Position numbers and translations under genes: made by a program. Shown here piece after piece: positions 1 to 64,000 of a DNA stretch of 64,000 bases (its first letter is position 1; every line of letters starts with the position of its first letter). The notes beneath the pieces are model-generated. The model saw only the letters and a program-made list of their open reading frames with translations, did no database searches and was not told where the DNA came from. Source of the DNA: Chamaesiphon minutus PCC 6605 (GTDB lineage: Bacteria > Cyanobacteriota > Cyanobacteriia > Cyanobacteriales > Chamaesiphonaceae); NCBI RefSeq assembly GCF_000317145.1, contig NC_019697.1, forward strand, positions 4,290,886 through 4,354,885, in the 5' to 3' direction.

Positions 1-16
1 CTAACTCCTAACTAAC

Positions 17-592
17 TTGCGTTACATCCTCTTCTACAAACCCTATGGTGTCCTGAGTCAATTTACAGACGATGGCGGCAAGCAGACGCTCAAAGACTAT
101 ATTTCCGTTCCCGATGTGTATCCCGTGGGGAGGTTGGATTGGGACAGCGAGGGATTGTTACTGCTGACTGATGATGGGAGATTGCAACATCGACTTAGCG
201 ATCCTCAGTACGGACATCCCCGTACTTATTGGGTACAAGTAGAGCGCGTTCCAGACGAACAGGCACTAGAGCACCTAGCCGCTGGTGTAGAGATCCAAAA
301 ATATCAAACCAAGCCCGCACGGGCAAAGTTATTAGCTGCCGAACCCGAATTACCGCCGCGAGATCCACCGATTCGCGATCGCCAAAAAATCCCGACCGCT
401 TGGTTAGAATTAACCTTAACCGAAGGTAAAAATCGCCAAGTGCGGCGGATGACAGCAGCAGTCGGGTTTCCGACACTGAGATTGGTACGCGTTTCGATCG
501 GGTTACTATCCCTCGAAGGTTTATCATTAGGAATGTGGCGGGATTTAACTCACGCTGAGGTCAAGGAATTAAAAAGGTTCAAAAATTACTAA
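17..592 (+). CDS. 23S rRNA pseudouridine synthase, RluE-like
   Basis: Protein of 191 residues of the RsuA/RluB/E/F pseudouridine synthase family, which isomerises uridine in ribosomal RNA. The family motif [17 protein letters not shown] is present, with the expected catalytic Asp at about residue 41, and a second conserved block [10 protein letters not shown] lies near residue 136. There is no N-terminal S4 domain, which fits the shorter RluE branch rather than RluB or RsuA. The start is TTG: an in-frame stop at positions 2-4 excludes a longer protein and no ATG fits. The assignment to RluE rather than another short member is by length and motif only. Confidence 0.85.
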
Positions 593-641
593 ATAATTCC
601 CTGCTAATTCAGTGCGTGCTGCGGAGAACGAGATATTGGAT

Positions 642-1076
642 ATGCAAGCAAAAAAATTACCTCATCTAATTTGCGGACAATTAACAGTATCGATCGCGAT
701 CGTATTGACACTCCAAGCATGTGCGGTGAATAAACGGGGTGCGCCTACGCCCGATCGAGTTGTAGAACAATATCTATCGGCTTTGGAAACTAAAAAAGAG
801 CATCTCATGCTCGATTTAATACCGGAAAATTTTAATCTTACTAAAGAAGTCAGAACTAAAATTGATAAAATTGGTGGGCGCAAAATTCAAGATCGGCAAA
901 TCGTCTACACCAAACCTAAATCTTCTTTATGGAATGCCAAGATTAAAGGATTTTATTTAGATAGTAGCGGTAACAAGCAAAAATTTGAAGACTCGATCGT
1001 TTTGGAATATCAAAATAAGGGAGATCTAAAATTGTATGCGGGACGTTGGTATCTTTTGTTAGAGGATAGAGAGTGA
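642..1076 (+). CDS. Small putative lipoprotein of unknown function
   Basis: About 144 residues. The N-terminus has a short basic stretch, a hydrophobic segment (VSIAIVLTL) and a lipobox-like LQAC, so the mature protein is probably a lipid-anchored periplasmic protein. The remainder (VVEQYLSALETKKEHLMLDLIPENF...) resembles small NTF2/DUF4878-like stress folds in layout, but I cannot name a family with confidence. I chose the ATG at 642 over the GTG at 612 because it places the signal peptide at the N-terminus. It is followed at once by a hairpin shared with the convergent LysR gene. Confidence 0.65.
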   Translation: MQAKKLPHLICGQLTVSIAIVLTLQACAVNKRGAPTPDRVVEQYLSALETKKEHLMLDLIPENFNLTKEVRTKIDKIGGRKIQDRQIVYTKPKSSLWNAKIKGFYLDSSGNKQKFEDSIVLEYQNKGDLKLYAGRWYLLLEDRE

Positions 1077-1119
1077 AATCTGAGTAGCGGCATTAATAAA
1101 TTGCCCCTACTCAGATTTC
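1075..1119. terminator. Hairpin between convergent genes
   Basis: A perfect 13-bp stem (GAAATCTGAGTAG at 1075-1087 paired with 1107-1119) encloses a shorter GGCA/TGCC stem. It overlaps the stop of the lipoprotein gene and the stop of the convergent LysR gene, and is well placed as a bidirectional terminator. The inner GCCCCTAC resembles the hairpin repeat disrupted at 10532-12082. Confidence 0.55.
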
Positions 1120-2001
1120 ATTTAAGGCGATTTCTAGTAATTTATTCATTGTCGGTGAAGGATCGTTGCGTCGCCAGACGATCGCAATTGTAGCTAACTT
1201 CTCTACGCTCAAAGACTCCGATCTAATCGGCTTATAAACTACTCCTTGACGTTGGGCTTCTTGAATCGATTCTGGTAGAATTGAAACACCCATATTTGCC
1301 GAGACAAGACTGACGATCGTCTGCATTTGGATACATTCTTGAACTACCAGCGGACTAAAGCCAGCAGCTTGACAAATAGCAATAATCGGATCGTACAATC
1401 CTGGTGCGAGTTTGCGGGGGAACAGAATAAACGGTTCGGTTGCTAATGTAGCGAGATCGAGCGAGTCTTGCGTTGCTAAATGATGATGAGTTGGTAAAGC
1501 CACAACTACAGATTCTTGAAAAATGACTTGGCTGACAAAATCTCGCTCCACAATTGGCGGACGGATCAAACCAATATCGATTCTCCCTTCTCGCAACCAA
1601 ATTAACTGCCGATCTGTCGTCAACTCATGTAGTTTAATTTGGACTTGAGGATATCGATCGTGGAACTGTTGGAGCATCACTGGTAAAATATTATAAGTCG
1701 CCGAACCCACAAATCCGATCGAGATTTGTCCGAGTTCGCCGCGACTAGTTTTACCACCAATATCGATCGCGCGATCGAGTTGTTGAAATACTTGACTCAC
1801 TTCAATTAAAAATGCTTGTCCGGCAGGAGTAAGTGCCACCGATCTTTTAGTTCGCGTGAATAGTTCAAAACCCAACTCTGCTTCTAAGTCTTGAATTTGT
1901 TTGCTCAAAGGTGGTTGCGCGATGTGCAATTTTTCTGCCGCACGTCCGAAGTGCAATTCGGTAGCAACAGTACTAAAATAACGTAAGTGACGAAGTTCCA
2001 T
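1111..2001 (-). CDS. LysR-family transcriptional regulator
   Basis: About 296 residues, the normal LysR length. The N-terminal winged helix-turn-helix reads MELRHLRYFSTVATELHFGR followed by AAEKLHIAQPPLSKQIQDLE, classic for the family; the C-terminal part is a substrate-binding (periplasmic-binding-like) domain beginning near GQISIGFVGSATYN. The ATG at 2001 gives the canonical start; an upstream extension in frame would add an implausible hydrophobic tail. It is transcribed divergently from the devB remnant at 2117, so it may once have controlled that exporter. The effector is not deducible. Confidence 0.9.
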   Translation of the reverse strand: MELRHLRYFSTVATELHFGRAAEKLHIAQPPLSKQIQDLEAELGFELFTRTKRSVALTPAGQAFLIEVSQVFQQLDRAIDIGGKTSRGELGQISIGFVGSATYNILPVMLQQFHDRYPQVQIKLHELTTDRQLIWLREGRIDIGLIRPPIVERDFVSQVIFQESVVVALPTHHHLATQDSLDLATLATEPFILFPRKLAPGLYDPIIAICQAAGFSPLVVQECIQMQTIVSLVSANMGVSILPESIQEAQRQGVVYKPIRSESLSVEKLATIAIVWRRNDPSPTMNKLLEIALNEI

Positions 2002-2116
2002 AAAAAAGTTATATAAAGCAAAACAAACTACTATAAATATAAAATACTGTTTAGTGTGCGCATTGCCAGCCCTTTCGATGTAGTGTAAAATCGACACGAT
2101 CGATTATGCTCGGAGT

Positions 2117-2805
2117 ATGAAAACAGATCCTACACTTATAGCTTGCGGACTAATAATGCTGCTATCTGGCTGTACCTCTGGTAATGCGGAGCAACGTACC
2201 AAAGCAGTCGTCCCAGCCAAACCTAATGCCGTTGTAGCATTGGGGCGAATTCAGCCCAAGGGAGAAGTCATCAAGCTCTCTGTCGCCAATGCTCAAGATA
2301 GCCGCGTCGATCGAATTTTGGTCGCAGAAGGCGATTTCGTCACCCAAGGTAAAGTCATTGCCATTTTGCAAGGGATCGATCGCAAGCAAGCCGAACTGCG
2401 CGACGCCTTGGCGGATGTTAAGCTGCGGCAAATCGAGCTGGGGAAAGTCAGTCAAGGCGACTTCAAAAAGTCTCAAATTACCGCTCAAAACGCCGTTCTG
2501 ACTAGGCTGCAAGCGCAACTTAATAGCACCCGCAAACAGCAAGAAGCCGCCCTGACTTCTGCACGATCGCAACTCCAAAATGCCGAAGCTAACTATCAAC
2601 GCCAACTTCAAGCCGATCGTCAAGGATTGGGATTGTTAACTGCCCAAGCTAAACTAACTAATGCCCAAGCTGAATATCAGCGGCGTAGTCAATTCAATCG
2701 ATCGGGAAATAATACCCTCGGCTCTCAAGCCAAACTTACCAATGCTCAGGGTGAATATCGACGTAAGTTGATGTTATACCAGTCGGGCGCGATCGCACGC
2801 GGCTT
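2117..2805 (+). pseudogene. devB-like HlyD membrane-fusion protein, 3' truncated
   Basis: The first about 230 codons encode the N-terminal part of a DevB-type membrane-fusion subunit: a signal/lipobox region (LIACGLIMLLSGCTSG), a biotinyl-lipoyl-like segment (DSRVDRILVAEGDFVTQGKV) and a long coiled-coil hairpin rich in Gln/Ala/Leu. At about 2800 homology stops abruptly and the reading frame runs into unrelated sequence to a stop at 2956, while the other frame immediately continues with DevC sequence. The C-terminal half of devB and N-terminal part of devC are therefore missing, consistent with one deletion that joined the two genes. In intact systems DevBCA with TolC exports heterocyst-type glycolipids. 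Confidence 0.75.
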
Positions 2806-3741
2806 TATCAAGCAGCAGCATTTGATGGTGTTATTTCTGCCGAACCCCTATATCTTAAATATGGTACGTGGGCTTTTGACAAAGAAACGATCTCTTATGA
2901 TACGCGAGTTTTTGCATACAATCCTCAAATTCAAATCTTCGATCTGCCTGAAGTAAATCAGCAACAAGCCAAACTGCGCGAACCATTTACAGTCTTATTC
3001 GATCGATTATCTCGATCCGAATTGGAGCCAATTCCCGCAAAAATGGCAACTGAGTCAACTACTTCGGTGATGGTAAATAATCAGCGAATTGTCGTTAATG
3101 GGTTATTCAGTCTCGGTTGCTCCTTCTTTCTCAGTCAAGGAAATATCATTGCTAGCGATCGAACTTATGCCGAGATGTTTGGGGCAAGTTCGCTCGAACA
3201 AGTAACATTAGGCATCATTCACGTTAAACCTGGAACGAATCTCATCGCACTCCAACAAGGCATTGCCAAAGCTGTTCCTGGAGTTAAAGCACTCACACAT
3301 CAAGAGCTACAAACCAGAGAATTAGCATTTCAAGATACCAATTCTAGCAGTACGATCTTTAACTTCGGCGCAGTGATGGGCTTTATCGTTGGTGTCGCGA
3401 TCGTTTATCAAGTTCTCTACAGCGACGTCAGCGACCATTTATCAGAATACGCTACCCTGAAAGCGATCGGTTATTCCAATCGATTGCTGCTACTCGTCAT
3501 TTTCCAGGAAGCATTATTCCTAGCAGTTTTAGGCTACATCCCTGCAGTTTTAGGCTACATCCCTGGATTTATCGCTACTTTAGGCATGTATCAACTATTG
3601 ACAAATCTCACCAGATTAGAGCTAGTAATGACCGTGAATTTAGCCCTCACTGTATTTATTTTAACTTTAGCAATGTGTCTAATTTCTGCCGCGATCGCCT
3701 CTAATAAATTACGTGCGGCAGACCCGGCTGACGTCTTTTAA
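2806..3741 (+). pseudogene. devC-like ABC permease, 5' truncated
   Basis: Read in a different frame from devB, positions 2821-3741 give the C-terminal two thirds of a DevC (MacB/FtsX-type) permease: LFDRLSRSELEPIP, VNGLFSLG, GFIVGVAIVYQVLYSDVSDH, LSEYATLKAIGYSN and three to four membrane segments at the end. The N-terminal transmembrane helix and part of the extracytoplasmic domain are absent and no convincing start codon exists; the ORF beginning TTG at 3022 is only the first available start. A small in-frame duplication, LGYIPAV-LGYIPGF, occurs near 3530-3560. Confidence 0.75.
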
Positions 3742-3795
3742 ATAAGTGATTGAGTCGATCGATAATATCCAAATATCTAGCAATACTGTGATTTT

Positions 3796-4794
3796 ATGTC
3801 CGATTCCGAACAAATTAGACCGTTATTTCTACCAGGTGGTGTCCTCTCGCCCGATGGTCAAATTGGCTATTTTACTAATAGCAATAATAGCATTGAGGCG
3901 ATCGATCTTAATGATGGTAAAACACTCTGGACGAATGAAGTAGCATCTTATCCACTCATGGCCACTAGCAATTGGTTGGTAGCACAAAAGAGCATACCAG
4001 ATCGAGTGAATGGATTTGAGATCGCCAAACTGGATTTAGAGCGATATGGTAGTTTGCTCTGGGTGTCAGCACCGATAGTTTTTCCCGACTGGGTATGCGT
4101 CTACAGGGATGCTACTTTAAATTTTCAAGTTCGTGCTACTACTGAGAATCTGTTTCTAGATTGGCAAGCTCAAAACTACTATCGAGGCGGAGCAGCACCA
4201 CCACCAGATTTGTTGCGGCAAATCGATCGCCAAAGAGATCGCGGCACCGTGCAAATCGCTCTAAATTCAGGTGAGATAGAAATGCTACCTTCAGAAGCTA
4301 CCACAGATGCCTCGATCGCCGAAGAGTTACCCCCTGGAGCTTGGATCGCAGGACAAAAGATCGTGCATTTAACCAGCGGTAATATTGAGGGACAACAAGG
4401 AGTACAACTGAGACTGCGCGACAGATCGGGAGATCGGAGCGGCTTCGATATTATCGAGCTGGGTAGAGGGAAAACTCTAGATTATCTGGTGACTCTCGAT
4501 GGCTGCTACATATTGGTCTGTCCCGATGTATATGCCGATGTCGAACAACCCTGGTGGATTTTTGCGGCTGAAACCGGACAGCTTGTGACGACAGTAAAAT
4601 ACGATGTAGGCGATCGAGCGATGATGATTCGATCGATCTCGATTTTTAATTCTAAGATTTACTATCTTGTCGATCGACGCATCGATCCGCTCGCGCATCA
4701 AAGTTTATTGAGAGTACAAGATTTGAATTCTGGAAAATTATGCTGGGAATATGAGATCGAACCACCTCAAATCGCTCAACCAAATCTACCCTGA
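3796..4794 (+). CDS. Hypothetical protein with PQQ-like beta-propeller character
   Basis: 332 residues, ATG start. Recurrent segments such as GYFTNSNNSIEAIDLNDGKTL, WWIFAAETGQLVTTV and LLRVQDLNSGKLCWEYEI resemble blades of PQQ/WD-like propellers in which a value is read out as a function of a ligand or time. No signal peptide and no catalytic motif are visible. It lies between the devC remnant and devA remnant, an unusual place because devC and devA are normally adjacent, so it may have been inserted there or have replaced part of the locus. Function not assigned. Confidence 0.6.
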   Translation: MSDSEQIRPLFLPGGVLSPDGQIGYFTNSNNSIEAIDLNDGKTLWTNEVASYPLMATSNWLVAQKSIPDRVNGFEIAKLDLERYGSLLWVSAPIVFPDWVCVYRDATLNFQVRATTENLFLDWQAQNYYRGGAAPPPDLLRQIDRQRDRGTVQIALNSGEIEMLPSEATTDASIAEELPPGAWIAGQKIVHLTSGNIEGQQGVQLRLRDRSGDRSGFDIIELGRGKTLDYLVTLDGCYILVCPDVYADVEQPWWIFAAETGQLVTTVKYDVGDRAMMIRSISIFNSKIYYLVDRRIDPLAHQSLLRVQDLNSGKLCWEYEIEPPQIAQPNLP

Positions 4795-5087
4795 CTTTCT
4801 TTAATGGCTCACAAATAATAGTGGGTAGTGGGTGTGAAATAAAGCCTATGCAACCAACAATCCAAATCGAAAATCTCCACCATAGTTTTGGTAAAGGAAC
4901 CCTGAAAATTCCCGTTTTGAATGATATTAATCTCGAAATACATCCGGGGGAGATTACAATCCTGACTGGGCCTTCAGGGAGCGGCAAGACGACGCTACTG
5001 ACCCTAATTGGAGCCTTACGATCGATGCAAACAGGCAGCCTCAAAGTCCTCGATCGCGAATTGCTTGGAGCCAAACAAGCCCAACTA

Positions 5088-6240
5088 TACTCCGCACGGG
5101 CATAACTTACACTTCGAGCGAATGGAAGCGATCGCAAGATCGGCACAGAAGTGATAGTCTAGAAAAGACAAGATAAAAGAGGATTTCAAGGGATGAGCGG
5201 TCTAAAATTTACTGAAGAAGATCGAAAAATATTAAATCATGAAAGATTTCATCATCCTCATCCCAGAGTTCAGTTGAAGATGGAAGTACTGTGGCTTAAA
5301 AGTCAAAACTTACCTTTAAAGCTAATTTGTAAGCTAGCTGATATTTCTCCAAACACATTACGAACATATTGTGAGCAATATCAGAGTGGTGGAGTAGAAA
5401 GACTCAAAGAAATTAATTTTAACCAGCCCAAAAGTGAATTAGAATCACATAAAATGACCATCCGTCAATATTTAGAGTCGAATCCTCCAGCTAACATCAA
5501 TCAAGCTGCACAGCAAATCGAAAAGCTCACTGGAATCAAACGGAGTCCGAGCCAGATTAGAAAATTTTTGAAGTCAATAGGAATGCGATGTTTAAAAGTT
5601 GGAGCTATTCCAGCCAAAGCAGATCCAGATGAACAGGAAGAATATAAAAGAGATAAGCTAGAACCTAGGCTAGAGGAGGCAAAGCGTGGAGAAAGGGCAG
5701 TCTTATTTGTCGATGCTGCTCACTTTGTTATGGGAGCTTTCTTGGGAATGATTTGGTGTTTTCAAAGGCTGTTTATTAAGTCACCTTCAGGGCGAAAACG
5801 GTTCAACGTACTCGGAGCGTTAAATGCTATTACCCATGAAGTTATCTTGGTTACTAATGACAGCTAGATCACGGCTATTCAGGTTTGTGAACTTCTCCAC
5901 AAATTAAAAGAACTTAGCTTGAGCATTCCCATTACGCTAGTTTTAGACAATGCTCGATATCAGAAATGTCGAGTTGTTCAAGATTTAGCTAAATCATTGG
6001 AAATAGAACTACTATACTTACCAACTTATTCGCCTAATCTAAATTTGATTGAAAGACTCTGGAAGTTTGTCAAAAAGAAATGTTTGTACGGAAAGTATTA
6101 CGAAGATTTTACTCAGTTTTCATCAGCCATCTCTGGATGTCTAAATGATGCTCATCTCCAACATAAAAAAGAGCTTGATTCCTTGCTGACACTCCGCTTT
6201 CAGCATTTTGATAAAGCTCAAATTATGACCGTGTGAAGTA
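5088..6240 (+). mobile_element. IS630-family insertion sequence
   Basis: 1,153 bp bounded by imperfect inverted repeats: left end TACTCCGCACGGGCATAACTT, right end (reverse complement) TACTTCACACGGTCATAATTT. It is flanked by a TA dinucleotide on both sides (5086-5087 and 6241-6242), the target duplication typical of the IS630/Tc1 group. Excision in silico with one TA restores the devA frame. It contains a single transposase frame interrupted by a stop codon. Confidence 0.85.
5193..6236 (+). pseudogene. IS630 transposase with in-frame amber stop
   Basis: One continuous frame of about 347 codons is cut by TAG at 5865-5867 (…TNDS*ITAIQ…). The upstream part holds the helix-turn-helix region and the first catalytic Asp (LFVDAAHFVMG); the downstream part holds the second Asp (LVLDNARYQ) and the Glu region (SPNLNLIERLWKFVKKK), i.e. 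a DDE/DDD catalytic triad. Because both halves are in the same frame, this is a nonsense mutation rather than the programmed frameshift seen in some IS families. The copy is probably inactive unless the stop is suppressed. Confidence 0.8.
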
Positions 6241-6374
6241 TAGTCGCCACCCGCAGCAACATCGGCTACATCTTCCAAGCCCACAACATCCCCAAAAGCC
6301 TCACCGCCTGGGAAAATGTGAGTATGTCTCTGAAACTGCACCCCGACATTAACTTGGGCGATCGAACAAACTAA

Positions 6375-7092
6375 AGGCGAGCGATTAACCAAGTAGGTAG
6401 GTACAGTTATTTTTAGATAGATAATGCCTAAAATATAGTTGGTGGGAAGTGCTCACTTTAATGGGACTAGTGGGACTACCCTCACCGATAACCTATCAAA
6501 AGCACTAATTCGTATCGCCAGAGGCGAGGCTCCGCCAACGCGTAGCGTCTCGTAGCGCAGCGTCTCCGAAAGGAGAAGAGAAGCGCGATCCGATCCTAAC
6601 AGATCGATCCTTATGCAGGAGAGTCTGAGGGGCGGCATCCTACCACTCAGCGGGGGATCTGGGGGAAGCCGTCTTGTCTTGTCTTGTCTCGCATAATCCG
6701 GGAGGAAACCTCCCGGCTGCGAGCCGCTGACGCACACAACCTGGAGGGAACCTCCAGGTCGTTGGCGGAGCCTTCCCGAAGGGATCTGCGTCGCTGATGC
6801 GCTAAACCGTCGGGAGACCCGACGAGCGCGCATCGCTCCCCCAGATCCGGATTCTAATAGCACCAGTAGATACCGACTGAATACACCAAACAGCTAATGT
6901 AATTTGGGATAATGGGGATCGATCGAGGAAAGTAGTAGAAAATACCGATCGAACCAACCCGAATGTACCCAAGTTATCAGATGATAGAGGTGGTCTAGGT
7001 CGATCTTGTCAGGGCGATATTGGTGGAGATACCAGTTTTACTCCCAGTGATAACGATCGATCCTTGTGGGACCGTTATTTTAAGAGGTTATT
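6375..7092. repeat. Gene-free interval with hairpin repeats
   Basis: No credible gene is present. Several small palindromes occur: 6698-6716 (CCGGGAGG..CCTCCCGG), 6740-6758 (CCTGGAGG..CCTCCAGG) and 6809-6823 (GTCGGGAGACCCGAC), and a GCGTAGCGTCTCGTAGCGCAG motif near 6539. The block TGCGTCGCTGATGCGCT at 6787 followed by GCGCATCGCT near 6830 recurs in similar form at 42577-42650, marking a dispersed repeat family. The last 200 bases before glgC show no clear promoter to me. Confidence 0.6.
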
Positions 7093-8382
7093 GTGAAACA
7101 AGTTTTAGCGATCGTTTTAGGTGGTGGTGCAGGCACCAGGTTATATCCCCTCACCAAACTGCGGGCGAAACCTGCGGTGCCGTTGGCAGGTAAGTATCGG
7201 TTGATTGATATTCCAGTCAGTAACTGTATCAACTCCGAGATTTTTAAAATCTACGTACTCACCCAATTTAACTCCGCTTCTCTCAATCGGCACTTAGCAC
7301 GCGCCTACAACTTTTCGGGATTTAGCGACGGATTTGTAGAAGTACTCGCGGCGCAACAAACAAAGGATAATCCCGACTGGTTCCAAGGGACAGCCGATGC
7401 AGTGCGTCAGTATTTATCGATCGTCGAAGAATGGGATGTCGAAGAAGTAGTGATCCTGTCGGGAGATCACCTCTATCGGATGGATTATCGGTTATTTGTC
7501 CAACGCCACCGCGATACCAATGCCGATATTACCCTATCGGTAGTCCCGATCGGCGAGAAAAATGCTTCGGAATTTGGCTTGATGAAAATCGATCCATCGG
7601 GACGCGTTGTCGAATTTAGCGAAAAGCCCAAAGGTGACGCGCTCAAGCACATGCGCGTAGATACCACCAAATTGGGTCTCAATGCCGAACAAGCTGCCGA
7701 GAAGCCTTATATTGCCTCGATGGGGATTTATGTATTTAAGAAGCAAGTCCTCGTAGATCTCCTCAAAAAATCGCTCGGACAAACCGATTTTGGGAAAGAA
7801 ATCATTCCGGGTGCGGCGGCTACTCACAATATTCAAGCCTTCCTATTTGACGGATACTGGGAAGATATCGGAACGATCGAATCTTTCTATGATGCCAACC
7901 TCGCGCTCACCCAACAACCGACACCCCCATTTAGCTTTTACGACGAAAAGGCGCCGATTTATACCCGCTCGCGTTATCTCCCACCCACGAAATTATTAGA
8001 TTCTCACATCACCGAATCGATGATCGGTGAAGGATGTATCATCAAACAATGTCGGATTCACCACTCAGTACTGGGCGTGCGATCGCGAGTGATGGATGGT
8101 TGCACGATCGAAGATTCGCTACTAATGGGTGCTGACTTTTACGAACCCGCACCAGAGCGCAAAACTCAAGCTGAGACTGGTGGCGTCCCGATCGGGATCG
8201 GTGCCAATACAACGATTCGGCGAGCCATCATCGATAAAAATGCTCGGATCGGCTCCGATGTGACGATCGTTAATAAAGAAGGTGTCGAAGAAGCCCAGCG
8301 CGAAGAACTAGGTTTCTACATTCGCAGCGGCATCGTCGTCGTCCTCAAAAATGCCACGATTCCAAATGGGATGACAATCTAG
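7093..8382 (+). CDS. glgC: Glucose-1-phosphate adenylyltransferase (ADP-glucose pyrophosphorylase)
   Basis: 429 residues, the usual cyanobacterial length. It makes ADP-glucose from ATP and glucose-1-phosphate, the committed step of glycogen synthesis in the cytosol. The N-terminal nucleotidyltransferase motif [20 protein letters not shown] is intact, GDHLYRMDY and the sugar-phosphate site FSEKPKG are present, and the C-terminal third is a left-handed beta-helix. The start is GTG at 7093, giving the standard [12 protein letters not shown] start. In cyanobacteria the enzyme is activated by 3-phosphoglycerate and inhibited by phosphate; the sequence here looks complete. It is monocistronic, followed by a repeat and a convergent gene. 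Confidence 0.97.
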
Positions 8383-8383
8383 A

Positions 8384-8520
8384 TTTAGGTGTTAGGTGTT
8401 AGGTGTTAGGCTTTAGGTGTTAGATGTTAGGTGTTAGGTGTTAGGTGCTCATTATTTAGAATAAAGCTTGCGTTCTAAAACCTAACAACCACTGCCTAAA
8501 GCCTAAAGCCTAAAGCCTAT
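8384..8520. repeat. Heptanucleotide tandem repeats forming an inverted pair
   Basis: From 8385 to about 8448 the heptamer TTAGGTG (variants TTAGGCT, TTAGATG) is repeated about nine times. After a 30-base spacer, 8481-8519 carries the complementary motif as CCTAAAGCCTAAAGC. The two blocks can pair into a long imperfect hairpin between the convergent genes glgC and ndbB, where it could act as a terminator. Short tandem heptamers of this type are known from cyanobacteria. Confidence 0.75.
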
Positions 8521-8523
8521 CCC

Positions 8524-9711
8524 CTAACTCAACATCTTCACCAACGGCTGCGTTAACCAATTCAACCCAACTTTGAGTTGGTGTTCGATGGTGGGGAGAC
8601 GATAGAGATAGACAAGCCGCCGTGCGAGATAGGCCAGTGGGCCATCTAATTGAATTCCCATGCTAGATAAAGCTGCATTATCATCGCCCAAGGTCAGCAT
8701 TTCACCGAGGTTGGTATAATGAAATGGCAGTAGCGGTCGATTGGTTAGGGACGACCACACATTCCACGCAACAAAATCAGATTGCTGGAAGGCTACTTGA
8801 GCATTAGTCGGAATCGCTACACCATGAGGAGCGAGGATCGCTGCGGCATCCCCTAATGCAAAGATGTCGGGATTTTCTGTTACTTGTAGCGTTTCGGTAA
8901 CCGTAAGTTTACCCTCAGCATTCGCTGGTAGTCCGAATCGATCGATCGCCGGACTCACCTGATTGCCCACCGTCCACATCACGATTTCGACGGGGATAGT
9001 ATCGGTCACACCCTTATAAATTAGCCCGATTGTATCGGCAGTAATCTCGGAAACATTAGTTTCTAAGTCTACCCAGATTCCCCGCCGTTCTAAGGCTTTG
9101 AGAGCGGCATTCCGGTTAAATTCGAGAGCGTTTGGTAAGATTGTATCTCGCGATTGAATCAGGCGAATACGTCCGCGTTCTTTGAGCCTGTCGGCGAGTT
9201 TGCAGGCTATTTCAACACCTGTATAACCAGCTCCGACGATCGCCACCCGAATGCGTTCGGCATTAGAAGCTTCTAATAAACGTAATTTTGTATCTAATTT
9301 GTAAGCATCTTCTAAAGAGCGAAAAGCGATCGCATGTTCGGCAACGCCAGGGACGCTATCGGCAGGAGTTTCGCTGCCTAGAGACAGTACCAATCGATCG
9401 TAAGCAATCTCGGTGTCATCTTCTAACCTGACAGTTTTTTGCTCTGAATCGATCTGTTTGACAGAGCCTTGCACGAAGCGAATATCTGTCCCTTTCAAGA
9501 GTTCGGCAAACGGCGGCGCGATCTCCCATCCTTGCATTTCCCCGGTAATTAGTTCGTAGAGCAGGGGCGTAAATACAAAGTTAGGATGACGATCGATCAG
9601 GGTAATTTCTGGCTTTTGTCCGGGTTCCCAAGCCAGTTGGTTCGCTCTTAAGGCAGTATACAAACCACCAAATCCCCCACCGAGGATACAGATACGCGTT
9701 ACTGAAGTCAT
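8524..9711 (-). CDS. Type II NAD(P)H dehydrogenase, NdbB-like
   Basis: 395 residues. Single-subunit NDH-2 flavoenzymes oxidise NAD(P)H and reduce membrane quinones; the cyanobacterial NdbB branch is reported as a demethylnaphthoquinone/demethylphylloquinone reductase. An FAD-binding ILGGGFGGLYTALRA lies at the N-terminus and a second dinucleotide-binding motif VAIVGAGYTGVEIACKLADR near residue 155; the C-terminal NPDIFALGDAAA is the conserved FAD-contact motif. No extra C-terminal membrane helix is obvious beyond amphipathic segments. The assignment to the NdbB branch is inferred from length and organism. Confidence 0.85.
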   Translation of the reverse strand: MTSVTRICILGGGFGGLYTALRANQLAWEPGQKPEITLIDRHPNFVFTPLLYELITGEMQGWEIAPPFAELLKGTDIRFVQGSVKQIDSEQKTVRLEDDTEIAYDRLVLSLGSETPADSVPGVAEHAIAFRSLEDAYKLDTKLRLLEASNAERIRVAIVGAGYTGVEIACKLADRLKERGRIRLIQSRDTILPNALEFNRNAALKALERRGIWVDLETNVSEITADTIGLIYKGVTDTIPVEIVMWTVGNQVSPAIDRFGLPANAEGKLTVTETLQVTENPDIFALGDAAAILAPHGVAIPTNAQVAFQQSDFVAWNVWSSLTNRPLLPFHYTNLGEMLTLGDDNAALSSMGIQLDGPLAYLARRLVYLYRLPTIEHQLKVGLNWLTQPLVKMLS

Positions 9712-9881
9712 AAGTTAAGGGTAATTAGCGATCGACATGGAGTTTCTTCATTTACTGTAACAATTTTGCAGTCGTTCGGTTGGGTATAGGGCTAGATGCG
9801 CCCAACACAACAGTATCATTGTACTTCCCCAACCACTAGATGCGCCCTGCAATACATTTTGAAAGCTAGGAGCGATCGATC

Positions 9882-10514
9882 GTGACAGGAGCCAATCCCC
9901 AACATAAGCATCCAATGAAGGGATTTCCCCAAATTTGCTTCATTAAAAACACCGTATCGAATCCCAATATTATTATCGGCGACTATACATATTATGACGA
10001 TCTAGAAGATTCAGAAAATTTTGAGCGCAACGTTCTTTATCATTATCCCTTTATCGGCGATCGCTTAATTATCGGAAAGTTTTGTGCTCTGGCAACAGGT
10101 ATCAAATTCATTATGAATGGGGCGAATCATAAAATAGATGGGTTTTCAACTTATCCATTTCAAATCTTCGGCAATGGTTGGGAAAAAGTCATGCCGAGAT
10201 CGGGAGAACTGCCGTATAAAGGAGATACGATCGTCGGTAATGATGTGTGGATTGGCTATGAAGCGACGATAATGCCAGGAGTAAAAATCGGCGATGGAGC
10301 GATTATTGCTGCCAAATCAGTCGTCGTGGGTGATGTTGCTCCCTACACGATCGTCGGTGGCCATCCAGCTAAATGTATTCGGCAACGTTTTGATGATGAG
10401 ACGATCTCCACATTACTAGAAGTCGCTTGGTGGAATTGGGAAATCGATAAAATTACACGTAATCTAGAACAGATTGTCGCGGCAGATATTAATGCTTTAA
10501 TAAATTGTGAATAG
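9882..10514 (+). CDS. Hexapeptide-repeat acetyltransferase, CatB/Vat type
   Basis: 210 residues with the left-handed beta-helix pattern of xenobiotic acetyltransferases: GDRLIIGKFCALATGIKF, the substrate-site region FIMNGANHK, YPFQIFGNGW and GNDVWIGYEATIMPGVKIG, ending in GGHPAKCIRQRF. This family uses acetyl-CoA to acetylate small molecules such as streptogramin A or chloramphenicol; many chromosomal members have unknown substrates. The catalytic His is likely in the NGANHK loop. The start is GTG at 9882. It is monocistronic, upstream of an ISAs1 insertion. Confidence 0.85.
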   Translation: MTGANPQHKHPMKGFPQICFIKNTVSNPNIIIGDYTYYDDLEDSENFERNVLYHYPFIGDRLIIGKFCALATGIKFIMNGANHKIDGFSTYPFQIFGNGWEKVMPRSGELPYKGDTIVGNDVWIGYEATIMPGVKIGDGAIIAAKSVVVGDVAPYTIVGGHPAKCIRQRFDDETISTLLEVAWWNWEIDKITRNLEQIVAADINALINCE

Positions 10515-10564
10515 TAAAAAGAAAGTTACAGCTCTAAAATTTGAGGTAGGGGCAATTCATAAAT

Positions 10565-12049
10565 CAGGGTGAACGCATCAAAATCGGGTGTAATTCGATC
10601 GATCAAAACTAGAATAGCTAACTCAATCGTACTTACTAACTAATTGCACTTATTACAATGCCAATTGAAACTAAAATCAAACATGAGATCCGATTAATTT
10701 AATTTAGTGTAGCAGAAAGCTCGACCAACTCATTAGTCAAGCCGAGATTAATTAGTGCAAATAAATTACAAAATAGCTTCTAAAAGTTCAGTTGAATATT
10801 CTTCGTCAAGTGTCGCCAAGAATCTCTTACTTCTAACACTTAACTTTCGACTTTTATTTTCACTAATTATGTTAACTGCTATATGTCGTAAAATCGCAAA
10901 ATTAGCTGGAGCATTATCTTTCCTAATTCGACTATCATCTTCTTTAAAAGCAACATCAAGCACCCAGTGAAGAGAATTTTCTATCGACCAATGACTTCTA
11001 ATTCCCTCTGCTAATTTTTGAGCATCGCTCTCTAGACTACTGATAAAATAACGAGTTTCTACACTCGTCTTTCCGCCGACAACTCGAACTGATTCTACCA
11101 TGCCAATACTAGTTAACTTTTTCCATTTTTGCAGTGGATCTATTTGCTCCGCAACATCTGTTATCATTAAATAATTACGAATTTCTTCTCTACCTCTATT
11201 CATCTCTCTACTGTTGAAGCTACTCAGGTTGAGGTCTTTTCCCTGAGTTTCAATTGCTTGTTTAAATAGCTGCTTTACTTGTTTGTACAAGGTCGGTTGA
11301 TTCTTTTTTACAGCAATTACATAATCTGCATCTTTTTCGACGATTTTTTTGACTATTTCTCTTTGACATCCCATTGCGTCGATGGTAACGATACATCCTG
11401 CTAAATCCAAGATTTGAATCAGTTCGGGAAGTGCTGTGATTTCATTAGATTTTCCTTCTACTTTCTTTTGACCTAATACTAATCTATTACTTGCAGCCCA
11501 GGCACTGACTGTATTAATTACACCTTGACCATTCTTTTCATCTCCTGAGTTTCGAGATTGTTTTCCATCAAAGGCAATTATTTCTCCTGCGGTTATTTTA
11601 CTTATTCCTTTAATCCAACTCAGGAATGATTTATTAAATTCATCAGGATTAATTTGTGAAAATACTCTAGCAAATGTATCATGAGATGGGATTCCATTCG
11701 GTAGTTCTAGGAACTTTTCTAACCATTTTTTTCTGGCTATACCATACATTTCTATATCTATCCATCCGTCCGCCCCACATACTACAGCACAAATGGAGAT
11801 CGTGATGATGTCGATTAGTTTATGTTTTTTTCCACGTTCAATCCTAATGTCTTCTATGTCGTCAAAGTGTTCTGCGATACTATGCTTAGGCTTCAGCTTC
11901 ATTTTACATGATATTAGTTCCAAATCAACTTAACACAATTAATTAGCTAAAGCTATCGACGGGTATAGATTTCACATCTTTGATGAATCAAATTTACATC
12001 TAGTTTCTAAGTGTTTTTAATAATATAAGATTTAAGTGCGTTCACCCTG
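10565..12049 (-). mobile_element. ISAs1-family insertion sequence
   Basis: 1,485 bp with terminal inverted repeats CAGGGTGAACGCA at both ends, flanked by a perfect 10-bp direct repeat ATTCATAAAT (10555-10564 and 12050-12059), the duplication size expected for this family. It encodes one intact transposase on the minus strand. Perfect duplication and an intact ORF suggest a recent insertion. Confidence 0.92.
10766..11902 (-). CDS. ISAs1 family transposase
   Basis: About 378 residues from the ATG at 11902 (an in-frame TTG at 11923 is possible). The N-terminal DDE_Tnp_1-associated region (HFDDIEDIRIERGKKHKLID) is followed by the catalytic domain: IIAFDGKQSR (first Asp), TIDAMGCQREI (second Asp), and the C-terminal RSHWSIENSLHWVLDVAFKE with the catalytic Glu. 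Length and motifs are complete, so the element is probably still active. Confidence 0.93.
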   Translation of the reverse strand: MKLKPKHSIAEHFDDIEDIRIERGKKHKLIDIITISICAVVCGADGWIDIEMYGIARKKWLEKFLELPNGIPSHDTFARVFSQINPDEFNKSFLSWIKGISKITAGEIIAFDGKQSRNSGDEKNGQGVINTVSAWAASNRLVLGQKKVEGKSNEITALPELIQILDLAGCIVTIDAMGCQREIVKKIVEKDADYVIAVKKNQPTLYKQVKQLFKQAIETQGKDLNLSSFNSREMNRGREEIRNYLMITDVAEQIDPLQKWKKLTSIGMVESVRVVGGKTSVETRYFISSLESDAQKLAEGIRSHWSIENSLHWVLDVAFKEDDSRIRKDNAPANFAILRHIAVNIISENKSRKLSVRSKRFLATLDEEYSTELLEAIL

Positions 12050-12107
12050 ATTCATAAATTGCCCCTACCTCAAATTTCAGAGTTGCATTATGAAAATATT
12101 AACGATG

Positions 12108-12803
12108 CTAGATCGGTTGAATATTTAACTCCGCTTGCCATTGAGCCAATGGCTTATCCCATGCGTGTTCCCACTTTTGGGCGAATAATACCCCAGCCGT
12201 TTCGCCCATCTGCCATCCTTGCGCGATCGCATTAAGCAAGGATGGCAATACTTCAGGATATAACAAGGTACTAGACATCAAACTATTGGCAATCAGCATT
12301 GTGGCTAAGGGGTAGGGGAACTGCGCCAAATGAACTGCCTGCAAGCCAATTTCACCGCTCGGCGAAGTGTCGAATCCGGTAATGACATGCCAAATATCGT
12401 GAGTCTGACTCAGGCGCAGTTCTACATATTGAGCATCGGAGGCGGCACTCATCCCGATATGTAAATTGGGATCGAACCCCGATCCTTTGATGGCTGAAGC
12501 ATAGATATAGCCTAGCGAATCTTGAGGATAGGTGAGAAGTTTATCGATGTCGTAGTTGGCGGGAATATAGCGATCGCGAATCAGTTCGGCGCAAGCCGGA
12601 TTGCGCTTTAATTGCTGAGCCGCCAAGTCAAATGCGGGGGTTTCTAACAATGCATCGGACATCTCGCCTACCGTTTTCAGGCTGTTGTCGCCTACGAGCA
12701 TGGCAATAAAAGACTTAAAAATCATTACCATTTGGAAATGGCTGTGTTGTGAATTTTTACGGTTAAAAGGTAAACCTGCATTGAAAGCATCCATTAATGT
12801 CAT
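12108..12803 (-). CDS. Coq4-like protein
   Basis: About 231 residues. The motif LSQTHDIWHVITGF with SPSGEIGLQAVHLAQ matches the zinc-binding HDxxH region of the Coq4 family; in eukaryotes and some bacteria Coq4 acts in ubiquinone synthesis, with decarboxylation-hydroxylation of the quinone ring proposed. Cyanobacteria make plastoquinone rather than ubiquinone, so the role here is open. I chose the ATG at 12803 because GGAG lies 9 bases upstream; GTG at 12818 is the longest alternative. It is next to a 96-residue ORF on the same strand and diverges from a TetR regulator. Confidence 0.8.
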   Translation of the reverse strand: MTLMDAFNAGLPFNRKNSQHSHFQMVMIFKSFIAMLVGDNSLKTVGEMSDALLETPAFDLAAQQLKRNPACAELIRDRYIPANYDIDKLLTYPQDSLGYIYASAIKGSGFDPNLHIGMSAASDAQYVELRLSQTHDIWHVITGFDTSPSGEIGLQAVHLAQFPYPLATMLIANSLMSSTLLYPEVLPSLLNAIAQGWQMGETAGVLFAQKWEHAWDKPLAQWQAELNIQPI

Positions 12804-12869
12804 GACAAACATCTCCACAGAATTAAGCAGAATTTAAAAGAAATCGCGAGATTAACTAGCCGCATCTGT

Positions 12870-13160
12870 TTACCACAGCAAATTGTCGAGCAATGCGTAC
12901 ACATCGACGAAGTTAATTTTGCCGATCGCGCTGAGGTAGCGGTTTTGGGCGTGAGTTCGATCGATACCCGATTTAGTGAGCATGTTGAGTGGAGCGGTTA
13001 CCAAGTCAATCCAGGGATGAAATTTATACCGCACCCATCGCCAGCCAATAGCGCAGCAATCGATCGGGCATTTGAGATTGGCACCAAGCCAGCCAAAGAT
13101 GTCCCAACTCATGGCGATCTTCTCCTCCACAAATTCAGCTAAAATACGAGCATTAGTCAT
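12870..13160 (-). CDS. Small hypothetical protein upstream of the coq4-like gene
   Basis: 96 residues starting at ATG 13160. It is rich in Trp and has two Cys (LKCPIDCCAIGWRWVRYKFH), with no recognisable family. It precedes the Coq4-like gene by 66 bases on the same strand, so the two may be co-transcribed, probably under the TetR regulator divergently encoded at 13334. The protein is not from a family I can name. Confidence 0.5.
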   Translation of the reverse strand: MTNARILAEFVEEKIAMSWDIFGWLGANLKCPIDCCAIGWRWVRYKFHPWIDLVTAPLNMLTKSGIDRTHAQNRYLSAIGKINFVDVYALLDNLLW

Positions 13161-13333
13161 CTTTCTTTTAGGATACGAGTATTGCTCATATTTTGTCAAG
13201 AAAAAAGCGAGCAATCCTCGGATATATTTATAGGCTCGGTTGCGATCCCAATTTAAAAAACACTACCGACAGATGAATCGATCGACTTGATATATAGCAA
13301 GATTTTCCAGCCCGTAATCCAAAATGGTACAAA

Positions 13334-13972
13334 ATGGCTACAAATTCAGCAAAATCGTCGGGAATGCGGCGACAACCACGACAGGTACGGAGTCAAGAGC
13401 GAGTGAGTCAGATCTTGGATGTGGCGGAACAGTTATTTATTGACAAGGGTTACAATGACACTACGACTAATGCGATCGCCGCTGGTGCCAAAGTACCCAT
13501 CGGATCGCTGTATCAGTTTTTTCCCGATAAAGGCGCGATCGTCGGTGCATTAGCGATGCGTTACACCGATCGACTCCACCACCGTTTCATGGAGTTAGAT
13601 CCCGCTGAAATGGCAAATTTGAGCTTGGCTGCCTATGTCGATCGGATTGTCGATACTACGGCACAATTTTTCGCCGATTATCCTGGCTACCATTCGATTT
13701 TCATGCAGGTACAAGGCACGATTCCCGAACTAGAAGCGATCGAAAATGCGGCTGATACGCAATTAATTGAAGATTTGGCAGCATCTTTGTCTCGCTATCA
13801 TTCGGGTTTAGCTACTGCCGATTATGAGGCGATCGCGTTTACATTAGTCAAAGCGATCGGGACTTTATTATGGTTATCGCTCAGTCAAGAACAGATTTTC
13901 CAACAACGGTTAGTTACCGAAACTAAACGATTGATGCTGAGTTATTTACAAAGTTATTTTGCAATGGATTAA
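13334..13972 (+). CDS. TetR/AcrR family transcriptional regulator
   Basis: 212 residues. The N-terminal DNA-binding domain RSQERVSQILDVAEQLFIDK then TTTNAIAAGAKVPIGSLYQF is typical of TetR proteins; the C-terminal domain is a helical ligand-binding region without a recognisable ligand motif. Divergent from the 13160 ORF and the Coq4-like gene across about 170 bases, so it likely represses that pair and itself. The effector is unknown. Confidence 0.9.
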   Translation: MATNSAKSSGMRRQPRQVRSQERVSQILDVAEQLFIDKGYNDTTTNAIAAGAKVPIGSLYQFFPDKGAIVGALAMRYTDRLHHRFMELDPAEMANLSLAAYVDRIVDTTAQFFADYPGYHSIFMQVQGTIPELEAIENAADTQLIEDLAASLSRYHSGLATADYEAIAFTLVKAIGTLLWLSLSQEQIFQQRLVTETKRLMLSYLQSYFAMD

Positions 13973-14044
13973 ATCTAACTAGTTGGCGAAGCCTCGATCG
14001 TGTCGAGTCGAGTAGGTAAGTTCTTGATATTTAGCGAACTTAGT

Positions 14045-14836
14045 ATGGAACTAAAAGATGGCATCAAAACTTTTTATGCCAAATCTAGAGCAGAATGGCG
14101 CGAATGGCTAGAAAATAATCATCAATCCGAACGTTCTGTTTGGCTGATTATTTATCGAAAGCAAAGTAATGTGCCGAGTATTTATTATCCCGAAGCAGTT
14201 GACGAAGCATTATGTTTTGGTTGGATCGATAGCACGCCAAACAAACGCGATGCTGAAAGTTATTATCAGTTTTTTGCCAAACGTAACCCAAAAAGTAATT
14301 GGAGCAAAGTTAATAAATTGAAGGTCGAAAAACTGCTCGCTGACAATCTCATGACAGCAGCAGGATTAGCATCGATCGAGCTAGCAAAACAGACAGGTAC
14401 CTGGACGGCGTTGGACGAAGTAGAGAATATTACTATTCCCGCCGATCTCCAACTTGCATTTAAGAGGATGTCTGAAAAGTCTAATTGCTTCGTTTGCAGT
14501 GGGTAAATCCCCCTGTCTTGTCGCACACAAACGGGAGGGAACCTCCCGTTCGATGCGCCGCTAAATCCCCCTTAAAAAGGGGGACTAAGAGTCTGGTTCC
14601 CCCCTTTTTAAGGGGGGCTAGGGGGGATTTTCTAGGGTTTAAGCTTAACGGAATTGAGTTTTCAGACATCCTCTAACAATCATCCAACAGCCTTGGCTTA
14701 TTGGGAAGGGTTTTCACGTTCTTCTAAGCGGGGGATTTTGGAATGGATTCTTAATGCCAAGAAACCAGAAACTCGCCAAAAGCGGATTGATGAAACGGTG
14801 AGATTGGCAAATGAAAATATTAAAGCCAATCATTAA
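14045..14836 (+). pseudogene. YdeI/OmdA-family gene split by a MITE
   Basis: The 5' part (from ATG 14045) encodes LKDGIKTFYAKSRAEWREWL and CFGWIDSTPNKRD, typical of the YdeI/OmpD-associated family linked to peptide-antibiotic tolerance in some bacteria. The frame is broken by a 210-bp insertion after codon TTT at 14458-14460. Removing 14464-14673 and one TAA duplication gives LQLAFNNHPTALAYWEGFSR continuing to RSSKRGILEWILNAKK, and a normal C-terminus at 14836. The reconstructed protein is of full family length, so the insertion alone inactivates it. If read through, the product ends at a stop inside the MITE. Confidence 0.85.
14464..14673. mobile_element. 210-bp MITE with 15-bp inverted repeats
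   Basis: Terminal inverted repeats GAGGATGTCTGAAAA at 14464-14478 and its complement at 14659-14673, flanked by TAA at 14461-14463 and 14674-14676. It holds no gene. Inside is a hairpin ACGGGAGGGAACCTCCCGT (14531-14549) preceded by GCACACAA, related to hairpins near 6740, and a second A/C-rich palindrome (AATCCCCCTT..AAGGGGG) at 14561-14635. The transposase that moves it is not in the window. Confidence 0.85.
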
Positions 14837-14850
14837 TCAAAATATTTAAA

Positions 14851-15687
14851 CTATTTACGTCGATTTTTTTGGCGAGCTTTCTTTTCTTGTTTGCGCTTGG
14901 CTTTCTTTTTAGCGGCTACATTCTCGCTCCGTTTTGCTGCTGTCTTCGCATAATCATCGAAGAGACTGGCTTGTTCCCCAAGCATTCTGCTTCGATCCAC
15001 ACCAAGATAATTTTGTCTGGGAGTAGTTCGTGCTGGTATCAATCCAAATTCCACTCGAACGTCCTCCCAATCGCCGATGAAGGCAGGATCTACACGATCG
15101 GCAGCATAAGCTGCTTCAATAATTGGGACTGCTTCGATTGCCTTATAATCGGCAACTAAATACATGACAATATAACCGTTGATTTCTGGATCGTTATCCT
15201 CAAACTTCTCCAATTCGCTAACGAGTGCGGCGACACAACGATCGCGTTCTTCTGGATAGGCGACTGAAATCGGTAGTAAATAATGCAGCGCACAAGTCCG
15301 CGCATCGAAAGTGAGACTTTTGTCCTGAAGTAGTTCGATTAGTTGTGGAATAGCCATAGGACCGATCGCACCGAAAATATCGGGCATTTCTTCACAAAAC
15401 CATTCAAACCAATCGGTATGCGCCCATTTCTTCACACCTAAAATTAATCCATCGATCGAGGCTGGTGTTTTTAATTGTCCGAGGGCAATGTAAGCATACA
15501 GATGCGGGAAACCTTCGTATGAATCATAATCTTCATAATATTTCTCGTCTAAAATAGTGGCAATCAGATCGGGAATCATCTCAGTGGTAATCCCTAATGC
15601 CAGTAGATCGTGTTTGGTAATATCGTCATAGGGAGCGTCGAGTTTGATGAATTGTTCGACGATGGCTGAATAGGCGGGATGAGTCAT
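14851..15687 (-). CDS. Hypothetical protein, DUF1186-like with basic tail
   Basis: 278 residues. Helical repeats reminiscent of HEAT/DUF1186 proteins (AIVEQFIKLDAPYDDITKHD, FGAIGPMAIPQLIELLQDKS, VPIIEAAYAADRVDPAF, WEDVRVEFGL) are followed by a strongly basic C-terminus (KKKAKRKQEKKARQKNRRK) that could bind nucleic acid or be targeted to it. No catalytic motif is visible. It is monocistronic, convergent with the disrupted YdeI gene. Confidence 0.7.
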   Translation of the reverse strand: MTHPAYSAIVEQFIKLDAPYDDITKHDLLALGITTEMIPDLIATILDEKYYEDYDSYEGFPHLYAYIALGQLKTPASIDGLILGVKKWAHTDWFEWFCEEMPDIFGAIGPMAIPQLIELLQDKSLTFDARTCALHYLLPISVAYPEERDRCVAALVSELEKFEDNDPEINGYIVMYLVADYKAIEAVPIIEAAYAADRVDPAFIGDWEDVRVEFGLIPARTTPRQNYLGVDRSRMLGEQASLFDDYAKTAAKRSENVAAKKKAKRKQEKKARQKNRRK

Positions 15688-15974
15688 AAATGCGGTTCCT
15701 GATGTCAGATGTGCGGTTATCTACAGCCAATCGCAGGAGTGTAAGTATGACTTATCCAAATTGCCGCTCCTACGATCTTCACCATTATCGAGCTTCGATC
15801 GTTCGATCTCCGGCTACGTTTAGAAAGACTTCCATATTAGATACTGGTGCAAATGTATTTAGATCTCGCTCTCGATGGGCGATCTTGATGTGCATTTATA
15901 GTCGATCGCCGACAGTTTGTCTGAAAGTTTTGTGCTAGCATACGTCACAAAGTAGTAATTCTTTGAGGTGTCGA

Positions 15975-16589
15975 ATGCCCATAATTAGTAAAGCAAATGG
16001 TTTGCTGGCTGAGTTTGCCATCTTCCCAGTGACACCTGAGAATCAAACAAGTTTGGTAGAACGTGCAATTGACAATATCCAATCTACGTTAAAGCACCAA
16101 GCTGGATTTGGATCTGGCTCGGTGCTGCGTAGCCGCGATGGGTTGCGCGTCACTAGCTATATTCAATGGATCGATTCAGCATCATATGTTGCCACCCAAC
16201 CGCTCGCAAATTTTGACGTTCCCGACGTACATCTGTTTGAAATCTTTGCCTCCGAACCTAAAGACAGCCAGTTGCAGCTTGCACCGAAAATGAATGGACT
16301 CATTAACTTTGGCATCTTTAAGATGAAACAACCCGAATACCAGCCTCGATTCGTAGAATTGTTTGAATACGCACTGGAGATGGTATCGGGACAAACGGGG
16401 CTGATTTCTACGCACGCTCACCGCAGTCTCGATGGCTGGCGGTGCATCAATTTTGGTCACTGGCAATCGCTTGAAGATTTTACAGCAATGGATTCCAATC
16501 GTCCATTCTCCGCCATTTTTCAAGAAATGCTGGATCTGGCGAACAATGAGTATCAGAAGACATTGCATGAAGTAGTTTTTACCACATAA
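15975..16589 (+). CDS. Tandem ABM-type (antibiotic biosynthesis monooxygenase fold) protein
   Basis: About 204 residues from ATG 15975 (TTG 15963 possible). Two halves share a ferredoxin-like alpha+beta pattern: LLAEFAIFPVTPENQTSLVE with GFGSGSVLRSRDGLRVTSYI, and INFGIFKMKQPEYQPRFVEL with GLISTHAHRSLDGWRCINFG. This duplicated ABM-fold arrangement occurs in small cofactor-free oxygenases and in structural proteins; no substrate can be deduced. Confidence 0.75.
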   Translation: MPIISKANGLLAEFAIFPVTPENQTSLVERAIDNIQSTLKHQAGFGSGSVLRSRDGLRVTSYIQWIDSASYVATQPLANFDVPDVHLFEIFASEPKDSQLQLAPKMNGLINFGIFKMKQPEYQPRFVELFEYALEMVSGQTGLISTHAHRSLDGWRCINFGHWQSLEDFTAMDSNRPFSAIFQEMLDLANNEYQKTLHEVVFTT

Positions 16590-16650
16590 TTAGTTACCAT
16601 TGCCAGAGACGATCTATCGATTGTTAAACTTCCATTTAACATCGAAACTA

Positions 16651-17118
16651 TCACATAAAGATATCTATATAATCTGTTTCGGTACCGCACGGACTTTGCA
16701 TTTGTTGCAATCGCCAATATCTGCGATTATTGGTAATTTTAAATACCATGTCACCTTCTCGCTCGCAGGCTTGACCGTTGTTATTATCCTTGACTTTCGT
16801 AACAATTCTACCTCGAAAGGTAAACTCTTTTGCATCCACTCTGAGAATTTGACCGTCAATTGTCAGAAAGTCATCACCTTTGCTCTGCTTGCCTTTAATA
16901 AATAGCGTACCTCGCCGATCGACTACTCTAGCGTTACCAAAATCGCTCCAGTTGTCCCAACCAATCCACTGTAAGTTCAACTTGCGCTCGCCACGTAATT
17001 GCCTGAAAGCAATAGCATTATTAACGATCGTTCTTTGTGAAGGTTGTGGTTGTGCAGATAGCGCGATCGGATAAAGAGCGATCGACAAACCGATCGCCAA
17101 TAGCGAAATGACTTTCAT
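16651..17118 (-). CDS. Secreted hypothetical protein
   Basis: 155 residues with a clear signal peptide (MKVISLLAIGLSIALYPIAL then SAQPQP). The mature part is beta-rich with two Cys (ACEREGDM and SPCGTETD) that may form a disulfide in the periplasm. No family recognised. It is monocistronic and convergent with the ABM-like gene. Confidence 0.7.
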   Translation of the reverse strand: MKVISLLAIGLSIALYPIALSAQPQPSQRTIVNNAIAFRQLRGERKLNLQWIGWDNWSDFGNARVVDRRGTLFIKGKQSKGDDFLTIDGQILRVDAKEFTFRGRIVTKVKDNNNGQACEREGDMVFKITNNRRYWRLQQMQSPCGTETDYIDIFM

Positions 17119-17270
17119 TAATGATAATGTGGGTAGTGAGAGTTAAATAATTGGCATAGCCTAATTGTCAAGACTTATTAGGATTGTTTTGGGTTCCCAT
17201 TGAGTAAATATTTGGAAATATCCAACAAACACTCATAGTAGCTATAGAAATTAAACTCAAATAAATCGTG

Positions 17271-17651
17271 ATGAGTAAACATACCGAATTACAAATCATT
17301 GAAATAGAAGAACGTCTGCGACAAGCGATGTTAAAATCTGATTTGGCCGAGCTAGACGCACTCATTGCACCAGAGCTAATTTTTACTGGCTATCTAGGTC
17401 AACTAGTGAGTAAAGAACAAGACCTCGACATGCACCGATCGGGTGCGATCGCGATTCAGTCGATAATGCCTTCAGAACGGCAGATTCAACTCAACGATGG
17501 GTTTTCGATCGTTTCTGTCAGAATGTACATGTCGAGCAGTTATCAAGGCACTCAAATGGAGGGAAATTTTCGATTTACGCGGGTGTGGGCAGTTTCTTCA
17601 GTAGGATTGTTACAAATTGTCGCTGGACATGTGGGTATGGTAGCGAGCTAG
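17271..17651 (+). CDS. NTF2-like (SnoaL/DUF4440-type) protein
   Basis: 126 residues. The pattern IEERLRQAMLKSDLAELDAL then IAPELIFTGYLGQLVSKEQD and a C-terminal FRFTRVWAVS is that of small NTF2-fold proteins, which are often enzymes or ligand binders of unknown specificity. ATG at 17271 preferred to the GTG immediately before it. Its stop is 23 bases before the following DUF2891 gene start, so the two are probably co-transcribed. Confidence 0.75.
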   Translation: MSKHTELQIIEIEERLRQAMLKSDLAELDALIAPELIFTGYLGQLVSKEQDLDMHRSGAIAIQSIMPSERQIQLNDGFSIVSVRMYMSSSYQGTQMEGNFRFTRVWAVSSVGLLQIVAGHVGMVAS

Positions 17652-17674
17652 TTTACGATCGAGTCATAACATCG

Positions 17675-18712
17675 ATGATGCAACCAAACAGCAGTAATAT
17701 GGATGTCCGGTTCGCTACCAGTTTCGTGAAGCTGGTACTCGATTGTATCGATCGAGAATATCCCCACAGTCAGCTTTGTTGGTTCGATAGCGATGAGGAT
17801 ATTAAGCCACCACGGGAAGTGACGCCTGCATTTTATGGCTGTCTGGATTGGCACTCTGCCGTCCACGGTCATTGGTTACTGGTACGGCTGTGTCGTTGTT
17901 TTCCTAGCGCAGCATTTGCCGATAGTGCCAGAGCCGCACTCGATTGCAGTCTCACTCCAGCTAAAATTCAGGGCGAAATCGCTCATTTGCAAAAACGTCC
18001 CTTTTTTGAGTGCCCGTATGGTTTTGCCTGGTTGTTACAACTGGCGATGGAATTGCGGGAGTGGGACGATCCTCAAGCCAAAGCCTGGTTGGTGACATTA
18101 GCACCTTTAGAGACGGTAGTTGCGACTAATTTTCAGCTCTGGCTGCAAAAATTGGTATCTCCCGATCGCACTGGCACTCACTCTCAGACTGCATTTGCGC
18201 TCGGACTAGTCCTCGATTGGGCACGGAGTCGATCCGATCGAAATTTTGCTGATGCGATCGCCACCAAAGCACGTCAATTTTATCTCCATGACTGTAATTA
18301 TCCCTTACAGATCGAGCCACTAGCTTATGATTTTATCTCTCCTGGTCTGGCGGAAGCAGACTTAATGCGACGACTGCTCGCGCCGATAGATTTTGCTAAT
18401 TGGCTGAGTAATTTTCTGCCCCAGTTCCACACAGCAGAAGCGAGCCAGTGCTTGCAACCCTTGCAGGTCGAGAATCCGAATGACTACTACCAAGCTCACT
18501 TTCGCGGCCTTAACCTCAGCCGTGCTTGGATGTTAGCGGGAATTAGTTCTCACTTACCCGTTGACGATCCTCGACTCGCTCCGCTACATACGATCGCAGA
18601 TCTACATCGTCAACATGGCTCGCTTGACGTCACGAGCAATTGCTATGCCAGCAGTCATTGGGTAGGTACATTTGCCGTATATCTAGCTACTGCACGCGGA
18701 CTGGGGTGTTAA
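17675..18712 (+). CDS. DUF2891 family protein
   Basis: 345 residues. The motif FYGCLDWHSAVHGHWLLVRL is the hallmark of DUF2891, a bacterial family predicted as an alpha/alpha-barrel enzyme (possibly glycosidase-like) but not characterised; the His residues of DWHSAVHGHW are likely functional. GLNLSRAWMLAGI and SNCYASSHWVGTFAVYLAT close the barrel. Start chosen at the second in-frame Met cluster (ATG 17675). It ends directly against the stop of the convergent STAND gene. Confidence 0.85.
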   Translation: MMQPNSSNMDVRFATSFVKLVLDCIDREYPHSQLCWFDSDEDIKPPREVTPAFYGCLDWHSAVHGHWLLVRLCRCFPSAAFADSARAALDCSLTPAKIQGEIAHLQKRPFFECPYGFAWLLQLAMELREWDDPQAKAWLVTLAPLETVVATNFQLWLQKLVSPDRTGTHSQTAFALGLVLDWARSRSDRNFADAIATKARQFYLHDCNYPLQIEPLAYDFISPGLAEADLMRRLLAPIDFANWLSNFLPQFHTAEASQCLQPLQVENPNDYYQAHFRGLNLSRAWMLAGISSHLPVDDPRLAPLHTIADLHRQHGSLDVTSNCYASSHWVGTFAVYLATARGLGC

Positions 18713-21700
18713 CTACTCTACCGCACCTAAAAACTTCAAAGCTTCTCGCTGCATGGCCGTCAAACCTTTGGCACCAGTGATACACATCCCTTCATAAGGT
18801 CGCTTGGTTCGCAATCGCTCGATACATTTGCCGAGTTTGAGATCCCATAGTTGAATGGTTTCATCTTGACCGCCGCTAGCGACTATTTTGCCATTGGGAC
18901 TAAATACCACCGACCACACCCAACTCTGATGAGCGGGAATTGTTTGTTGACATTTGCCCGTATTGGGGTTCCACAGTTTCACAGTCCGATCGCAACTACC
19001 GCTAGCTAAGATTTTGCTATCGGGGCTAAATGCGACTGATTGCACCCAGCTCGTGTGTCCCTGCAAGCTATTCACACATTCTCCCGTCGCCACATCCCAC
19101 AACCGAATCGTACAATCGCAACTGGCACTAGCTAACAGCTTGCCATCAGGACTAAACGAAATTCCTTGCACCCAGCTAGTATGTCCGCTTAAGGTGTGGG
19201 TGCATTTACCGCTCTGCAAATCCCACAATTTAATGGTTTTGTCTTCAGAAGCACTAGCTAGCAGGCGACCGTCAGGGCTAAACTGGACAGACCACAACCA
19301 CCCCGTGTGTCCCTCCAGAACTTGGATGCAGTTTCCGGTAATGATATCCCACAAGACGATCGTACAGTCGCCGCCACAGCTTGCGAGGGTGAGTCCCGAT
19401 GGACTAAATGCCACGGCACCAACCCAACGGGTATGTCCCTGCAAGGTTTTGAGACATTGACCCGTCCCGACATCCCATAATTTGATCGTATAATCGCTAC
19501 TGCCACTGGCTAGATATTTACCATCTGGGCTAAATGCCACCGAACATACCCAACCTTGATGTCCGGTTAAGGTCAGGGAATTACGCGAAGTTGCCGAAGT
19601 TCGTGCGTCTGCAAGCTGCCAGAGGCGGATGGTTTTATCTTCGCTACCATTGGCGAGCGTTTTGCCGTCGGGACTAAAGGCGATCGATTGAATCCAGCTA
19701 CCATAACCTTGCCAAATATCGATGCAGCTACCCGTGCTGACTTCCCACAAGCGCACGGAGCGATCTTCGCCGCCAGTGGCTAGATTTGTGCCATCGGGAC
19801 TAAAAGCGACTGAGGTTAAGAGGCTATTGTGACCGTGGAGCGTTTTGAGGCATTGTCCGTCGGTGACACTCCACAGTCTGACCGTGCGATCGCCGCTACC
19901 GCTAGCTAGTAGTTTACCATCAGGACTAAAGGCGATCGAGCGCACTCTTTGAGTATGTCCGGTCAAGGTACTCACACATTTACCCGTTTCGATCTCCCAA
20001 ACTTTGACCGTGCGATCGCCACTGCCACTAGCGATGAGCTTACCATCGGGACTCCAGGCGATCGTCCGCACCCACAGTTGATGTTCGGCAAATATCTGCC
20101 GACATTCACCCGTGGCTAGATTCCACAGTCTTACGCTCTTATCTTCACTCCCGCTGGCGATAGTAGTGCCATCCGGGGAGAAAGCCACCGACCAGATATA
20201 GCTTTGATGTCCTGACAAAATTTTTAGACATTTACCACTGCGAGTATCCCACAGTCGAATTGTGGCGTCGCTGCTGCCGCTGGCGATCGATTGGCTATCG
20301 GGACTAAAGGCGATCGCTCGGACTCGTTGATGGTGTCCGGTGAAGGTTCGCAAACAACTCCCATCGAATGTATCCCATAATTTCACCGTCAGGTCGCTGC
20401 TAGCACTAGCGAGCATTTTGCCATCGTGACTGAACGCGAGGCCATGTACCCAGCCTGCATGTCCCGTACAACAGAGGATCGGCTCGCCTGTGGCAATGTC
20501 CCACAGATAAATTTGCCCATTCACATCTCCTGTGGCTAGTAATTTGCCGTTGGGACTATACGCTAGGGCTAAAATGCTAGTTAATTGCTTAGCAAATACC
20601 GATTCGGTTAGATCTGCATGAGCAAAGTTGACATTTTGGAGATTAGTTTTTTGGAGACAGCCAGAGCGGACAATTAGATAGGAAAAGTCTGCGCCAGCGA
20701 TCTCGACTTGAAGCTGACATAAGAGATTGATAATATTTCCAGCCGCATACCCTGGCTCTAAGGTTTGATGTTCTCGCAAACTCACCAGAATTTTTTGAAA
20801 TTTAAGATAAATTTTATCAGCACTTTTATATCTAGTTAGCAGTCGTGCTAATAATGGTTTGATAATTAGTTTAATTTGAATTTGCTTGAGATATTCTTTG
20901 GCTTTAGATTTTAGCAAAGGATATAAATTTAAAAGCAAAATGCTCTCATGCTCTATCTCTTCAATAATTTGCTCGATCGTCTTATTTTGCAAATATTCTC
21001 TAACTACAGGCTGTAAAAAGAATTTGTTATTCTTCTTTTCTAATAAAGAACGATGCAACAGTGATTGAATAGTTTCAATTGTTTTGCTAGTTGAGTTTCC
21101 TGGATAGCTTCCTAAACAAAATTCACTCTTCTCAAGCGATCGTTGTTCTAATGCCAACCAGTACAAGAATGTTTTTTCAGAGTCTCGCAATCGATTAAAT
21201 TGCTGGTCTAAAATGTCACTAATCTCTCGACAAATTAATGATTTGCTTTTAATAAATTCGGAAATATTGCCATTATATAAATCTGCGGCGATCGCTGAAA
21301 CAATTTTCAGAGCTAGGGGATTGCCGCCATAGTTGTCGATCGTCGCTTGTAAAGATGATTCTGATTCTAGAAAGCAGCCTCGCAACTGTAGTAGCTGCTG
21401 TCCGGCTTGAAAAGTTAAGCCAGCTAATCTCATAGAGCGCACGGGCAATACATCACCCTGCATTAAAGCGATTTCTTGCGGCTGTTCGCGGGTGGTTAGC
21501 AGCAAGCAACTCTGATGGTTACATTCGCCGACTCGTTGAAAAAATGTCCGGTAATTTTCGTAATCTTCTTGATATTGTCCGGCAATCGTACCACTTCTTA
21601 AAAGTGTATCGGCATTATCTAAAATTAATAGACATCGAGTTTGTTTGAAAATATTAATCAGTAGCGAAATTTGCTCTTCTAGTCTGATGGGTAAAGTATC

Positions 21701-22378
21701 GTTCGTTCCTTGAGTCAAAGATCTGAGCAAATCGAGTACCAGTTCTGATAAAGGTGGTGCGGGTAGTAGCGATCGCCAGATCGAATATTGAAAATGGCGA
21801 TCGATTCGTTCGGCTAACTTGATGCTCAAATGAGTTTTGCCAATTCCCCCCATGCCTAATAACACCACCAATCGACAGCTATCGCTGACGATCCATCGTT
21901 CTAAGGTTGCCAATTCCTCAATCCGATTGTAGAAAATGGACACGTCGGGTGCATCGCTCCAATCTCGGTATCTGTGTGGCTCCACGATCGGGTTTGGGCG
22001 GACGATTGGCGATGCCTTCACTATTGTCTGAGTCGATGCTGCTGGCGTTTCTACTAGTTTATCGGTAGCAGCGATCGGCGATACTACGGCGATCGATTGC
22101 AGATTTACGCGATCGCATTGTCGCTCCAAAGCCGCTCGAAAATTAGTTTTACTCACTTTTTCACCACACACTTCCGACAGCATCTGCCATAATTTCGGAC
22201 CCACATCTTGCTTGAGATAATTGAGCGAATAACCGTGGGTTTTGGCGATATCATCGTAGCGCAGACGCGGATCTGATAAAGACGAATCCAGCAAGAGCCT
22301 TTGCACGTCGCTCAGATACTTACCTTTTTTTGTAAACACCAAAGCGTCTACAACAGCTAAAGCTTGTTGGGTGTCCAT
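18713..22378 (-). CDS. STAND NTPase with NB-ARC domain and 14 WD40 repeats
   Basis: 1,221 residues. N-terminal about 110 residues (LVFTKKGKYLSDVQRLLLDS) form the helical vMAP-like adaptor found in cyanobacterial conflict/signalling proteins. Residues about 150-430 form the NB-ARC NTPase: Walker A VVLLGMGGIGKTHLS and Walker B CLLILDNADTLL. A linker with pentapeptide-like NLQNVNFAHADLTES precedes 14 WD40 repeats (I count 14 (K/R)LWD-type signatures), i.e. two seven-bladed propellers. STAND proteins couple ligand sensing by repeats to NTP-driven oligomerisation. The output domain is not a recognisable nuclease or protease, so it may signal through partner proteins. Confidence 0.9.
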   Translation of the reverse strand: MDTQQALAVVDALVFTKKGKYLSDVQRLLLDSSLSDPRLRYDDIAKTHGYSLNYLKQDVGPKLWQMLSEVCGEKVSKTNFRAALERQCDRVNLQSIAVVSPIAATDKLVETPAASTQTIVKASPIVRPNPIVEPHRYRDWSDAPDVSIFYNRIEELATLERWIVSDSCRLVVLLGMGGIGKTHLSIKLAERIDRHFQYSIWRSLLPAPPLSELVLDLLRSLTQGTNDTLPIRLEEQISLLINIFKQTRCLLILDNADTLLRSGTIAGQYQEDYENYRTFFQRVGECNHQSCLLLTTREQPQEIALMQGDVLPVRSMRLAGLTFQAGQQLLQLRGCFLESESSLQATIDNYGGNPLALKIVSAIAADLYNGNISEFIKSKSLICREISDILDQQFNRLRDSEKTFLYWLALEQRSLEKSEFCLGSYPGNSTSKTIETIQSLLHRSLLEKKNNKFFLQPVVREYLQNKTIEQIIEEIEHESILLLNLYPLLKSKAKEYLKQIQIKLIIKPLLARLLTRYKSADKIYLKFQKILVSLREHQTLEPGYAAGNIINLLCQLQVEIAGADFSYLIVRSGCLQKTNLQNVNFAHADLTESVFAKQLTSILALAYSPNGKLLATGDVNGQIYLWDIATGEPILCCTGHAGWVHGLAFSHDGKMLASASSDLTVKLWDTFDGSCLRTFTGHHQRVRAIAFSPDSQSIASGSSDATIRLWDTRSGKCLKILSGHQSYIWSVAFSPDGTTIASGSEDKSVRLWNLATGECRQIFAEHQLWVRTIAWSPDGKLIASGSGDRTVKVWEIETGKCVSTLTGHTQRVRSIAFSPDGKLLASGSGDRTVRLWSVTDGQCLKTLHGHNSLLTSVAFSPDGTNLATGGEDRSVRLWEVSTGSCIDIWQGYGSWIQSIAFSPDGKTLANGSEDKTIRLWQLADARTSATSRNSLTLTGHQGWVCSVAFSPDGKYLASGSSDYTIKLWDVGTGQCLKTLQGHTRWVGAVAFSPSGLTLASCGGDCTIVLWDIITGNCIQVLEGHTGWLWSVQFSPDGRLLASASEDKTIKLWDLQSGKCTHTLSGHTSWVQGISFSPDGKLLASASCDCTIRLWDVATGECVNSLQGHTSWVQSVAFSPDSKILASGSCDRTVKLWNPNTGKCQQTIPAHQSWVWSVVFSPNGKIVASGGQDETIQLWDLKLGKCIERLRTKRPYEGMCITGAKGLTAMQREALKFLGAVE

Positions 22379-22996
22379 AATACAACAGGTCTCGGTGATA
22401 TGAGATACATAATAGATGCTCGGAAAGAAAATTGAGGAGTGGGGAATGGGGTCTGAAAAAGGACAAGACTCGATCTCCTCAGCCTACATTTGACAATCTG
22501 TTATAAAATATACATCTATCCAAATTTATCTGCGATCGAACAGCGGCGATCGGCTCTGCTAATAGTGAATAGCGATGAATCCGAGCATTAAATTCGATCG
22601 AAATTTTGAGAGGAATTTAACCGAGCAGCCACCCCGCTTGGTGGTATCTGCGGCTTTATAGCACAGCACTTTTGTCAGCAACTAAGTTTTCGCGTTGCTG
22701 AATCTGCTAACGGCAGAGGCTTCAGGATCTATACACTTTTAGATCGCAGTATTCCACAATTAAAACATTTTTAGGTAGATTTGTTACAATGTAGCAACAA
22801 TTTTAAATAGTATCTATTCTTTCAAAATAAAATAATATATAATTCAGTTAAAGCGTATTAAAAAAAAGCAACTCCTGCCCTGCTGGCTCAGGATGCGGTG
22901 AGTAGGAAAAATCCATTTTTATACTACTCATTGAAGTAGCTCTCTCGCAGTCCAGGTTCTTTATTTTTGTTACTTTATTAGTACAATAGATCGGGA
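22379..22996. other. Gene-free interval upstream of the ParA gene
   Basis: 618 bases without a credible ORF. AT-rich with a stretch GCAACTCCTGCCCTGCTGGC near 22869 followed by CAGGATGCGGTGAG that could fold locally, but I could not match it to a known riboswitch. It must contain promoters for the divergent STAND gene and for the ParA-FHA genes; none could be placed with confidence. Confidence 0.4.
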
Positions 22997-23773
22997 ATGG
23001 CCAAAATTATTTCGATTCATTCTTATCGGGGTGGCACTGGCAAATCGAATACGACAGCCAATCTTGCCACCTTAGTAGCTCGCGCGGGCAACCGCGTGGG
23101 GATTATCGATACCGATCTTCCTTCTCCTGGCATTCATATTCTGTTTGGACTGGTAGATAAACAGCAAGAGCGCACGCTGAATGATTTTTTGTGGAAGAAG
23201 TGCAAAATTACCGATGCCGCTTATGATGTCAGTGCCGTGCTCCAAGGTCAGGGCACGCCCAATAGCAAAATCTATTTAGTCCCGTCCAGTATCAAAGTCA
23301 ACGATATTTCGCGGGTGTTAAGAGAAGGATTCGACGCCGAATTATTATTCGATGGCTTTCAACAGCTCATCAAAGATTTAAAACTAGATTATCTATTTAT
23401 CGATACGCATCCTGGACTCAATGAGGAAACCTTATTATCTTTGACCGTATCCGATACGGTACTGTTGATTCTGCGTCCCGATCGCCAAGATTTTCAGGGC
23501 ACCGCAGTGACTGTAGACGTAGCGCGGCGGCTGAAAGTCCCCAATCTATTTTTGATCGTGAATAAGGTGCTACCAGAGTACAATTTCGCGCAAATCCGCA
23601 AGACAGTCGAAGCTAATTACAATGTCCCAGTGGCGGGTATTTTACCAGATTCACCCGATATGTTGAGGTTGGCCAGCCAGGGAGTATTTGCAATTAAATA
23701 CAACAACCATCCCATCAGTCAAACTCTTCAAGCAATGGCCAGCGAAATTATCGGCAAAACAGCTACGATTTAA
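22997..23773 (+). CDS. ParA/MinD-type P-loop ATPase
   Basis: 258 residues. The deviant Walker A motif YRGGTGKSNTTANLA at the N-terminus, IIDTDLPSPG and the LFIDTHPGLNEETLL Walker B region place it in the MinD/ParA/Mrp superfamily; such ATPases position cargo, plasmids or protein complexes. A following gene encodes FHA and GAF domains, a pairing found in cyanobacteria where the ATPase is regulated by phosphothreonine binding. Cargo unknown. ATG 22997 is preceded by no clear SD. Confidence 0.85.
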   Translation: MAKIISIHSYRGGTGKSNTTANLATLVARAGNRVGIIDTDLPSPGIHILFGLVDKQQERTLNDFLWKKCKITDAAYDVSAVLQGQGTPNSKIYLVPSSIKVNDISRVLREGFDAELLFDGFQQLIKDLKLDYLFIDTHPGLNEETLLSLTVSDTVLLILRPDRQDFQGTAVTVDVARRLKVPNLFLIVNKVLPEYNFAQIRKTVEANYNVPVAGILPDSPDMLRLASQGVFAIKYNNHPISQTLQAMASEIIGKTATI

Positions 23774-23804
23774 TTAATAGCCATAGCAGATCTAATCTAC
23801 AAAC

Positions 23805-24923
23805 GTGCCTTATTTAATCTACGCCCCTGATACGCCAGATCGGCGAGTTTACGAACTCAAGCCAGGAATTAACACGATCGGTCGCGAAATTGACAATACC
23901 ATTGTCTTGCTAGGTGCAACCGTCTCTCGTCACCACGCAGAGATTAATGTTACCCCCACTGGTACGACAATTAAAGATTGTCAAAGTATCAATCACACTT
24001 TTGTCAATCGAGTCCAACTCGAAATCGATGACTACCAAATTCACGACGGCGATCTGGTACGCTGCGATACCTTTGAGTTCAAATTCGTCAGCCAACTGAC
24101 TTCATCTGCTCCTCAGCCGATCGGTCACAATCGCGAATTGGCGACCGACAATCTCAAACAAATCCCCCTCCATCAACATTCCGAACCACTCGCGGAGTTG
24201 GTGAATAAAAAAATTGCTAAAAATGCTGCACAGAGCGAAGGTGCTGCGGCGCCGATCGAAAGTCGCGAGCAAAATACAGTCAATAAGCTCAAGATTCTGT
24301 TAGAAGTTAGCAAACAACTCTGGTCGCCAGACGAACCCGACAAGCTACTGCACAAAATTCTCGATTTATTGTTCCAAATTATGAACATCGATCGAGCGGT
24401 AATTTTGTTAGTCGATCCAGATTCGCAGCAACTCGAATTAAAAGCCTCCAAGTCAAAGGCCGAAATTCCCGATCTGCCGCACTCTTACAGTCGCAAAATT
24501 GTCGAGCTTGCCTATCAAAGTGGCGATGCGATCGTCACCCAAGACGCTAAAGACGATGCTAGATTTAATGATTCCGTCTCAATCGTGCGGCAAGTAATTC
24601 AAAATTGCATGTGCGTTCCATTCAAAAACTACATAGAAGTGATGGGTGTATTATACGTTCACAATTCATCCTTTTCTGTCAGCTATACTCACGAAGATCT
24701 AGAGTTTTTGAGTGCTTTGGCCAACCAAGCCGCCGTAGTCATTCATATGTCTGGCGAGTTTCACAAACGAGAACAGAAGCTCAAACAACAAGTAATGGAA
24801 TTGCAAATTCAGATCGACCAAGAACGTAAAGAAAACGAACTGGCTGAGATTATGAGTCTCGATTCTTTTCAAAAGTTACAAGAACGTGCTGAAAAAATGC
24901 GCAATAAACACGATCTCAGTTAA
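23805..24923 (+). CDS. FHA-GAF domain protein
   Basis: 372 residues. The N-terminal FHA domain (INTIGREIDNTIVLLGATVS then RHHAEINVT, with the conserved SRHHAE phosphothreonine-binding motif) is followed by a linker and a GAF domain (about residues 165-320: LWSPDEPDKLLHKILDLLFQ, FLSALANQAAVVIH), then a coiled coil. FHA binds phosphothreonine proteins; GAF binds small ligands or dimers. Start is GTG at 23805, 31 bases after the ParA gene, implying an operon. Probably a signalling partner of the upstream ATPase. Confidence 0.88.
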   Translation: MPYLIYAPDTPDRRVYELKPGINTIGREIDNTIVLLGATVSRHHAEINVTPTGTTIKDCQSINHTFVNRVQLEIDDYQIHDGDLVRCDTFEFKFVSQLTSSAPQPIGHNRELATDNLKQIPLHQHSEPLAELVNKKIAKNAAQSEGAAAPIESREQNTVNKLKILLEVSKQLWSPDEPDKLLHKILDLLFQIMNIDRAVILLVDPDSQQLELKASKSKAEIPDLPHSYSRKIVELAYQSGDAIVTQDAKDDARFNDSVSIVRQVIQNCMCVPFKNYIEVMGVLYVHNSSFSVSYTHEDLEFLSALANQAAVVIHMSGEFHKREQKLKQQVMELQIQIDQERKENELAEIMSLDSFQKLQERAEKMRNKHDLS

Positions 24924-24976
24924 AAATATATATGTTATTTTCTCAAAGACTCTATCTCCTGCAACAAAGCTTTAAT

Positions 24977-25072
24977 ATGGGTGAATCAGTCAACTACAGT
25001 GTTGGCATCGTTGTTATTTGTCTGGCAATCCTAATCGGATTGTGGCTGCCAGGAATTTTAAAAGAGAGGTAA
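24977..25072 (+). CDS. 31-residue single-pass membrane ORF
   Basis: ATG to TAA of 31 codons: polar start MGESVNYS, a single hydrophobic helix (VGIVVICLAILIGLWL), and a basic tail PGILKER. This is the layout of small photosynthetic and respiratory complex subunits, but no known member matches the sequence. It lies between the FHA-GAF gene and the HExxH gene; coding is suggested only by composition and length. Confidence 0.4.
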   Translation: MGESVNYSVGIVVICLAILIGLWLPGILKER

Positions 25073-25110
25073 GCTCATCCATTTGGTACCACTATCAATC
25101 GTCATTAGCC

Positions 25111-26268
25111 ATGAGTTGTTTGCAGTTTTGCACAGAGACTTTGGGAGCTTATGGAGCTAGCGAGTCAGAAACGCTGGAATTGTTGACTTACAATCAAAAT
25201 ATCTTCGATCCCAGTCTCCTCGCCCATCAGGACGAGCCGCAGCCCGAACTCTATTTAGCGACATGGGCAGAATATGTCCGGGCAGCGGCTAGCATTGGGG
25301 CTTATGCCGCCCTAAAACCGCATTTGGTGCAGCTCCAATTTCCGATTCTGGCAGGGATAAGTACGACAGCAGAGTATCGCGCCGCCACTCGCAAAGGTGA
25401 ATCGACTACCGCGATGCCGACGGCGGTAGGATTGACTCTGCTCGAACCCGAACGGCTCCAACTCGATCTTCATCAAACCCTTGCGGGTGATATTCCAGTT
25501 TTGATTGCTAACAACCGTGCTGATTTTGTTAGCTTAGTCCAGGCGTTGACTAGACGTAACGAACCCGAACCCATTCCCGACTCCATGGGTGCTTGCATTG
25601 TCAGTGGCTATAATAACTGGCATCGAGTGCGCCTATACCAGCAACAATGGGTTGAGGAAGGCAGACATCAATCCGAGCGGCAAGATTGGGCGGTTGAGTT
25701 TCAATCGGTGATTAAGCGTCCAGAACTGTATCAGGATCGGTTTATTTTGCTCAGTCGGGGAGTCTATAGCAATGTTGCGGCTAGTGAATTGGGAATTGGG
25801 GAAGCAGAATGGATCGAACTGTCTGGCAAAATTCGCCGCGAACACGAATCCACTCATTACATCACGCGCCGCTGGTTTGGCTCGATGCGCAATAATATTC
25901 TCGATGAAATTATTGCCGATTATCGGGGAATTGTGGCGGCCAATGGGGAATATCGGGCAGATTGGTTTTTACGGTTTGTGGGTTTAGAAGCCTTTCCTGC
26001 CTATCGTGCGGGGGGAAGATTGGAAAATTATCGAGGCGATCCGCCGCTTTCACCCGGAGCGTTTATAGTTCTGCAAAGATTAGTCAAAGCTGCTGCTGAC
26101 AATCTCGAACGGTTCGATCGAAAATTCAGCCATTCAGCCAGAACTAGGCGATCGCAAATCGCAATTTTAATCGCGTTGACTACTCTCAGACTCGAAGAAT
26201 TAGCATCAGAGCGAGGAGTATCTCTAATTGAAACAGCAGTGATTTCTGCTTTGTCTATCAAACATTAA
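25111..26268 (+). CDS. Putative HExxH metalloprotein
   Basis: About 385 residues from ATG 25111 (TTG 25018 is a longer, less likely start). The motif REHESTHY (HExxH at residues 245-249) followed about 20 residues later by DEIIADYRG resembles the gluzincin pattern of a zinc-binding HExxH plus a third acidic ligand (E/D). No signal peptide is visible, so it would act in the cytosol. It directly precedes the precursor peptide genes, so it could be part of the peptide system, for example in leader handling, but this is inference. Overall fold not recognised. Confidence 0.6.
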   Translation: MSCLQFCTETLGAYGASESETLELLTYNQNIFDPSLLAHQDEPQPELYLATWAEYVRAAASIGAYAALKPHLVQLQFPILAGISTTAEYRAATRKGESTTAMPTAVGLTLLEPERLQLDLHQTLAGDIPVLIANNRADFVSLVQALTRRNEPEPIPDSMGACIVSGYNNWHRVRLYQQQWVEEGRHQSERQDWAVEFQSVIKRPELYQDRFILLSRGVYSNVAASELGIGEAEWIELSGKIRREHESTHYITRRWFGSMRNNILDEIIADYRGIVAANGEYRADWFLRFVGLEAFPAYRAGGRLENYRGDPPLSPGAFIVLQRLVKAAADNLERFDRKFSHSARTRRSQIAILIALTTLRLEELASERGVSLIETAVISALSIKH

Positions 26269-26330
26269 AATCTATACGATCCAGTCTCAGTGGTTTTCTG
26301 CGATGAGAAAAGCTATGATTTGTAGTCGAT

Positions 26331-26475
26331 CGATCGATTGGCAGCTTAATATTTACTTTATAAATTAGCCCTCAACTACTGAAGAAAACTGAATTTTTAT
26401 GTATTTACTTTTCAATCGATCGTATCTAAGGTGTAGACAGTTAATTTTGATAACCTTTGAATAGGGAGATTGCTA
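26331..26475 (+). promoter_or_regulatory. Upstream block of precursor gene 1
   Basis: About 145 bases conserved with two later copies (26887-27037, 27549-27702). Shared marks are CGATTGG..CTTAA, TTTACTTTA, CAACTACTGAA, AAACTGAATTTTTATGTATT and a final GGGAGATTGCT RBS region. Each precursor therefore appears to carry its own promoter and leader. Confidence 0.55.
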
Positions 26476-26811
26476 ATGAGTGCTGAATCAGTCGGTAAGT
26501 TTTTAGAAAGAGTAGAAGCAGACGAACAATTGCAAGAAGAGTTAGCTCAAGTTATTGAGACAGCCGCCAGTACCGCAACAGAAGGTGCCGACCGACAAGG
26601 TGCTACTGAGTTGGGGCAAAAATATGGCTTTGATTTTTCCTCCGAAGAACTGTGGGCGGAAATTAACAAACGCCAAGACCAAGTCAAGGATCGTCAAGGC
26701 AGTGGCGAATTGAGCGATGACGAGTTAGAAGCAGTAGCTGGTGGTGGTGAAATTTGGATTGCTACTATAGCTTCTACGATTGGTGCTCTAATTGGCAAAA
26801 TTAAGTGGTAA
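26476..26811 (+). CDS. Nif11-like precursor peptide 1
   Basis: 111 residues. The leader (MSAESVGKFLERVEADEQLQ) is a Nif11-type leader, ending ELSDDELEAVAGG, the double-glycine site cut by C39 peptidases. The core, from GEIW onward, is 21 residues long, hydrophobic, has Thr7, Ser10 and Thr11, no Cys, and ends GKIKW. Because the site reads AGGG, cleavage could be one residue later. ATG 26476 is preceded by GGGAG at a good distance. It is the most divergent of the four copies and is the first substrate in the cluster. Confidence 0.9.
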   Translation: MSAESVGKFLERVEADEQLQEELAQVIETAASTATEGADRQGATELGQKYGFDFSSEELWAEINKRQDQVKDRQGSGELSDDELEAVAGGGEIWIATIASTIGALIGKIKW

Positions 26812-26838
26812 GACAATTTAGTCTAGTTTAACTGTTGA

Positions 26839-26873
26839 GCCTCCTGCTAGATCTGGTAGGAGGCCACATTTTT
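26839..26873 (+). terminator. Hairpin after precursor 1
   Basis: GCCTCCTGCTAGATCTGGTA continuing to AGGAGGC (26839-26864), an 8-bp GC-rich stem with further partial pairing, followed by CACATTTTT. Covarying hairpins follow precursors 3 and 4, suggesting conserved attenuator or terminator function. Confidence 0.65.
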
Positions 26874-26886
26874 GTAGTAAGTAGAG

Positions 26887-27037
26887 CGATTGGTGGCTTA
26901 ATGTTTACTTTAGAAATCAACTCTCAACTACTGAACAAATACTGAACAAAACTGAATTTTTATGTATTTACTTTTTAATCGATCGTATCTACTCTAGATG
27001 TAGTTCATTTTGATAACCTTTTCAAGGGAGATTGCTC
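26887..27037 (+). promoter_or_regulatory. Upstream block of precursor gene 2
   Basis: Duplicate of the 26331 block. It holds the direct repeat CTACTGAACAAA-TACTGAACAAAACTGA around 26929-26955, which would suit an operator or stacked binding site, then TTTTTATGTATTTACTT and the RBS region GGGAGATTGCTC before ATG 27038. Confidence 0.55.
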
Positions 27038-27385
27038 ATGAGTGCTCAATCCGTTACTCAGTTTTTAGAAAGAGTAGAAACAGACGAACAATTGCAAGAA
27101 GAGTTAGCTCAAATTATTGAGTCAGCCGCCAATAGCGCGACCGATGGTGCCGATCGACAAGGTGCTACTGAATTAGGGAAAAAATATGGCTTTGATTTTT
27201 CCTCCGAAGAACTTTGGGCAGAAATCAAAAACCGCCAAGACCAATTTAAAGAGCGTCAAGGCAGTGGCGAATTGAGCGATGAAGAGTTGGAAGCAGTAGC
27301 TGGTGGCGGTGAAATTTGGATCACCACCATATTTACGGCTACTACAGCTATTGCTACTGCTGTAATTCCCAAAATTAAGTGGTAA
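27038..27385 (+). CDS. Nif11-like precursor peptide 2
   Basis: 115 residues, Nif11 leader identical in type to copies 1, 3 and 4. Core after AVAGG is 25 residues: starts GEIW, six Thr at core positions 6, 7, 10, 12, 13 and 17, no Ser or Cys, Pro21, and ends PKIKW. The Thr density is the feature expected of a substrate for the LanM-type dehydratase encoded downstream. The copy differs from copy 3 at only a few core positions. Confidence 0.9.
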   Translation: MSAQSVTQFLERVETDEQLQEELAQIIESAANSATDGADRQGATELGKKYGFDFSSEELWAEIKNRQDQFKERQGSGELSDEELEAVAGGGEIWITTIFTATTAIATAVIPKIKW

Positions 27386-27446
27386 GACAATTTAGTCTAG
27401 TTTAGCTGTTGTGCCTTCTGCTATATCTAGAAAGTTCTCCATAAAG

Positions 27447-27482
27447 CAGTGGAAAATGTAGCTTTTACCACATTTTCCACTG
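27447..27482 (+). terminator. Hairpin after precursor 2
   Basis: A 12-bp perfect stem CAGTGGAAAATG (27447-27458) with CATTTTCCACTG (27471-27482). There is no clear T-run downstream. It differs in sequence from the hairpins after copies 1, 3 and 4 but occupies a similar post-stop position. Confidence 0.5.
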
Positions 27483-27548
27483 TTCCTGCCTAAAGAATAG
27501 CCTTAGCGATCTTCGTCAGCAAGACGATCTATAACTTCTTGTAACTCG

Positions 27549-27702
27549 ATCGATTGGTGTCTTAAGATTTACTTTAGAAATCAACCCTCAAATACTGAAC
27601 AAGTACTGAACAAAACTGAGTTTTTATGTATTTACTTTGTCAGCAACGGTATCTAATATATAGATAGTTAATTTTGATAGTCTTATTAAAGGGAGATTGC
27701 TC
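27549..27702 (+). promoter_or_regulatory. Upstream block of precursor gene 3
   Basis: Third copy of the repeated block, with CAAATACTGAAC-AAGTACTGAACAAAACTGAG and TTTTTATGTATTTACTT, and GGGAGATTGCTC before ATG 27703. The CAGCAACGG segment here replaces ATCGATCG of the other copies. Confidence 0.55.
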
Positions 27703-28050
27703 ATGAGTGCTCAATCCGTTACTCAGTTTTTAGAAAGAGTAGAAACAGACGAACAATTGCAAGAAGAGTTAGCTCAAATTATTGAGTCAGCAGCCAATAG
27801 CGCGACTGATGGTGCCGATCGACAAGGTGCTACTGAATTAGGGAAAAAATATGGCTTTGATTTTTCCTCCGAAGAACTTTGGGCAGAAATCAAAAACCGC
27901 CAAGACCAATTCAAGCAGCGTCAAGGCAGTGGTGAATTGAGTGATGAGGAGCTAGAAGCAGTGGCTGGTGGCGGTGAAATTTGGATCACCACCGTGTTTA
28001 CGGCAACAGCAGCTATTGCCACCGCTGTAATTCCCAAAATTAAGTGGTAA
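27703..28050 (+). CDS. Nif11-like precursor peptide 3
   Basis: 115 residues, nearly identical to copy 2 in its leader. Core of 25 residues with five Thr (positions 6, 7, 10, 12 and 17), no Cys; one of copy 2's Thr is replaced by Ala and one Ile by Val. It starts GEIW and ends PKIKW. High identity to copy 2 including upstream block indicates recent tandem duplication. Confidence 0.9.
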   Translation: MSAQSVTQFLERVETDEQLQEELAQIIESAANSATDGADRQGATELGKKYGFDFSSEELWAEIKNRQDQFKQRQGSGELSDEELEAVAGGGEIWITTVFTATAAIATAVIPKIKW

Positions 28051-28075
28051 TAAAATTTAGTCTTTAGCTATTCGT

Positions 28076-28101
28076 GTCTCCTACTGAATTCAGTAGGAGA
28101 C
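28076..28101 (+). terminator. Hairpin after precursor 3
   Basis: A perfect 26-base palindrome, GTCTCCTACTGAA with its complement. TATATCTAGCTA follows, as it does after the copy-4 hairpin. No long T-run, so it may slow or process the transcript rather than end it fully. Confidence 0.6.
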
Positions 28102-28225
28102 TATATCTAGCTAGTACAAAGTTGAGATTTGAATGGAAGCTAGGAGACTATATTTAGCTATTAAATAATTGAGAACAATTATGCTGAATATAGTTCATTT
28201 CATCAACATTAAATGGAGATTGTCA

Positions 28226-28573
28226 ATGAGTACTCAATCCGTTACTCAGTTTTTAAAAAGAGTAGAAACAGACGAACAACTGCAAGAAGAGCTAGCTCAA
28301 ATTATTGAGTCAGCCGCTAATACCGGAGCCGATGGTGCCGATCGACAAGGTGCTACGGAACTAGGCAAAAAATATGGCTTTGATTTCTCTTCAGAAGAAC
28401 TGTGGGCAGAAATTAAAAACCGCCAAGACCAATTCAAACAACGCCAAGGCAGTGGTGAATTGAGCGATGACGAGTTAGAAGCAGTGGCTGGTGGTGGTGA
28501 AATTTGGTTGACCACTGTCATTACTTCGACAGTAGCTATCGGTAAGGCCATATATCCCAAAATTAAGTGGTAG
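28226..28573 (+). CDS. Nif11-like precursor peptide 4
   Basis: 115 residues. The start ATG at 28226 has AATGGAGATTGTCA upstream (GGAG SD). An upstream in-frame ATG at about 28181 would lengthen the N-terminus without adding leader homology. The core of 25 residues is the most diverged of the long cores: Thr at 6, 7, 10 and 12, Ser11, an internal Lys17, Tyr20, then PKIKW. This copy lacks the repeated promoter block, so it is probably transcribed from further upstream or another signal. Confidence 0.88.
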   Translation: MSTQSVTQFLKRVETDEQLQEELAQIIESAANTGADGADRQGATELGKKYGFDFSSEELWAEIKNRQDQFKQRQGSGELSDDELEAVAGGGEIWLTTVITSTVAIGKAIYPKIKW

Positions 28574-28589
28574 ACAATTAGCCGATCGT

Positions 28590-28615
28590 GTCGCCTGCTA
28601 AATTTGGCAGGCGAC
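28590..28615 (+). terminator. Hairpin after precursor 4
   Basis: GTCGCCTGC paired with GCAGGCGAC around AAATTT, followed by TATATCTAGCTA. Relative to copy 3 the paired positions differ in a compensating way (TCC/GGA and TGC/GCA), supporting selection on structure. Confidence 0.6.
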
Positions 28616-28645
28616 TATATCTAGCTATGCAAAATAGAGGTTTAG

Positions 28646-30103
28646 ATGGATAATAAAATTGCTTTTGCGGCAGGTGCCCAACTATATACAGTCAACGCTA
28701 GCGATCGACTGTGTTCGGCGATTCAGCCTTTTATTCAAGAAATTTTTAATTATTTAAGCGGTTCGACCGATTTTGAAAAGGCGATCCTTCACGCCAAAAA
28801 CAAACATAAAAAAATAGCAGATCTCTTTTTTGATATCGAGCCAAGCCGAGTATCAGAGAGCTTCTCTTTAAAAAAACAATTTTTGATCCCTCCAGAAAAT
28901 CCGCTGGCAGGTTTGTTTTTTGAAAATGCGAAAATACCTAGTTTTTTAGGTCAGAAAGGCTTTGAAAAACTTCAAGACACAACACTTTTACCCCAGATTA
29001 AACAGCTCTTTTATCTCTGCGGGCAGTCAAATTTGTCGTACCAGCAAATTTGTCAACAAGTCAGCGATCGAACTGTCGATTTATTAGATCGATGGCTAAA
29101 ATATCGGATCGTGCGGGAGCAACCTCACGATCTCCAAAACATCGGCGATCTCTCAGTACCGGGAGTCGTGCGGCTCCAGCACGCATCGTTACTGTATCGC
29201 AGCAAAACTACCGGAGTTTTGGTAGATCCTCATCTCCACTCTAATTATGGGCTGCCTACGCTCCCGTCAGATATTACTCGCACCAAACTTGAAGGTTTGG
29301 TCGATGCGATTGTGATTTCCCACAGTCATTACGACCATTGGCATTATCCAACGCTGATGATGTTTCCTGCTGATATCCCCATCATCGTGCCTAAAGTGCC
29401 CCACGGAACGATGACTTGCGAAGATATGGCCGCTCGTTTGATAAGCTTGGGATTTGAGAATGTTATTGCTGTTGATTGGTATGCAGAGCCGATTAGAGTA
29501 GGCGACATCGATATTCACGTATTGCCGTTTTACGGCGAACAACCTCTAGTTCCAGAATACGATCGCCCTAAATATCCCGAATTGAGAAACTGGGGGAATA
29601 CTTATCTATTAAAGACCGAAGACTATACTTCTTGGTTTTTAATAGATGCTGGTAACGAACCAGAGCATTCGATGGTCGAAGTAGCCGAATATGTCAAACA
29701 AAAATTTGGCAGTATCGATAGTATCATCAGTAATTTTCAACCCTTATCTTATAACTCGATCGGTACAAATTTATCGAGTTGGGGTATAGATATTGTTGCT
29801 AATTTACTCAGCAATCCGCAAATATTTTCGGTAACTAATCAGCAAGAAGGTGGCTATATTTCTACCTTGGGGCCACAGGGAGTAGCCGAACTTTGTGCTG
29901 TCGTAAAAGCCAAAGCTTGTTTGCCCTACGCTCACAGTTGGGCGGCATTAGGCAGTTATACCAGTGATGACGAACGGCTCATTCAAGCCACCCAAGCCGA
30001 ACTCCAGCGGCTAAACTGCGCGACCGAGGTCATTCCTTGGCACATTGGCGACGGTTACCTTTGTAACAGTAAGGACTCAAATTGTCAGCCAATATTTGCT
30101 TAA
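28646..30103 (+). CDS. MBL-fold protein with N-terminal wHTH-like region
   Basis: 485 residues. The metallo-beta-lactamase fold has the metal motif HSHYDH (residues 226-231) and the Asp in LIDAGNEPEH. The N-terminal about 180 residues resemble a winged-helix/peptide-recognition region (LSYQQICQQVSDRTVDLLDR). MBL proteins with two metals can be hydrolases or oxidases. It starts 72 bases after precursor 4 and begins the modification genes, so action on the peptide is likely. Whether the N-terminus binds the Nif11 leader is inference. Confidence 0.75.
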   Translation: MDNKIAFAAGAQLYTVNASDRLCSAIQPFIQEIFNYLSGSTDFEKAILHAKNKHKKIADLFFDIEPSRVSESFSLKKQFLIPPENPLAGLFFENAKIPSFLGQKGFEKLQDTTLLPQIKQLFYLCGQSNLSYQQICQQVSDRTVDLLDRWLKYRIVREQPHDLQNIGDLSVPGVVRLQHASLLYRSKTTGVLVDPHLHSNYGLPTLPSDITRTKLEGLVDAIVISHSHYDHWHYPTLMMFPADIPIIVPKVPHGTMTCEDMAARLISLGFENVIAVDWYAEPIRVGDIDIHVLPFYGEQPLVPEYDRPKYPELRNWGNTYLLKTEDYTSWFLIDAGNEPEHSMVEVAEYVKQKFGSIDSIISNFQPLSYNSIGTNLSSWGIDIVANLLSNPQIFSVTNQQEGGYISTLGPQGVAELCAVVKAKACLPYAHSWAALGSYTSDDERLIQATQAELQRLNCATEVIPWHIGDGYLCNSKDSNCQPIFA

Positions 30104-30139
30104 TGACATTCTAAGCTGTGACTCAAAAAGTTTAGATTT

Positions 30140-31726
30140 ATGGGACATACACGCATTAACACTAACCCGACGATGACTCGATATCTGGTCGAAGAGTTAG
30201 GTGTGTTTGAGAATGACCCGATCGTTATTTGCGATGTGGGTGCCAGAGGGGGATTTGAACCCCAATGGCAAGTGTTTAGTTCGCAGGCATGTTCGATCGG
30301 CTTTGAACCAGATCCCATCGAGTTCGCTCGGCTCCAGGATTCGCTCTCATCGGCAACCGATCGAATTTATCCTCTGGCATTAGGCAAGCAAAGAGAGCGG
30401 CGACTGTTTTCGATCTGTCGCCATCCCGGTGGTTCGAGCTTTTACCCAGCAGATCTGCACTTTATCGAGCGGTTTCCACCAGAGTATGCCCAAGAACTCA
30501 CTGTCACGCAAACACTAGAAGTCGAAACAGTCAGTCTCGATGAATTTGTTAGAGATTACCAAATTTCCACAATTGACTTCCTCAAATTAGATACCGAAGG
30601 CAGCGAGCTAGATATTTTGCAGGGTGCGCGGAATATTTTGCAAAACAGCGTCCTGGGGCTGAGTTTAGAGGTGCTGTTCCATAGCTCGATGCGCCAGCAA
30701 CCGACTTTTAGCGACATCGATCGATTTTTGCAAGCGATGGGGTTTCAATTGTTCGATTTGGAGATCTATCGCCATGCTCGTCGCGCGCTCCCTCGTCCGA
30801 TGTCAAAATTTGGCAACACCGACATCGGTCAGGTGTTGTGGGGACAGGCTCTCTATTTGCGAGATGGCGTTGCCGAAATCGATCGATCGAATTCGAGCGA
30901 TTGCCAGCCGTGGCATCAGACTCGGATTCTCAAACTAGCCAGCCTGATGGAAATTTTTACATTACCAGACTGCGCGCTAGAACTGATTCGGGATAGCACC
31001 GCTTTCCTCGATCGAGATCTGCAAACTTCGATCGAACGCGCGATCGTCCGCAATGTCAATTCTCTCACCGAACCTGCCATGAATATTCAATCTGCCGATC
31101 GGTTATCAACCGCGCCCAGTCACGTTCCGCAGCCGCGTGGCTATGCCCAACGTTTTGATTGTTTGTCCGCTGCCGAATTACAACACCTTGCCCAGACCAT
31201 TACCACCTCTCCTTACTTAGCCGCCAGTCAGTTGAGTACCAATTTTCAGGGCAGTCGGGGGTTTTCGGTGATTTTTACTCGCTCGGGAATCGATCGCGTT
31301 AAGGAACACTTTCCCGGCTTTGCACCCTATCTAGACAAAGCTCTGAAGTCTGCTTGTAATGCCTTTTATCTCAACCCGTTGCTGCTCGACGAAGGTATGG
31401 GCGTCGAACCTCATGTAGACTGTAGTATTTCTAGTTATGACATGGTACTGACGATTCCCAAAATCGTCAGCGTGCTGTACGTACAGGTACCGGAAGATAC
31501 GATCGGTGGCGAACTGATTCTCAGAACAGAACAGCGGCTCATTGGCACGATCGTCCCGCAAACCAATAAATTAGTTTATTTTGTCGGGCAGTTATTACAT
31601 TCAGTCAATCCCGTCCATTGCTCGTCGAGCCGCATCAGCCTGATCTGCGAACAATATCATCTTAGCGAAGATCGGCTCAAAAATATTCCCGAATTTGAAA
31701 TTAAGTCTGCGGCTAAGAAATATTAG
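30140..31726 (+). CDS. FkbM methyltransferase fused to a 2OG-Fe(II) oxygenase
   Basis: 528 residues. N-terminal about 20-240: FkbM-type SAM methyltransferase (VICDVGARGGFEPQW, IDFLKLDTEGSELDILQ), a family methylating hydroxyls. After a helical linker, residues 345-528 hold a 2OG-Fe(II) oxygenase-like domain: metal triad H425-x-D427 and H487, and R498 for 2-oxoglutarate. Both halves look complete, so hydroxylation followed by methylation of the same residue is possible. It follows the MBL gene by 36 bases. Confidence 0.8.
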   Translation: MGHTRINTNPTMTRYLVEELGVFENDPIVICDVGARGGFEPQWQVFSSQACSIGFEPDPIEFARLQDSLSSATDRIYPLALGKQRERRLFSICRHPGGSSFYPADLHFIERFPPEYAQELTVTQTLEVETVSLDEFVRDYQISTIDFLKLDTEGSELDILQGARNILQNSVLGLSLEVLFHSSMRQQPTFSDIDRFLQAMGFQLFDLEIYRHARRALPRPMSKFGNTDIGQVLWGQALYLRDGVAEIDRSNSSDCQPWHQTRILKLASLMEIFTLPDCALELIRDSTAFLDRDLQTSIERAIVRNVNSLTEPAMNIQSADRLSTAPSHVPQPRGYAQRFDCLSAAELQHLAQTITTSPYLAASQLSTNFQGSRGFSVIFTRSGIDRVKEHFPGFAPYLDKALKSACNAFYLNPLLLDEGMGVEPHVDCSISSYDMVLTIPKIVSVLYVQVPEDTIGGELILRTEQRLIGTIVPQTNKLVYFVGQLLHSVNPVHCSSSRISLICEQYHLSEDRLKNIPEFEIKSAAKKY

Positions 31727-31735
31727 GAAATAGCT

Positions 31736-33463
31736 ATGAGCCACTCTTTTTTAACAGATTATATCAAACTCGTTCGACCGCATACCTCACCATCACTCAT
31801 TTCAGAACAAACTTGGGATAAAATCAACAATGTAGCTGAATTTTTACCGAATAAAATTACTTCTTTCTTTGGATTTGAGTGTCCTCTAGGAATTGCCACA
31901 GCGCAGAGTGATTTCTTAATTTGTGCGGAAGATACAGCCGGAACTGGTCGGGAGATCTTAGCAGATAAAGATCGATTTCCCACAGCTTTATTATCCGATC
32001 CGGTCTGGCAGCAAGTCACTCAATTTGGTCGAGAATGGCAGGATGAGAATTCGATCCTTTATCAAAAAATTCATAATGTCTGGCTAGAATTCGATCTAGA
32101 TGGTGACGCACAGCAGTTACCAGTTCCTAGTTGTTTTTTTGGCTCCGAACCGATTTATGCGGCGACATCGCCCTATGCCAATCCAGCGACGCCTGCTTAT
32201 TGCTGGGTGAGCGAATCTGCTTTAAAACATCTCCTCAACGATCGATTGCCAGAGCGAGTAGAAGCCAAACTGTTTGAGTGTTTCGATTGTTTGCCTCCCG
32301 AAGCTTATGTATTTCAGATCGGGCTGATGTTGGCGAGAAATATTAAAGATGCAGTCAGAGTTTGCATCCGTGACATTGCGCCAGCCCAAATTGGTGAATA
32401 TTTGCAAAAAATTGGTTGGCCTGGTTCTGTGGAGATCTTGCAAGAATTCGTGCGAGAAATTGCAGATTTTGTCGAACGCATCGACTTAGATATTGATATT
32501 AGCGATCGAGTCTTACCGAAAATTGGGTTTGAATGTTATTTTAGCAAGCAACCTAAATTAGAACCGCGATGGCAGATATTTCTGGATTATTTAGAGCGTA
32601 ATAACTTATGTCTGCCGCAAAAGCGAGCGGGTTTGCTAGCTTATCCTGGCTTTTTGCGCGAAAGTGCCGCACCTAATGATTGGCCGAGTTATCTGTCGCG
32701 AGCGGCTCGAACGCTAGAAAATAATAATGCCGAAGCGGTTTTCTTCCGTAAAATACATCATATCAAAATTGTTTATCAAGACGATCGACCGCAATTGGCC
32801 AAAGCTTATCTGGCGATGGGCTATCGATCGATCGATTCAGCGTTTGTCGATCGCTGGCGCAAATTTACTAATTCCAGCGTCCAAATCGATAACTTTATCG
32901 AGCCAGAAGTACACGATCGCTTGCTAAAATTCGTCCGAGATTCACAGGCACAATTCATGCCGAGCGAAATCGGGATCGACAATACAGCATTAGCAATCCA
33001 TCGCCGCTCTTCGATCTTAGAGTCATTTCCAGAGTTTGAAAAAATACTCAATCGAAAAATTGCCGCCATTTTACCGGATATATTTTCTAAATTAGGATTG
33101 CCCGATTTTCCGATCGAGCGGTTAGAGACACAGCTTACCGCTCACAACGATGGCGATTATTACCGAGTTCATAATGATAGTGGCACGACCGAAAGTAGCG
33201 ATCGGATTCTTACCTACGTTTATTACTTCTATCAGGAGCCAAAAGCTTTTAGCGGTGGGGAATTACGAATCTATGAAACAAATCTCAATACGCAAATTCA
33301 TTATGCAGATTCGTTCCAAACGATCGAACCGCGTAATAACAGCATTGTTTTTTTTCCGAGTGCTTACATGCACGAAGTTTTAAAAATTAATTGCCCCTCT
33401 CAAGCTTTTGCCGACAGTCGCTTTACGATGAACGGCTGGGTGTGGCGTAAAAAATCGAATTAA
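31736..33463 (+). CDS. 2OG-Fe(II) oxygenase with long N-terminal region
   Basis: 575 residues. The C-terminal 170 residues form a prolyl 4-hydroxylase-like 2OG-Fe(II) oxygenase: H479-x-D481 (YRVHND), GGELRIYETN, H546 (AYMHEV) and R562. The N-terminal about 380 residues have no recognised domain, though two Cys-rich stretches occur near residues 60 and 185. The gene begins 10 bases after the preceding stop, indicating one operon. A role in hydroxylating the core peptide is likely but not proven. Confidence 0.78.
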   Translation: MSHSFLTDYIKLVRPHTSPSLISEQTWDKINNVAEFLPNKITSFFGFECPLGIATAQSDFLICAEDTAGTGREILADKDRFPTALLSDPVWQQVTQFGREWQDENSILYQKIHNVWLEFDLDGDAQQLPVPSCFFGSEPIYAATSPYANPATPAYCWVSESALKHLLNDRLPERVEAKLFECFDCLPPEAYVFQIGLMLARNIKDAVRVCIRDIAPAQIGEYLQKIGWPGSVEILQEFVREIADFVERIDLDIDISDRVLPKIGFECYFSKQPKLEPRWQIFLDYLERNNLCLPQKRAGLLAYPGFLRESAAPNDWPSYLSRAARTLENNNAEAVFFRKIHHIKIVYQDDRPQLAKAYLAMGYRSIDSAFVDRWRKFTNSSVQIDNFIEPEVHDRLLKFVRDSQAQFMPSEIGIDNTALAIHRRSSILESFPEFEKILNRKIAAILPDIFSKLGLPDFPIERLETQLTAHNDGDYYRVHNDSGTTESSDRILTYVYYFYQEPKAFSGGELRIYETNLNTQIHYADSFQTIEPRNNSIVFFPSAYMHEVLKINCPSQAFADSRFTMNGWVWRKKSN

Positions 33464-33490
33464 GTTTAATTCAAACATATCTTAAAAACA

Positions 33491-35305
33491 ATGTTAGTAT
33501 CAGAAATTTTAAACGGATTGCCGAAGTTTTTGGAATGGATGGTGTTGTTCGATCTGTCTGCGGTGCGGCAATTAACCGACGATGCGATCGTCAGAGGGAT
33601 GTATCATTTGCCTGAAGATATCGACTTAGATCCCTACTCTCATGCCATTTTGACCAGCCACGGCAGATTTTTAGCCTCTGGAACTCGGCAGTGGTTGAGC
33701 GAACCTAATTCGGGTAAGGGTTGGTCGCCCAAAATGATTAAATCTTCGCTCGCAGATCGCTTTGAATCGCAACTGGCTCTGTTTGAGGTCGATGAGTCCC
33801 ACTGTTTTGGATTGGGAGAACAATCTCCCTTTGCTCCCGTGTTACTCCACGTCAAAATCGATGCCGATGGCTATGGAGCCGCACGAGCGATTTTCGATCG
33901 AGAACCCACTCAAAAGCATTACGAGTTGCTGCAAGCCGTAGGCGTGAAGTTTCTAGGCGGCGAAACTCAAGACAACTATTACATCGCGCGCTTCCGCAAT
34001 CGCCTACCAGTTCACATCCATGCAGGCATTTTGTCCCATTTCAGTCGCACTGGACATTGCAACCTCTTTTTTCTCCAACATGGCAATATCGACTCCCTAT
34101 TAGAAGAAGGTTTGCTCAAAGCTGCGGCAGTGCGGATTAAATTTGCCAAAAATCGGGCTTACCAGGCGGTAGCTCAACTTGCAACCGCAGCTTGTCAGGA
34201 TTCCGATCTGGCGATGACTTGTCAGCCACCCGCACCCGCACCATCTTTTAGCTATGGTAATTTAGTCCCACTGGGATTTGCGCTCCAGGCGTTGAATGTA
34301 GCAACTGCCGAGGAGGACGCAGCAGATAATATCGCTGACGCACGTCAAAACTTGAGTCAATTTTTGGCAGATAACAGTCAAGACGGACTCTGGGCGTTTC
34401 AGACAGGACGTTTGATTACGGCTACCGATTCTGCTTTAGTATTACAAGGCTTTACAGATCCAGCCGCAGTCCAAGCGTTAGAAATATTTGCTGACGGACG
34501 CGGTGGTTACTATCCTCAACTCTGGTCGGAGCGAGAAGAAGCAGGCAAAATGCTGTTAGACGCAAGTTGTCGTCACTGGTGTCAAACTGATTATGCGACG
34601 ACCTGTCTGGTGAGAGGATTGCAACAACGAGCTGGATTGCCAACGACGACGAGTTTGGCTTATTTAGAGGCTGGTTTTGCCCAACGTAGTGGTTTATATT
34701 TTGCCAATCCTTATTTAGTCGATTATGCTCTCGCCCAAGCCATCGAACTCGATCCGGCGGCAGCATCTTTGCGACAACAACTCTTAACCGAGATGCTCGC
34801 GAGCATGAATGCCGATTACTCTTTTGGTACTTACGATCTGGCTTTTTCGACGGCTTTGGCGATTCTATGTCTGGCACGGTTGGGGTGTAACGGTCGCACC
34901 CTCCGCAGTGCGCAATTGCGGTTGTTAGATTTTATCGATAGCGAAGGCAAGTTCCCCACCGCAACGCCGTTCTACTCGAGCTTGCGCCTCGATGCCAACA
35001 TCCCGATGAAAAATATCTTGGGATTGTTATTCGCCCATAAGGTCGCCAGCGACGGGCAACAACAACAAATCAAAAAAGTGGAGGGCGAATATCATAGCAT
35101 TTCGCTGTATCTCGACACCCATGGAAAGATCTCTACGGCAGTCGCCGCTTTAGCCCTAGCGGCAAACTGTAATCCGGCAGCATACGATTTAGATTGGCAG
35201 CAGTCCGATCTTCAAGCTATTCATCCCCGCTACCAATGCACCCAGCATTGTGAATATATCGCTAAATTTGCCCTACCTTATTATCTACAGGGAGTGTACG
35301 CATGA
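33491..35305 (+). CDS. Alpha/alpha-toroid protein (prenyltransferase/squalene-cyclase-like)
   Basis: 604 residues. Repeats in the C-terminal half (QDGLWAFQTGRLITATDSAL, DYATTCLVRGLQQRAG, TYDLAFSTALAILCLARLG, KISTAVAALALAA) have the alternating helical pattern of the alpha/alpha toroid shared by squalene cyclases, protein prenyltransferase beta subunits and LanC cyclases. None of the LanC Cys/His zinc ligands are obvious, nor a DxDD or QW catalytic set, so its activity is open. It overlaps the next gene by four bases (ATGA), implying translational coupling. Confidence 0.55.
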   Translation: MLVSEILNGLPKFLEWMVLFDLSAVRQLTDDAIVRGMYHLPEDIDLDPYSHAILTSHGRFLASGTRQWLSEPNSGKGWSPKMIKSSLADRFESQLALFEVDESHCFGLGEQSPFAPVLLHVKIDADGYGAARAIFDREPTQKHYELLQAVGVKFLGGETQDNYYIARFRNRLPVHIHAGILSHFSRTGHCNLFFLQHGNIDSLLEEGLLKAAAVRIKFAKNRAYQAVAQLATAACQDSDLAMTCQPPAPAPSFSYGNLVPLGFALQALNVATAEEDAADNIADARQNLSQFLADNSQDGLWAFQTGRLITATDSALVLQGFTDPAAVQALEIFADGRGGYYPQLWSEREEAGKMLLDASCRHWCQTDYATTCLVRGLQQRAGLPTTTSLAYLEAGFAQRSGLYFANPYLVDYALAQAIELDPAAASLRQQLLTEMLASMNADYSFGTYDLAFSTALAILCLARLGCNGRTLRSAQLRLLDFIDSEGKFPTATPFYSSLRLDANIPMKNILGLLFAHKVASDGQQQQIKKVEGEYHSISLYLDTHGKISTAVAALALAANCNPAAYDLDWQQSDLQAIHPRYQCTQHCEYIAKFALPYYLQGVYA

Positions 35306-36414
35306 GAAGTTTAGCTATTTGTGGCGACCATCTCGATCCGCTGGTCAAAACGCTCGCAACTGCCAAGATCGAATTAGATGGAATCCCGTTGGTGGCTGGT
35401 TTGCTAGCCACACCAGATCTGGACTTCGATCCGCAATCTTTAGAGCATCGCGATCGAGTCTTAGTCAAAAAACTCGCCTTTTCTTGTAACTATCGCGATA
35501 AAGGATTGATGTTGACAGCATCTGCCAAATTACAGCCCGATCGCTATTATACGATCGGGTCGGAATTTGTCGCCGAAGTTGTCGCCGTGGGTGCCGAAGT
35601 TACTGATTTAAATATTGGCGATCGCGTCATTGGCAATAATCAATATCCAGATTCCGGGGTAGCCGGAATAGCCCCTGGGGTACCGACCAATCATGCTTCC
35701 AAAGAATACCAAATTTTTCACCCGGTTAAGTTACTAAAAATACCGCCGCAAATGCCCGATGAAATTGCTGCTGTATTTAGTATCGGCGCGCAGACTACTT
35801 ACAGTATGATTCGCAAACTGAATATTAAACCAGGCGATAATATTTTAGTCACTGCGGGTAAATCGAATACTTCTTTGTTTGCGATCGCAGCTCTGAAGCA
35901 ACATAACGTCAATGTTTACGTTACCACTACTTCGATCGATTTCGCTCAGAAGTTTTACGATCTAGGTGTAAAGCAAGTAATTGAAGTCGATCTCAACGCC
36001 GATAAATTAATCCCACCAGAAGTAGCCCGTGTCATCAAACACGAAATCGATGGTTTTGACTGTATTATCGATCCATTCTTCGATCTCCATCTTGGCAAAA
36101 CTATTCAAACCTTAGTCGATGGCGGTCGTTATGTCACTTGCGGTCTCTACCATCAATTTTTGGGTACGGCATTCGAGTATCGCGGATTGGCTCTCAAAGA
36201 CATCATGACCATCGTCATGCTCAAAAATATTCAAATCATTGGTAATTGTGTCGGTCAAACTTCCGATTTAGCTAATGCGATCGAAGATTATGTGACTGGT
36301 AAATTCCCCGTTGCGATCGACTCAGTTTGGAGTGACGATCGCCTTTACGATTTTTTCAATCGCACCTATCATGCCAAAGATCGATTTGGCAAAGTTGTTT
36401 ATCGCTATAACTAA
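35302..36414 (+). CDS. MDR-family reductase, LanJ(A)-like candidate
   Basis: 370 residues of the medium-chain dehydrogenase superfamily. The N-terminal domain has FSCNYRD (C62-NYRD) and a GSE motif (86-88) where classical zinc alcohol dehydrogenases have GHE, so catalytic zinc is doubtful. Structural zinc Cys residues are missing. The nucleotide region is AGKSNTSLFA (185-194). In lanthipeptides, LanJ(A) enzymes of this superfamily reduce dehydroalanine or dehydrobutyrine to D-Ala or D-Abu. Placement beside a dehydratase supports that here; the specific assignment is inference. Confidence 0.7.
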   Translation: MRSLAICGDHLDPLVKTLATAKIELDGIPLVAGLLATPDLDFDPQSLEHRDRVLVKKLAFSCNYRDKGLMLTASAKLQPDRYYTIGSEFVAEVVAVGAEVTDLNIGDRVIGNNQYPDSGVAGIAPGVPTNHASKEYQIFHPVKLLKIPPQMPDEIAAVFSIGAQTTYSMIRKLNIKPGDNILVTAGKSNTSLFAIAALKQHNVNVYVTTTSIDFAQKFYDLGVKQVIEVDLNADKLIPPEVARVIKHEIDGFDCIIDPFFDLHLGKTIQTLVDGGRYVTCGLYHQFLGTAFEYRGLALKDIMTIVMLKNIQIIGNCVGQTSDLANAIEDYVTGKFPVAIDSVWSDDRLYDFFNRTYHAKDRFGKVVYRYN

Positions 36415-36426
36415 ACGAGCACAGAG

Positions 36427-37908
36427 ATGAAAATTCAACTTATCGGTCATGCTTCTTTGTTTGTAGAAACTCAAGATTGTCGAGTCTTAATGGATCCGGT
36501 CTTTGGTGATACTTTTTGCGATGGTCTCAACGCGACATGTCCCCAACGCGAAGTATTTGCCGAAAAAATCCCCGAATTTGATTTCCTCATAATTTCGCAT
36601 CAACACCTCGATCATTTCGATCTACCGACACTAGCATCGCTACCTAATAAAAAAGTCGATGTGCTGATTCCCCAAGATCGAGCGATCGAAAAATGTCTGC
36701 GCCAACTCGGCTATTCACGAATTTATCCCGTCCGCGATTTTCAGAAAATTAAAGTCGGCTCGACTAAAATGATTCCCACCCGATCGGAAATTCCCGTACC
36801 AGAGTATGGAATGATTTTTGCCGACGACAGCGGGGTGTTTTGGAATGCGGTAGACACCTTATTTGCCCCCCAAACAATTCAACGGATTCGCGCTGAATAT
36901 CCTCAAATCGACCTATTATTAACGCCTTGGCATATCAGCCTCGAAGGAAAATATCAATACAATCATAATATTTCTTTTCCTTTTTCGCTCTATAGTTATT
37001 TATTTTATTTAATTGGTTTAGTCGGAGCCAAAGCCGTCGTGCCAGGGGCGCAAGGCTTTAAATATATCAACGAATCAGCTTGGCAAAATCAAGTGGTTTT
37101 CCCGACTACCAGAGAGCGATTTTGTCACGATCTCAAGCTGGCATTTCCGGAGATTGCGGATAATATTTTAACCTTCGATCCGGGCGATACACTGACGATC
37201 GATCGCGACAATCTGCAACTAGATCGCGACAACTGCGAGTTTGCCAGAACCATTGTTGACGATCGAGCATGTTTGGATTTTATACCTACCAAAATCGGCG
37301 TACCTCTAATCGACACTAATGTTGAAAATCATCCCCTGCCATTTCTGACAGAGCAGATCGAGCGACAAATAGAAGTAGAACTACCACAGTTTATTACCAC
37401 TTATCAAAATTCGGTATTTCTAGAACATCGTCATTGGCAGGTAATTTATCAATTAGAAGTAATTTTTCCCGATCGCACTCAAATCTGGTCGATCGATTTT
37501 TCTCAACCCAATATTACTGCCGTTAAAGGACGCAATCCGCTGGCTAATCTGTTTACGAGTATTAGTGCATCTTGTTTGTATGCCTTAATGGAAAAACAGC
37601 GCGATTGGGACTATTTAGTCTGTAGTGGTGAGTATCGCACCTTCCATAAAATTTATGCAGTCGCGCGTCACGGTATTGTTGCTGCTGAAAATTCCGTACC
37701 CAAAGATCCTTTGGAATTAAGATTTCCTTCAGTTTTTATCGCTGGCAAACATCTCGATCGAGAGTTATCCAAATTAGTAGATCCGCACCAAGCATCATTG
37801 CCAGCCGATGAGGATGACAATCCGATGATTGCCGTTGGCAATATTCTGCTCAAGTCTCAAAAGGCGCGTCACCAGCAAGCCGATGCCAACGAATTAGTCA
37901 AACAATAA
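36427..37908 (+). CDS. Second MBL-fold protein
   Basis: 493 residues. Metal motif HQHLDH (58-63) lies close to the N-terminus, which here lacks the N-terminal extension of the other MBL protein. A conserved LLTPWHISLEG follows near 160. The C-terminal about 170 residues (IWSIDFSQPNITAVKGRNPL) resemble small SCP2-like or ligand-binding domains attached to MBL proteins of UlaG/CMAH type. Two MBL proteins in one cluster suggest distinct substrates or a sequence of oxidative steps. Confidence 0.7.
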   Translation: MKIQLIGHASLFVETQDCRVLMDPVFGDTFCDGLNATCPQREVFAEKIPEFDFLIISHQHLDHFDLPTLASLPNKKVDVLIPQDRAIEKCLRQLGYSRIYPVRDFQKIKVGSTKMIPTRSEIPVPEYGMIFADDSGVFWNAVDTLFAPQTIQRIRAEYPQIDLLLTPWHISLEGKYQYNHNISFPFSLYSYLFYLIGLVGAKAVVPGAQGFKYINESAWQNQVVFPTTRERFCHDLKLAFPEIADNILTFDPGDTLTIDRDNLQLDRDNCEFARTIVDDRACLDFIPTKIGVPLIDTNVENHPLPFLTEQIERQIEVELPQFITTYQNSVFLEHRHWQVIYQLEVIFPDRTQIWSIDFSQPNITAVKGRNPLANLFTSISASCLYALMEKQRDWDYLVCSGEYRTFHKIYAVARHGIVAAENSVPKDPLELRFPSVFIAGKHLDRELSKLVDPHQASLPADEDDNPMIAVGNILLKSQKARHQQADANELVKQ

Positions 37909-37924
37909 ATAGGTTGTTTCAACC

Positions 37925-39115
37925 ATGTTAGTAGAAGACTTTGATTTTGAAAAAATAATTTCGCCAATTTCTTTAGATACCTTTATTACCGATTACTGGG
38001 AGCAAAAGCCATTACTTATTGCTAGAGAGCATCCTACTTATTATCAAGAACTATTCTCCAAGCAGGCTTTGGATTCTGTGTTGTTCTTCTCAACTCCCAA
38101 ACCACCCCAACTGAGAGTTATTAAAAACCAACAAGAAGTTTTTCCCGATAAATATATCAAGCAAGATGGACAGCTCAATCTCAATCAATTGTATAAACTT
38201 TACGATGAAGGTAACACTTTAGTCGTGAATGGGCTACATCAATTGTGGTTGCCGCTGACCATTTTGTGTCGCAATCTGCAACTAGCTTTCAATCATACCG
38301 TCATTGCTAACTGCTACGCCTCACCCAAACAATCCAAGGGCTTGATGCCCCACTACGATACCCACGATGTATTCGTCCTCCAAATCGAAGGTGCCAAGCA
38401 GTGGTTCGTACATGAAGCTCCTCAACCCGTACCGTTGCTCCACAGCGATCAACCGATTATTCCCGAGGGCAAACTTGCCGAACCTTTATATAGCATTTAT
38501 TTAAAAGCTGGGGACTTATTATATATTCCGCGCGGTTTCATTCATCACGCGGCTACCGCAGACTCGGCTTCGTCCCTGCATCTAACTATCGGTTTGTATG
38601 CCACTCAGTGGTTCGATCTGTTAATTCAGGCACTAACTCAAGTGAGCTGTCAACGTGCCGAATTTCGCCAAGCCTTACCCTTGGGCTATCTACAGCGATC
38701 GGAAATTAGAGCCGACCTCAAGGCGCAATTTCAGTCACTGACTGAAAAGTTCTGTCAAGAGGCCAACTTTGACGCCGCCATCGACATTACGCTCGAAACC
38801 TTCATTCGTCAAATGACACCAGTTCCCGACGGTCATTTAAGTCAAGTCGATAATTTAGATAAAGTCACTCTAGAGACGATCGTGGCGAAACGCAAAGGGA
38901 TGGTTTGTCGGTTAGTCCGCCAAGATCGGTTCATCAGCATCCAGTTTCCAGGCAACACCATTAAGGGCGAAAGTCATCTCCAAGCAGCATTGACATTTAT
39001 TACCGATGCCGAATCTAGCTTTAGCGTGGGCGATCTCCCCGATAATCTCACCGATGAGGGCAAAATCGTCTTAATTCGTCGCTTAATTAGAGGCGGACTT
39101 TTGTATCAAATTTAG
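37925..39115 (+). CDS. JmjC/cupin_4 oxygenase
   Basis: 396 residues. N-terminal segment FITDYWEQKPLLIAREHPTY is the signature of the cupin_4 (ribosomal-oxygenase, YcfD/ROXA) family, 2-oxoglutarate and Fe(II)-dependent protein hydroxylases. Metal residues: H143 and D145 (MPHYDTHD), and H207/H208 (RGFIHHA). The C-terminal helical dimerisation and wHTH regions are present. In this operon the substrate is likely to be the modified peptide rather than a ribosomal protein, but this is inference. Confidence 0.8.
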   Translation: MLVEDFDFEKIISPISLDTFITDYWEQKPLLIAREHPTYYQELFSKQALDSVLFFSTPKPPQLRVIKNQQEVFPDKYIKQDGQLNLNQLYKLYDEGNTLVVNGLHQLWLPLTILCRNLQLAFNHTVIANCYASPKQSKGLMPHYDTHDVFVLQIEGAKQWFVHEAPQPVPLLHSDQPIIPEGKLAEPLYSIYLKAGDLLYIPRGFIHHAATADSASSLHLTIGLYATQWFDLLIQALTQVSCQRAEFRQALPLGYLQRSEIRADLKAQFQSLTEKFCQEANFDAAIDITLETFIRQMTPVPDGHLSQVDNLDKVTLETIVAKRKGMVCRLVRQDRFISIQFPGNTIKGESHLQAALTFITDAESSFSVGDLPDNLTDEGKIVLIRRLIRGGLLYQI

Positions 39116-39128
39116 GAGCGATCGTCAC

Positions 39129-41102
39129 ATGCAGTCACACAATCCCGATCTCATCGCCTCAATTGTCAGTAATGCGGCTACGCTCTCCGAACATCTCGAC
39201 AATTGCCAGGTGTTACCCCAGTCGCCACTGGATGAAGAACAGATCCAACGGCGGCTAACATCGTGGTCTCAAGCCGTGGCAAAAGGGGATCGCCATAAAT
39301 TCGAGCAGCGGTTGGCTTGGGCTGGCTGGGATCTGCCCACAATTGCCCCTTGCTTGGGAGCTACCCCTCGTTGTGACGCACCGCTACCTGAGTGGGCACA
39401 GACCCTCGATCGAGTGCTGCAAATAGCCACCACGACGACGCCAGCCCAACTATTTGCGCCCCAGTCTTACCTAGATCCGGCAGATCCGATTGCCTTCGAG
39501 CACTTTTACCTGCCCTGCGTGCGAGTCGCCCAGCTCAAGCTGAATGATTTAGTCAGTACAGAGGACTGGCAATTACTAGCTGAGTCCGCACGCTCGGCTT
39601 TAGACCGCAGTCTGTTACGCCGTCTCAATTCAATTGCGACTTGGACGCTGCTAGACGAATTTACGAAATTTCGGTCTTCAGGCAATGCGCTGCAAGATTT
39701 TATGCTAATCAAGCTGCGCGGACACGATCGACAAGACAAGTACCAAGCCTTTATTTCCAAGCTATTTGCAGATGGCTTGGCGACCTTTTTTCGAGAATAT
39801 AGCGTTTTAGGCCGCGCGATCGCCCAGGCGATCGATTTTTGGGTAGAGGCGAATGCCGAATTTATCCACAGACTAGCTAGAGACAAAGCGGAGATCGAGC
39901 GAGTGTTTGCCGCAGAGCGACCGTTAGGGCAAGTTGTCGATCTCGGGACTGGGTTGTCAGACTCCCATCATCGCGGTCGATTTGTAATTTCTCTGACCTT
40001 TGAGACTGGAATGCAACTGGTTTATAAGCCCAAGAGTCTCAATTTAGATGTTGCTTTCTATCGCTTATTAGAGTGGCACAATTCCCATCTACCGCCCTTG
40101 TCTCTCAAAGTCCTCAACATCCTCAACTGTCAGCAGTATGGGTGGGTAGAGTATGTCGCCTGTACCGATTGTCAAACCGCAGCAAATGCCAGTCACTTTT
40201 ACCAAAGAATCGGCATGTTAACGTGCCTGGTTTATGTATTGGAGGGTACAGATTGTCACCATCAAAATCTAGTAGCCTATGGCGAACATCCCGTCTTAAT
40301 CGATTTAGAAGCTCTATTACACCACCGAGTCAAATTAGCCTTACCGCCAGAGCAAAATACGTTGGCTGAATCAGTTTTGCGGACGAATATGTTGCCTAAC
40401 AGCGATTTGCAATGGCAAGAGAAAACCGAGCGACAAATATATGATAATAGTGGCATCGGCGGAGTACATCAGCAAGAGTTATCTATTTTAATCGTCAAAC
40501 ATATCAACAGCGATGCGATGGATCTCGATCGAGAAACGCTGGCTTTCTCCGAAGCAAATTCACCCACTCTCCAAGGCACGCCGATCTCTCCGGCTGACTA
40601 TTTAGAAGATGTCTGTAGCGGATTTGAACGCATGTACCGTTTTTTAATGACACACGATCGAGAATTACTCGCACCGGAGAGTTGTCTTTACGATTTAGCA
40701 CACCAAACAGTTCGGTTTGTCTTTCGCTCTACATCTACTTACGGGCTGATTCTCCAAAATTCTTATCGCCCAGCATTGCTACGTTCTGGGATCGATCGCA
40801 GTATTAGCCTGGAGCTATTGAGTCGGGCGTTTACGCTCGGCGACGGCAAACCTTTGGGTTGGCCGATTCTCAAGGCGGAATTAGACGCCATGGAACAGGG
40901 CGATATTCCTTTTTTTGGGGTAAACTCATCCAGCGATGACTTGATTGTTGGCAATGGGGAAGTCGTGCCAAAATTATTTGAAGACCATAGTTTTAAACTA
41001 ATGTTGCGACGACTCCAAACATTAAGCGAAGTTAACTTAGTCGAGCAAATAGCCACAATCCGCAAGTCACTATCTTTGCGCTTTCAAGATATTGCAGCTT
41101 AA
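39129..41102 (+). CDS. LanM-type dehydratase lacking the LanC cyclase domain
   Basis: 657 residues. It matches only the DUF4135 dehydratase region of class II lanthipeptide synthetases. All catalytic motifs are visible: DSHHRGRF (about D278), VYKPKS (about K300), DCHHQN (D375, N380), LIDLE (D392) and FRSTSTY (R533). In LanM this domain phosphorylates Ser/Thr, then eliminates phosphate to give Dha/Dhb. The protein stops after RLQTLSEVNLVEQIATIR, the normal domain boundary, and there is no LanC remnant in the next 150 bases. Leader recognition is as expected for LanM acting on Nif11-type leaders. Confidence 0.88.
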   Translation: MQSHNPDLIASIVSNAATLSEHLDNCQVLPQSPLDEEQIQRRLTSWSQAVAKGDRHKFEQRLAWAGWDLPTIAPCLGATPRCDAPLPEWAQTLDRVLQIATTTTPAQLFAPQSYLDPADPIAFEHFYLPCVRVAQLKLNDLVSTEDWQLLAESARSALDRSLLRRLNSIATWTLLDEFTKFRSSGNALQDFMLIKLRGHDRQDKYQAFISKLFADGLATFFREYSVLGRAIAQAIDFWVEANAEFIHRLARDKAEIERVFAAERPLGQVVDLGTGLSDSHHRGRFVISLTFETGMQLVYKPKSLNLDVAFYRLLEWHNSHLPPLSLKVLNILNCQQYGWVEYVACTDCQTAANASHFYQRIGMLTCLVYVLEGTDCHHQNLVAYGEHPVLIDLEALLHHRVKLALPPEQNTLAESVLRTNMLPNSDLQWQEKTERQIYDNSGIGGVHQQELSILIVKHINSDAMDLDRETLAFSEANSPTLQGTPISPADYLEDVCSGFERMYRFLMTHDRELLAPESCLYDLAHQTVRFVFRSTSTYGLILQNSYRPALLRSGIDRSISLELLSRAFTLGDGKPLGWPILKAELDAMEQGDIPFFGVNSSSDDLIVGNGEVVPKLFEDHSFKLMLRRLQTLSEVNLVEQIATIRKSLSLRFQDIAA

Positions 41103-41252
41103 TAATTGTTCGTAGTTGTATTGTAAGTTTGGCCTAGGTCGGGTTAAAATTAGCACATCTTAAAAAAACGCTCTCTGGCTTACTGGTTTGAGCCTTTTTT
41201 GCATTGACAAATATTATGTTAGAGTTTTTCAATTTAGCAAGATGAAATTACG

Positions 41253-42359
41253 ATGGATATATTTCTCAACCAGTTAAGTAACAGCGATATTCAATGGCTC
41301 AAGCAAAATGGACGCTCGCAGCAAATTGAGGCAGGGAATATCTCGATCGAACAGGCTCGATCTCCTAATTTTTTCTACTTGGTAATTCGGGGCGAACTGG
41401 TCGGCAGTATCAACCAAAACCAAGGGGGCAGATTGGGGCGAGCGTTTGCCGCACTTGAAGAAGATGTAGATCTCGAACGAGAAATCGTCCGCTTTTCACC
41501 TGGCGATGTCTTGGGTCAGATCCCGGCTGTCGAGTTAACCGCAGCAGTAATGACCATTAGAGCTACCGAAAACTCGACACTACTCGCAGTTTCCTGCGAC
41601 GCACTTAGAACTAAAATCGCCGAGGACGTGGGTTTTGCGGCGAGATTTTATCGTGCGATTGCGATGTTGCTATTAGAAAGGTTCTCGCGCTTAGTAAAGT
41701 ATTTTTTAAGACCCAACATGGGTCAAGCGCAGCCCCTCCAAGATGTGCCGTTGATTTTTGGCGAACTCAGCGATAGCGATGTGGACTGGATGCTCGGTGC
41801 TGGTAGATTGACAGAAATTGAAGCCGATCGCGTCCTGATTAGGGCAGGCGAGCAAATTGAAGACTTATATATCGTCCTTCAAGGTACCCTGTCCGTATTT
41901 ATTAAAGAAGAAAAAACCAATCGGCTGTTTAGCATTTTTGCGGCTCTCGAAAGCGAGACCGACACTACCGATACCTCATCCTTAGGGCGAGAGATCTTGT
42001 ATCTCAATCGCGGCGAAATTATTGGTGAAGCCATCGCTTTAGACAATCCCATCTCCACGGCGACCGTCAGAGCCTTAGAAAGTTCGATTTTGCTGAGAAT
42101 CCCCCAACAACAACTGCTGCTCAAATTACAGCAGGATGTTGGTGCCGCAGCTCGCTTTTATCGAGTAGAATCGATGCTCCTCGCCAGTCGATTGCAAGGA
42201 TTGATTAGTCGGTTGGGATACGGACGCACCCGTTACGAACCCGGACAGAGCTTAGATCTCACCGCCAACTACGAAGACGAACTCGATCTCGATATGATGG
42301 ACAACCTTACTCTTGGCGGTGCCAGATTTGACTGGATGCTCAAACGCTTGACAGTCTAG
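41253..42359 (+). CDS. Protein with two cNMP-binding-like domains
   Basis: 368 residues containing two similar beta-barrel modules of cyclic-nucleotide-binding type (LVIRGELVGSINQNQ, LYIVLQGTLSVFIKEEKT), with no DNA-binding domain. Proteins of this layout often sit next to NHLM-type peptide exporters in cyanobacteria, with no agreed role. It begins 150 bases after the dehydratase gene and precedes an HlyD gene. The spacing region has a TTGACA at 41204 that could be a -35 element, but no convincing -10. Confidence 0.8.
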   Translation: MDIFLNQLSNSDIQWLKQNGRSQQIEAGNISIEQARSPNFFYLVIRGELVGSINQNQGGRLGRAFAALEEDVDLEREIVRFSPGDVLGQIPAVELTAAVMTIRATENSTLLAVSCDALRTKIAEDVGFAARFYRAIAMLLLERFSRLVKYFLRPNMGQAQPLQDVPLIFGELSDSDVDWMLGAGRLTEIEADRVLIRAGEQIEDLYIVLQGTLSVFIKEEKTNRLFSIFAALESETDTTDTSSLGREILYLNRGEIIGEAIALDNPISTATVRALESSILLRIPQQQLLLKLQQDVGAAARFYRVESMLLASRLQGLISRLGYGRTRYEPGQSLDLTANYEDELDLDMMDNLTLGGARFDWMLKRLTV

Positions 42360-42705
42360 TCAATCCGCGCTGTGAGTGCCGAACCGCGCCAGGTCATAGC
42401 TGCTATTTCCCGGCTGTCTCCAACGGGCGATCCGATCGTGGCAAGAACCCAAGCAGCGGCACCCCAAAACATGTTTCCCCGTTCGGATCGAGTGCGATCG
42501 GATCGGACAAACCCCTATTTTGGCTCCCCGCTGTCTTGTCCGATCGCACTCTCATGGTTGCCAAACCCGACCGAGGTGCGTCGCTAATGCGCTTAACCGC
42601 TGGACTTCCCGACGTTGGCGCAGCCACTCCGTAGGAGTTACGCGCATCGCTTTCGGCTATTTATTAATTTATCTACAAATTTAAAGTGAGGTTGTCCCAG
42701 TTATT
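42360..42705. repeat. Gene-free interval with dispersed repeat
   Basis: No ORF with support. It contains TGCGTCGCTAATGCGCTTAACC (42577) and GCGCATCGC (42642), a second copy of the repeat at 6787-6838. The rest is GATCG-rich with short palindromes. Confidence 0.6.
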
Positions 42706-44313
42706 ATGTCAGATTCAGGAAATAAACTATTTCGCGACGAAGCATTAGAACGGCTATCCTCGCCAGAACGACTCGACCAACTGATGAATGTCGTTAAGCC
42801 AAGGGCGTGGCTGCCCTTAGCTGGATTTGGCTCCTTAGTAGCTGCGGGCTTGCTGTGGAGCATCTTTGGGCGGATATCGCTCACCGTCAGCGGCCAAGGC
42901 GTACTGATCTATCCTCGCAGTGTCGTCCAATTTCAAGCACCTAGCGACGGCACGATCGTCAAACTAAATATTAAATCGGGAGACACGGTTAAAAAAGGCG
43001 ATATTATCGGCACGATCGATCAGCCTTCTTTAGCTCAACAACTCAAACAAGAAGAACAAAAACTCCAAGAATTAACCAGTCAAGCCAAAGAAAGCGATTT
43101 AGTTCGGCGCACGAAACTAGCCGCACAGCGAGAGAACTTAGCCAAACAGAAAGTTAATATCGAAACGAGCTTAAAAAGAGAGTCGATTATTCCAGAATTA
43201 CGTCAGAAAAATTTCACACTACTAGCCAAGAATCTCGACGCGATCGAAAAAAGACTAAGTACCGATCGCAAAGTTTTGCCAAATCTGCGACAAAGAAGTA
43301 GCACGGCTCTGGCTCAAAAAAGAGTAGGACTCGAATCGCGCTTGCTGCAAATCAAAAAAATGTTGCCGGAACTTAAAACCCAGCTAGATGCTCGCCGCAA
43401 TTTATACCAGCAAGGTATTGTGAGCGCAGATATCATGTTAGCCGCACAAAAAGACTATGTTGACAGTTTGACTCAAATATCTACGCTCGAATCTCAAGTC
43501 AAAGAGCTTGACGTCGAACAGATTACGGCAGAGCGACAATATTTAGATGGGTTAAATCAAAGCAACGATCTCACCACCAAACGTCAAGAACTTCAAGTCC
43601 AAAGAACAGATATTCAACGCCAATATTTACAAAGTCTCAATACTATCGACGACCTCAAAACTAAGCTCCAGGACATTAACAGTCAACTTGCTAAATTAGC
43701 GCAAGAAGAGTTAGAAACAAACTTTAGTATCAAAAATAATATTGAAGACGTCAATCGCAAAATCGCTCAATTAAACCGCGAAATCCAACTAAAAACCAAA
43801 ATTGTCAGCGAATATGATGGCAAAGTAATCCAATTATCGGTCGTCCCAGGACAGATAGTTAATGCGGGCACTCGGTTGGGTTCGATTAATGCCCAAGGAA
43901 CTGACGCCAAACTGATGAGTGCCATCTACTTTGCGGATAAAGATGGACAACAAGTCAAACCGGGGATGGAAGTCCAAATCACCCCCAGTTTAGTCAAGCG
44001 GGAACGATTTGGCGGGATTCTCGGCAAGGTCACAGAAGTCACGCCTTTTCCCGTGACCGAACAGGATATGTCCACAGTCATTGGCAACCAAGGTTTGGCC
44101 GAAAGTATGACTGCAGGCGGCAAAGCTCCCGTACAGGCATTTGTCGAACTAGACACCGCCAATACCCGCAGCGGCTACAAATGGTCTTCCTCTGGCGGCC
44201 CAGATATTAAATTGTCTACAGGTACTACCGTTCAAGTGCGGGTCAAAGTAGGGGAAGTCGTGCCGATTTCTTATATCATTCCGATCTTTAAGTCAATTAC
44301 GGGGATTTATTAG
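42706..44313 (+). CDS. HlyD-family adaptor of NHLM-type exporter
   Basis: 535 residues. RLSSPERLDQLMNVVKPRAW at the N-terminus and one transmembrane helix (LAGFGSLVAAGLLWSIFG) are typical for secretion proteins of NHLM systems; the middle is a long coiled coil rich in Gln/Leu/Lys, flanked by lipoyl/beta-barrel segments. It bridges the inner membrane ABC pump and an outer membrane channel. It precedes the C39 transporter by 6 bases. Confidence 0.9.
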   Translation: MSDSGNKLFRDEALERLSSPERLDQLMNVVKPRAWLPLAGFGSLVAAGLLWSIFGRISLTVSGQGVLIYPRSVVQFQAPSDGTIVKLNIKSGDTVKKGDIIGTIDQPSLAQQLKQEEQKLQELTSQAKESDLVRRTKLAAQRENLAKQKVNIETSLKRESIIPELRQKNFTLLAKNLDAIEKRLSTDRKVLPNLRQRSSTALAQKRVGLESRLLQIKKMLPELKTQLDARRNLYQQGIVSADIMLAAQKDYVDSLTQISTLESQVKELDVEQITAERQYLDGLNQSNDLTTKRQELQVQRTDIQRQYLQSLNTIDDLKTKLQDINSQLAKLAQEELETNFSIKNNIEDVNRKIAQLNREIQLKTKIVSEYDGKVIQLSVVPGQIVNAGTRLGSINAQGTDAKLMSAIYFADKDGQQVKPGMEVQITPSLVKRERFGGILGKVTEVTPFPVTEQDMSTVIGNQGLAESMTAGGKAPVQAFVELDTANTRSGYKWSSSGGPDIKLSTGTTVQVRVKVGEVVPISYIIPIFKSITGIY

Positions 44314-44319
44314 TAGATT

Positions 44320-46530
44320 ATGCAAACAGCAGCAATTGCTCAATCCAAGCCAACCAAGCAGTACGGACGAGCGCGCACTCCCACAGTACTGCAAATGGAA
44401 GCGGTAGAATGCGGGGCGGCTGCGCTGGGCATTATCTTGGCCTATTACAAGCGGCTGGTACCCCTGACCGAATTGCGGGTTGAGTGTGGAGTTTCTAGAG
44501 ATGGCAGCAAAGCGTCTAACGTCCTCAAAGCCGCTCGACTGTACGGTTTAAATGCCAAAGGATTTAAAAGATCCATCGAAGAAGCGCAAGCGATTAAACC
44601 CCCGTTTATCGCGTTCTGGAACTTCAATCACTTTGTCGTCATTGAAGGATTTGTCGGCAAAGACGTCTACATCAACGACCCTGCCGCAGGTCCAAAAAAA
44701 CTTACCTTCGATGAATTCGATCGGGCATTCACTGGCGTAGTGCTGGTGATGGAACCAGGTGAGGACTTTAAAAAAGGTGGCAAGAAAAAGGGCATCGGTC
44801 CGGGATTAGCCGCTAGATTGAAAAGCTCGCGTTCGGCTCTGATTTTTTGCTTGATTACTGGGCTGTTTTTAACAATTCCCCGCTTGGCAATACCCGCTTT
44901 CATGCAGGTATTTATCGATGAAATTTTGATCGAAAATCGGGGAGAGTGGTTGCGACCCTTGCTGATCGGGATGGCGGTTACGGCCTTAATTACTGGATTA
45001 CTGGCGCAATTACGGCTGACTTATCTGCGCCGATTATTGCTGAAGCTATCGATTACCATGTCTGGTCAATTTCTGTGGCATACGATCCGATTGCCAATTG
45101 GCTTTTATGCCCAACGCTTTGCGGGAGAAATCAGCAGTCGCGCTCAACTTAATAACAAAGTAGCAATGACGCTCTCAGGTCAGTTGGCCACCACTGTTAT
45201 CGATTCGATCATGATGATTTTTTATGCTCTCATCATGTTTTTCTACGATCCATTATTGACCGCGATCTCGATCGCTTTTGCCGCTGCTAACTTTGTAGCC
45301 TTACAGGCTATGTCTCGCAACCGGGTCGATACCAATACCAGACTGTCTCAAGAAACGGGCAAGGTTGCTGGGGTGGCCATTAGTGGCATCCAGACCATCG
45401 AAACCGTCAAAGCCAGCGGCTTGGAGGCTGACTTATTTGCTAAGTTTGCGGGCTACTATGCCAAAACCATCAACGCCCAACAGGAATTAGGACTCCCGAC
45501 CAGAGTGTTGGGGGCATTACCGTCAGTCTTAACATCTCTGGCGGTGACATCGATTTTAGTCTTGGGTGGATTTCGGGTGATGGAAGGTACTCTGAGTATC
45601 GGTAGACTGATTGCTTACCAATCACTGACTCAGGAATTTCTCAAGCCTGTAAACAACTTAGTGAATTTTGGCACTACATTGCAAGAGTTGGAAGCAGATT
45701 TAAATCGCCTCGATGATGTCTTGGAAAATCCGATCGACCCCGAATCAGAACGTGCCATCGATGTGGCGCACAGCATCGACGACTACAGTGAAGATTCTTT
45801 TAAACTGCAAGGCTATGTGGAGCTACAGAATCTCACCTTTGGCTACAATCGCTTGGGAGACCCTCTGATCCAAGATTTGAACTTGAGGTTGAACCCCGGC
45901 CAAAGAGTAGCCCTCGTCGGCGGTAGTGGTTCGGGTAAATCTACTGTCGCCAAGTTAATTACCGGACTGTATCCAACCTGGTCTGGCGAAATTCTCTTAG
46001 ATGGCCTTCAACGCAACCAAATTCCTCGTCCCGTCCTGACTAGTTCCCTGGCCATGGTCGAGCAAGAAATTTTTCTATTTGCTGGTACGGTGCGCGAAAA
46101 TCTCACCCTGTGGGATTCTACTGTATCGGAAGAAGATTTGATTAGAGCTTGCGAGGATGCTGCCATTCACGATCTGATTTTAAATATGCCGGGGGGCTAC
46201 AATTGCCAGCTCAGTGAAGGCGGTCAGAATCTCAGCGGCGGGCAACGCCAGCGGCTGGAAATTGCCAGAGCATTGGTTCGCAATCCAGCGGTATTGGTGC
46301 TCGATGAAGCCACGAGCGCGCTCGATGCCGAAACCGAGCAAATCATCGATCGAAATCTGCGGCGGCGCGGTTGTTCCTGTATTGTCGTCGCCCACCGACT
46401 CAGTACCATTCGCGACTGCGACGAAATTATTGTCTTGTCGAAGGGTAAGGTGGTGCAGCGAGGTACCCATGAGGAGTTGCGCAGCAGCCCTGGAGCTTAT
46501 ACCCGCTTAATCGGCACTCAAACAGCTTAG
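44320..46530 (+). CDS. C39 peptidase-ABC transporter (NHLM type)
   Basis: 736 residues. N-terminal C39 peptidase with catalytic Cys31 (MEAVECGAAAL), His104 (NHFVV) and Asp120 (INDPAAG) that cuts after GG in leaders. Middle: six-helix exporter membrane domain. C-terminal ATPase: Walker A GGSGSGKST, signature LSGGQRQRLEIARAL, Walker B VLVLDEATSALD. It would cleave the AVAGG leader site and export the peptide. Confidence 0.93.
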   Translation: MQTAAIAQSKPTKQYGRARTPTVLQMEAVECGAAALGIILAYYKRLVPLTELRVECGVSRDGSKASNVLKAARLYGLNAKGFKRSIEEAQAIKPPFIAFWNFNHFVVIEGFVGKDVYINDPAAGPKKLTFDEFDRAFTGVVLVMEPGEDFKKGGKKKGIGPGLAARLKSSRSALIFCLITGLFLTIPRLAIPAFMQVFIDEILIENRGEWLRPLLIGMAVTALITGLLAQLRLTYLRRLLLKLSITMSGQFLWHTIRLPIGFYAQRFAGEISSRAQLNNKVAMTLSGQLATTVIDSIMMIFYALIMFFYDPLLTAISIAFAAANFVALQAMSRNRVDTNTRLSQETGKVAGVAISGIQTIETVKASGLEADLFAKFAGYYAKTINAQQELGLPTRVLGALPSVLTSLAVTSILVLGGFRVMEGTLSIGRLIAYQSLTQEFLKPVNNLVNFGTTLQELEADLNRLDDVLENPIDPESERAIDVAHSIDDYSEDSFKLQGYVELQNLTFGYNRLGDPLIQDLNLRLNPGQRVALVGGSGSGKSTVAKLITGLYPTWSGEILLDGLQRNQIPRPVLTSSLAMVEQEIFLFAGTVRENLTLWDSTVSEEDLIRACEDAAIHDLILNMPGGYNCQLSEGGQNLSGGQRQRLEIARALVRNPAVLVLDEATSALDAETEQIIDRNLRRRGCSCIVVAHRLSTIRDCDEIIVLSKGKVVQRGTHEELRSSPGAYTRLIGTQTA

Positions 46531-46651
46531 TGCGGCAGAGGGGGCGGGGAGATAGAGAGCATATTCATTCGCCAATTCCCCCATGCCGCCTACACCCCCA
46601 CACTCCCTACACCCTGACTTCCCATCCACATTTAATGTTGCGTAAGTACTT

Positions 46652-49591
46652 ATGGCTACCTTTGTACGAGGACGAATTGTTAAAAGTAACGAACCATTAC
46701 TGTTGAACGACCCTCAGACAATTTGGGTGGTTAAATCCGGACAGTTGGTGTTGCACGGCGTCTCGATCGATAGTCGAGAGCTAGTCAGCAATCGACGGTT
46801 TTTATTTAATATTGGTGTCGGGGAAGCCTTGTTTGGCACCAATTTAGTCCCAACTGCCAAGAATAAAGAATACCGAGGAATTTTAGCTGTAGCGATCGAA
46901 GAAACAGAACTTCAACGAATTTCTTTAGCAGATTTGATTGCAAAAGTCAAGGCAGGCGACGCCAGCGCGATCGCCTTAATCGAAGGCTGGCTCCTGCACT
47001 TGGGTGCATGGGCGATCGTCCAGCCGAGGATTGCCAGCGCACCCACGAATACAGTCGTCGCCAACGGCACCCACTTTTTATCGTTGCTGGAAGAACAAAC
47101 CTTGGTACCGCCGCGCCCAGCACTCAATAGCGAGCAGGTCAGCCAAACCGTCGCCTGGGTGGATGTCCGTCAGGGTCTGACCTGCTGGCAGGGCATCACC
47201 GCGTTACCAGTCGATCGAGATTGCCCGCCGATGCCCCTGATGCTCGGCACCTGGTTGAAGGCTGCGAACGCGGTCGAAGTTTATACCACTCCAACTCAAG
47301 AACTCGAATCGATCGATTTACTCCCAGCGAGTTTCGAGCGGTTACACGCTTATTTCTGGCACTACTTCGATCTGTTAGAGCAACAGCACATCGAATCCGA
47401 ATTCCGTCGCTTCCAAGAACGACAAAAGCTCAATCGCCAGACGCTCGAAAGCTCGATGGACGATTTAGTCGGAGTATTGGAACCCTCGATCGCCGAAGTA
47501 CCTACTGTTGGCACTCACTTGTCGATCGCGGCAGGGGCAGTAGGTAAAGCCATGGGCATCAAGATTTTACCGCTCCCAGCCTCAGAAGACAGCGATCGAA
47601 TCAAAGATCCAGTCGAAGCGATCGCCCGCGCTTCTCAGTGTCGAACTCGGCGAGTATCGCTAACTGGGGAATGGTGGAAACAGGAACACGGTGCCATCTT
47701 GGCTTACACCAAAGCCGATCTCCCAGTTGCTTTATTACCAGAATCAGGCAATCGTTACCAGGTCTTCGATCCAGAACTCGGAACCAAAACGAGCCTGAAT
47801 GCCGATAAGATCGCCAATCTCCAAACCGAAGCATACGTATTTTACCGACCGCTGCCCTTATTTGTTGACAATGCCATCCAGATTTTTATGTTTGGCATTA
47901 AGGGCTATGAAATCGATGTTGTCTTTATTTTTGCCTTGGGGATCGTGACATCGTTACTGGGGATGGTGACTCCCCAAGCTACGGCGATGTTAGTCAACGA
48001 TGCAATTCCCGATAGCAACCGCACCCTCCTCCTCCAACTAGGATTGGCTCTATTTGCCGCCGCTTTCGGTCAAGCCGCCTTTAATCTATCACAACAAATT
48101 ATTACGCTCAGAGTAGAAAGTGCTGCCGATGCATCGCTTCAGCCTGCCTTATGGGATCGAGTGCTCAAATTGAGTCCAGCATTCTTTCGAGGATATTCCT
48201 CTGGAGATCTCGTCACTCGGGTGATGGCGATCGGTCAAATTCGCGCTCATTTGAGCGGTTCCACCCAACGGGCACTCTTAAGTGGTCTCTTCGCACTCCT
48301 CAACCTGGGGTTGATGTTTGCTTATAGCGTCCCACTCGCATTGGTAGGAGTGGGGCTGAGTATCGTCGCGAGCGTTGTCACGGTCATCTCCAGTCGAATC
48401 ACCGTCAAAAAACAGCGGACTCAAGAGCAAATCGATGGAGACATTGATGGGCTGACAGTCGAACTGATCCAGGGTGTATCTAAGTTGCGGGTTGCGGCTG
48501 CTGAAGAGCGGGCATTTGGATCTTGGGCCAAAAAATACCACGAACGCATGAAGTTAGAATCATCGATCAAACACATCGATGATAGCCTGAGCGTTTTCAA
48601 TGAAGTGCTACCCACGATCGGTTCTATCTTGGTATTTTGGTTTGCGATTCTGTTTATCCAAATTGCCATTGCCGAAAATAAGCCTGGTGGACTGTCAGCA
48701 GGAGCGTTTCTAGCATTTAATACCGCCTTTTCCACTTATCTCAGTGGCGCGATCGAAATCAGTAACACTCTGAGCAATATTTTAGAAATTATCCCCCTAT
48801 GGGAACGCGCCAAACCGATTATCCAAACCCCATTGGAGTCCGATCCGAGCAAGGCAGATCCAGGGCGATTGACAGGGCGGATTGCGCTAGAACACGTCAA
48901 TTTTCGCTATCGGGAAGATGGCCCACTCATTCTCAACGATCTCAGCATCCATGCCGATCCAGGCGAATTTATCGCACTCGTCGGCCCCAGTGGCAGCGGC
49001 AAATCGACCGTATTTCGCTTGTTATTAGGCTTCGAGCACCCCGCTAGCGGTACTGTTAATTTTGATGGGCAAGATCTAGCTGGACTCGACGTTCAAGCGG
49101 TACGACGGCAATTGGGCGTGGTATTGCAAAATGTCCGTATCTCCACAGCTCCAATTTTTGACAGCATCGCTGCTGGGGCATTAGTAACGTTAGACGAAGC
49201 CTGGGAAGCCGCTCGAATGGCAGGTTTTGATGCAGATATCAAAGATATGCCGATGGGAATGCATACGATTATTAGCGAGGGGGGTAGCAACCTTTCGGGC
49301 GGACAACGACAACGACTCTTAATTGCCCGATCGCTAGTATTAAAACCCAAAATCCTGCTGATGGATGAGGCGACAAGTGCCCTAGACAATCAAACTCAAA
49401 CCATTGTCACGGACAGTTTAGATCGGATGAATGCGACTCGCATCGTCATCGCTCACCGCCTGAGCACGATTCGGAATGCCGATCGCATTTACGTGGTCGA
49501 AGCAGGGATTGTCGTGCAATCAGGCACTTTTGATGAGTTGGTGAATCAAGAAGGACTATTTGCGCGATTAGTTGCCAGACAGTTAGACTAA
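46652..49591 (+). CDS. Second NHLM ABC transporter without C39
   Basis: 979 residues. The N-terminal about 400 residues are the non-peptidase domain found in the partner transporter of NHLM systems (long soluble part before the membrane domain). C-terminal ATPase has GPSGSGKST, LSGGQRQRLLIARSL and ILLMDEATSALD. Such pairs are thought to form heterodimers. Its stop TAA (49589-49591) overlaps the stop of the convergent interrupted gene by two bases. Confidence 0.9.
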   Translation: MATFVRGRIVKSNEPLLLNDPQTIWVVKSGQLVLHGVSIDSRELVSNRRFLFNIGVGEALFGTNLVPTAKNKEYRGILAVAIEETELQRISLADLIAKVKAGDASAIALIEGWLLHLGAWAIVQPRIASAPTNTVVANGTHFLSLLEEQTLVPPRPALNSEQVSQTVAWVDVRQGLTCWQGITALPVDRDCPPMPLMLGTWLKAANAVEVYTTPTQELESIDLLPASFERLHAYFWHYFDLLEQQHIESEFRRFQERQKLNRQTLESSMDDLVGVLEPSIAEVPTVGTHLSIAAGAVGKAMGIKILPLPASEDSDRIKDPVEAIARASQCRTRRVSLTGEWWKQEHGAILAYTKADLPVALLPESGNRYQVFDPELGTKTSLNADKIANLQTEAYVFYRPLPLFVDNAIQIFMFGIKGYEIDVVFIFALGIVTSLLGMVTPQATAMLVNDAIPDSNRTLLLQLGLALFAAAFGQAAFNLSQQIITLRVESAADASLQPALWDRVLKLSPAFFRGYSSGDLVTRVMAIGQIRAHLSGSTQRALLSGLFALLNLGLMFAYSVPLALVGVGLSIVASVVTVISSRITVKKQRTQEQIDGDIDGLTVELIQGVSKLRVAAAEERAFGSWAKKYHERMKLESSIKHIDDSLSVFNEVLPTIGSILVFWFAILFIQIAIAENKPGGLSAGAFLAFNTAFSTYLSGAIEISNTLSNILEIIPLWERAKPIIQTPLESDPSKADPGRLTGRIALEHVNFRYREDGPLILNDLSIHADPGEFIALVGPSGSGKSTVFRLLLGFEHPASGTVNFDGQDLAGLDVQAVRRQLGVVLQNVRISTAPIFDSIAAGALVTLDEAWEAARMAGFDADIKDMPMGMHTIISEGGSNLSGGQRQRLLIARSLVLKPKILLMDEATSALDNQTQTIVTDSLDRMNATRIVIAHRLSTIRNADRIYVVEAGIVVQSGTFDELVNQEGLFARLVARQLD

Positions 49592-49795
49592 TCCATAATC
49601 CACCGCTTTAAGACTGTGAATTGAGGATTGTGCGGCTGAGTTAGATTCAATCGATACTTAATCGTCGGAGAACTGTTACCGTTGCCATCGTGGATCTGAA
49701 CGTTAAAAACTTTCGCACTTACTCGCTCGACTTTATCGAGATACCAGTTTGGTTTGTAACTAACCGATTTGGCAGATGTGCCTTGTAATAAACAC

Positions 49796-51219
49796 CAGCA
49801 ATTCCAAATTCAGATTTTGACAACTTGGTAGGGTGAGCAGGAGAATAGAGAGACTTCAAAAAGAGAAGCAGAATGGAGCCAATGAAGCTGAGTTTTGGGG
49901 TATTGATAGTCTATCTGAACCGAGCAATTCTTCAGATGAAAGATCCGCGCCTTGCCAGCAATGGCACTAAATACACCATCAGAGATGCTGTGTTGGGAGC
50001 ATTTTCGATGTTTTTCATGCAAAGCGAATCCTTTTTAGAACATCAGCGGCACATGAATAGCAATCAGGGCAAAAGCAATGCTCAGACACTGTTTGGCATG
50101 ATTAAAATCCCAACAGTGCCGCAAATTCGGAATATCCTGGATGAAATTTCAGCCACAGCACTATTTGGAGTATTCAATCACGTCTATCAGTCTTTAAGAC
50201 GAGAAGGTCACTTGAAACCGTTTGAATATCTCGGTGGATTACTAGTTGCGCTGGATGGAACTCAGTATTTTGACTCGCACAAACTCAACTGTAAATGCTG
50301 TTCGAGCCGTACCCACAAAAATGGCACAGTAACTTACTTCCACAGTGCCATTTTGCCTGTAATAGTTGCGCCTGGGCAATCTCAAGTAATTTCCTTAGCT
50401 CCAGAATTCATCACACCTCAAGATGGTCACCAGAAGCAGGACTGCGAAGTGGCAGCAGCTAAACGATGGCTCAAAACTCATGCCCCAGAATTCCAAGGAC
50501 AAGCAATCACTCTACTCGGAGATGACCTCTACAGTCACCAACCAATGTGTGAACAGGTGATAGCGTCGGGAATGAACTTTATCTTTACCTGTTTAGAAAC
50601 GTCTCATACTGCTGTTTATGATTGGTTGAAATACTTGGATGGTATTGGCGAGGTGAAAAAGCTAGAAGTGAAACAGTGGAACAGCAATTCAAGCGAATTA
50701 TATAGCTATCAATATGTGAATGGAATTCCTCTAAGGGACTCCCAGCCAGCAATGAAGGTCAATTGGTGTAAACTAATCCATACCCGCAATCAGATGGAGA
50801 AATATTATATGAAAATTCATTTATTACCCGCCATGAATTAAACGAACAGAGCGTACCTCTGGTTGCTGCGGCTGGTCGATGTCGTTGGAAGACCGAAAAT
50901 GAAAATACATAATGTGCTCAAACAAAGGGATATCATCTGGAGCATAACTTTGGGCATGGTCAGCAGCATTTAGCTGCTTGTTTATTGACGCTGAACCTGT
51001 TGGCATTCCTTTTTCACACTGTTTTGCATTTAACAGATCTTGCATATGGACAGATTCGTCTCAAGCGTGTTACTCGTAAAGGCTTTTTTCAAGATATCCT
51101 CAGTCTTACCAAATATTTACTCTTTGAGAGTTGGCCTTCTTTAATTGATTTCATGCTTTACGGCTCGGCTTCCACTCTGGTCGCCAACTCTTCCTAGATT
51201 TTTGAATTTGGAATTGCTG
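49796..51219 (+). mobile_element. 1,424-bp insertion sequence
   Basis: Inverted repeats CAGCAATTCCAAATTCA (17 bp, perfect) at both ends and a 9-bp target duplication AATAAACAC (49787-49795 and 51220-51228). It carries a DDE-type transposase that is broken by frameshifts. Confidence 0.88.
49873..51197 (+). pseudogene. DDE transposase of the 1.4-kb IS, frameshifted
   Basis: The first frame runs to a stop at 50841 (322 residues), with LVALDGTQYFDSHKLNCKCC, ITLLGDDLYSH and a C-terminal segment up to about residue 315. The continuation RCRWKTENEN / GYHLEHNFGHGQQHL and LTLNLLAFLFHTVLHLTDL is in other frames between 50845 and 51197, with a further frame break near 50911 where a stop also occurs. 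In intact relatives these form one IS4/ISNCY-like protein, so at least two frameshifts separate the parts. It is likely inactive. Confidence 0.75.
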
Positions 51220-51542
51220 AATAAACACAGCGAACCACTACCATCGCTAGTAGCCGAATGTACCAGATTGTAAGATTTACCTCGATCGGTAAAATTAAAA
51301 GTCTGCCTAATCGTCCATTCTGCTGGATCTTTTGCTGCGGGTTGACATCGATCGTTCAATCCGTTAAATTCACTAGCCACGACGGGTGTATTTAAGCCAG
51401 TGCAGGCGATCGCCAGTAAAATCGAAATTAGCTTCATCAGGCTGATTGGTAAAGTTAAAACTTATAATATCTAACTACCGAGCTGACGATCGCGATTGCG
51501 AATATTCGATCGAGAAGTTTAACATCCACCAATCGATCGACA

Positions 51543-51797
51543 CTATTTAATCGCCTCGGATCTTACTGCGTACAGGTATTTATTTCTACCCGCACGTAGT
51601 CTGGTAAAGATAGTTGCAGCGGCTAAAACTGTGGCAAAAATCCAGGCGTCTTCGATTTCCAGACTCAATGGTAGTTCATCGCTAGCTGTAACTTTGCGAT
51701 CTTGCTCCCAACGATTGACCAAATCTGCGGCGGCGGCGCGATAGTCTTCGTTAGATATACAACAAGTTACCACGATCGATAGTAGTAACACCCACAA
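51543..51797 (-). CDS. Small hypothetical membrane protein
   Basis: 84 residues with an N-terminal hydrophobic segment (MWVLLLSIVVTCCI) and a second one (AWIFATVLAAATIFTRL). No family recognised; coding potential rests on length and amino acid composition only. Confidence 0.35.
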   Translation of the reverse strand: MWVLLLSIVVTCCISNEDYRAAAADLVNRWEQDRKVTASDELPLSLEIEDAWIFATVLAAATIFTRLRAGRNKYLYAVRSEAIK

Positions 51798-52140
51798 AAA
51801 ACTGCGAATCCGACCTCGCTGGGGATGATAAATTTGGCGAGCGCGCGATCTAAGCTACTGGCATAAATTTCGGTTTGGCATTCTCAATTGGTACGATAGA
51901 AACAGCCAGATTTGGGATATTTGGGAGTAATACCAATTATTTAAATTACTGCTACACATCTCTACCCCTCCCAACCTCCCCTTATAAAGGGGAGGAGCAG
52001 ATTCTAGAGATTTATCTGTAGTTAGACTTGTTAGATTTGGTATAAATAGATCGATCGCAACCTTCGATCGTCGATCGGATTTAGATCCTAAGCCTATTAG
52101 CTTCGGTGCGTTATCCAACGTTCTTCCAAATCAAATCGGA
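51798..52140. other. Gene-free interval with hairpin
   Basis: Contains a perfect hairpin CCTCCCCTTATAAAGGGGAGG at 51975-51995. The chorismate lyase frame is open upstream to a stop at 51985 without an ATG, GTG or TTG before 52141, so its start is uncertain. No other gene seen. Confidence 0.45.
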
Positions 52141-52797
52141 TTGCTATATGATATTAATAAATACTATGAAGATTTATTAACTATTTTGGCGATCGCGACC
52201 GATTACGGAGACGAAGTTCTCATCACGAAAAGTTGGAATGCGCTCCAGCCAATTTGGCAAGGCGGCGCAGACATAGTTCAAACCGGATTGCCACACCAAC
52301 AGCTCCCACCTGCATGGCAAATCTTATTGCTCGGGGATGGTTCGCCAACTAGACACCTACAACTGCTCACGGGCGAACGGACAGAAGTTGATGTAATCGA
52401 TATGTCCCCAATTGGTATGGCTGAAGATGGCGCGCCGAGTTCGTTGCAAGTCGTACCGGGGCCGAGAGTGCGCCGTCAGGTATGGTTGCGAACTGCTTCG
52501 GGACAAAGGTTGGCTTATGCAACCTCTTGGTGGGAAGCACGACATGTCGATGAGTATTTAGAGAATAAATCTCTGCCAATTTGGGCAAGCTTGGCGAAAT
52601 TACGCACCGAACTATATCGAGATGTGCAGGGTATATATTATGGCGATTCACCTATACTAGCTCAAGCTTTTGGTGAAGCAGGGCCGTTCTGGGGTCGTCA
52701 CTATTTATTTTGGCACCACGGCCAGCCATTGACGCTAATTTATGAGGTGTTCTCGCCTTATCTTCAGCAATATTTAGGACAAATCGGTCAGCCGTAA
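52141..52797 (+). CDS. Chorismate lyase (UbiC-like)
   Basis: 218 residues. The family motif LPPAWQILLLGDGSPTRHLQ and later RRQVWLRTASGQRLAYATSWW are those of cyanobacterial chorismate pyruvate-lyases, which convert chorismate to 4-hydroxybenzoate for plastoquinone synthesis. TTG 52141 is the only usual start codon; the frame is open about 50 codons further upstream, with no ATG, so a non-standard start cannot be excluded. Confidence 0.75.
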   Translation: MLYDINKYYEDLLTILAIATDYGDEVLITKSWNALQPIWQGGADIVQTGLPHQQLPPAWQILLLGDGSPTRHLQLLTGERTEVDVIDMSPIGMAEDGAPSSLQVVPGPRVRRQVWLRTASGQRLAYATSWWEARHVDEYLENKSLPIWASLAKLRTELYRDVQGIYYGDSPILAQAFGEAGPFWGRHYLFWHHGQPLTLIYEVFSPYLQQYLGQIGQP

Positions 52798-52830
52798 ATT
52801 AATCGATCGTTAATAGCTGTGAGTTACATA

Positions 52831-52861
52831 AAGCCCGACTTTTTTGAGAAGTCGGGTTTCT
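52831..52861. terminator. Rho-independent terminator
   Basis: AAGCCCGACTT paired with AAGTCGGGTTT (11-bp stem) with a TTTTGAG loop, between the convergent chorismate lyase and RibD-C genes. It has T/A-rich flanks on both sides, so it could serve both directions. Confidence 0.8.
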
Positions 52862-52888
52862 AAATCCCTATCCAATATTCACTCTTCA

Positions 52889-53560
52889 CTAGTTGTGAAC
52901 TTGATAATGTAAGAATAGCTCTTGCTCGACTCGATCGACACTTAATAGTCTTAGTTTGGGCGCAGTTTCTGGCGTGAATCCAGCTCCCGATACGGGAGAA
53001 GGTGCATCGCTGCCACCATAAATTGTCGGGCAAACAGTCAACCATAACTCATCGATAAAATTAGCAGCAAATAAACTTGCAGCTAGTTCTGAGCCGCCTA
53101 AAAAACAGAGATGTTCGATATTTAATTGTGTTAGTTTTGATTTGACTGCTTGCCAGTCTATATCTCGGCCATCGGCTGTTTCACAGATGAGAACTTTACT
53201 AAAACTATCGCGATTTTGCCAATCTTTAGCTCCCTCTGTAGTTGTCAATAACCACCGATCGATCGGTTGACTAAAAAACGGTAATTCTGCGTCGATTTTA
53301 CCACTGCGAGAAGCAATCAGTTGTGGTGGTTGAGATGGCTGTCCGCGCTCGATTCTAGCGTGAATTAACTCTGGTTTTTGGACTAATACGACACTACCAC
53401 CATCGCCGAGGGTACCACTTCCGACTAAGATTAAATCCGATCGAGCAATTTGTGCTTCTAGATGTGCCGAATCCCGCTCGGAGCTGAATTTCGGTGGCGA
53501 TTTTGTGGTATCAGAAATTTTACCATCGGCGGTCATGGCAAGGACGAGAGTTGTTTGCAT
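52889..53560 (-). CDS. RibD C-terminal-type reductase
   Basis: 223 residues of the RibD_C/dihydrofolate-reductase-like family that uses NAD(P)H: LVLAMTADGKISDTTKSPPK, the DLILVGSGTLGDGGS motif and EHLCFLGGSELAASL. In riboflavin synthesis the RibD C-domain reduces the pyrimidine intermediate; stand-alone copies may act on related heterocycles. No deaminase domain is fused here. Confidence 0.8.
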   Translation of the reverse strand: MQTTLVLAMTADGKISDTTKSPPKFSSERDSAHLEAQIARSDLILVGSGTLGDGGSVVLVQKPELIHARIERGQPSQPPQLIASRSGKIDAELPFFSQPIDRWLLTTTEGAKDWQNRDSFSKVLICETADGRDIDWQAVKSKLTQLNIEHLCFLGGSELAASLFAANFIDELWLTVCPTIYGGSDAPSPVSGAGFTPETAPKLRLLSVDRVEQELFLHYQVHN

Positions 53561-53770
53561 TGATGTCCTAATTTAAAATATCTCCAGTTAAGATTGCCTA
53601 AATTATGTTTAAAAGTGAGATTGAGTCTCCACCTAAAAGGTGGACTATTTTTAGGTTCGGATCTGCATATTGCAATACATGCAAAAAACTCTGCTATGTG
53701 CTGACAATAAGCAGATCGCAATCTTAAAAGCTTAATTATTAATTATTAACGGTCGATTATTAATTTTCAA

Positions 53771-54742
53771 TTAGTACAGCCTTTTCAAGACATAATCCGT
53801 GAGGTCGAATAAGGCTTGGCGCGAATCCGAAGGTGACAAACCACTTATCTGCGCCAGAGCTAACTGGGCATGATGCTTGGCTAGTTCGCGAGATTTGGCA
53901 ATCCCGTCGCTACTTCTGACTAAATCCAAAGCTTTGGTTAACTCGGCCTCATCTTCAAATTCGGTGGCAATTAAATCTACGAGTTGCGGGTATTCCTGCA
54001 TCGCATACAGCGTCGGCGCGGTGAGATTGCCACTTGCCAAGTCCGAGCCAGCAGGTTTGCCCAACACTTCATCCGAAGCCGTAAAGTCGAGAATATCGTC
54101 CACAATTTGGAACGCTAGTCCTAGATTACGTCCGTATAAATAAAGTTGCTCGCACGTCGCTGTCGATGCGTCGCTGAGCAAACCAGCCGCTTTGGCACTG
54201 TTTGCCAACAGCGAGGCCGTTTTATAATAACTTTTCTCTAAATAGGCTTCAAACGAAAAATCAGTCTCAAACGCATTCAATCCTTGCTGAATTTCGCCCT
54301 CAGCTAAGTCCATAATTACCTGTGAAAGGAGTTTAACCACTTCAAGGTTATCGAGGTTGGCAAGATACCAAGAGGATTGTGCGAAGAGGAAATCGCCAGC
54401 GAGGACGGCAACTCGATTGGTAAATCGACTGTGAACTGTTTCGATACCTCTACGCGTATCAGCTTCATCTAAGACATCATCGTGGACGAGACTAGCCGTG
54501 TGGATCATTTCGGTGATTTCGGCCAGACGACGATGGCGCGGGGTAATTTCTTCCCCTGGCATCGTCGCACGGGCAATCAACAGCACGATTGCTGGGCGCA
54601 GACGCTTGCCCCCAGCACCAAATAAATGTTCGGCGGCTGCGTATAAAATTGGGTGACGGGCACCGACTAGATTTTTGAGATTCTCCGTCAAAACTTGCAG
54701 GTCAGCTTCAACAGGAGTAAATACGGATTTCACTGAGGTCAT
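53771..54742 (-). CDS. sds: Solanesyl (polyprenyl) diphosphate synthase
   Basis: 323 residues. The aspartate-rich motifs LVHDDVLDEADTRRG and IVDDILDFTA bind Mg-diphosphate, and GGKRLRPAIVLL is the conserved N-terminal motif. It makes the long prenyl side chain of plastoquinone. Monocistronic but close to murI on the same strand. Confidence 0.92.
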   Translation of the reverse strand: MTSVKSVFTPVEADLQVLTENLKNLVGARHPILYAAAEHLFGAGGKRLRPAIVLLIARATMPGEEITPRHRRLAEITEMIHTASLVHDDVLDEADTRRGIETVHSRFTNRVAVLAGDFLFAQSSWYLANLDNLEVVKLLSQVIMDLAEGEIQQGLNAFETDFSFEAYLEKSYYKTASLLANSAKAAGLLSDASTATCEQLYLYGRNLGLAFQIVDDILDFTASDEVLGKPAGSDLASGNLTAPTLYAMQEYPQLVDLIATEFEDEAELTKALDLVRSSDGIAKSRELAKHHAQLALAQISGLSPSDSRQALFDLTDYVLKRLY

Positions 54743-54882
54743 CGATCGAGCGGCTCAGAGGATGAGTTTACGAAAGTTTACATATATTCTAAGCTATTTT
54801 CCCTCTACATAGGGAATTGGTAAGCAGGGATTGGCTTTTGATGGCGATCGACCGGGCATGAATCTGTTGAGATGAGCGGGTT

Positions 54883-55743
54883 TTAGCCGATATCGAGCGG
54901 TTCGGAAACTGATGTATTTGAGAGGGAGATCTGGCGAACAGCGGGCACAGTTGGCAACCATTGGGCCGCAATGTGAGTAAATTGTGCGGGATCGCCACTG
55001 ACGAAAAATTCAGTTGGGAGGGGTCGCAGGCGGTTTTGAATGCCGAGGACTTGGAGTTCTTTTGCAGCGGCGGCAACTACAGCTACGGCAGGATTGACAA
55101 ATTGGATGCTGGGGGGGACAAATTGACGAAATACTGGTTCGAGGTGCGGATAATGGGTACAGCCGTAAACTAGAGTATCGATCGATCGATCGAGTAGTGG
55201 TTGAAGATAGTCTTGGGCAATCTTGAGGGTTTCGGGTGCGGCGATGCGGTTATTTTCGACGATGGGGACGAATTCGGGACAGGCAACTTGCCAAACTTGG
55301 GCATTTGGATTGGCTTCGCTAATTGCGTGGAGATAGGCATTACTATTGACGGTGGCTGGCGTGGCAATTACTCCAATCCTTCGGCCATAACGCGCGGCAG
55401 TTCTAGCTCCAGGTAGAATTACACCCAAAATCGGTAAATCATATTCAGCGCGGACGGTTTCCAGGGCGAGTGCAGAACTGGTATTGCAGGCCATAATCGC
55501 CATTTTCACCTGCTGTGCGACCATCCACTCCAGTGTTTGACGGGTAAATTGTAAAATTTCGGTAGCACTGCGAGTGCCATATGGAACTCTGGCTGTGTCG
55601 CCAAAATACAGTACTGACTCTTGGGGCAGTTGGCGATAGATTTCTTGCAAGACAGTCAGTCCACCCACACCACTATCAAATACGCCAATTCGAGCGATTT
55701 CGGTTGAGTGGAGCTTGGTGGCAAAAGTGAATCGGTCTTGCAT
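54883..55743 (-). CDS. murI: Glutamate racemase
   Basis: 286 residues. Two catalytic Cys regions, MACNTSSA (Cys86) and VYGCTHYPHLE, and the N-terminal GVFDSGVGGLTVLQEI are conserved. It supplies D-glutamate for peptidoglycan in the cytosol. Adjacent to a cell-wall amidase gene, though 45 bases apart and on the same strand. Confidence 0.95.
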   Translation of the reverse strand: MQDRFTFATKLHSTEIARIGVFDSGVGGLTVLQEIYRQLPQESVLYFGDTARVPYGTRSATEILQFTRQTLEWMVAQQVKMAIMACNTSSALALETVRAEYDLPILGVILPGARTAARYGRRIGVIATPATVNSNAYLHAISEANPNAQVWQVACPEFVPIVENNRIAAPETLKIAQDYLQPLLDRSIDTLVYGCTHYPHLEPVFRQFVPPSIQFVNPAVAVVAAAAKELQVLGIQNRLRPLPTEFFVSGDPAQFTHIAAQWLPTVPAVRQISLSNTSVSEPLDIG

Positions 55744-55788
55744 ATTATGTAGAGAAAAGTCTAGTCAAGATAAGTGGTTTATCGGAAC

Positions 55789-57267
55789 TTAGTTACGATC
55801 CTTAACGTACTGGATAATTCCCTTGGCAATAGCTTCAGCCATTACTTTTTGATAATCATCACGACGGAGACGCGCAGATTCCGCTTCGCTAGTCAAATAA
55901 CCCATTTCGACTAGAATAGCGGGGATGGCCGATTTGCGCAAGACTAAAAACCGTGCCGAGCGCACCCGACGATCGTTTAGATAAAAGCCATTTTTGTTGA
56001 CATAATCTACTACCGTTCTGTGAACGGTTTCGGCCAAGGATTGGCCGATATTGTAATGATATGTTTCCAAGCCATTGACATCGGGACGATTATCGATCGC
56101 GTTAGCATGAATGCTGATGAATATATTTGCGCCTGCTTCTCTGGCGATCGAGACTCGTTCGTCTAAACCAACAAAATAGTCGCTATTGCGGGTCATTTTG
56201 ACTGCTATGCCCTGTCTTTCAAGAATTTCGGCAACTCTCTTGGCAACTGGTAAAATCACGTCTACTTCGCGCAAACCGCTGACTCCGATGGCTCCCGGAT
56301 CTTTGCCGCCGTGACCGGGGTCGAGCATTACTAAAACTCTGCCGCTACTCGGTCTGACGGCAGGGGTAGTATCTTGCTTGGGCGTGGGACGGTATATCGT
56401 CTGTGTTTTAGGGACAGTAATCGTTATTGCTTCCGGCTGTGGACGAATGGCAATCCGACTGGTAGAAATTGGCTGTAAATATACCCAGCGGCTATCTAGA
56501 TATTGGCGGACGATATCGACCTTCACGCCATCGGCACGGCGGACGAAGACGATCAGATCGTCACCTTGGGCACTGACAGTAAGGTAACGTTGCGACTCTT
56601 TGGGGATTTGGTAAGCAGTTGCCAATTTAGCATTGGGAATAGTCACCCGAAAGCTCCCAGTACGGTCGTCCCAAGTAGTGCTGTATTTAAGTTGCGTCTT
56701 ACTTTGGCGATCTGCTTGCACCAAAATGCCCGTCCGCGTCGGATCGATGGCGATATAATTGACCGAGGAGATCGCCGTATTAACTGCAATTTTAGGCCGT
56801 GGTTGCGCGACGACCACTTGACCGTTTTCATTAAATACCGCTACCGGACCGATGGGCGCGCCCCGTGGGAAAGATTGGAGCGGTTGGGGGGTGGGGAGTT
56901 GCACCGACCACTGCTTGCTATTACTAGCTTGAATCAGCACTTGTTGTGGATCGATCGTATAGTCAGGATCGAATTCTAAAACCATCCGCGTGCGCTCGGC
57001 ATCGAATTGACCCACTCGTAATGACTTGATCCCATTACCTATCAACTGCGAAGACGTCGGCTGATTGAGACGCGTATCTGGCAGATCGAGGATCAATCTA
57101 CTGGGGTTAGCCAGCATTTGAGCTTCAGGTTTCACTGCCGAATTCGTACTAAAGTCAATGCGATTTTCAGTCGCATTAAATTGCCACGACACCATTTCTG
57201 CTGCTGTCGCTGGCAGTGATACCATTACGAAACTAGAAATACTAGGTAATAACCAGTTGTATCTCAC
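55789..57267 (-). CDS. N-acetylmuramoyl-L-alanine amidase with AMIN domain
   Basis: 492 residues. Signal peptide, an N-terminal AMIN domain (targets to cell wall), a proline-rich linker, and a C-terminal Amidase_3 domain starting VMLDPGHGGKDPGAIG, with zinc residues His in the GHGG motif, Glu in SGLREVDV and His in ISIHAN. In cyanobacteria AmiC-like enzymes cut septal peptidoglycan. It is followed on the same strand by an AMIN paralogue gene. Confidence 0.93.
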   Translation of the reverse strand: MRYNWLLPSISSFVMVSLPATAAEMVSWQFNATENRIDFSTNSAVKPEAQMLANPSRLILDLPDTRLNQPTSSQLIGNGIKSLRVGQFDAERTRMVLEFDPDYTIDPQQVLIQASNSKQWSVQLPTPQPLQSFPRGAPIGPVAVFNENGQVVVAQPRPKIAVNTAISSVNYIAIDPTRTGILVQADRQSKTQLKYSTTWDDRTGSFRVTIPNAKLATAYQIPKESQRYLTVSAQGDDLIVFVRRADGVKVDIVRQYLDSRWVYLQPISTSRIAIRPQPEAITITVPKTQTIYRPTPKQDTTPAVRPSSGRVLVMLDPGHGGKDPGAIGVSGLREVDVILPVAKRVAEILERQGIAVKMTRNSDYFVGLDERVSIAREAGANIFISIHANAIDNRPDVNGLETYHYNIGQSLAETVHRTVVDYVNKNGFYLNDRRVRSARFLVLRKSAIPAILVEMGYLTSEAESARLRRDDYQKVMAEAIAKGIIQYVKDRN

Positions 57268-57290
57268 AATGCTTAACTCCTATGATGGGA

Positions 57291-57728
57291 TTACCGGGGT
57301 AAATTTGGTTGCGGCGACAGCGTCGGTAATGTTGTTGCTCCGCGTTCGGGCACTGGAATCGTCACATACCAATCGATCGGATTTTCGCCTGTAAATTGCA
57401 CTCGTTTGGGGTTGAGGGTATATCCAGGCTGTAACTCTAAGACTATCCTAGTCGTACTAGAATCGAATTGCCCAACTCGTAACGTTCGAAAGTTACCTGT
57501 CAACCGCTGGGTCACTGTAGGCTTGGGAAAACTAATTCCTGGCAAATCGACTACTAGTCGAGTTGGATTGAATAGCATGACGGCTTTGGGTTGAACTCCC
57601 GCGTTGGTCTTAAAATCTAATCTATTTCTACCCGCATCAAATTTCCACGATGCCAATTGGCCAGCATCAGCAGGGATAGCGACCAAGCAGAAACTAAAGA
57701 TACTAACAAGTAAAAACTGAAATCTCAC
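57291..57728 (-). CDS. AMIN-domain-only paralogue
   Basis: 145 residues. Signal peptide (MRFQFLLVSIFSFCLVAIPA) and an AMIN domain closely resembling the AMIN half of the preceding amidase, without a catalytic part; ends NLPR. It may be a regulator or cell-wall binder. Head-to-tail copies with 24-base spacing suggest a duplication of the N-terminal part. Confidence 0.8.
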   Translation of the reverse strand: MRFQFLLVSIFSFCLVAIPADAGQLASWKFDAGRNRLDFKTNAGVQPKAVMLFNPTRLVVDLPGISFPKPTVTQRLTGNFRTLRVGQFDSSTTRIVLELQPGYTLNPKRVQFTGENPIDWYVTIPVPERGATTLPTLSPQPNLPR

Positions 57729-58634
57729 TATACTTCATCCTTAACAGTGGACTCGACGCGACAACTATCGATCTGATTTTCCGTTCCTGTAAAACGGATA
57801 CATTTGCGGTTGTGCGAATAATGCAACAGCGATGTTCGCAGGGCGTTCGTACTCCCAGAGACGATGCTGGGTAATGGCTATACCGAATCTTACCGCACTG
57901 GCGATAACGGTAGCTTAGAGTCGATGCTCCTCTGATATAGAGGATCGAGCGACGCCTAATAGCGATTATTTAAGATGCATCTACATATCGGATTGTTTCT
58001 GTTTGCTGCGAAAAATTAACATTTTGGACTCTATGGTAAATTACCATGAATTTGGTCTTTAGGGCTAAAATTAAGCGGCAAGCTCATCTGGCGGCAATAC
58101 CGAAGCGATAGTAGCGACATAGCTAGTCAATCAGATTTGATGTCAGCACGATCTTTTTGGTATTTAGTCGAGCTTTCGCTCATGCTACTACCTTTTAGAT
58201 ACTATCTCGCTAGTTCTGACCGTCAAATCGATCGAGTAGTTCCAGTTCGATCTAGATCGTCAATGCTAGTTATATTATTCCCGCTTTTGAAGCCCGATCG
58301 GACAAGTGGCGACTTTTTCCAATCTACTCAGCTTCAGCGTTCGAGTGAGTCAAATCGGGGAGAATGAGGGCATATTTAACTAAATCTGACTCAATAGCTG
58401 AAGATACTCAAATCTTGGATCGAAACAAAGTTACTAGTCTCTTCGCGATTCGCGTAACTCCTGACGGAGTGGCTACGCCAACGGCGGCTTTGCCAAAGGT
58501 TAAGCGAATCAAGACAGTGAATAGTAGATAGTTTTAGTAATATCGATCCCTGGCTCAATCGGCAAATAACCGGAAAATCCACCGCACGGATGTATCTAAC
58601 CATAGATTGACATCAAAGCGATCGCAACTTTAAT
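57729..58634. other. Gene-free interval with palindromic repeat
   Basis: About 900 bases without a gene that I can support. A palindromic block at 58447-58510 has arms GATTCGC and GCGAATC, and an inner stem ACTCC..GGAGT at 58457-58470, resembling cyanobacterial dispersed repeats. Otherwise nothing recognisable. Confidence 0.5.
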
Positions 58635-59936
58635 ATGAAACCTAAGCAAAATTCGGGCTGTGGCTGTTTAAAGATTCCACTGTCAGTCATCATCGCTATT
58701 CTCGGCGGTAGCTACTGGTGGTCGATCTCCCAAGGCAATTTACAAAAGCTCGTCCAACTTTTCCCTGCAGTGCGATTGCCAAATTCAGGTGCGGTACTAT
58801 TACCAAAAGGATCTGGCGATCGTCAACCGACCCCAACAGCCACACCGATAGCCATCCCATCGCCACAGATTTCCACGGGTAACTGCATCGGCAAAAGTTG
58901 TAAGACGACTGAGCCACAGCCGACAGCAGCAGTTAAAGCAGTGAAAGTTACACCGCCAACTGAAACCCCTTCAGCTACATCTGCAACCCTGACTGCGCCT
59001 CAAACGGCTTGGGACAAAAAAGCCATTCGCGGGATTTATTTAAGCCGCTATCAGGTAACCAATAACGCCGACGAACAGACAATTCGCAAACGAGTTCGTT
59101 ATTACAAATCTCAAGGAATTAATACGATACTTCATGGCGTCTGGGGTAACGGCTGCACAATGTATAACAGTGAAGTAATGCAGCAAATGTTAGGCGCGAA
59201 AAGTTGTCCCAATCAGTTTCAAGATCGGTGGTTAGATTGGACGATCGATGAAGCCCACAAACAGGAAATGCAAGTTCACGCTTATTTTGAGAAGGGCATT
59301 AAAATTGACAAAGATAGTCCGATATTCGATCGAGCAATTGCTAAAAAATGGATCGTCCCTGGTGTCGATCGGACTTATGCCAAAGTCGAACATTATGTCT
59401 TAGATGTTGAGGTGCCAGAAGTTGCCAATCTCTTTAAAAAAATGTTAGCAGAATTCGTGACTAAATATCCACAAATCGATGCCGTTCAGTGGGATGACTA
59501 TTTGGGTTATCATGCCGAATTACCCGGCAAAGTAGACCGGACGGCGAGTTTGACTAATTTTGTCAGCCAAATGATAAGCGAGATGAAAGCCGCTAATCCG
59601 CGCGTAAAATTCGATCTTTGCCATCACAATCCCTACTGGGCGAAACGTTATTTTGCTGCCGATTGGGAAAAATGGAAAGTCGATCGGGTCTTTATTCAAA
59701 ATTATAACGATAAGAATTTCCAAGAAGAACTAAACTATGCTGTTAATTATGCGGGTGTGGCAATTCTCGACAGTCAATTGCCACGCTTGCAAGAGTTGGT
59801 AAATAATCCCAAAATTAAAGGGATCTTAATTTTTCCTCTAGCTGGCAAACCAGAGGAAACAGCAGCGCGGGTGCAAAAAGCTAATCAAGCAAATGCTGCT
59901 GGTACTACAACGGTTCCAAAAGTAGATATCAAATAA
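58635..59936 (+). CDS. GH10-like putative glycosidase, membrane anchored
   Basis: 433 residues. N-terminal membrane anchor (LKIPLSVIIAILGGSYW), a Pro/Thr-rich linker with two Cys, then a TIM-barrel-like domain of the DUF4015/family-10-like type (IRGIYLSRYQVTNNADEQTI, VQWDDYLGYHAELPG, FIQNYNDKN). Candidate acidic catalytic residues are in VQWDDY. Function on wall or exopolysaccharide glycan is plausible but not shown. Confidence 0.75.
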   Translation: MKPKQNSGCGCLKIPLSVIIAILGGSYWWSISQGNLQKLVQLFPAVRLPNSGAVLLPKGSGDRQPTPTATPIAIPSPQISTGNCIGKSCKTTEPQPTAAVKAVKVTPPTETPSATSATLTAPQTAWDKKAIRGIYLSRYQVTNNADEQTIRKRVRYYKSQGINTILHGVWGNGCTMYNSEVMQQMLGAKSCPNQFQDRWLDWTIDEAHKQEMQVHAYFEKGIKIDKDSPIFDRAIAKKWIVPGVDRTYAKVEHYVLDVEVPEVANLFKKMLAEFVTKYPQIDAVQWDDYLGYHAELPGKVDRTASLTNFVSQMISEMKAANPRVKFDLCHHNPYWAKRYFAADWEKWKVDRVFIQNYNDKNFQEELNYAVNYAGVAILDSQLPRLQELVNNPKIKGILIFPLAGKPEETAARVQKANQANAAGTTTVPKVDIK

Positions 59937-59951
59937 AGTGACAGGATTTTA

Positions 59952-60912
59952 GAGGGTGTTTGAAAAGGGGGGTAGGTAGTAAGAAAGCTTTCAGGGTATA
60001 AGCTGAAGATACTTAGTCACAGCACCCTGAAAGAGATATGAGTAAAGCATACTCTAGTAACTTGACACAATGGCAGTGGGAATTAATCGAACCACTGTCT
60101 TGTCGCGCTTTTTACGGCGGGAAACCCGCCGAGCGCGCGCCGCTAATTCCATTAGCCAAACCAGGGGGTCGAGACCGACAGGTCGAGATCTGGTCAGTGC
60201 TAAATGCCATCTTCTACGTGCTCACACAAGGCTGCACATGGAGGAATTTACCAGGAGACTTCCCCGCATGGCAGACGGTGTATACCTACTCCCGAAACTG
60301 GCGGCTCGATGGAACATGGGTCACAATTCATGAGCGGTTAAGGGATTGGGTCAGAAGCGAACAAGAACGCAAACCAGATCCCAGTAAAGCCATTATTGAC
60401 ACTCAGAGTGTCAAAACAGCCGCAATGGTAAATCAATCAGTTGGTTATGATGCTGGGAAGCAAATTAAAGGACGTAAACGATTTGTGACCGTCGATACAC
60501 TGGGATTAGTGCTATCGGTATTTGTGACCGCAGCTAGTCAGACTGAGCGAGAAGGAGGTAAAGTTGTCCTCCAACGGCTTAAAGAGAAGGGCAAGCGAAT
60601 CGCACGGCTGCATACAATCTGGGTGGATGGTGGCTTTACTGGCGACTCATTCATGATGTGGGTAATGGATATTTGTCACTGGGTTGTCCGAGTAGTTCTA
60701 CGACCACAAGAGCAGAAAGGATTCGTATTACTACCGAAACGATCGGTGGTAGAACGCACCTTTGGCTGGCTATCTTGGTGTCGCCGATTAAATAGAGACC
60801 ACGAATGTTTGCCCGCAACTTCTGAAACTTGGATTTACATTGCCATGATCCGGATCATGGTTCGTCGTCTAGCCTAATTTAATACCCCTGACCCCCCTTT
60901 TCAAACAGCCTC
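59952..60912 (+). mobile_element. IS5-type insertion sequence
   Basis: 961 bp with imperfect inverted repeats GAGGGTGTTTGAAAAGGGGG and (right, complement) GAGGCTGTTTGAAAAGGGGG. It encodes one intact transposase. I could not define a clean target duplication; TTA and TCA flank it. Confidence 0.8.
60038..60877 (+). CDS. IS5 family transposase
   Basis: 279 residues in one uninterrupted frame. DUF4096-like N-terminus (LTQWQWELIEPLSCRAF, GCTWRNLPGDFPAWQTVY) and DDE domain: AIIDTQSVK, IWVDGGFTG and VVERTFGWLSWCRRLNRD. It appears intact. Confidence 0.92.
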   Translation: MSKAYSSNLTQWQWELIEPLSCRAFYGGKPAERAPLIPLAKPGGRDRQVEIWSVLNAIFYVLTQGCTWRNLPGDFPAWQTVYTYSRNWRLDGTWVTIHERLRDWVRSEQERKPDPSKAIIDTQSVKTAAMVNQSVGYDAGKQIKGRKRFVTVDTLGLVLSVFVTAASQTEREGGKVVLQRLKEKGKRIARLHTIWVDGGFTGDSFMMWVMDICHWVVRVVLRPQEQKGFVLLPKRSVVERTFGWLSWCRRLNRDHECLPATSETWIYIAMIRIMVRRLA

Positions 60913-60976
60913 TCAGTCTTTCTGGCTCGATCGATAAGTTTACGCCAACTACTGATAGTCATATTGCCGGATTCAA

Positions 60977-61618
60977 TTATTTTTTTACGGTTTCAATGCT
61001 TTCGCTCGATTGAGAGAAACGATAATTAATCCGGTCTAAGTGTTCTTGAAAAACTGCATAATCAGGGAACCTAGTTCCTAGCATCTTTGCCCAATTTCTC
61101 GTTTTCTCGCCCATTACTGAGTACTTATCTAAATCGAATTCACAAATCTTTTTTCCCGATAAACGCTTGGATGAATATAACGTGAACTCATACCATTTTT
61201 TTGGATCGATGGGGCAAGGAATCATCTTGTCTATGTATGTTTGCAGTAAGATAGATAATTCGTAATATTCATACAACGAAGATTCTTTTTCGCAAAAACT
61301 TCTCAATAAATCTTCATAGGGGATGAGATCGCTCGTCGGTTTATAGTAATGTGATAAAATCTCGTTTACCTCGCAATTACTATAAACCTGACATAGCCTA
61401 GCTGAATTCAAACTATGCTTTCGGGGATTTAAGTAATTCTCTAAATAGTAATTAATCGGTGGTTTCCAGTTCCAAGGATGGAGCAGTCTGTTGATGGTTT
61501 CAGGATTGGGCAAGTAATACGTCTTTAGCCCCGATCGAGACATTTTAAGCTTTAGAAAATGGAAGTCAAGAATATTTGAACCATTTATCGATATCAGTCT
61601 AGGCTTTGAATGAGTCAT
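60977..61618 (-). CDS. Hypothetical protein beside integrase
   Basis: 213 residues, no recognisable domain. Many Tyr and Lys, low GATCG content. It lies 3' of the integrase gene on the same strand, and so is likely cargo of the integrated element. Codon use looks more AT-rich than in neighbours. Confidence 0.55.
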   Translation of the reverse strand: MTHSKPRLISINGSNILDFHFLKLKMSRSGLKTYYLPNPETINRLLHPWNWKPPINYYLENYLNPRKHSLNSARLCQVYSNCEVNEILSHYYKPTSDLIPYEDLLRSFCEKESSLYEYYELSILLQTYIDKMIPCPIDPKKWYEFTLYSSKRLSGKKICEFDLDKYSVMGEKTRNWAKMLGTRFPDYAVFQEHLDRINYRFSQSSESIETVKK

Positions 61619-61686
61619 AACAATAAATAAAAAATTCAGTTCGATCGACCCAGGGTTAATAGAATAAATTAATTCTGGGTATTTTA

Positions 61687-62802
61687 TTATTCAAGCGACA
61701 CAAATACACTTCCCTCCTGAATCACGTCTGAGTAGTATTTGTGCATGGTTTGATGGTCGTGACCAGCCGCCGCCGCAACTTCGATATATGAAGCTCCACT
61801 CTTCAAACTGAGGGTGATAGCGGTCTTTCTGGTTGTGTATGGTCTTCGATAGGGTACCCCAACTTCAGCTAGAACTGTCTTCCATGCCCTTCGGCAAAAA
61901 TTACGATCGTCGATCGGTAAACCTTCTGGACTTGGGAAAACTAACTCATCATCAGAAACTGGTTTTAGTCGATCGCGTCTAGCTTGGAGCATGGTAGAAA
62001 CAGACGGACTGAGGTTAATAGTTCTCGCCTTCTTGGTTTTGGTACTGCCAGTGACTCCCCGCGAGAAAGATTTCCCAATCCAGACCGAATCGAAATCAGA
62101 AGATATGTGTTTCCATTTGAGTGCTGAAGCTTCCCCGCCCCTAGTGCCCATCCCCAGCCTGAACGCTACAAAATCGGCATAGTGGGAGTAGTACCGATTA
62201 GTCCTGAACCCCTCGATAATCTTCTGTGCTTCATCCCTATTGAATGCGGCTACTGGTTGGACTGGTATCGATTTAAACCGCGTCGCAATCCCCACCCACG
62301 GGTTATCTTCAGCTAATTGATATCGTCCCTTTCCCCACTCCCACGCCGATTTGAGTAGCATGATTCGGGCTTTGGCAGTACCAGGGGTTAGAGTATTGGC
62401 GCAAACATCCGCAAAACTTACCGCCCGTCGCCTATCGACAGCCGCCGCCTGAATGTTCAGATATTTCTCTAACATCCGCTTGACTGGCTCATAGCGCGAC
62501 TTAATCGAGGATTTGGCTAATCCCTCATGTTTGAATTGGTGCTGGGTGAATCGGTCAAATAACTCGACTGTGGTTATCTCACTGGCATTCTTACCGATGG
62601 TCAAAGGTCGGTATTTCAGAAGACTGGCATCGTAGAAACCGTGTTTAGCATCGTTCTCGATCCGATCTTTAGTTGTGGATGCGAAAGCTCTCTCAGTCGT
62701 TGAGTCATCCACACCCAAAGCCAAGTTTTTTCGTTTGCCCGTCTCTGGACAAGCCCATCGCAGTCGTAGTCTACCTTCAAGGTTCTCGATCGTAACTTTC
62801 AT
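61687..62802 (-). CDS. Tyrosine site-specific integrase
   Basis: 371 residues. Arm-binding N-terminus, a core-binding domain, and a catalytic domain: Arg in GMGTRGGEASALKW, the YTTRKT region in place of the usual HxLRH, and AAAAGHDHQTMHKYYSDV with the active Tyr. It lies next to tRNA-Pro, the usual arrangement for tRNA-targeting integrated elements. In YTTRKT a Tyr and a Lys occupy the places of the two usual His residues, so activity is uncertain though such variants exist. Confidence 0.88.
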   Translation of the reverse strand: MKVTIENLEGRLRLRWACPETGKRKNLALGVDDSTTERAFASTTKDRIENDAKHGFYDASLLKYRPLTIGKNASEITTVELFDRFTQHQFKHEGLAKSSIKSRYEPVKRMLEKYLNIQAAAVDRRRAVSFADVCANTLTPGTAKARIMLLKSAWEWGKGRYQLAEDNPWVGIATRFKSIPVQPVAAFNRDEAQKIIEGFRTNRYYSHYADFVAFRLGMGTRGGEASALKWKHISSDFDSVWIGKSFSRGVTGSTKTKKARTINLSPSVSTMLQARRDRLKPVSDDELVFPSPEGLPIDDRNFCRRAWKTVLAEVGVPYRRPYTTRKTAITLSLKSGASYIEVAAAAGHDHQTMHKYYSDVIQEGSVFVSLE

Positions 62803-62944
62803 AGCAGGGTATAAAACAGGGTAAAAGTGTCATGTCTAAACACCCCTAACCACCCTTTGATTGTCAATAAGACAAACGGAAAGGGTTTCAACAAAGTCGA
62901 TAGACCTTGCCGAAACCCTTTTCTAGTGCTGTTTTTCTTTTAAT

Positions 62945-63017
62945 CGGAACGAGAGGATTTGAACCTCCGACCCCTACTACCCCAAAGTAGTGCGCTACCA
63001 AGCTGCGCTACGTCCCG
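62945..63017 (-). tRNA. tRNA-Pro (anticodon GGG)
   Basis: 73 bases. The minus strand reads CGGGACGTAGCGCAGCTTGG at the 5' end, an anticodon stem CTACT/AGTAG with loop TTGGGGT (anticodon GGG), a T-arm with GGTTCAAATCC, and acceptor 3' end CGTTCCG. No encoded CCA. The 3' end faces the integrase gene, as expected if it holds the attachment core. Confidence 0.93.
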
Positions 63018-63116
63018 ACGCAGTTATCAATCATAGCAAGTCTCGATCGATTGTGCAAGTCTAAATTTAGAGGGCAGAGGGTAGCTAGTATAGAGCGGCG
63101 GAAATAAACCAAGTAT

Positions 63117-63977
63117 CTAAGAGGTTAGAGGTTTACCCTTGTAAGTCCATTTGAAGGGTTTGGCCATCGTAATGTTAAAGTAGTCCACAAACTCATGGAT
63201 CCGGGCTTTCAAGTGATTTGTACTGGTAAAGCTACCGCGTCGTAACAATTTCCGTACTAGAATCCCAAACCAGATCTCAATCTGATTCATCCAAGAACAA
63301 TGTTTGGGCGTGTAATGAATCACTAGCCGATGGTTTGGGTCGGCTAAAAATTGCGCTCGCGTCTCCATTGACTTCAAAATCCCCGACTGACCTTTAACAC
63401 CCAGCTCCTGTGGAGTTGTCTCTAATCCGGCCACCAGCCTAACCAGCGTCTCGGATTGATGGGTATTGAGACAATCCATGACCAAATGGTATTTTGCGGC
63501 AGTGGGATATTGTGCTAAGGAACGGGTGACATGCTCGGCGAAATCAGCTTCGGTTCGAGTTGCGCCCACACTGGCCAACGCAATTCGACCAGTTGCCACA
63601 TCGAAACTGGCAATTAATGATTGAGTTCCGTGTCGAGTATATTCAAACTCTACACGTTCGCACTGTCCTGGTTTCATCGGAATATTTGGCATAGTTCTCT
63701 CCAGTGCTTGAATCCCAGTCATTTCGTCCAGGCTGAGGGTGACTTCTCCTGTCAGCGCACGTTGGGGTGCTTGTTCGTAGACATTGCTAATTTCTAATGT
63801 CTCAGCAATCTCACCGTGACTTTTCCCTTGGGCTGCCAAGACGATGATTTTGGCTCGGAGTGCGATTTGTTGTGGCGTTTTCTTGCGCTTGAGTAGTTGT
63901 TGTAGTTCGGCTTGTTCTACTTCATTGAGTGTAATTAGGGCAGCGGATAATCTTGGCATCCTCTGTGTTCCTCTCAT
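63117..63977 (-). pseudogene. IS630-type transposase with internal in-frame deletion
   Basis: 286 residues. The N-terminal helix-turn-helix ends at AETLEIS and then jumps to [20 protein letters not shown], losing about 100 residues that relatives carry between these parts. The rest retains the catalytic sites: [23 protein letters not shown] and [18 protein letters not shown]. It is in frame but likely non-functional as a whole. It runs close to the right edge of the window; element ends not resolved. Confidence 0.7.
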
Positions 63978-64000
63978 TTTGATGAGCTGCTTTCAATCAT

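Follow-up and report, generated by a model that had tools for sequence, protein, structure and literature searches.

Terminal tryptophan of Nif11-leader peptides in Chamaesiphon minutus accompanies genes for proteins with predicted prenyltransferase and terpene-cyclase folds

Introduction

The window, i.e., the whole 64,000-nucleotide stretch of Chamaesiphon minutus PCC 6605 analysed here, contains four precursor genes whose encoded cores lack Cys, share both ends and vary in between, next to a gene for a LanM-type dehydratase (Table 1). The question raised by this locus is what keeps the core ends fixed, and what kind of peptide is matured from them.

Table 1. Precursor, enzyme and export genes of the cluster, with positions in the window.
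Feature	Position	Strand	Remarks
Precursor A1	26476..26811	+	111 aa, Nif11 leader, core GEIWIATIASTIGALIGKIKW
Precursor A2	27038..27385	+	115 aa, core GEIWITTIFTATTAIATAVIPKIKW
Precursor A3	27703..28050	+	115 aa, core GEIWITTVFTATAAIATAVIPKIKW
Precursor A4	28226..28573	+	115 aa, core GEIWLTTVITSTVAIGKAIYPKIKW
MBL-fold protein 1 (MBL1, 485 aa)	28646..30103	+	Related to diiron oxygenase CmlA
FkbM methyltransferase fused to 2OG-Fe(II) oxygenase	30140..31726	+	Domain search
Predicted ABBA-barrel aromatic prenyltransferase	31736..32875	+	N-terminal 380 aa of 575-aa protein; structure model
2OG-Fe(II) oxygenase domain (residues 466-570)	32876..33463	+	C-terminal part of same 575-aa protein
X604 (604 aa), unannotated	33491..35305	+	Residues 208-562 model like monodomain terpene cyclase MstE
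MDR-family reductase, acrylyl-CoA reductase-like	35302..36414	+	Domain searches
MBL-fold protein 2 (493 aa), more weakly related to CmlA	36427..37908	+	
JmjC_2 protein	37925..39115	+	Closest solved relatives MINA/NO66
LanM-type dehydratase (657 aa), cyclase domain absent	39129..41102	+	Domain searches
Protein with two cyclic-nucleotide-binding domains	41253..42359	+	Adjoins exporter genes; domain search
HlyD-like membrane fusion protein	42706..44313	+	By reading; in other clusters, homologues adjoin exporter genes
NHLP-type export ABC transporter with peptidase domain (double-Gly leader removal)	44320..46530	+	Family model
Second ABC exporter subunit	46652..49591	+	By reading; homologues beside other exporters

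Results

A sequence-only reading of this DNA had described four Cys-free cores that start with GEIW, end with KIKW and differ in a Thr/Ser-rich middle, and this description holds for all four precursors, with 3, 6, 5 and 5 Ser/Thr in their cores. The core Cys that would serve (methyl)lanthionine formation in a class II lanthipeptide is thus missing (0 Cys in 4/4). A1 matches the Nif11 models of Pfam (38.3 bits, cut-off 23.8) and TIGR03798 (38.5 bits, cut-off 32.3); the model scan covered A1, and A2 to A4 are taken as Nif11 precursors by paralogy to it. A double-Gly site, AVAGG, directly precedes each of the four cores. The last four codons, AAA ATT AAG TGG, show zero differences in any pair of window precursors, leaving a synonymous-site test of the tail nothing to score within the window, and the core middle shows 2-9 non-synonymous codon differences per pair. 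As these paralogues are close, the identity of their tails is weak evidence of constraint.

Conservation was assessed at 22 loci carrying X604, our shorthand for an unannotated protein of the cluster, namely the window and 21 others; named genomes were scanned for X604 with two short patterns, so that the number of loci is a lower bound. The following counts take in close relatives (window and L056, G109 and G119, L068 and L144) and are not independent. Terminal Trp is found in 52 of the 62 unique precursors of X604-holding loci, the other 10 ending differently, in 0/16 precursors of X604-negative genomes, and in 9/28 unlinked precursors of X604-positive genomes (the division into these groups of 16 and 28 was made by hand). 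By manual tally, a Trp-terminal precursor is present in 19/22 X604 loci. At L058, where the MBL1 gene has no intact start, a search for a precursor found none. Trp-tailed, X604-linked precursors occur in Cyanobacteriota and in MAGs that we take, from their class names, to belong to Chloroflexota (L067), Acidobacteriota (L070) and Pseudomonadota (L143), and the terminal Trp accompanies two leader types, Nif11-type and nitrile-hydratase-like.

Lys directly precedes the Trp in 41/62 X604-linked precursors. Of these 41 KW cores, 24 retain the first Lys of KIKW and 17 have lost it, and GEIW is restricted to the 6 of Chamaesiphon (four from the window, two from L056). At L066, L067 and L070, tails read GGW, GSW, AGW, SLW or SMW, the Trp being constant and the Lys absent. 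Judging from the sequences compared, the broad invariant is the C-terminal Trp, and GEIW is local to Chamaesiphon. The earlier suggestion that both fixed ends serve recognition or function is therefore strengthened for the C-terminus, whose Trp is shared by different genera, families and phyla, and GEIW as a conserved feature is not supported. Cys-free cores make up 54/62 of the X604-linked precursors; however, five of the 41 KW cores bear Cys, as does an L067 core ending in GGW. Homologues whose cores bear Cys and that come with the same enzymes, the case named by the sequence-only reading as its refutation, thus exist, and the lack of Cys is common but not defining. This rules out the Cys-free core as a family-defining trait.

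The prenyltransferase-fold protein was modelled with a pLDDT of 89.8, and the best 41 Foldseek matches and the 50 VIA matches listed are all aromatic/amino-acid or cyanobactin prenyltransferases. The model aligns with MpnD (Z 16.1, rmsd 4.3, 301 aligned) and CymD (Z 16.0), and resembles Trp/indole prenyltransferases at about 10% identity. The ABBA assignment rests on this predicted model; the profile of the protein matched no solved prenyltransferase in a PDB profile search, no Pfam family and nothing in PHROGs. Its gene directly adjoins X604 in 20/22 X604 loci, and five of the other 21 loci likewise have it fused to a 2OG-Fe(II) oxygenase. The family is present without X604 in 10/15 genomes, and at L069, X604 is present without it, next to radical SAM and FAD genes instead and without a Trp-terminal precursor.

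The model of X604 residues 208-562 is an alpha/alpha toroid that, by structure comparison, is nearest to class II terpene cyclases: it aligns with MstE at Z 28.2 (rmsd 3.1, 303 aligned) and with MstE and SHC-like monodomain enzymes at Z 27.5-29.4, the first non-terpene toroid being GH76 at Z 19.3. The model is weak at about residues 110-210. The catalytic acid motif DxD[DT] was found in 0/22 X604 homologues (two of these sequences are partial), and its place is taken by T-x-T-D-S, with T310, D313 and S314 in 22/22 homologues and T312 in 21/22. X604 has no sequence match in the PDB, no informative match in Pfam, none in PHROGs, and in NCBIfam a single match at chance level (E 0.057). Since DxD[DT] is absent and no PDB sequence matches, X604 may not be an active cyclase. 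A derivation of its N-terminus as a copy of the prenyltransferase-fold protein was also considered, but a comparison of the two profiles revealed no relation (hhalign probability 0.5%). That the two predicted folds track the Trp is not visible from the letters alone. In a mirror-tree comparison of three proteins in 13 taxa, Spearman coefficients reach 0.93-0.96, as ordinary shared descent would also give.

The dehydratase domain of the window LanM is complete: it matches positions 1-377 of the 378 of PF13575 (425 bits) and keeps 63/64 positions invariant in aligned full-length LanMs, with Ala for Leu at 230. Dehydration of the window cores by this enzyme is plausible on these sequence grounds. 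The zinc-dependent LanC-type cyclase domain is absent from it, and at least two of the three zinc ligands are lost in 12 of the 13 X604-linked LanMs that have such a domain. No cyclase gene lies near the window LanM, PF05147 being found in the genome at two places, each at a distance of about 2 Mb. The two other LanMs located there have intact zinc ligands and Cys-bearing precursors alongside. Finally, the complete genome G251 has a KW precursor and the enzymes, and no DUF4135 dehydratase gene.

Discussion

The pairing of Trp-ended peptides with both enzyme folds recurs in distant bacteria, which suggests that the peptides are probably terpene-decorated on their last residue. As a whole, we favour, with some confidence, a RiPP of the cyanotin type in which the last Trp is first prenylated and then handled by the terpene-cyclase-fold partner. 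The computation shows the conservation of the Trp, its linkage to X604 and to the prenyltransferase-fold gene, the predicted folds and the absence of the cyclase; from these we infer every chemical step of this reading, the order of the steps, the isoprenoid length and the role of X604. The C-terminal Trp would be the substrate residue; the Nif11 leader would bring the peptide to the ABBA-fold enzyme, which would attach an isoprenoid to the indole. X604 could then bind the prenylated tail and reshape or cyclise the isoprenoid by a route without the DxDD acid, and the CmlA-like, 2OG-Fe and JmjC oxygenases might hydroxylate further positions. The cyclase-less LanM would dehydrate Ser/Thr in the core middle, the MDR reductase being a candidate for reducing dehydro residues or a prenyl double bond, and no thioether rings would form. 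The peptidase-containing ABC exporter would finally cleave after GG and export the lipopeptide.

The terminal Trp could alternatively be oxidised or oxidatively cross-linked (e.g., Lys-Trp) by the CmlA-like, 2OG-Fe or JmjC oxygenases, the prenyltransferase-fold protein acting elsewhere or being no prenyltransferase. The two CmlA relatives, two 2OG-Fe domains and one JmjC protein of the cluster would fit, as would the frequent Lys before Trp. However, the oxygenase set differs between loci, whereas the prenyltransferase-fold gene and the Trp tail stay: the surroundings of X604 yielded no MBL1, FkbM-type 2OG or JmjC at L066 (a 7.3-kb contig) and L067, nor at L143, save for a weak JmjC match. Moreover, the peptides of L066, L067 and L070 have no Lys before the Trp, and we consider this explanation unlikely. 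The main idea of the sequence-only reading, an aromatic-cationic tail left unmodified and serving membrane binding or export/recognition, appears to us equally unlikely. It is in line with the cores being hydrophobic (by reading) and with the Lys-x-Lys-Trp ends of the KW cores that keep both Lys. Yet it is X604 that the Trp ending tracks, rather than the exporter or the LanM: other Nif11 precursors that adjoin an exporter of this type or a LanM have no Trp end (L033, L015, L019). Moreover, a purely physical tail would need no invariant last residue.

The third possibility, that (methyl)lysinoalanine bridges arise by attack of the KIKW Lys residues on Dhb, had also been raised from the letters. 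It is favoured by the completeness of the dehydratase domain and by cores rich in Thr, and the dehydration that it presupposes is plausible; the bridging itself is very improbable. G251 has the tail and the enzymes but no LanM, which indicates that the tail is not about lysinoalanine; in addition, KW is also found in cores with one or two Ser/Thr, the first Lys is often lost, and Trp rather than Lys is constant at L066, L067 and L070. Lysinoalanine is thus ruled out as the reason for the tail. Thioether formation in trans with a distant LanM cyclase is hardly credible: two complete LanMs do exist elsewhere in the genome, but the window cores have no Cys, and both of those LanMs have intact ligands and lie next to Cys-bearing precursors.

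The prenylated-Trp reading can be set against known systems. NctPC and ChrPC are said to make terpenylated RiPPs. Fused enzymes of this kind are thus already known, and what may be new here, as far as the models tell, is the separate-gene pair and the C-terminal Trp. In the parts of a review that concern it, NctPC is an ABBA/MstE-like fusion that geranylgeranylates Trp and cyclises the group (PMC13290415); it shares with our proposal the ABBA-fold prenylation of a core Trp and an MstE-like domain. Its two domains are fused, whereas they are separate ORFs in the window, as in 20/20 loci with both, X604 differs from its MstE-like domain by about 200 extra N-terminal residues and the lack of DxD[DT], and the acceptor in the window peptides would be the C-terminal Trp. 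MppC, a Nif11-leader-dependent ABBA enzyme that geranylates a core Trp in a LanM cluster, is similar in fold, leader dependence and acceptor; however, its target is Trp82 in a heptapeptide core cyclised by thioether formation, and no terpene-cyclase partner is described for it, 'terpene' occurring 0 times in the article (PMC12715784). According to the passages concerned, PalQ has, as proposed here, a pronounced preference for C-terminal Trp in a RiPP (PMC10853753), but is related to isoprene synthases (trans-IDS-like) and not to ABBA enzymes (PMC13290415). MstE itself (PDB 6sbd and others), a type II terpene cyclase from Scytonema, acts on a prenylated aromatic and was solved with prenylated dihydroxybenzoate substrates; the substrate of X604 would be peptide-bound, and X604, unlike MstE, has no class II acid motif.

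Cyanotins are a Nif11-leader cyanobacterial RiPP family which, in the passages drawn on, resembles the window in leader, diverse and sometimes Cys-free cores and a nearby LanM (PMC7268733). A relative in Pseudanabaena galeata likewise combines a Cys-free core with a zinc-less LanM (PMC11356792), the window LanM differing in that the whole cyclase domain is missing. These passages of both accounts mention no Trp tail, prenyltransferase fold or X604, and 'prenyl' occurs 0 times in PMC11356792. No description of the association between Trp tail and X604 was found in the article passages searched; Hubrich et al. 2024 (PMC11484575), the article on NctPC and ChrPC, may describe related clusters.

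A further-reaching and tentative idea is that X604 represents a family, so far unrecognised, of terpene-cyclase-fold enzymes acting on peptides. Such enzymes would work alongside a separate ABBA enzyme and reshape the prenyl group of a last Trp by means other than the DxDD acid; the RiPP family concerned would span at least four phyla, its LanM having changed from ring-maker to plain dehydratase or having been lost. If prenylation of the last Trp is true, terpenylated peptides without thioether rings could be found by a rule at sequence level, namely a C-terminal Trp together with X604, and the occurrence of Cys-free cyanotins next to zinc-less LanMs would have a suggested explanation. It would also provide a split, recombinable pair of prenyltransferase-fold and terpene-cyclase-fold proteins for C-terminal peptide lipidation, and pose the enzymological question of the role of a terpene-cyclase fold without catalytic acid.

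Among the other genes of the cluster, the fusion of FkbM methyltransferase and 2OG-Fe(II) oxygenase is found elsewhere at L071 only among the other X604 loci. MBL1, which keeps an HxHYDHWH motif, is present in 14 of these 21 loci, once as a fragment. It aligns with CmlA (PDB 4jo0; E 1.2e-13, profile positions 175-298) over about 120 residues, i.e., the first metal-binding stretch, and keeps HxHxDH and the aligned Glu of the diiron ligands, in a Gly-Glu with which the match ends; the substrate of MBL1 would be a peptide.

Gene row and precursors

The cluster forms a row of plus-strand genes that begins with four Nif11-leader precursors. The positions given by the sequence-only reading and its Cys-free GEIW...KIKW cores are confirmed, with 3, 6, 5 and 5 Ser/Thr residues in A1 to A4. 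All four ORFs start with ATG and their leaders end in AVAGG; A1 matches Nif11 leader models. The other three share 78, 88 and 97% identity with A3, and among paralogues this close conserved ends are little proof alone. Amino-acid changes are abundant in the core middle and the last four codons are invariant.

Features of the cluster and its surroundings in the window
Feature	Position	Strand	Remark
416-aa protein	25018-26268		adjoins exporter genes in several such clusters
Precursors A1-A4	26476-28573	+	111/115/115/115 aa; first in row
MBL1 (metallo-beta-lactamase fold)	28646-30103	+	CmlA-related
FkbM-2OG fusion		+	after MBL1
575-aa protein	31736-33463	+	annotatable at 2OG end only; fold domain 31736-32875
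X604	33491-35305	+	604 aa; no Pfam/PDB match, one chance-level NCBIfam match
MDR-family reductase	35302-36414	+	after X604
MBL2 (metallo-beta-lactamase fold)	36427-37908	+	after MDR reductase
JmjC protein		+	after MBL2
LanM-type dehydratase	39129-41102	+	657 aa; dehydratase half only
Double cNMP-binding protein	41253-42359	+	after LanM; adjoins exporter genes in several such clusters
NHLP exporter with peptidase		+	after cNMP-binding protein
Transposase-like ORFs (by reading)	49873-50841, 60038-60877, 63117-63977		downstream of cluster

A C-terminal tryptophan accompanies X604

X604 was found in 5/386 sampled genomes of the phylum, at 16 loci in named genomes and in 2/72,556 plasmid records, giving 22 distinct loci including the window (genome G000; G030 and L061 counted once). 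These belong to cyanobacteria, two MAGs that we take from their class names to be Chloroflexota (L067, L069), a Terriglobia MAG, presumably Acidobacteriota (L070), and Azospirillum sp. B510 (L143); the C. polymorphus protein (L056) is 96% identical to that of the window.

Precursors were collected from all fetched stretches as unique ORFs matching either of two leader profiles, one Nif11-type and one nitrile-hydratase-like, leaving out those cut by a stretch end or longer than 220 aa. Sixty-four lie in loci holding X604 (linked). A site of the double-Gly type is present in 62 of them; the two dropped are L069 ORFs ending in LWE and TWD. Trp is terminal in 52 of the 62, as Lys-Trp (KW) in 41, and in 9 of the 44 unlinked precursors with such a site (57 in total; 13 dropped for lack of it, two Trp-terminal, one identical to a counted peptide). 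Split by hand, the unlinked ones give 0/16 in X604-negative genomes, a set picked by similarity to the precursor or prenyltransferase-fold family, and 9/28, five of them KW, in X604-positive genomes, either on contigs of fragmented MAGs with X604 on other contigs (L079, L093) or at other sites (L037, L108). Fisher tests on these counts return 3e-10 and 4e-6, values too small given the relatedness of the sequences.

At least one Trp-terminal precursor is present in 19/22 X604 loci, and none was found in L058 (damaged), L062 (a 5.3-kb contig) and L069. The ten linked exceptions comprise an L041 gene with TGA replacing the Trp codon of its sisters, five genes next to another LanM farther along that contig, an overlapping L143 ORF, and three straightforward cases (L060 ...KKFM, L070 ...GWWGT, L071 ...SSLV). 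As precursors with the other leader type (L066, L067, L070 and one L060 gene) end in GGW, GSW, AGW, SLW, SMW or NGW, the constant is the C-terminal Trp, with KW as its main form. The earlier proposal that the fixed end reflects function is thereby borne out; GEIW, also proposed as a conserved end, is local (6/41 KW cores; Glu comes first after the glycines in 21/41). Cys occurs in 5/41 KW cores (L057, two in L059, L061, L143), always in a locus whose LanM has lost zinc ligands.

KW precursors with identical cores also lie about 120 kb (L050, 7194-7535, G119) and 11 kb (L042, 8053-8394, G109) from X604, which suggests that precursors at a distance may be modified in trans. The L058 cluster of Chrysosporum bergii (7300-7500) has a dehydratase-only LanM, MBL1 without an intact start and no detected precursor, and is apparently decaying.

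Predicted folds of the two adjoining proteins

A homologue of the first 380 aa of the 575-aa protein directly adjoins X604 in 20/22 loci, window included; none was detected in L069 or in L070, where the contig stops within X604. This domain is predicted to adopt an ABBA-type prenyltransferase fold: its model (15 sequences, pLDDT 89.8, pTM 0.89) has ABBA-type prenyltransferases as all of the best 41 Foldseek matches listed (best E 4e-5) and prenyltransferases as 50/50 VIA matches listed (MpnD, Z 16.1; CymD, 16.0; Trp-dimethylallyl transferases, 15-16). Sequence-level searches (Pfam; PDB profile search) gave no match backing the assignment. The family occurs without X604 in 10 of the 15 genomes having it, and the precursors found there are not Trp-terminal. 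Its fusion to a 2OG-Fe oxygenase in the window, L043, L044, L056, L068 and L144 (free in others) hints at a common substrate.

Residues 208-562 of the X604 model (17 sequences, pLDDT 82.7, pTM 0.73; best Foldseek E 2.3e-9) match class II terpene cyclases (8pak, Z 29.4; MstE, 27.5-28.2; squalene-hopene cyclase, 25-26; drimenyl-diphosphate and drimenol synthases, 22.5-26.1), the first non-terpene toroid being GH76 (19.3). We nevertheless do not count X604 among the class II terpene cyclases, because 22/22 sequences (L063 and L070 partial) lack the acid motif DxD[DT], T-x-T-D-S standing at its expected place as located by sequence reading, not structural residue alignment.

The tail and dehydration

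The tail had alternatively been read as a possible site of lysinoalanine formation. Against this speaks G251, a genome scored 100% complete, where a KW precursor occurs together with X604, MBL1 and the prenyltransferase-fold gene, and no DUF4135 match. The tail therefore tracks the X604 and prenyltransferase-fold genes rather than dehydration. The MDR reductase is present in 13/21 other X604 loci, in L057 as a truncated gene. It is only loosely tied to dehydration, since it is missing from L059, L061 and L071, long stretches with a LanM.

Among the 17 X604-linked LanMs in our MAFFT alignment, on which ligand calls rest, three lack the cyclase domain (window, L056, L058), one stops before the ligand region (L066), 12 have lost at least two of three zinc ligands, and that of L067 keeps all three (C-C-C). 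Ligand loss is wider than X604, as it is also seen in L047, L048 and L110, whose contigs show no X604 linkage; two more entries, L055 and L041_15653, farther on in the L061 contig, are incomplete. Ligands are intact in L140 and in two LanMs of the genome that holds the window (L001, L002); the latter two adjoin Cys-bearing, non-Trp-terminal precursors (L002, L145, L146), an internal contrast to the window peptides. This second lanthipeptide region (C1:2289855-2297671; L001, L002, L145, L146) has Cys-rich precursors and two LanMs, of CHG and CCG type, separated by about 6 kb, fitting the pair described for C. minutus (PMC10027976).

Known systems and proposed mechanism

Cys-free Nif11 precursors have been named cyanotins (PMC7268733), and a Cys-free core with a zinc-less LanM was reported for P. 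galeata (plasmid locus L144 in our set); the sections consulted of that account (PMC11356792) make no mention of a Trp tail, prenyltransferase fold or X604. Trp is the acceptor of MppC, a Nif11-leader-dependent ABBA prenyltransferase (PMC12715784), of NctPC, an ABBA/MstE-like fusion (as reviewed in PMC13290415), and, at the C-terminus, of PalQ, whose fold is other than ABBA (PMC10853753). The window cluster unites these ideas, with predicted ABBA-fold and MstE-like proteins as split genes unlike the NctPC fusion, a putative C-terminal acceptor, and a partner that, unlike MstE, is acid-less. In the most likely mechanism, which we hold to be reasonably probable, the terminal Trp would be prenylated and X604 would then act on the prenyl group, this second step being the least certain.

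Other enzymes

CmlA is a diiron amino-acid beta-hydroxylase. As it is the best solved sequence match of MBL1 (E 1.2e-13, aligned through the HxHxDH motif to a common Gly-Glu) and MBL2 (E 1.5e-6), both may hydroxylate peptides instead of acting as hydrolases. For the JmjC protein, the closest solved relatives are MINA/NO66. We treat the oxygenases as decoration because their presence differs between loci.

In L069, an Anaerolineales MAG, the neighbours of X604 are B12-type radical SAM genes and FAD-dependent genes, in place of the prenyltransferase-fold gene (2286-9990), with two small ORFs ending in CLWE and CTWD nearby (13366-14001). In L067 (5285-15610), the prenyltransferase-fold/X604 pair is flanked by three B12-binding radical SAM proteins.
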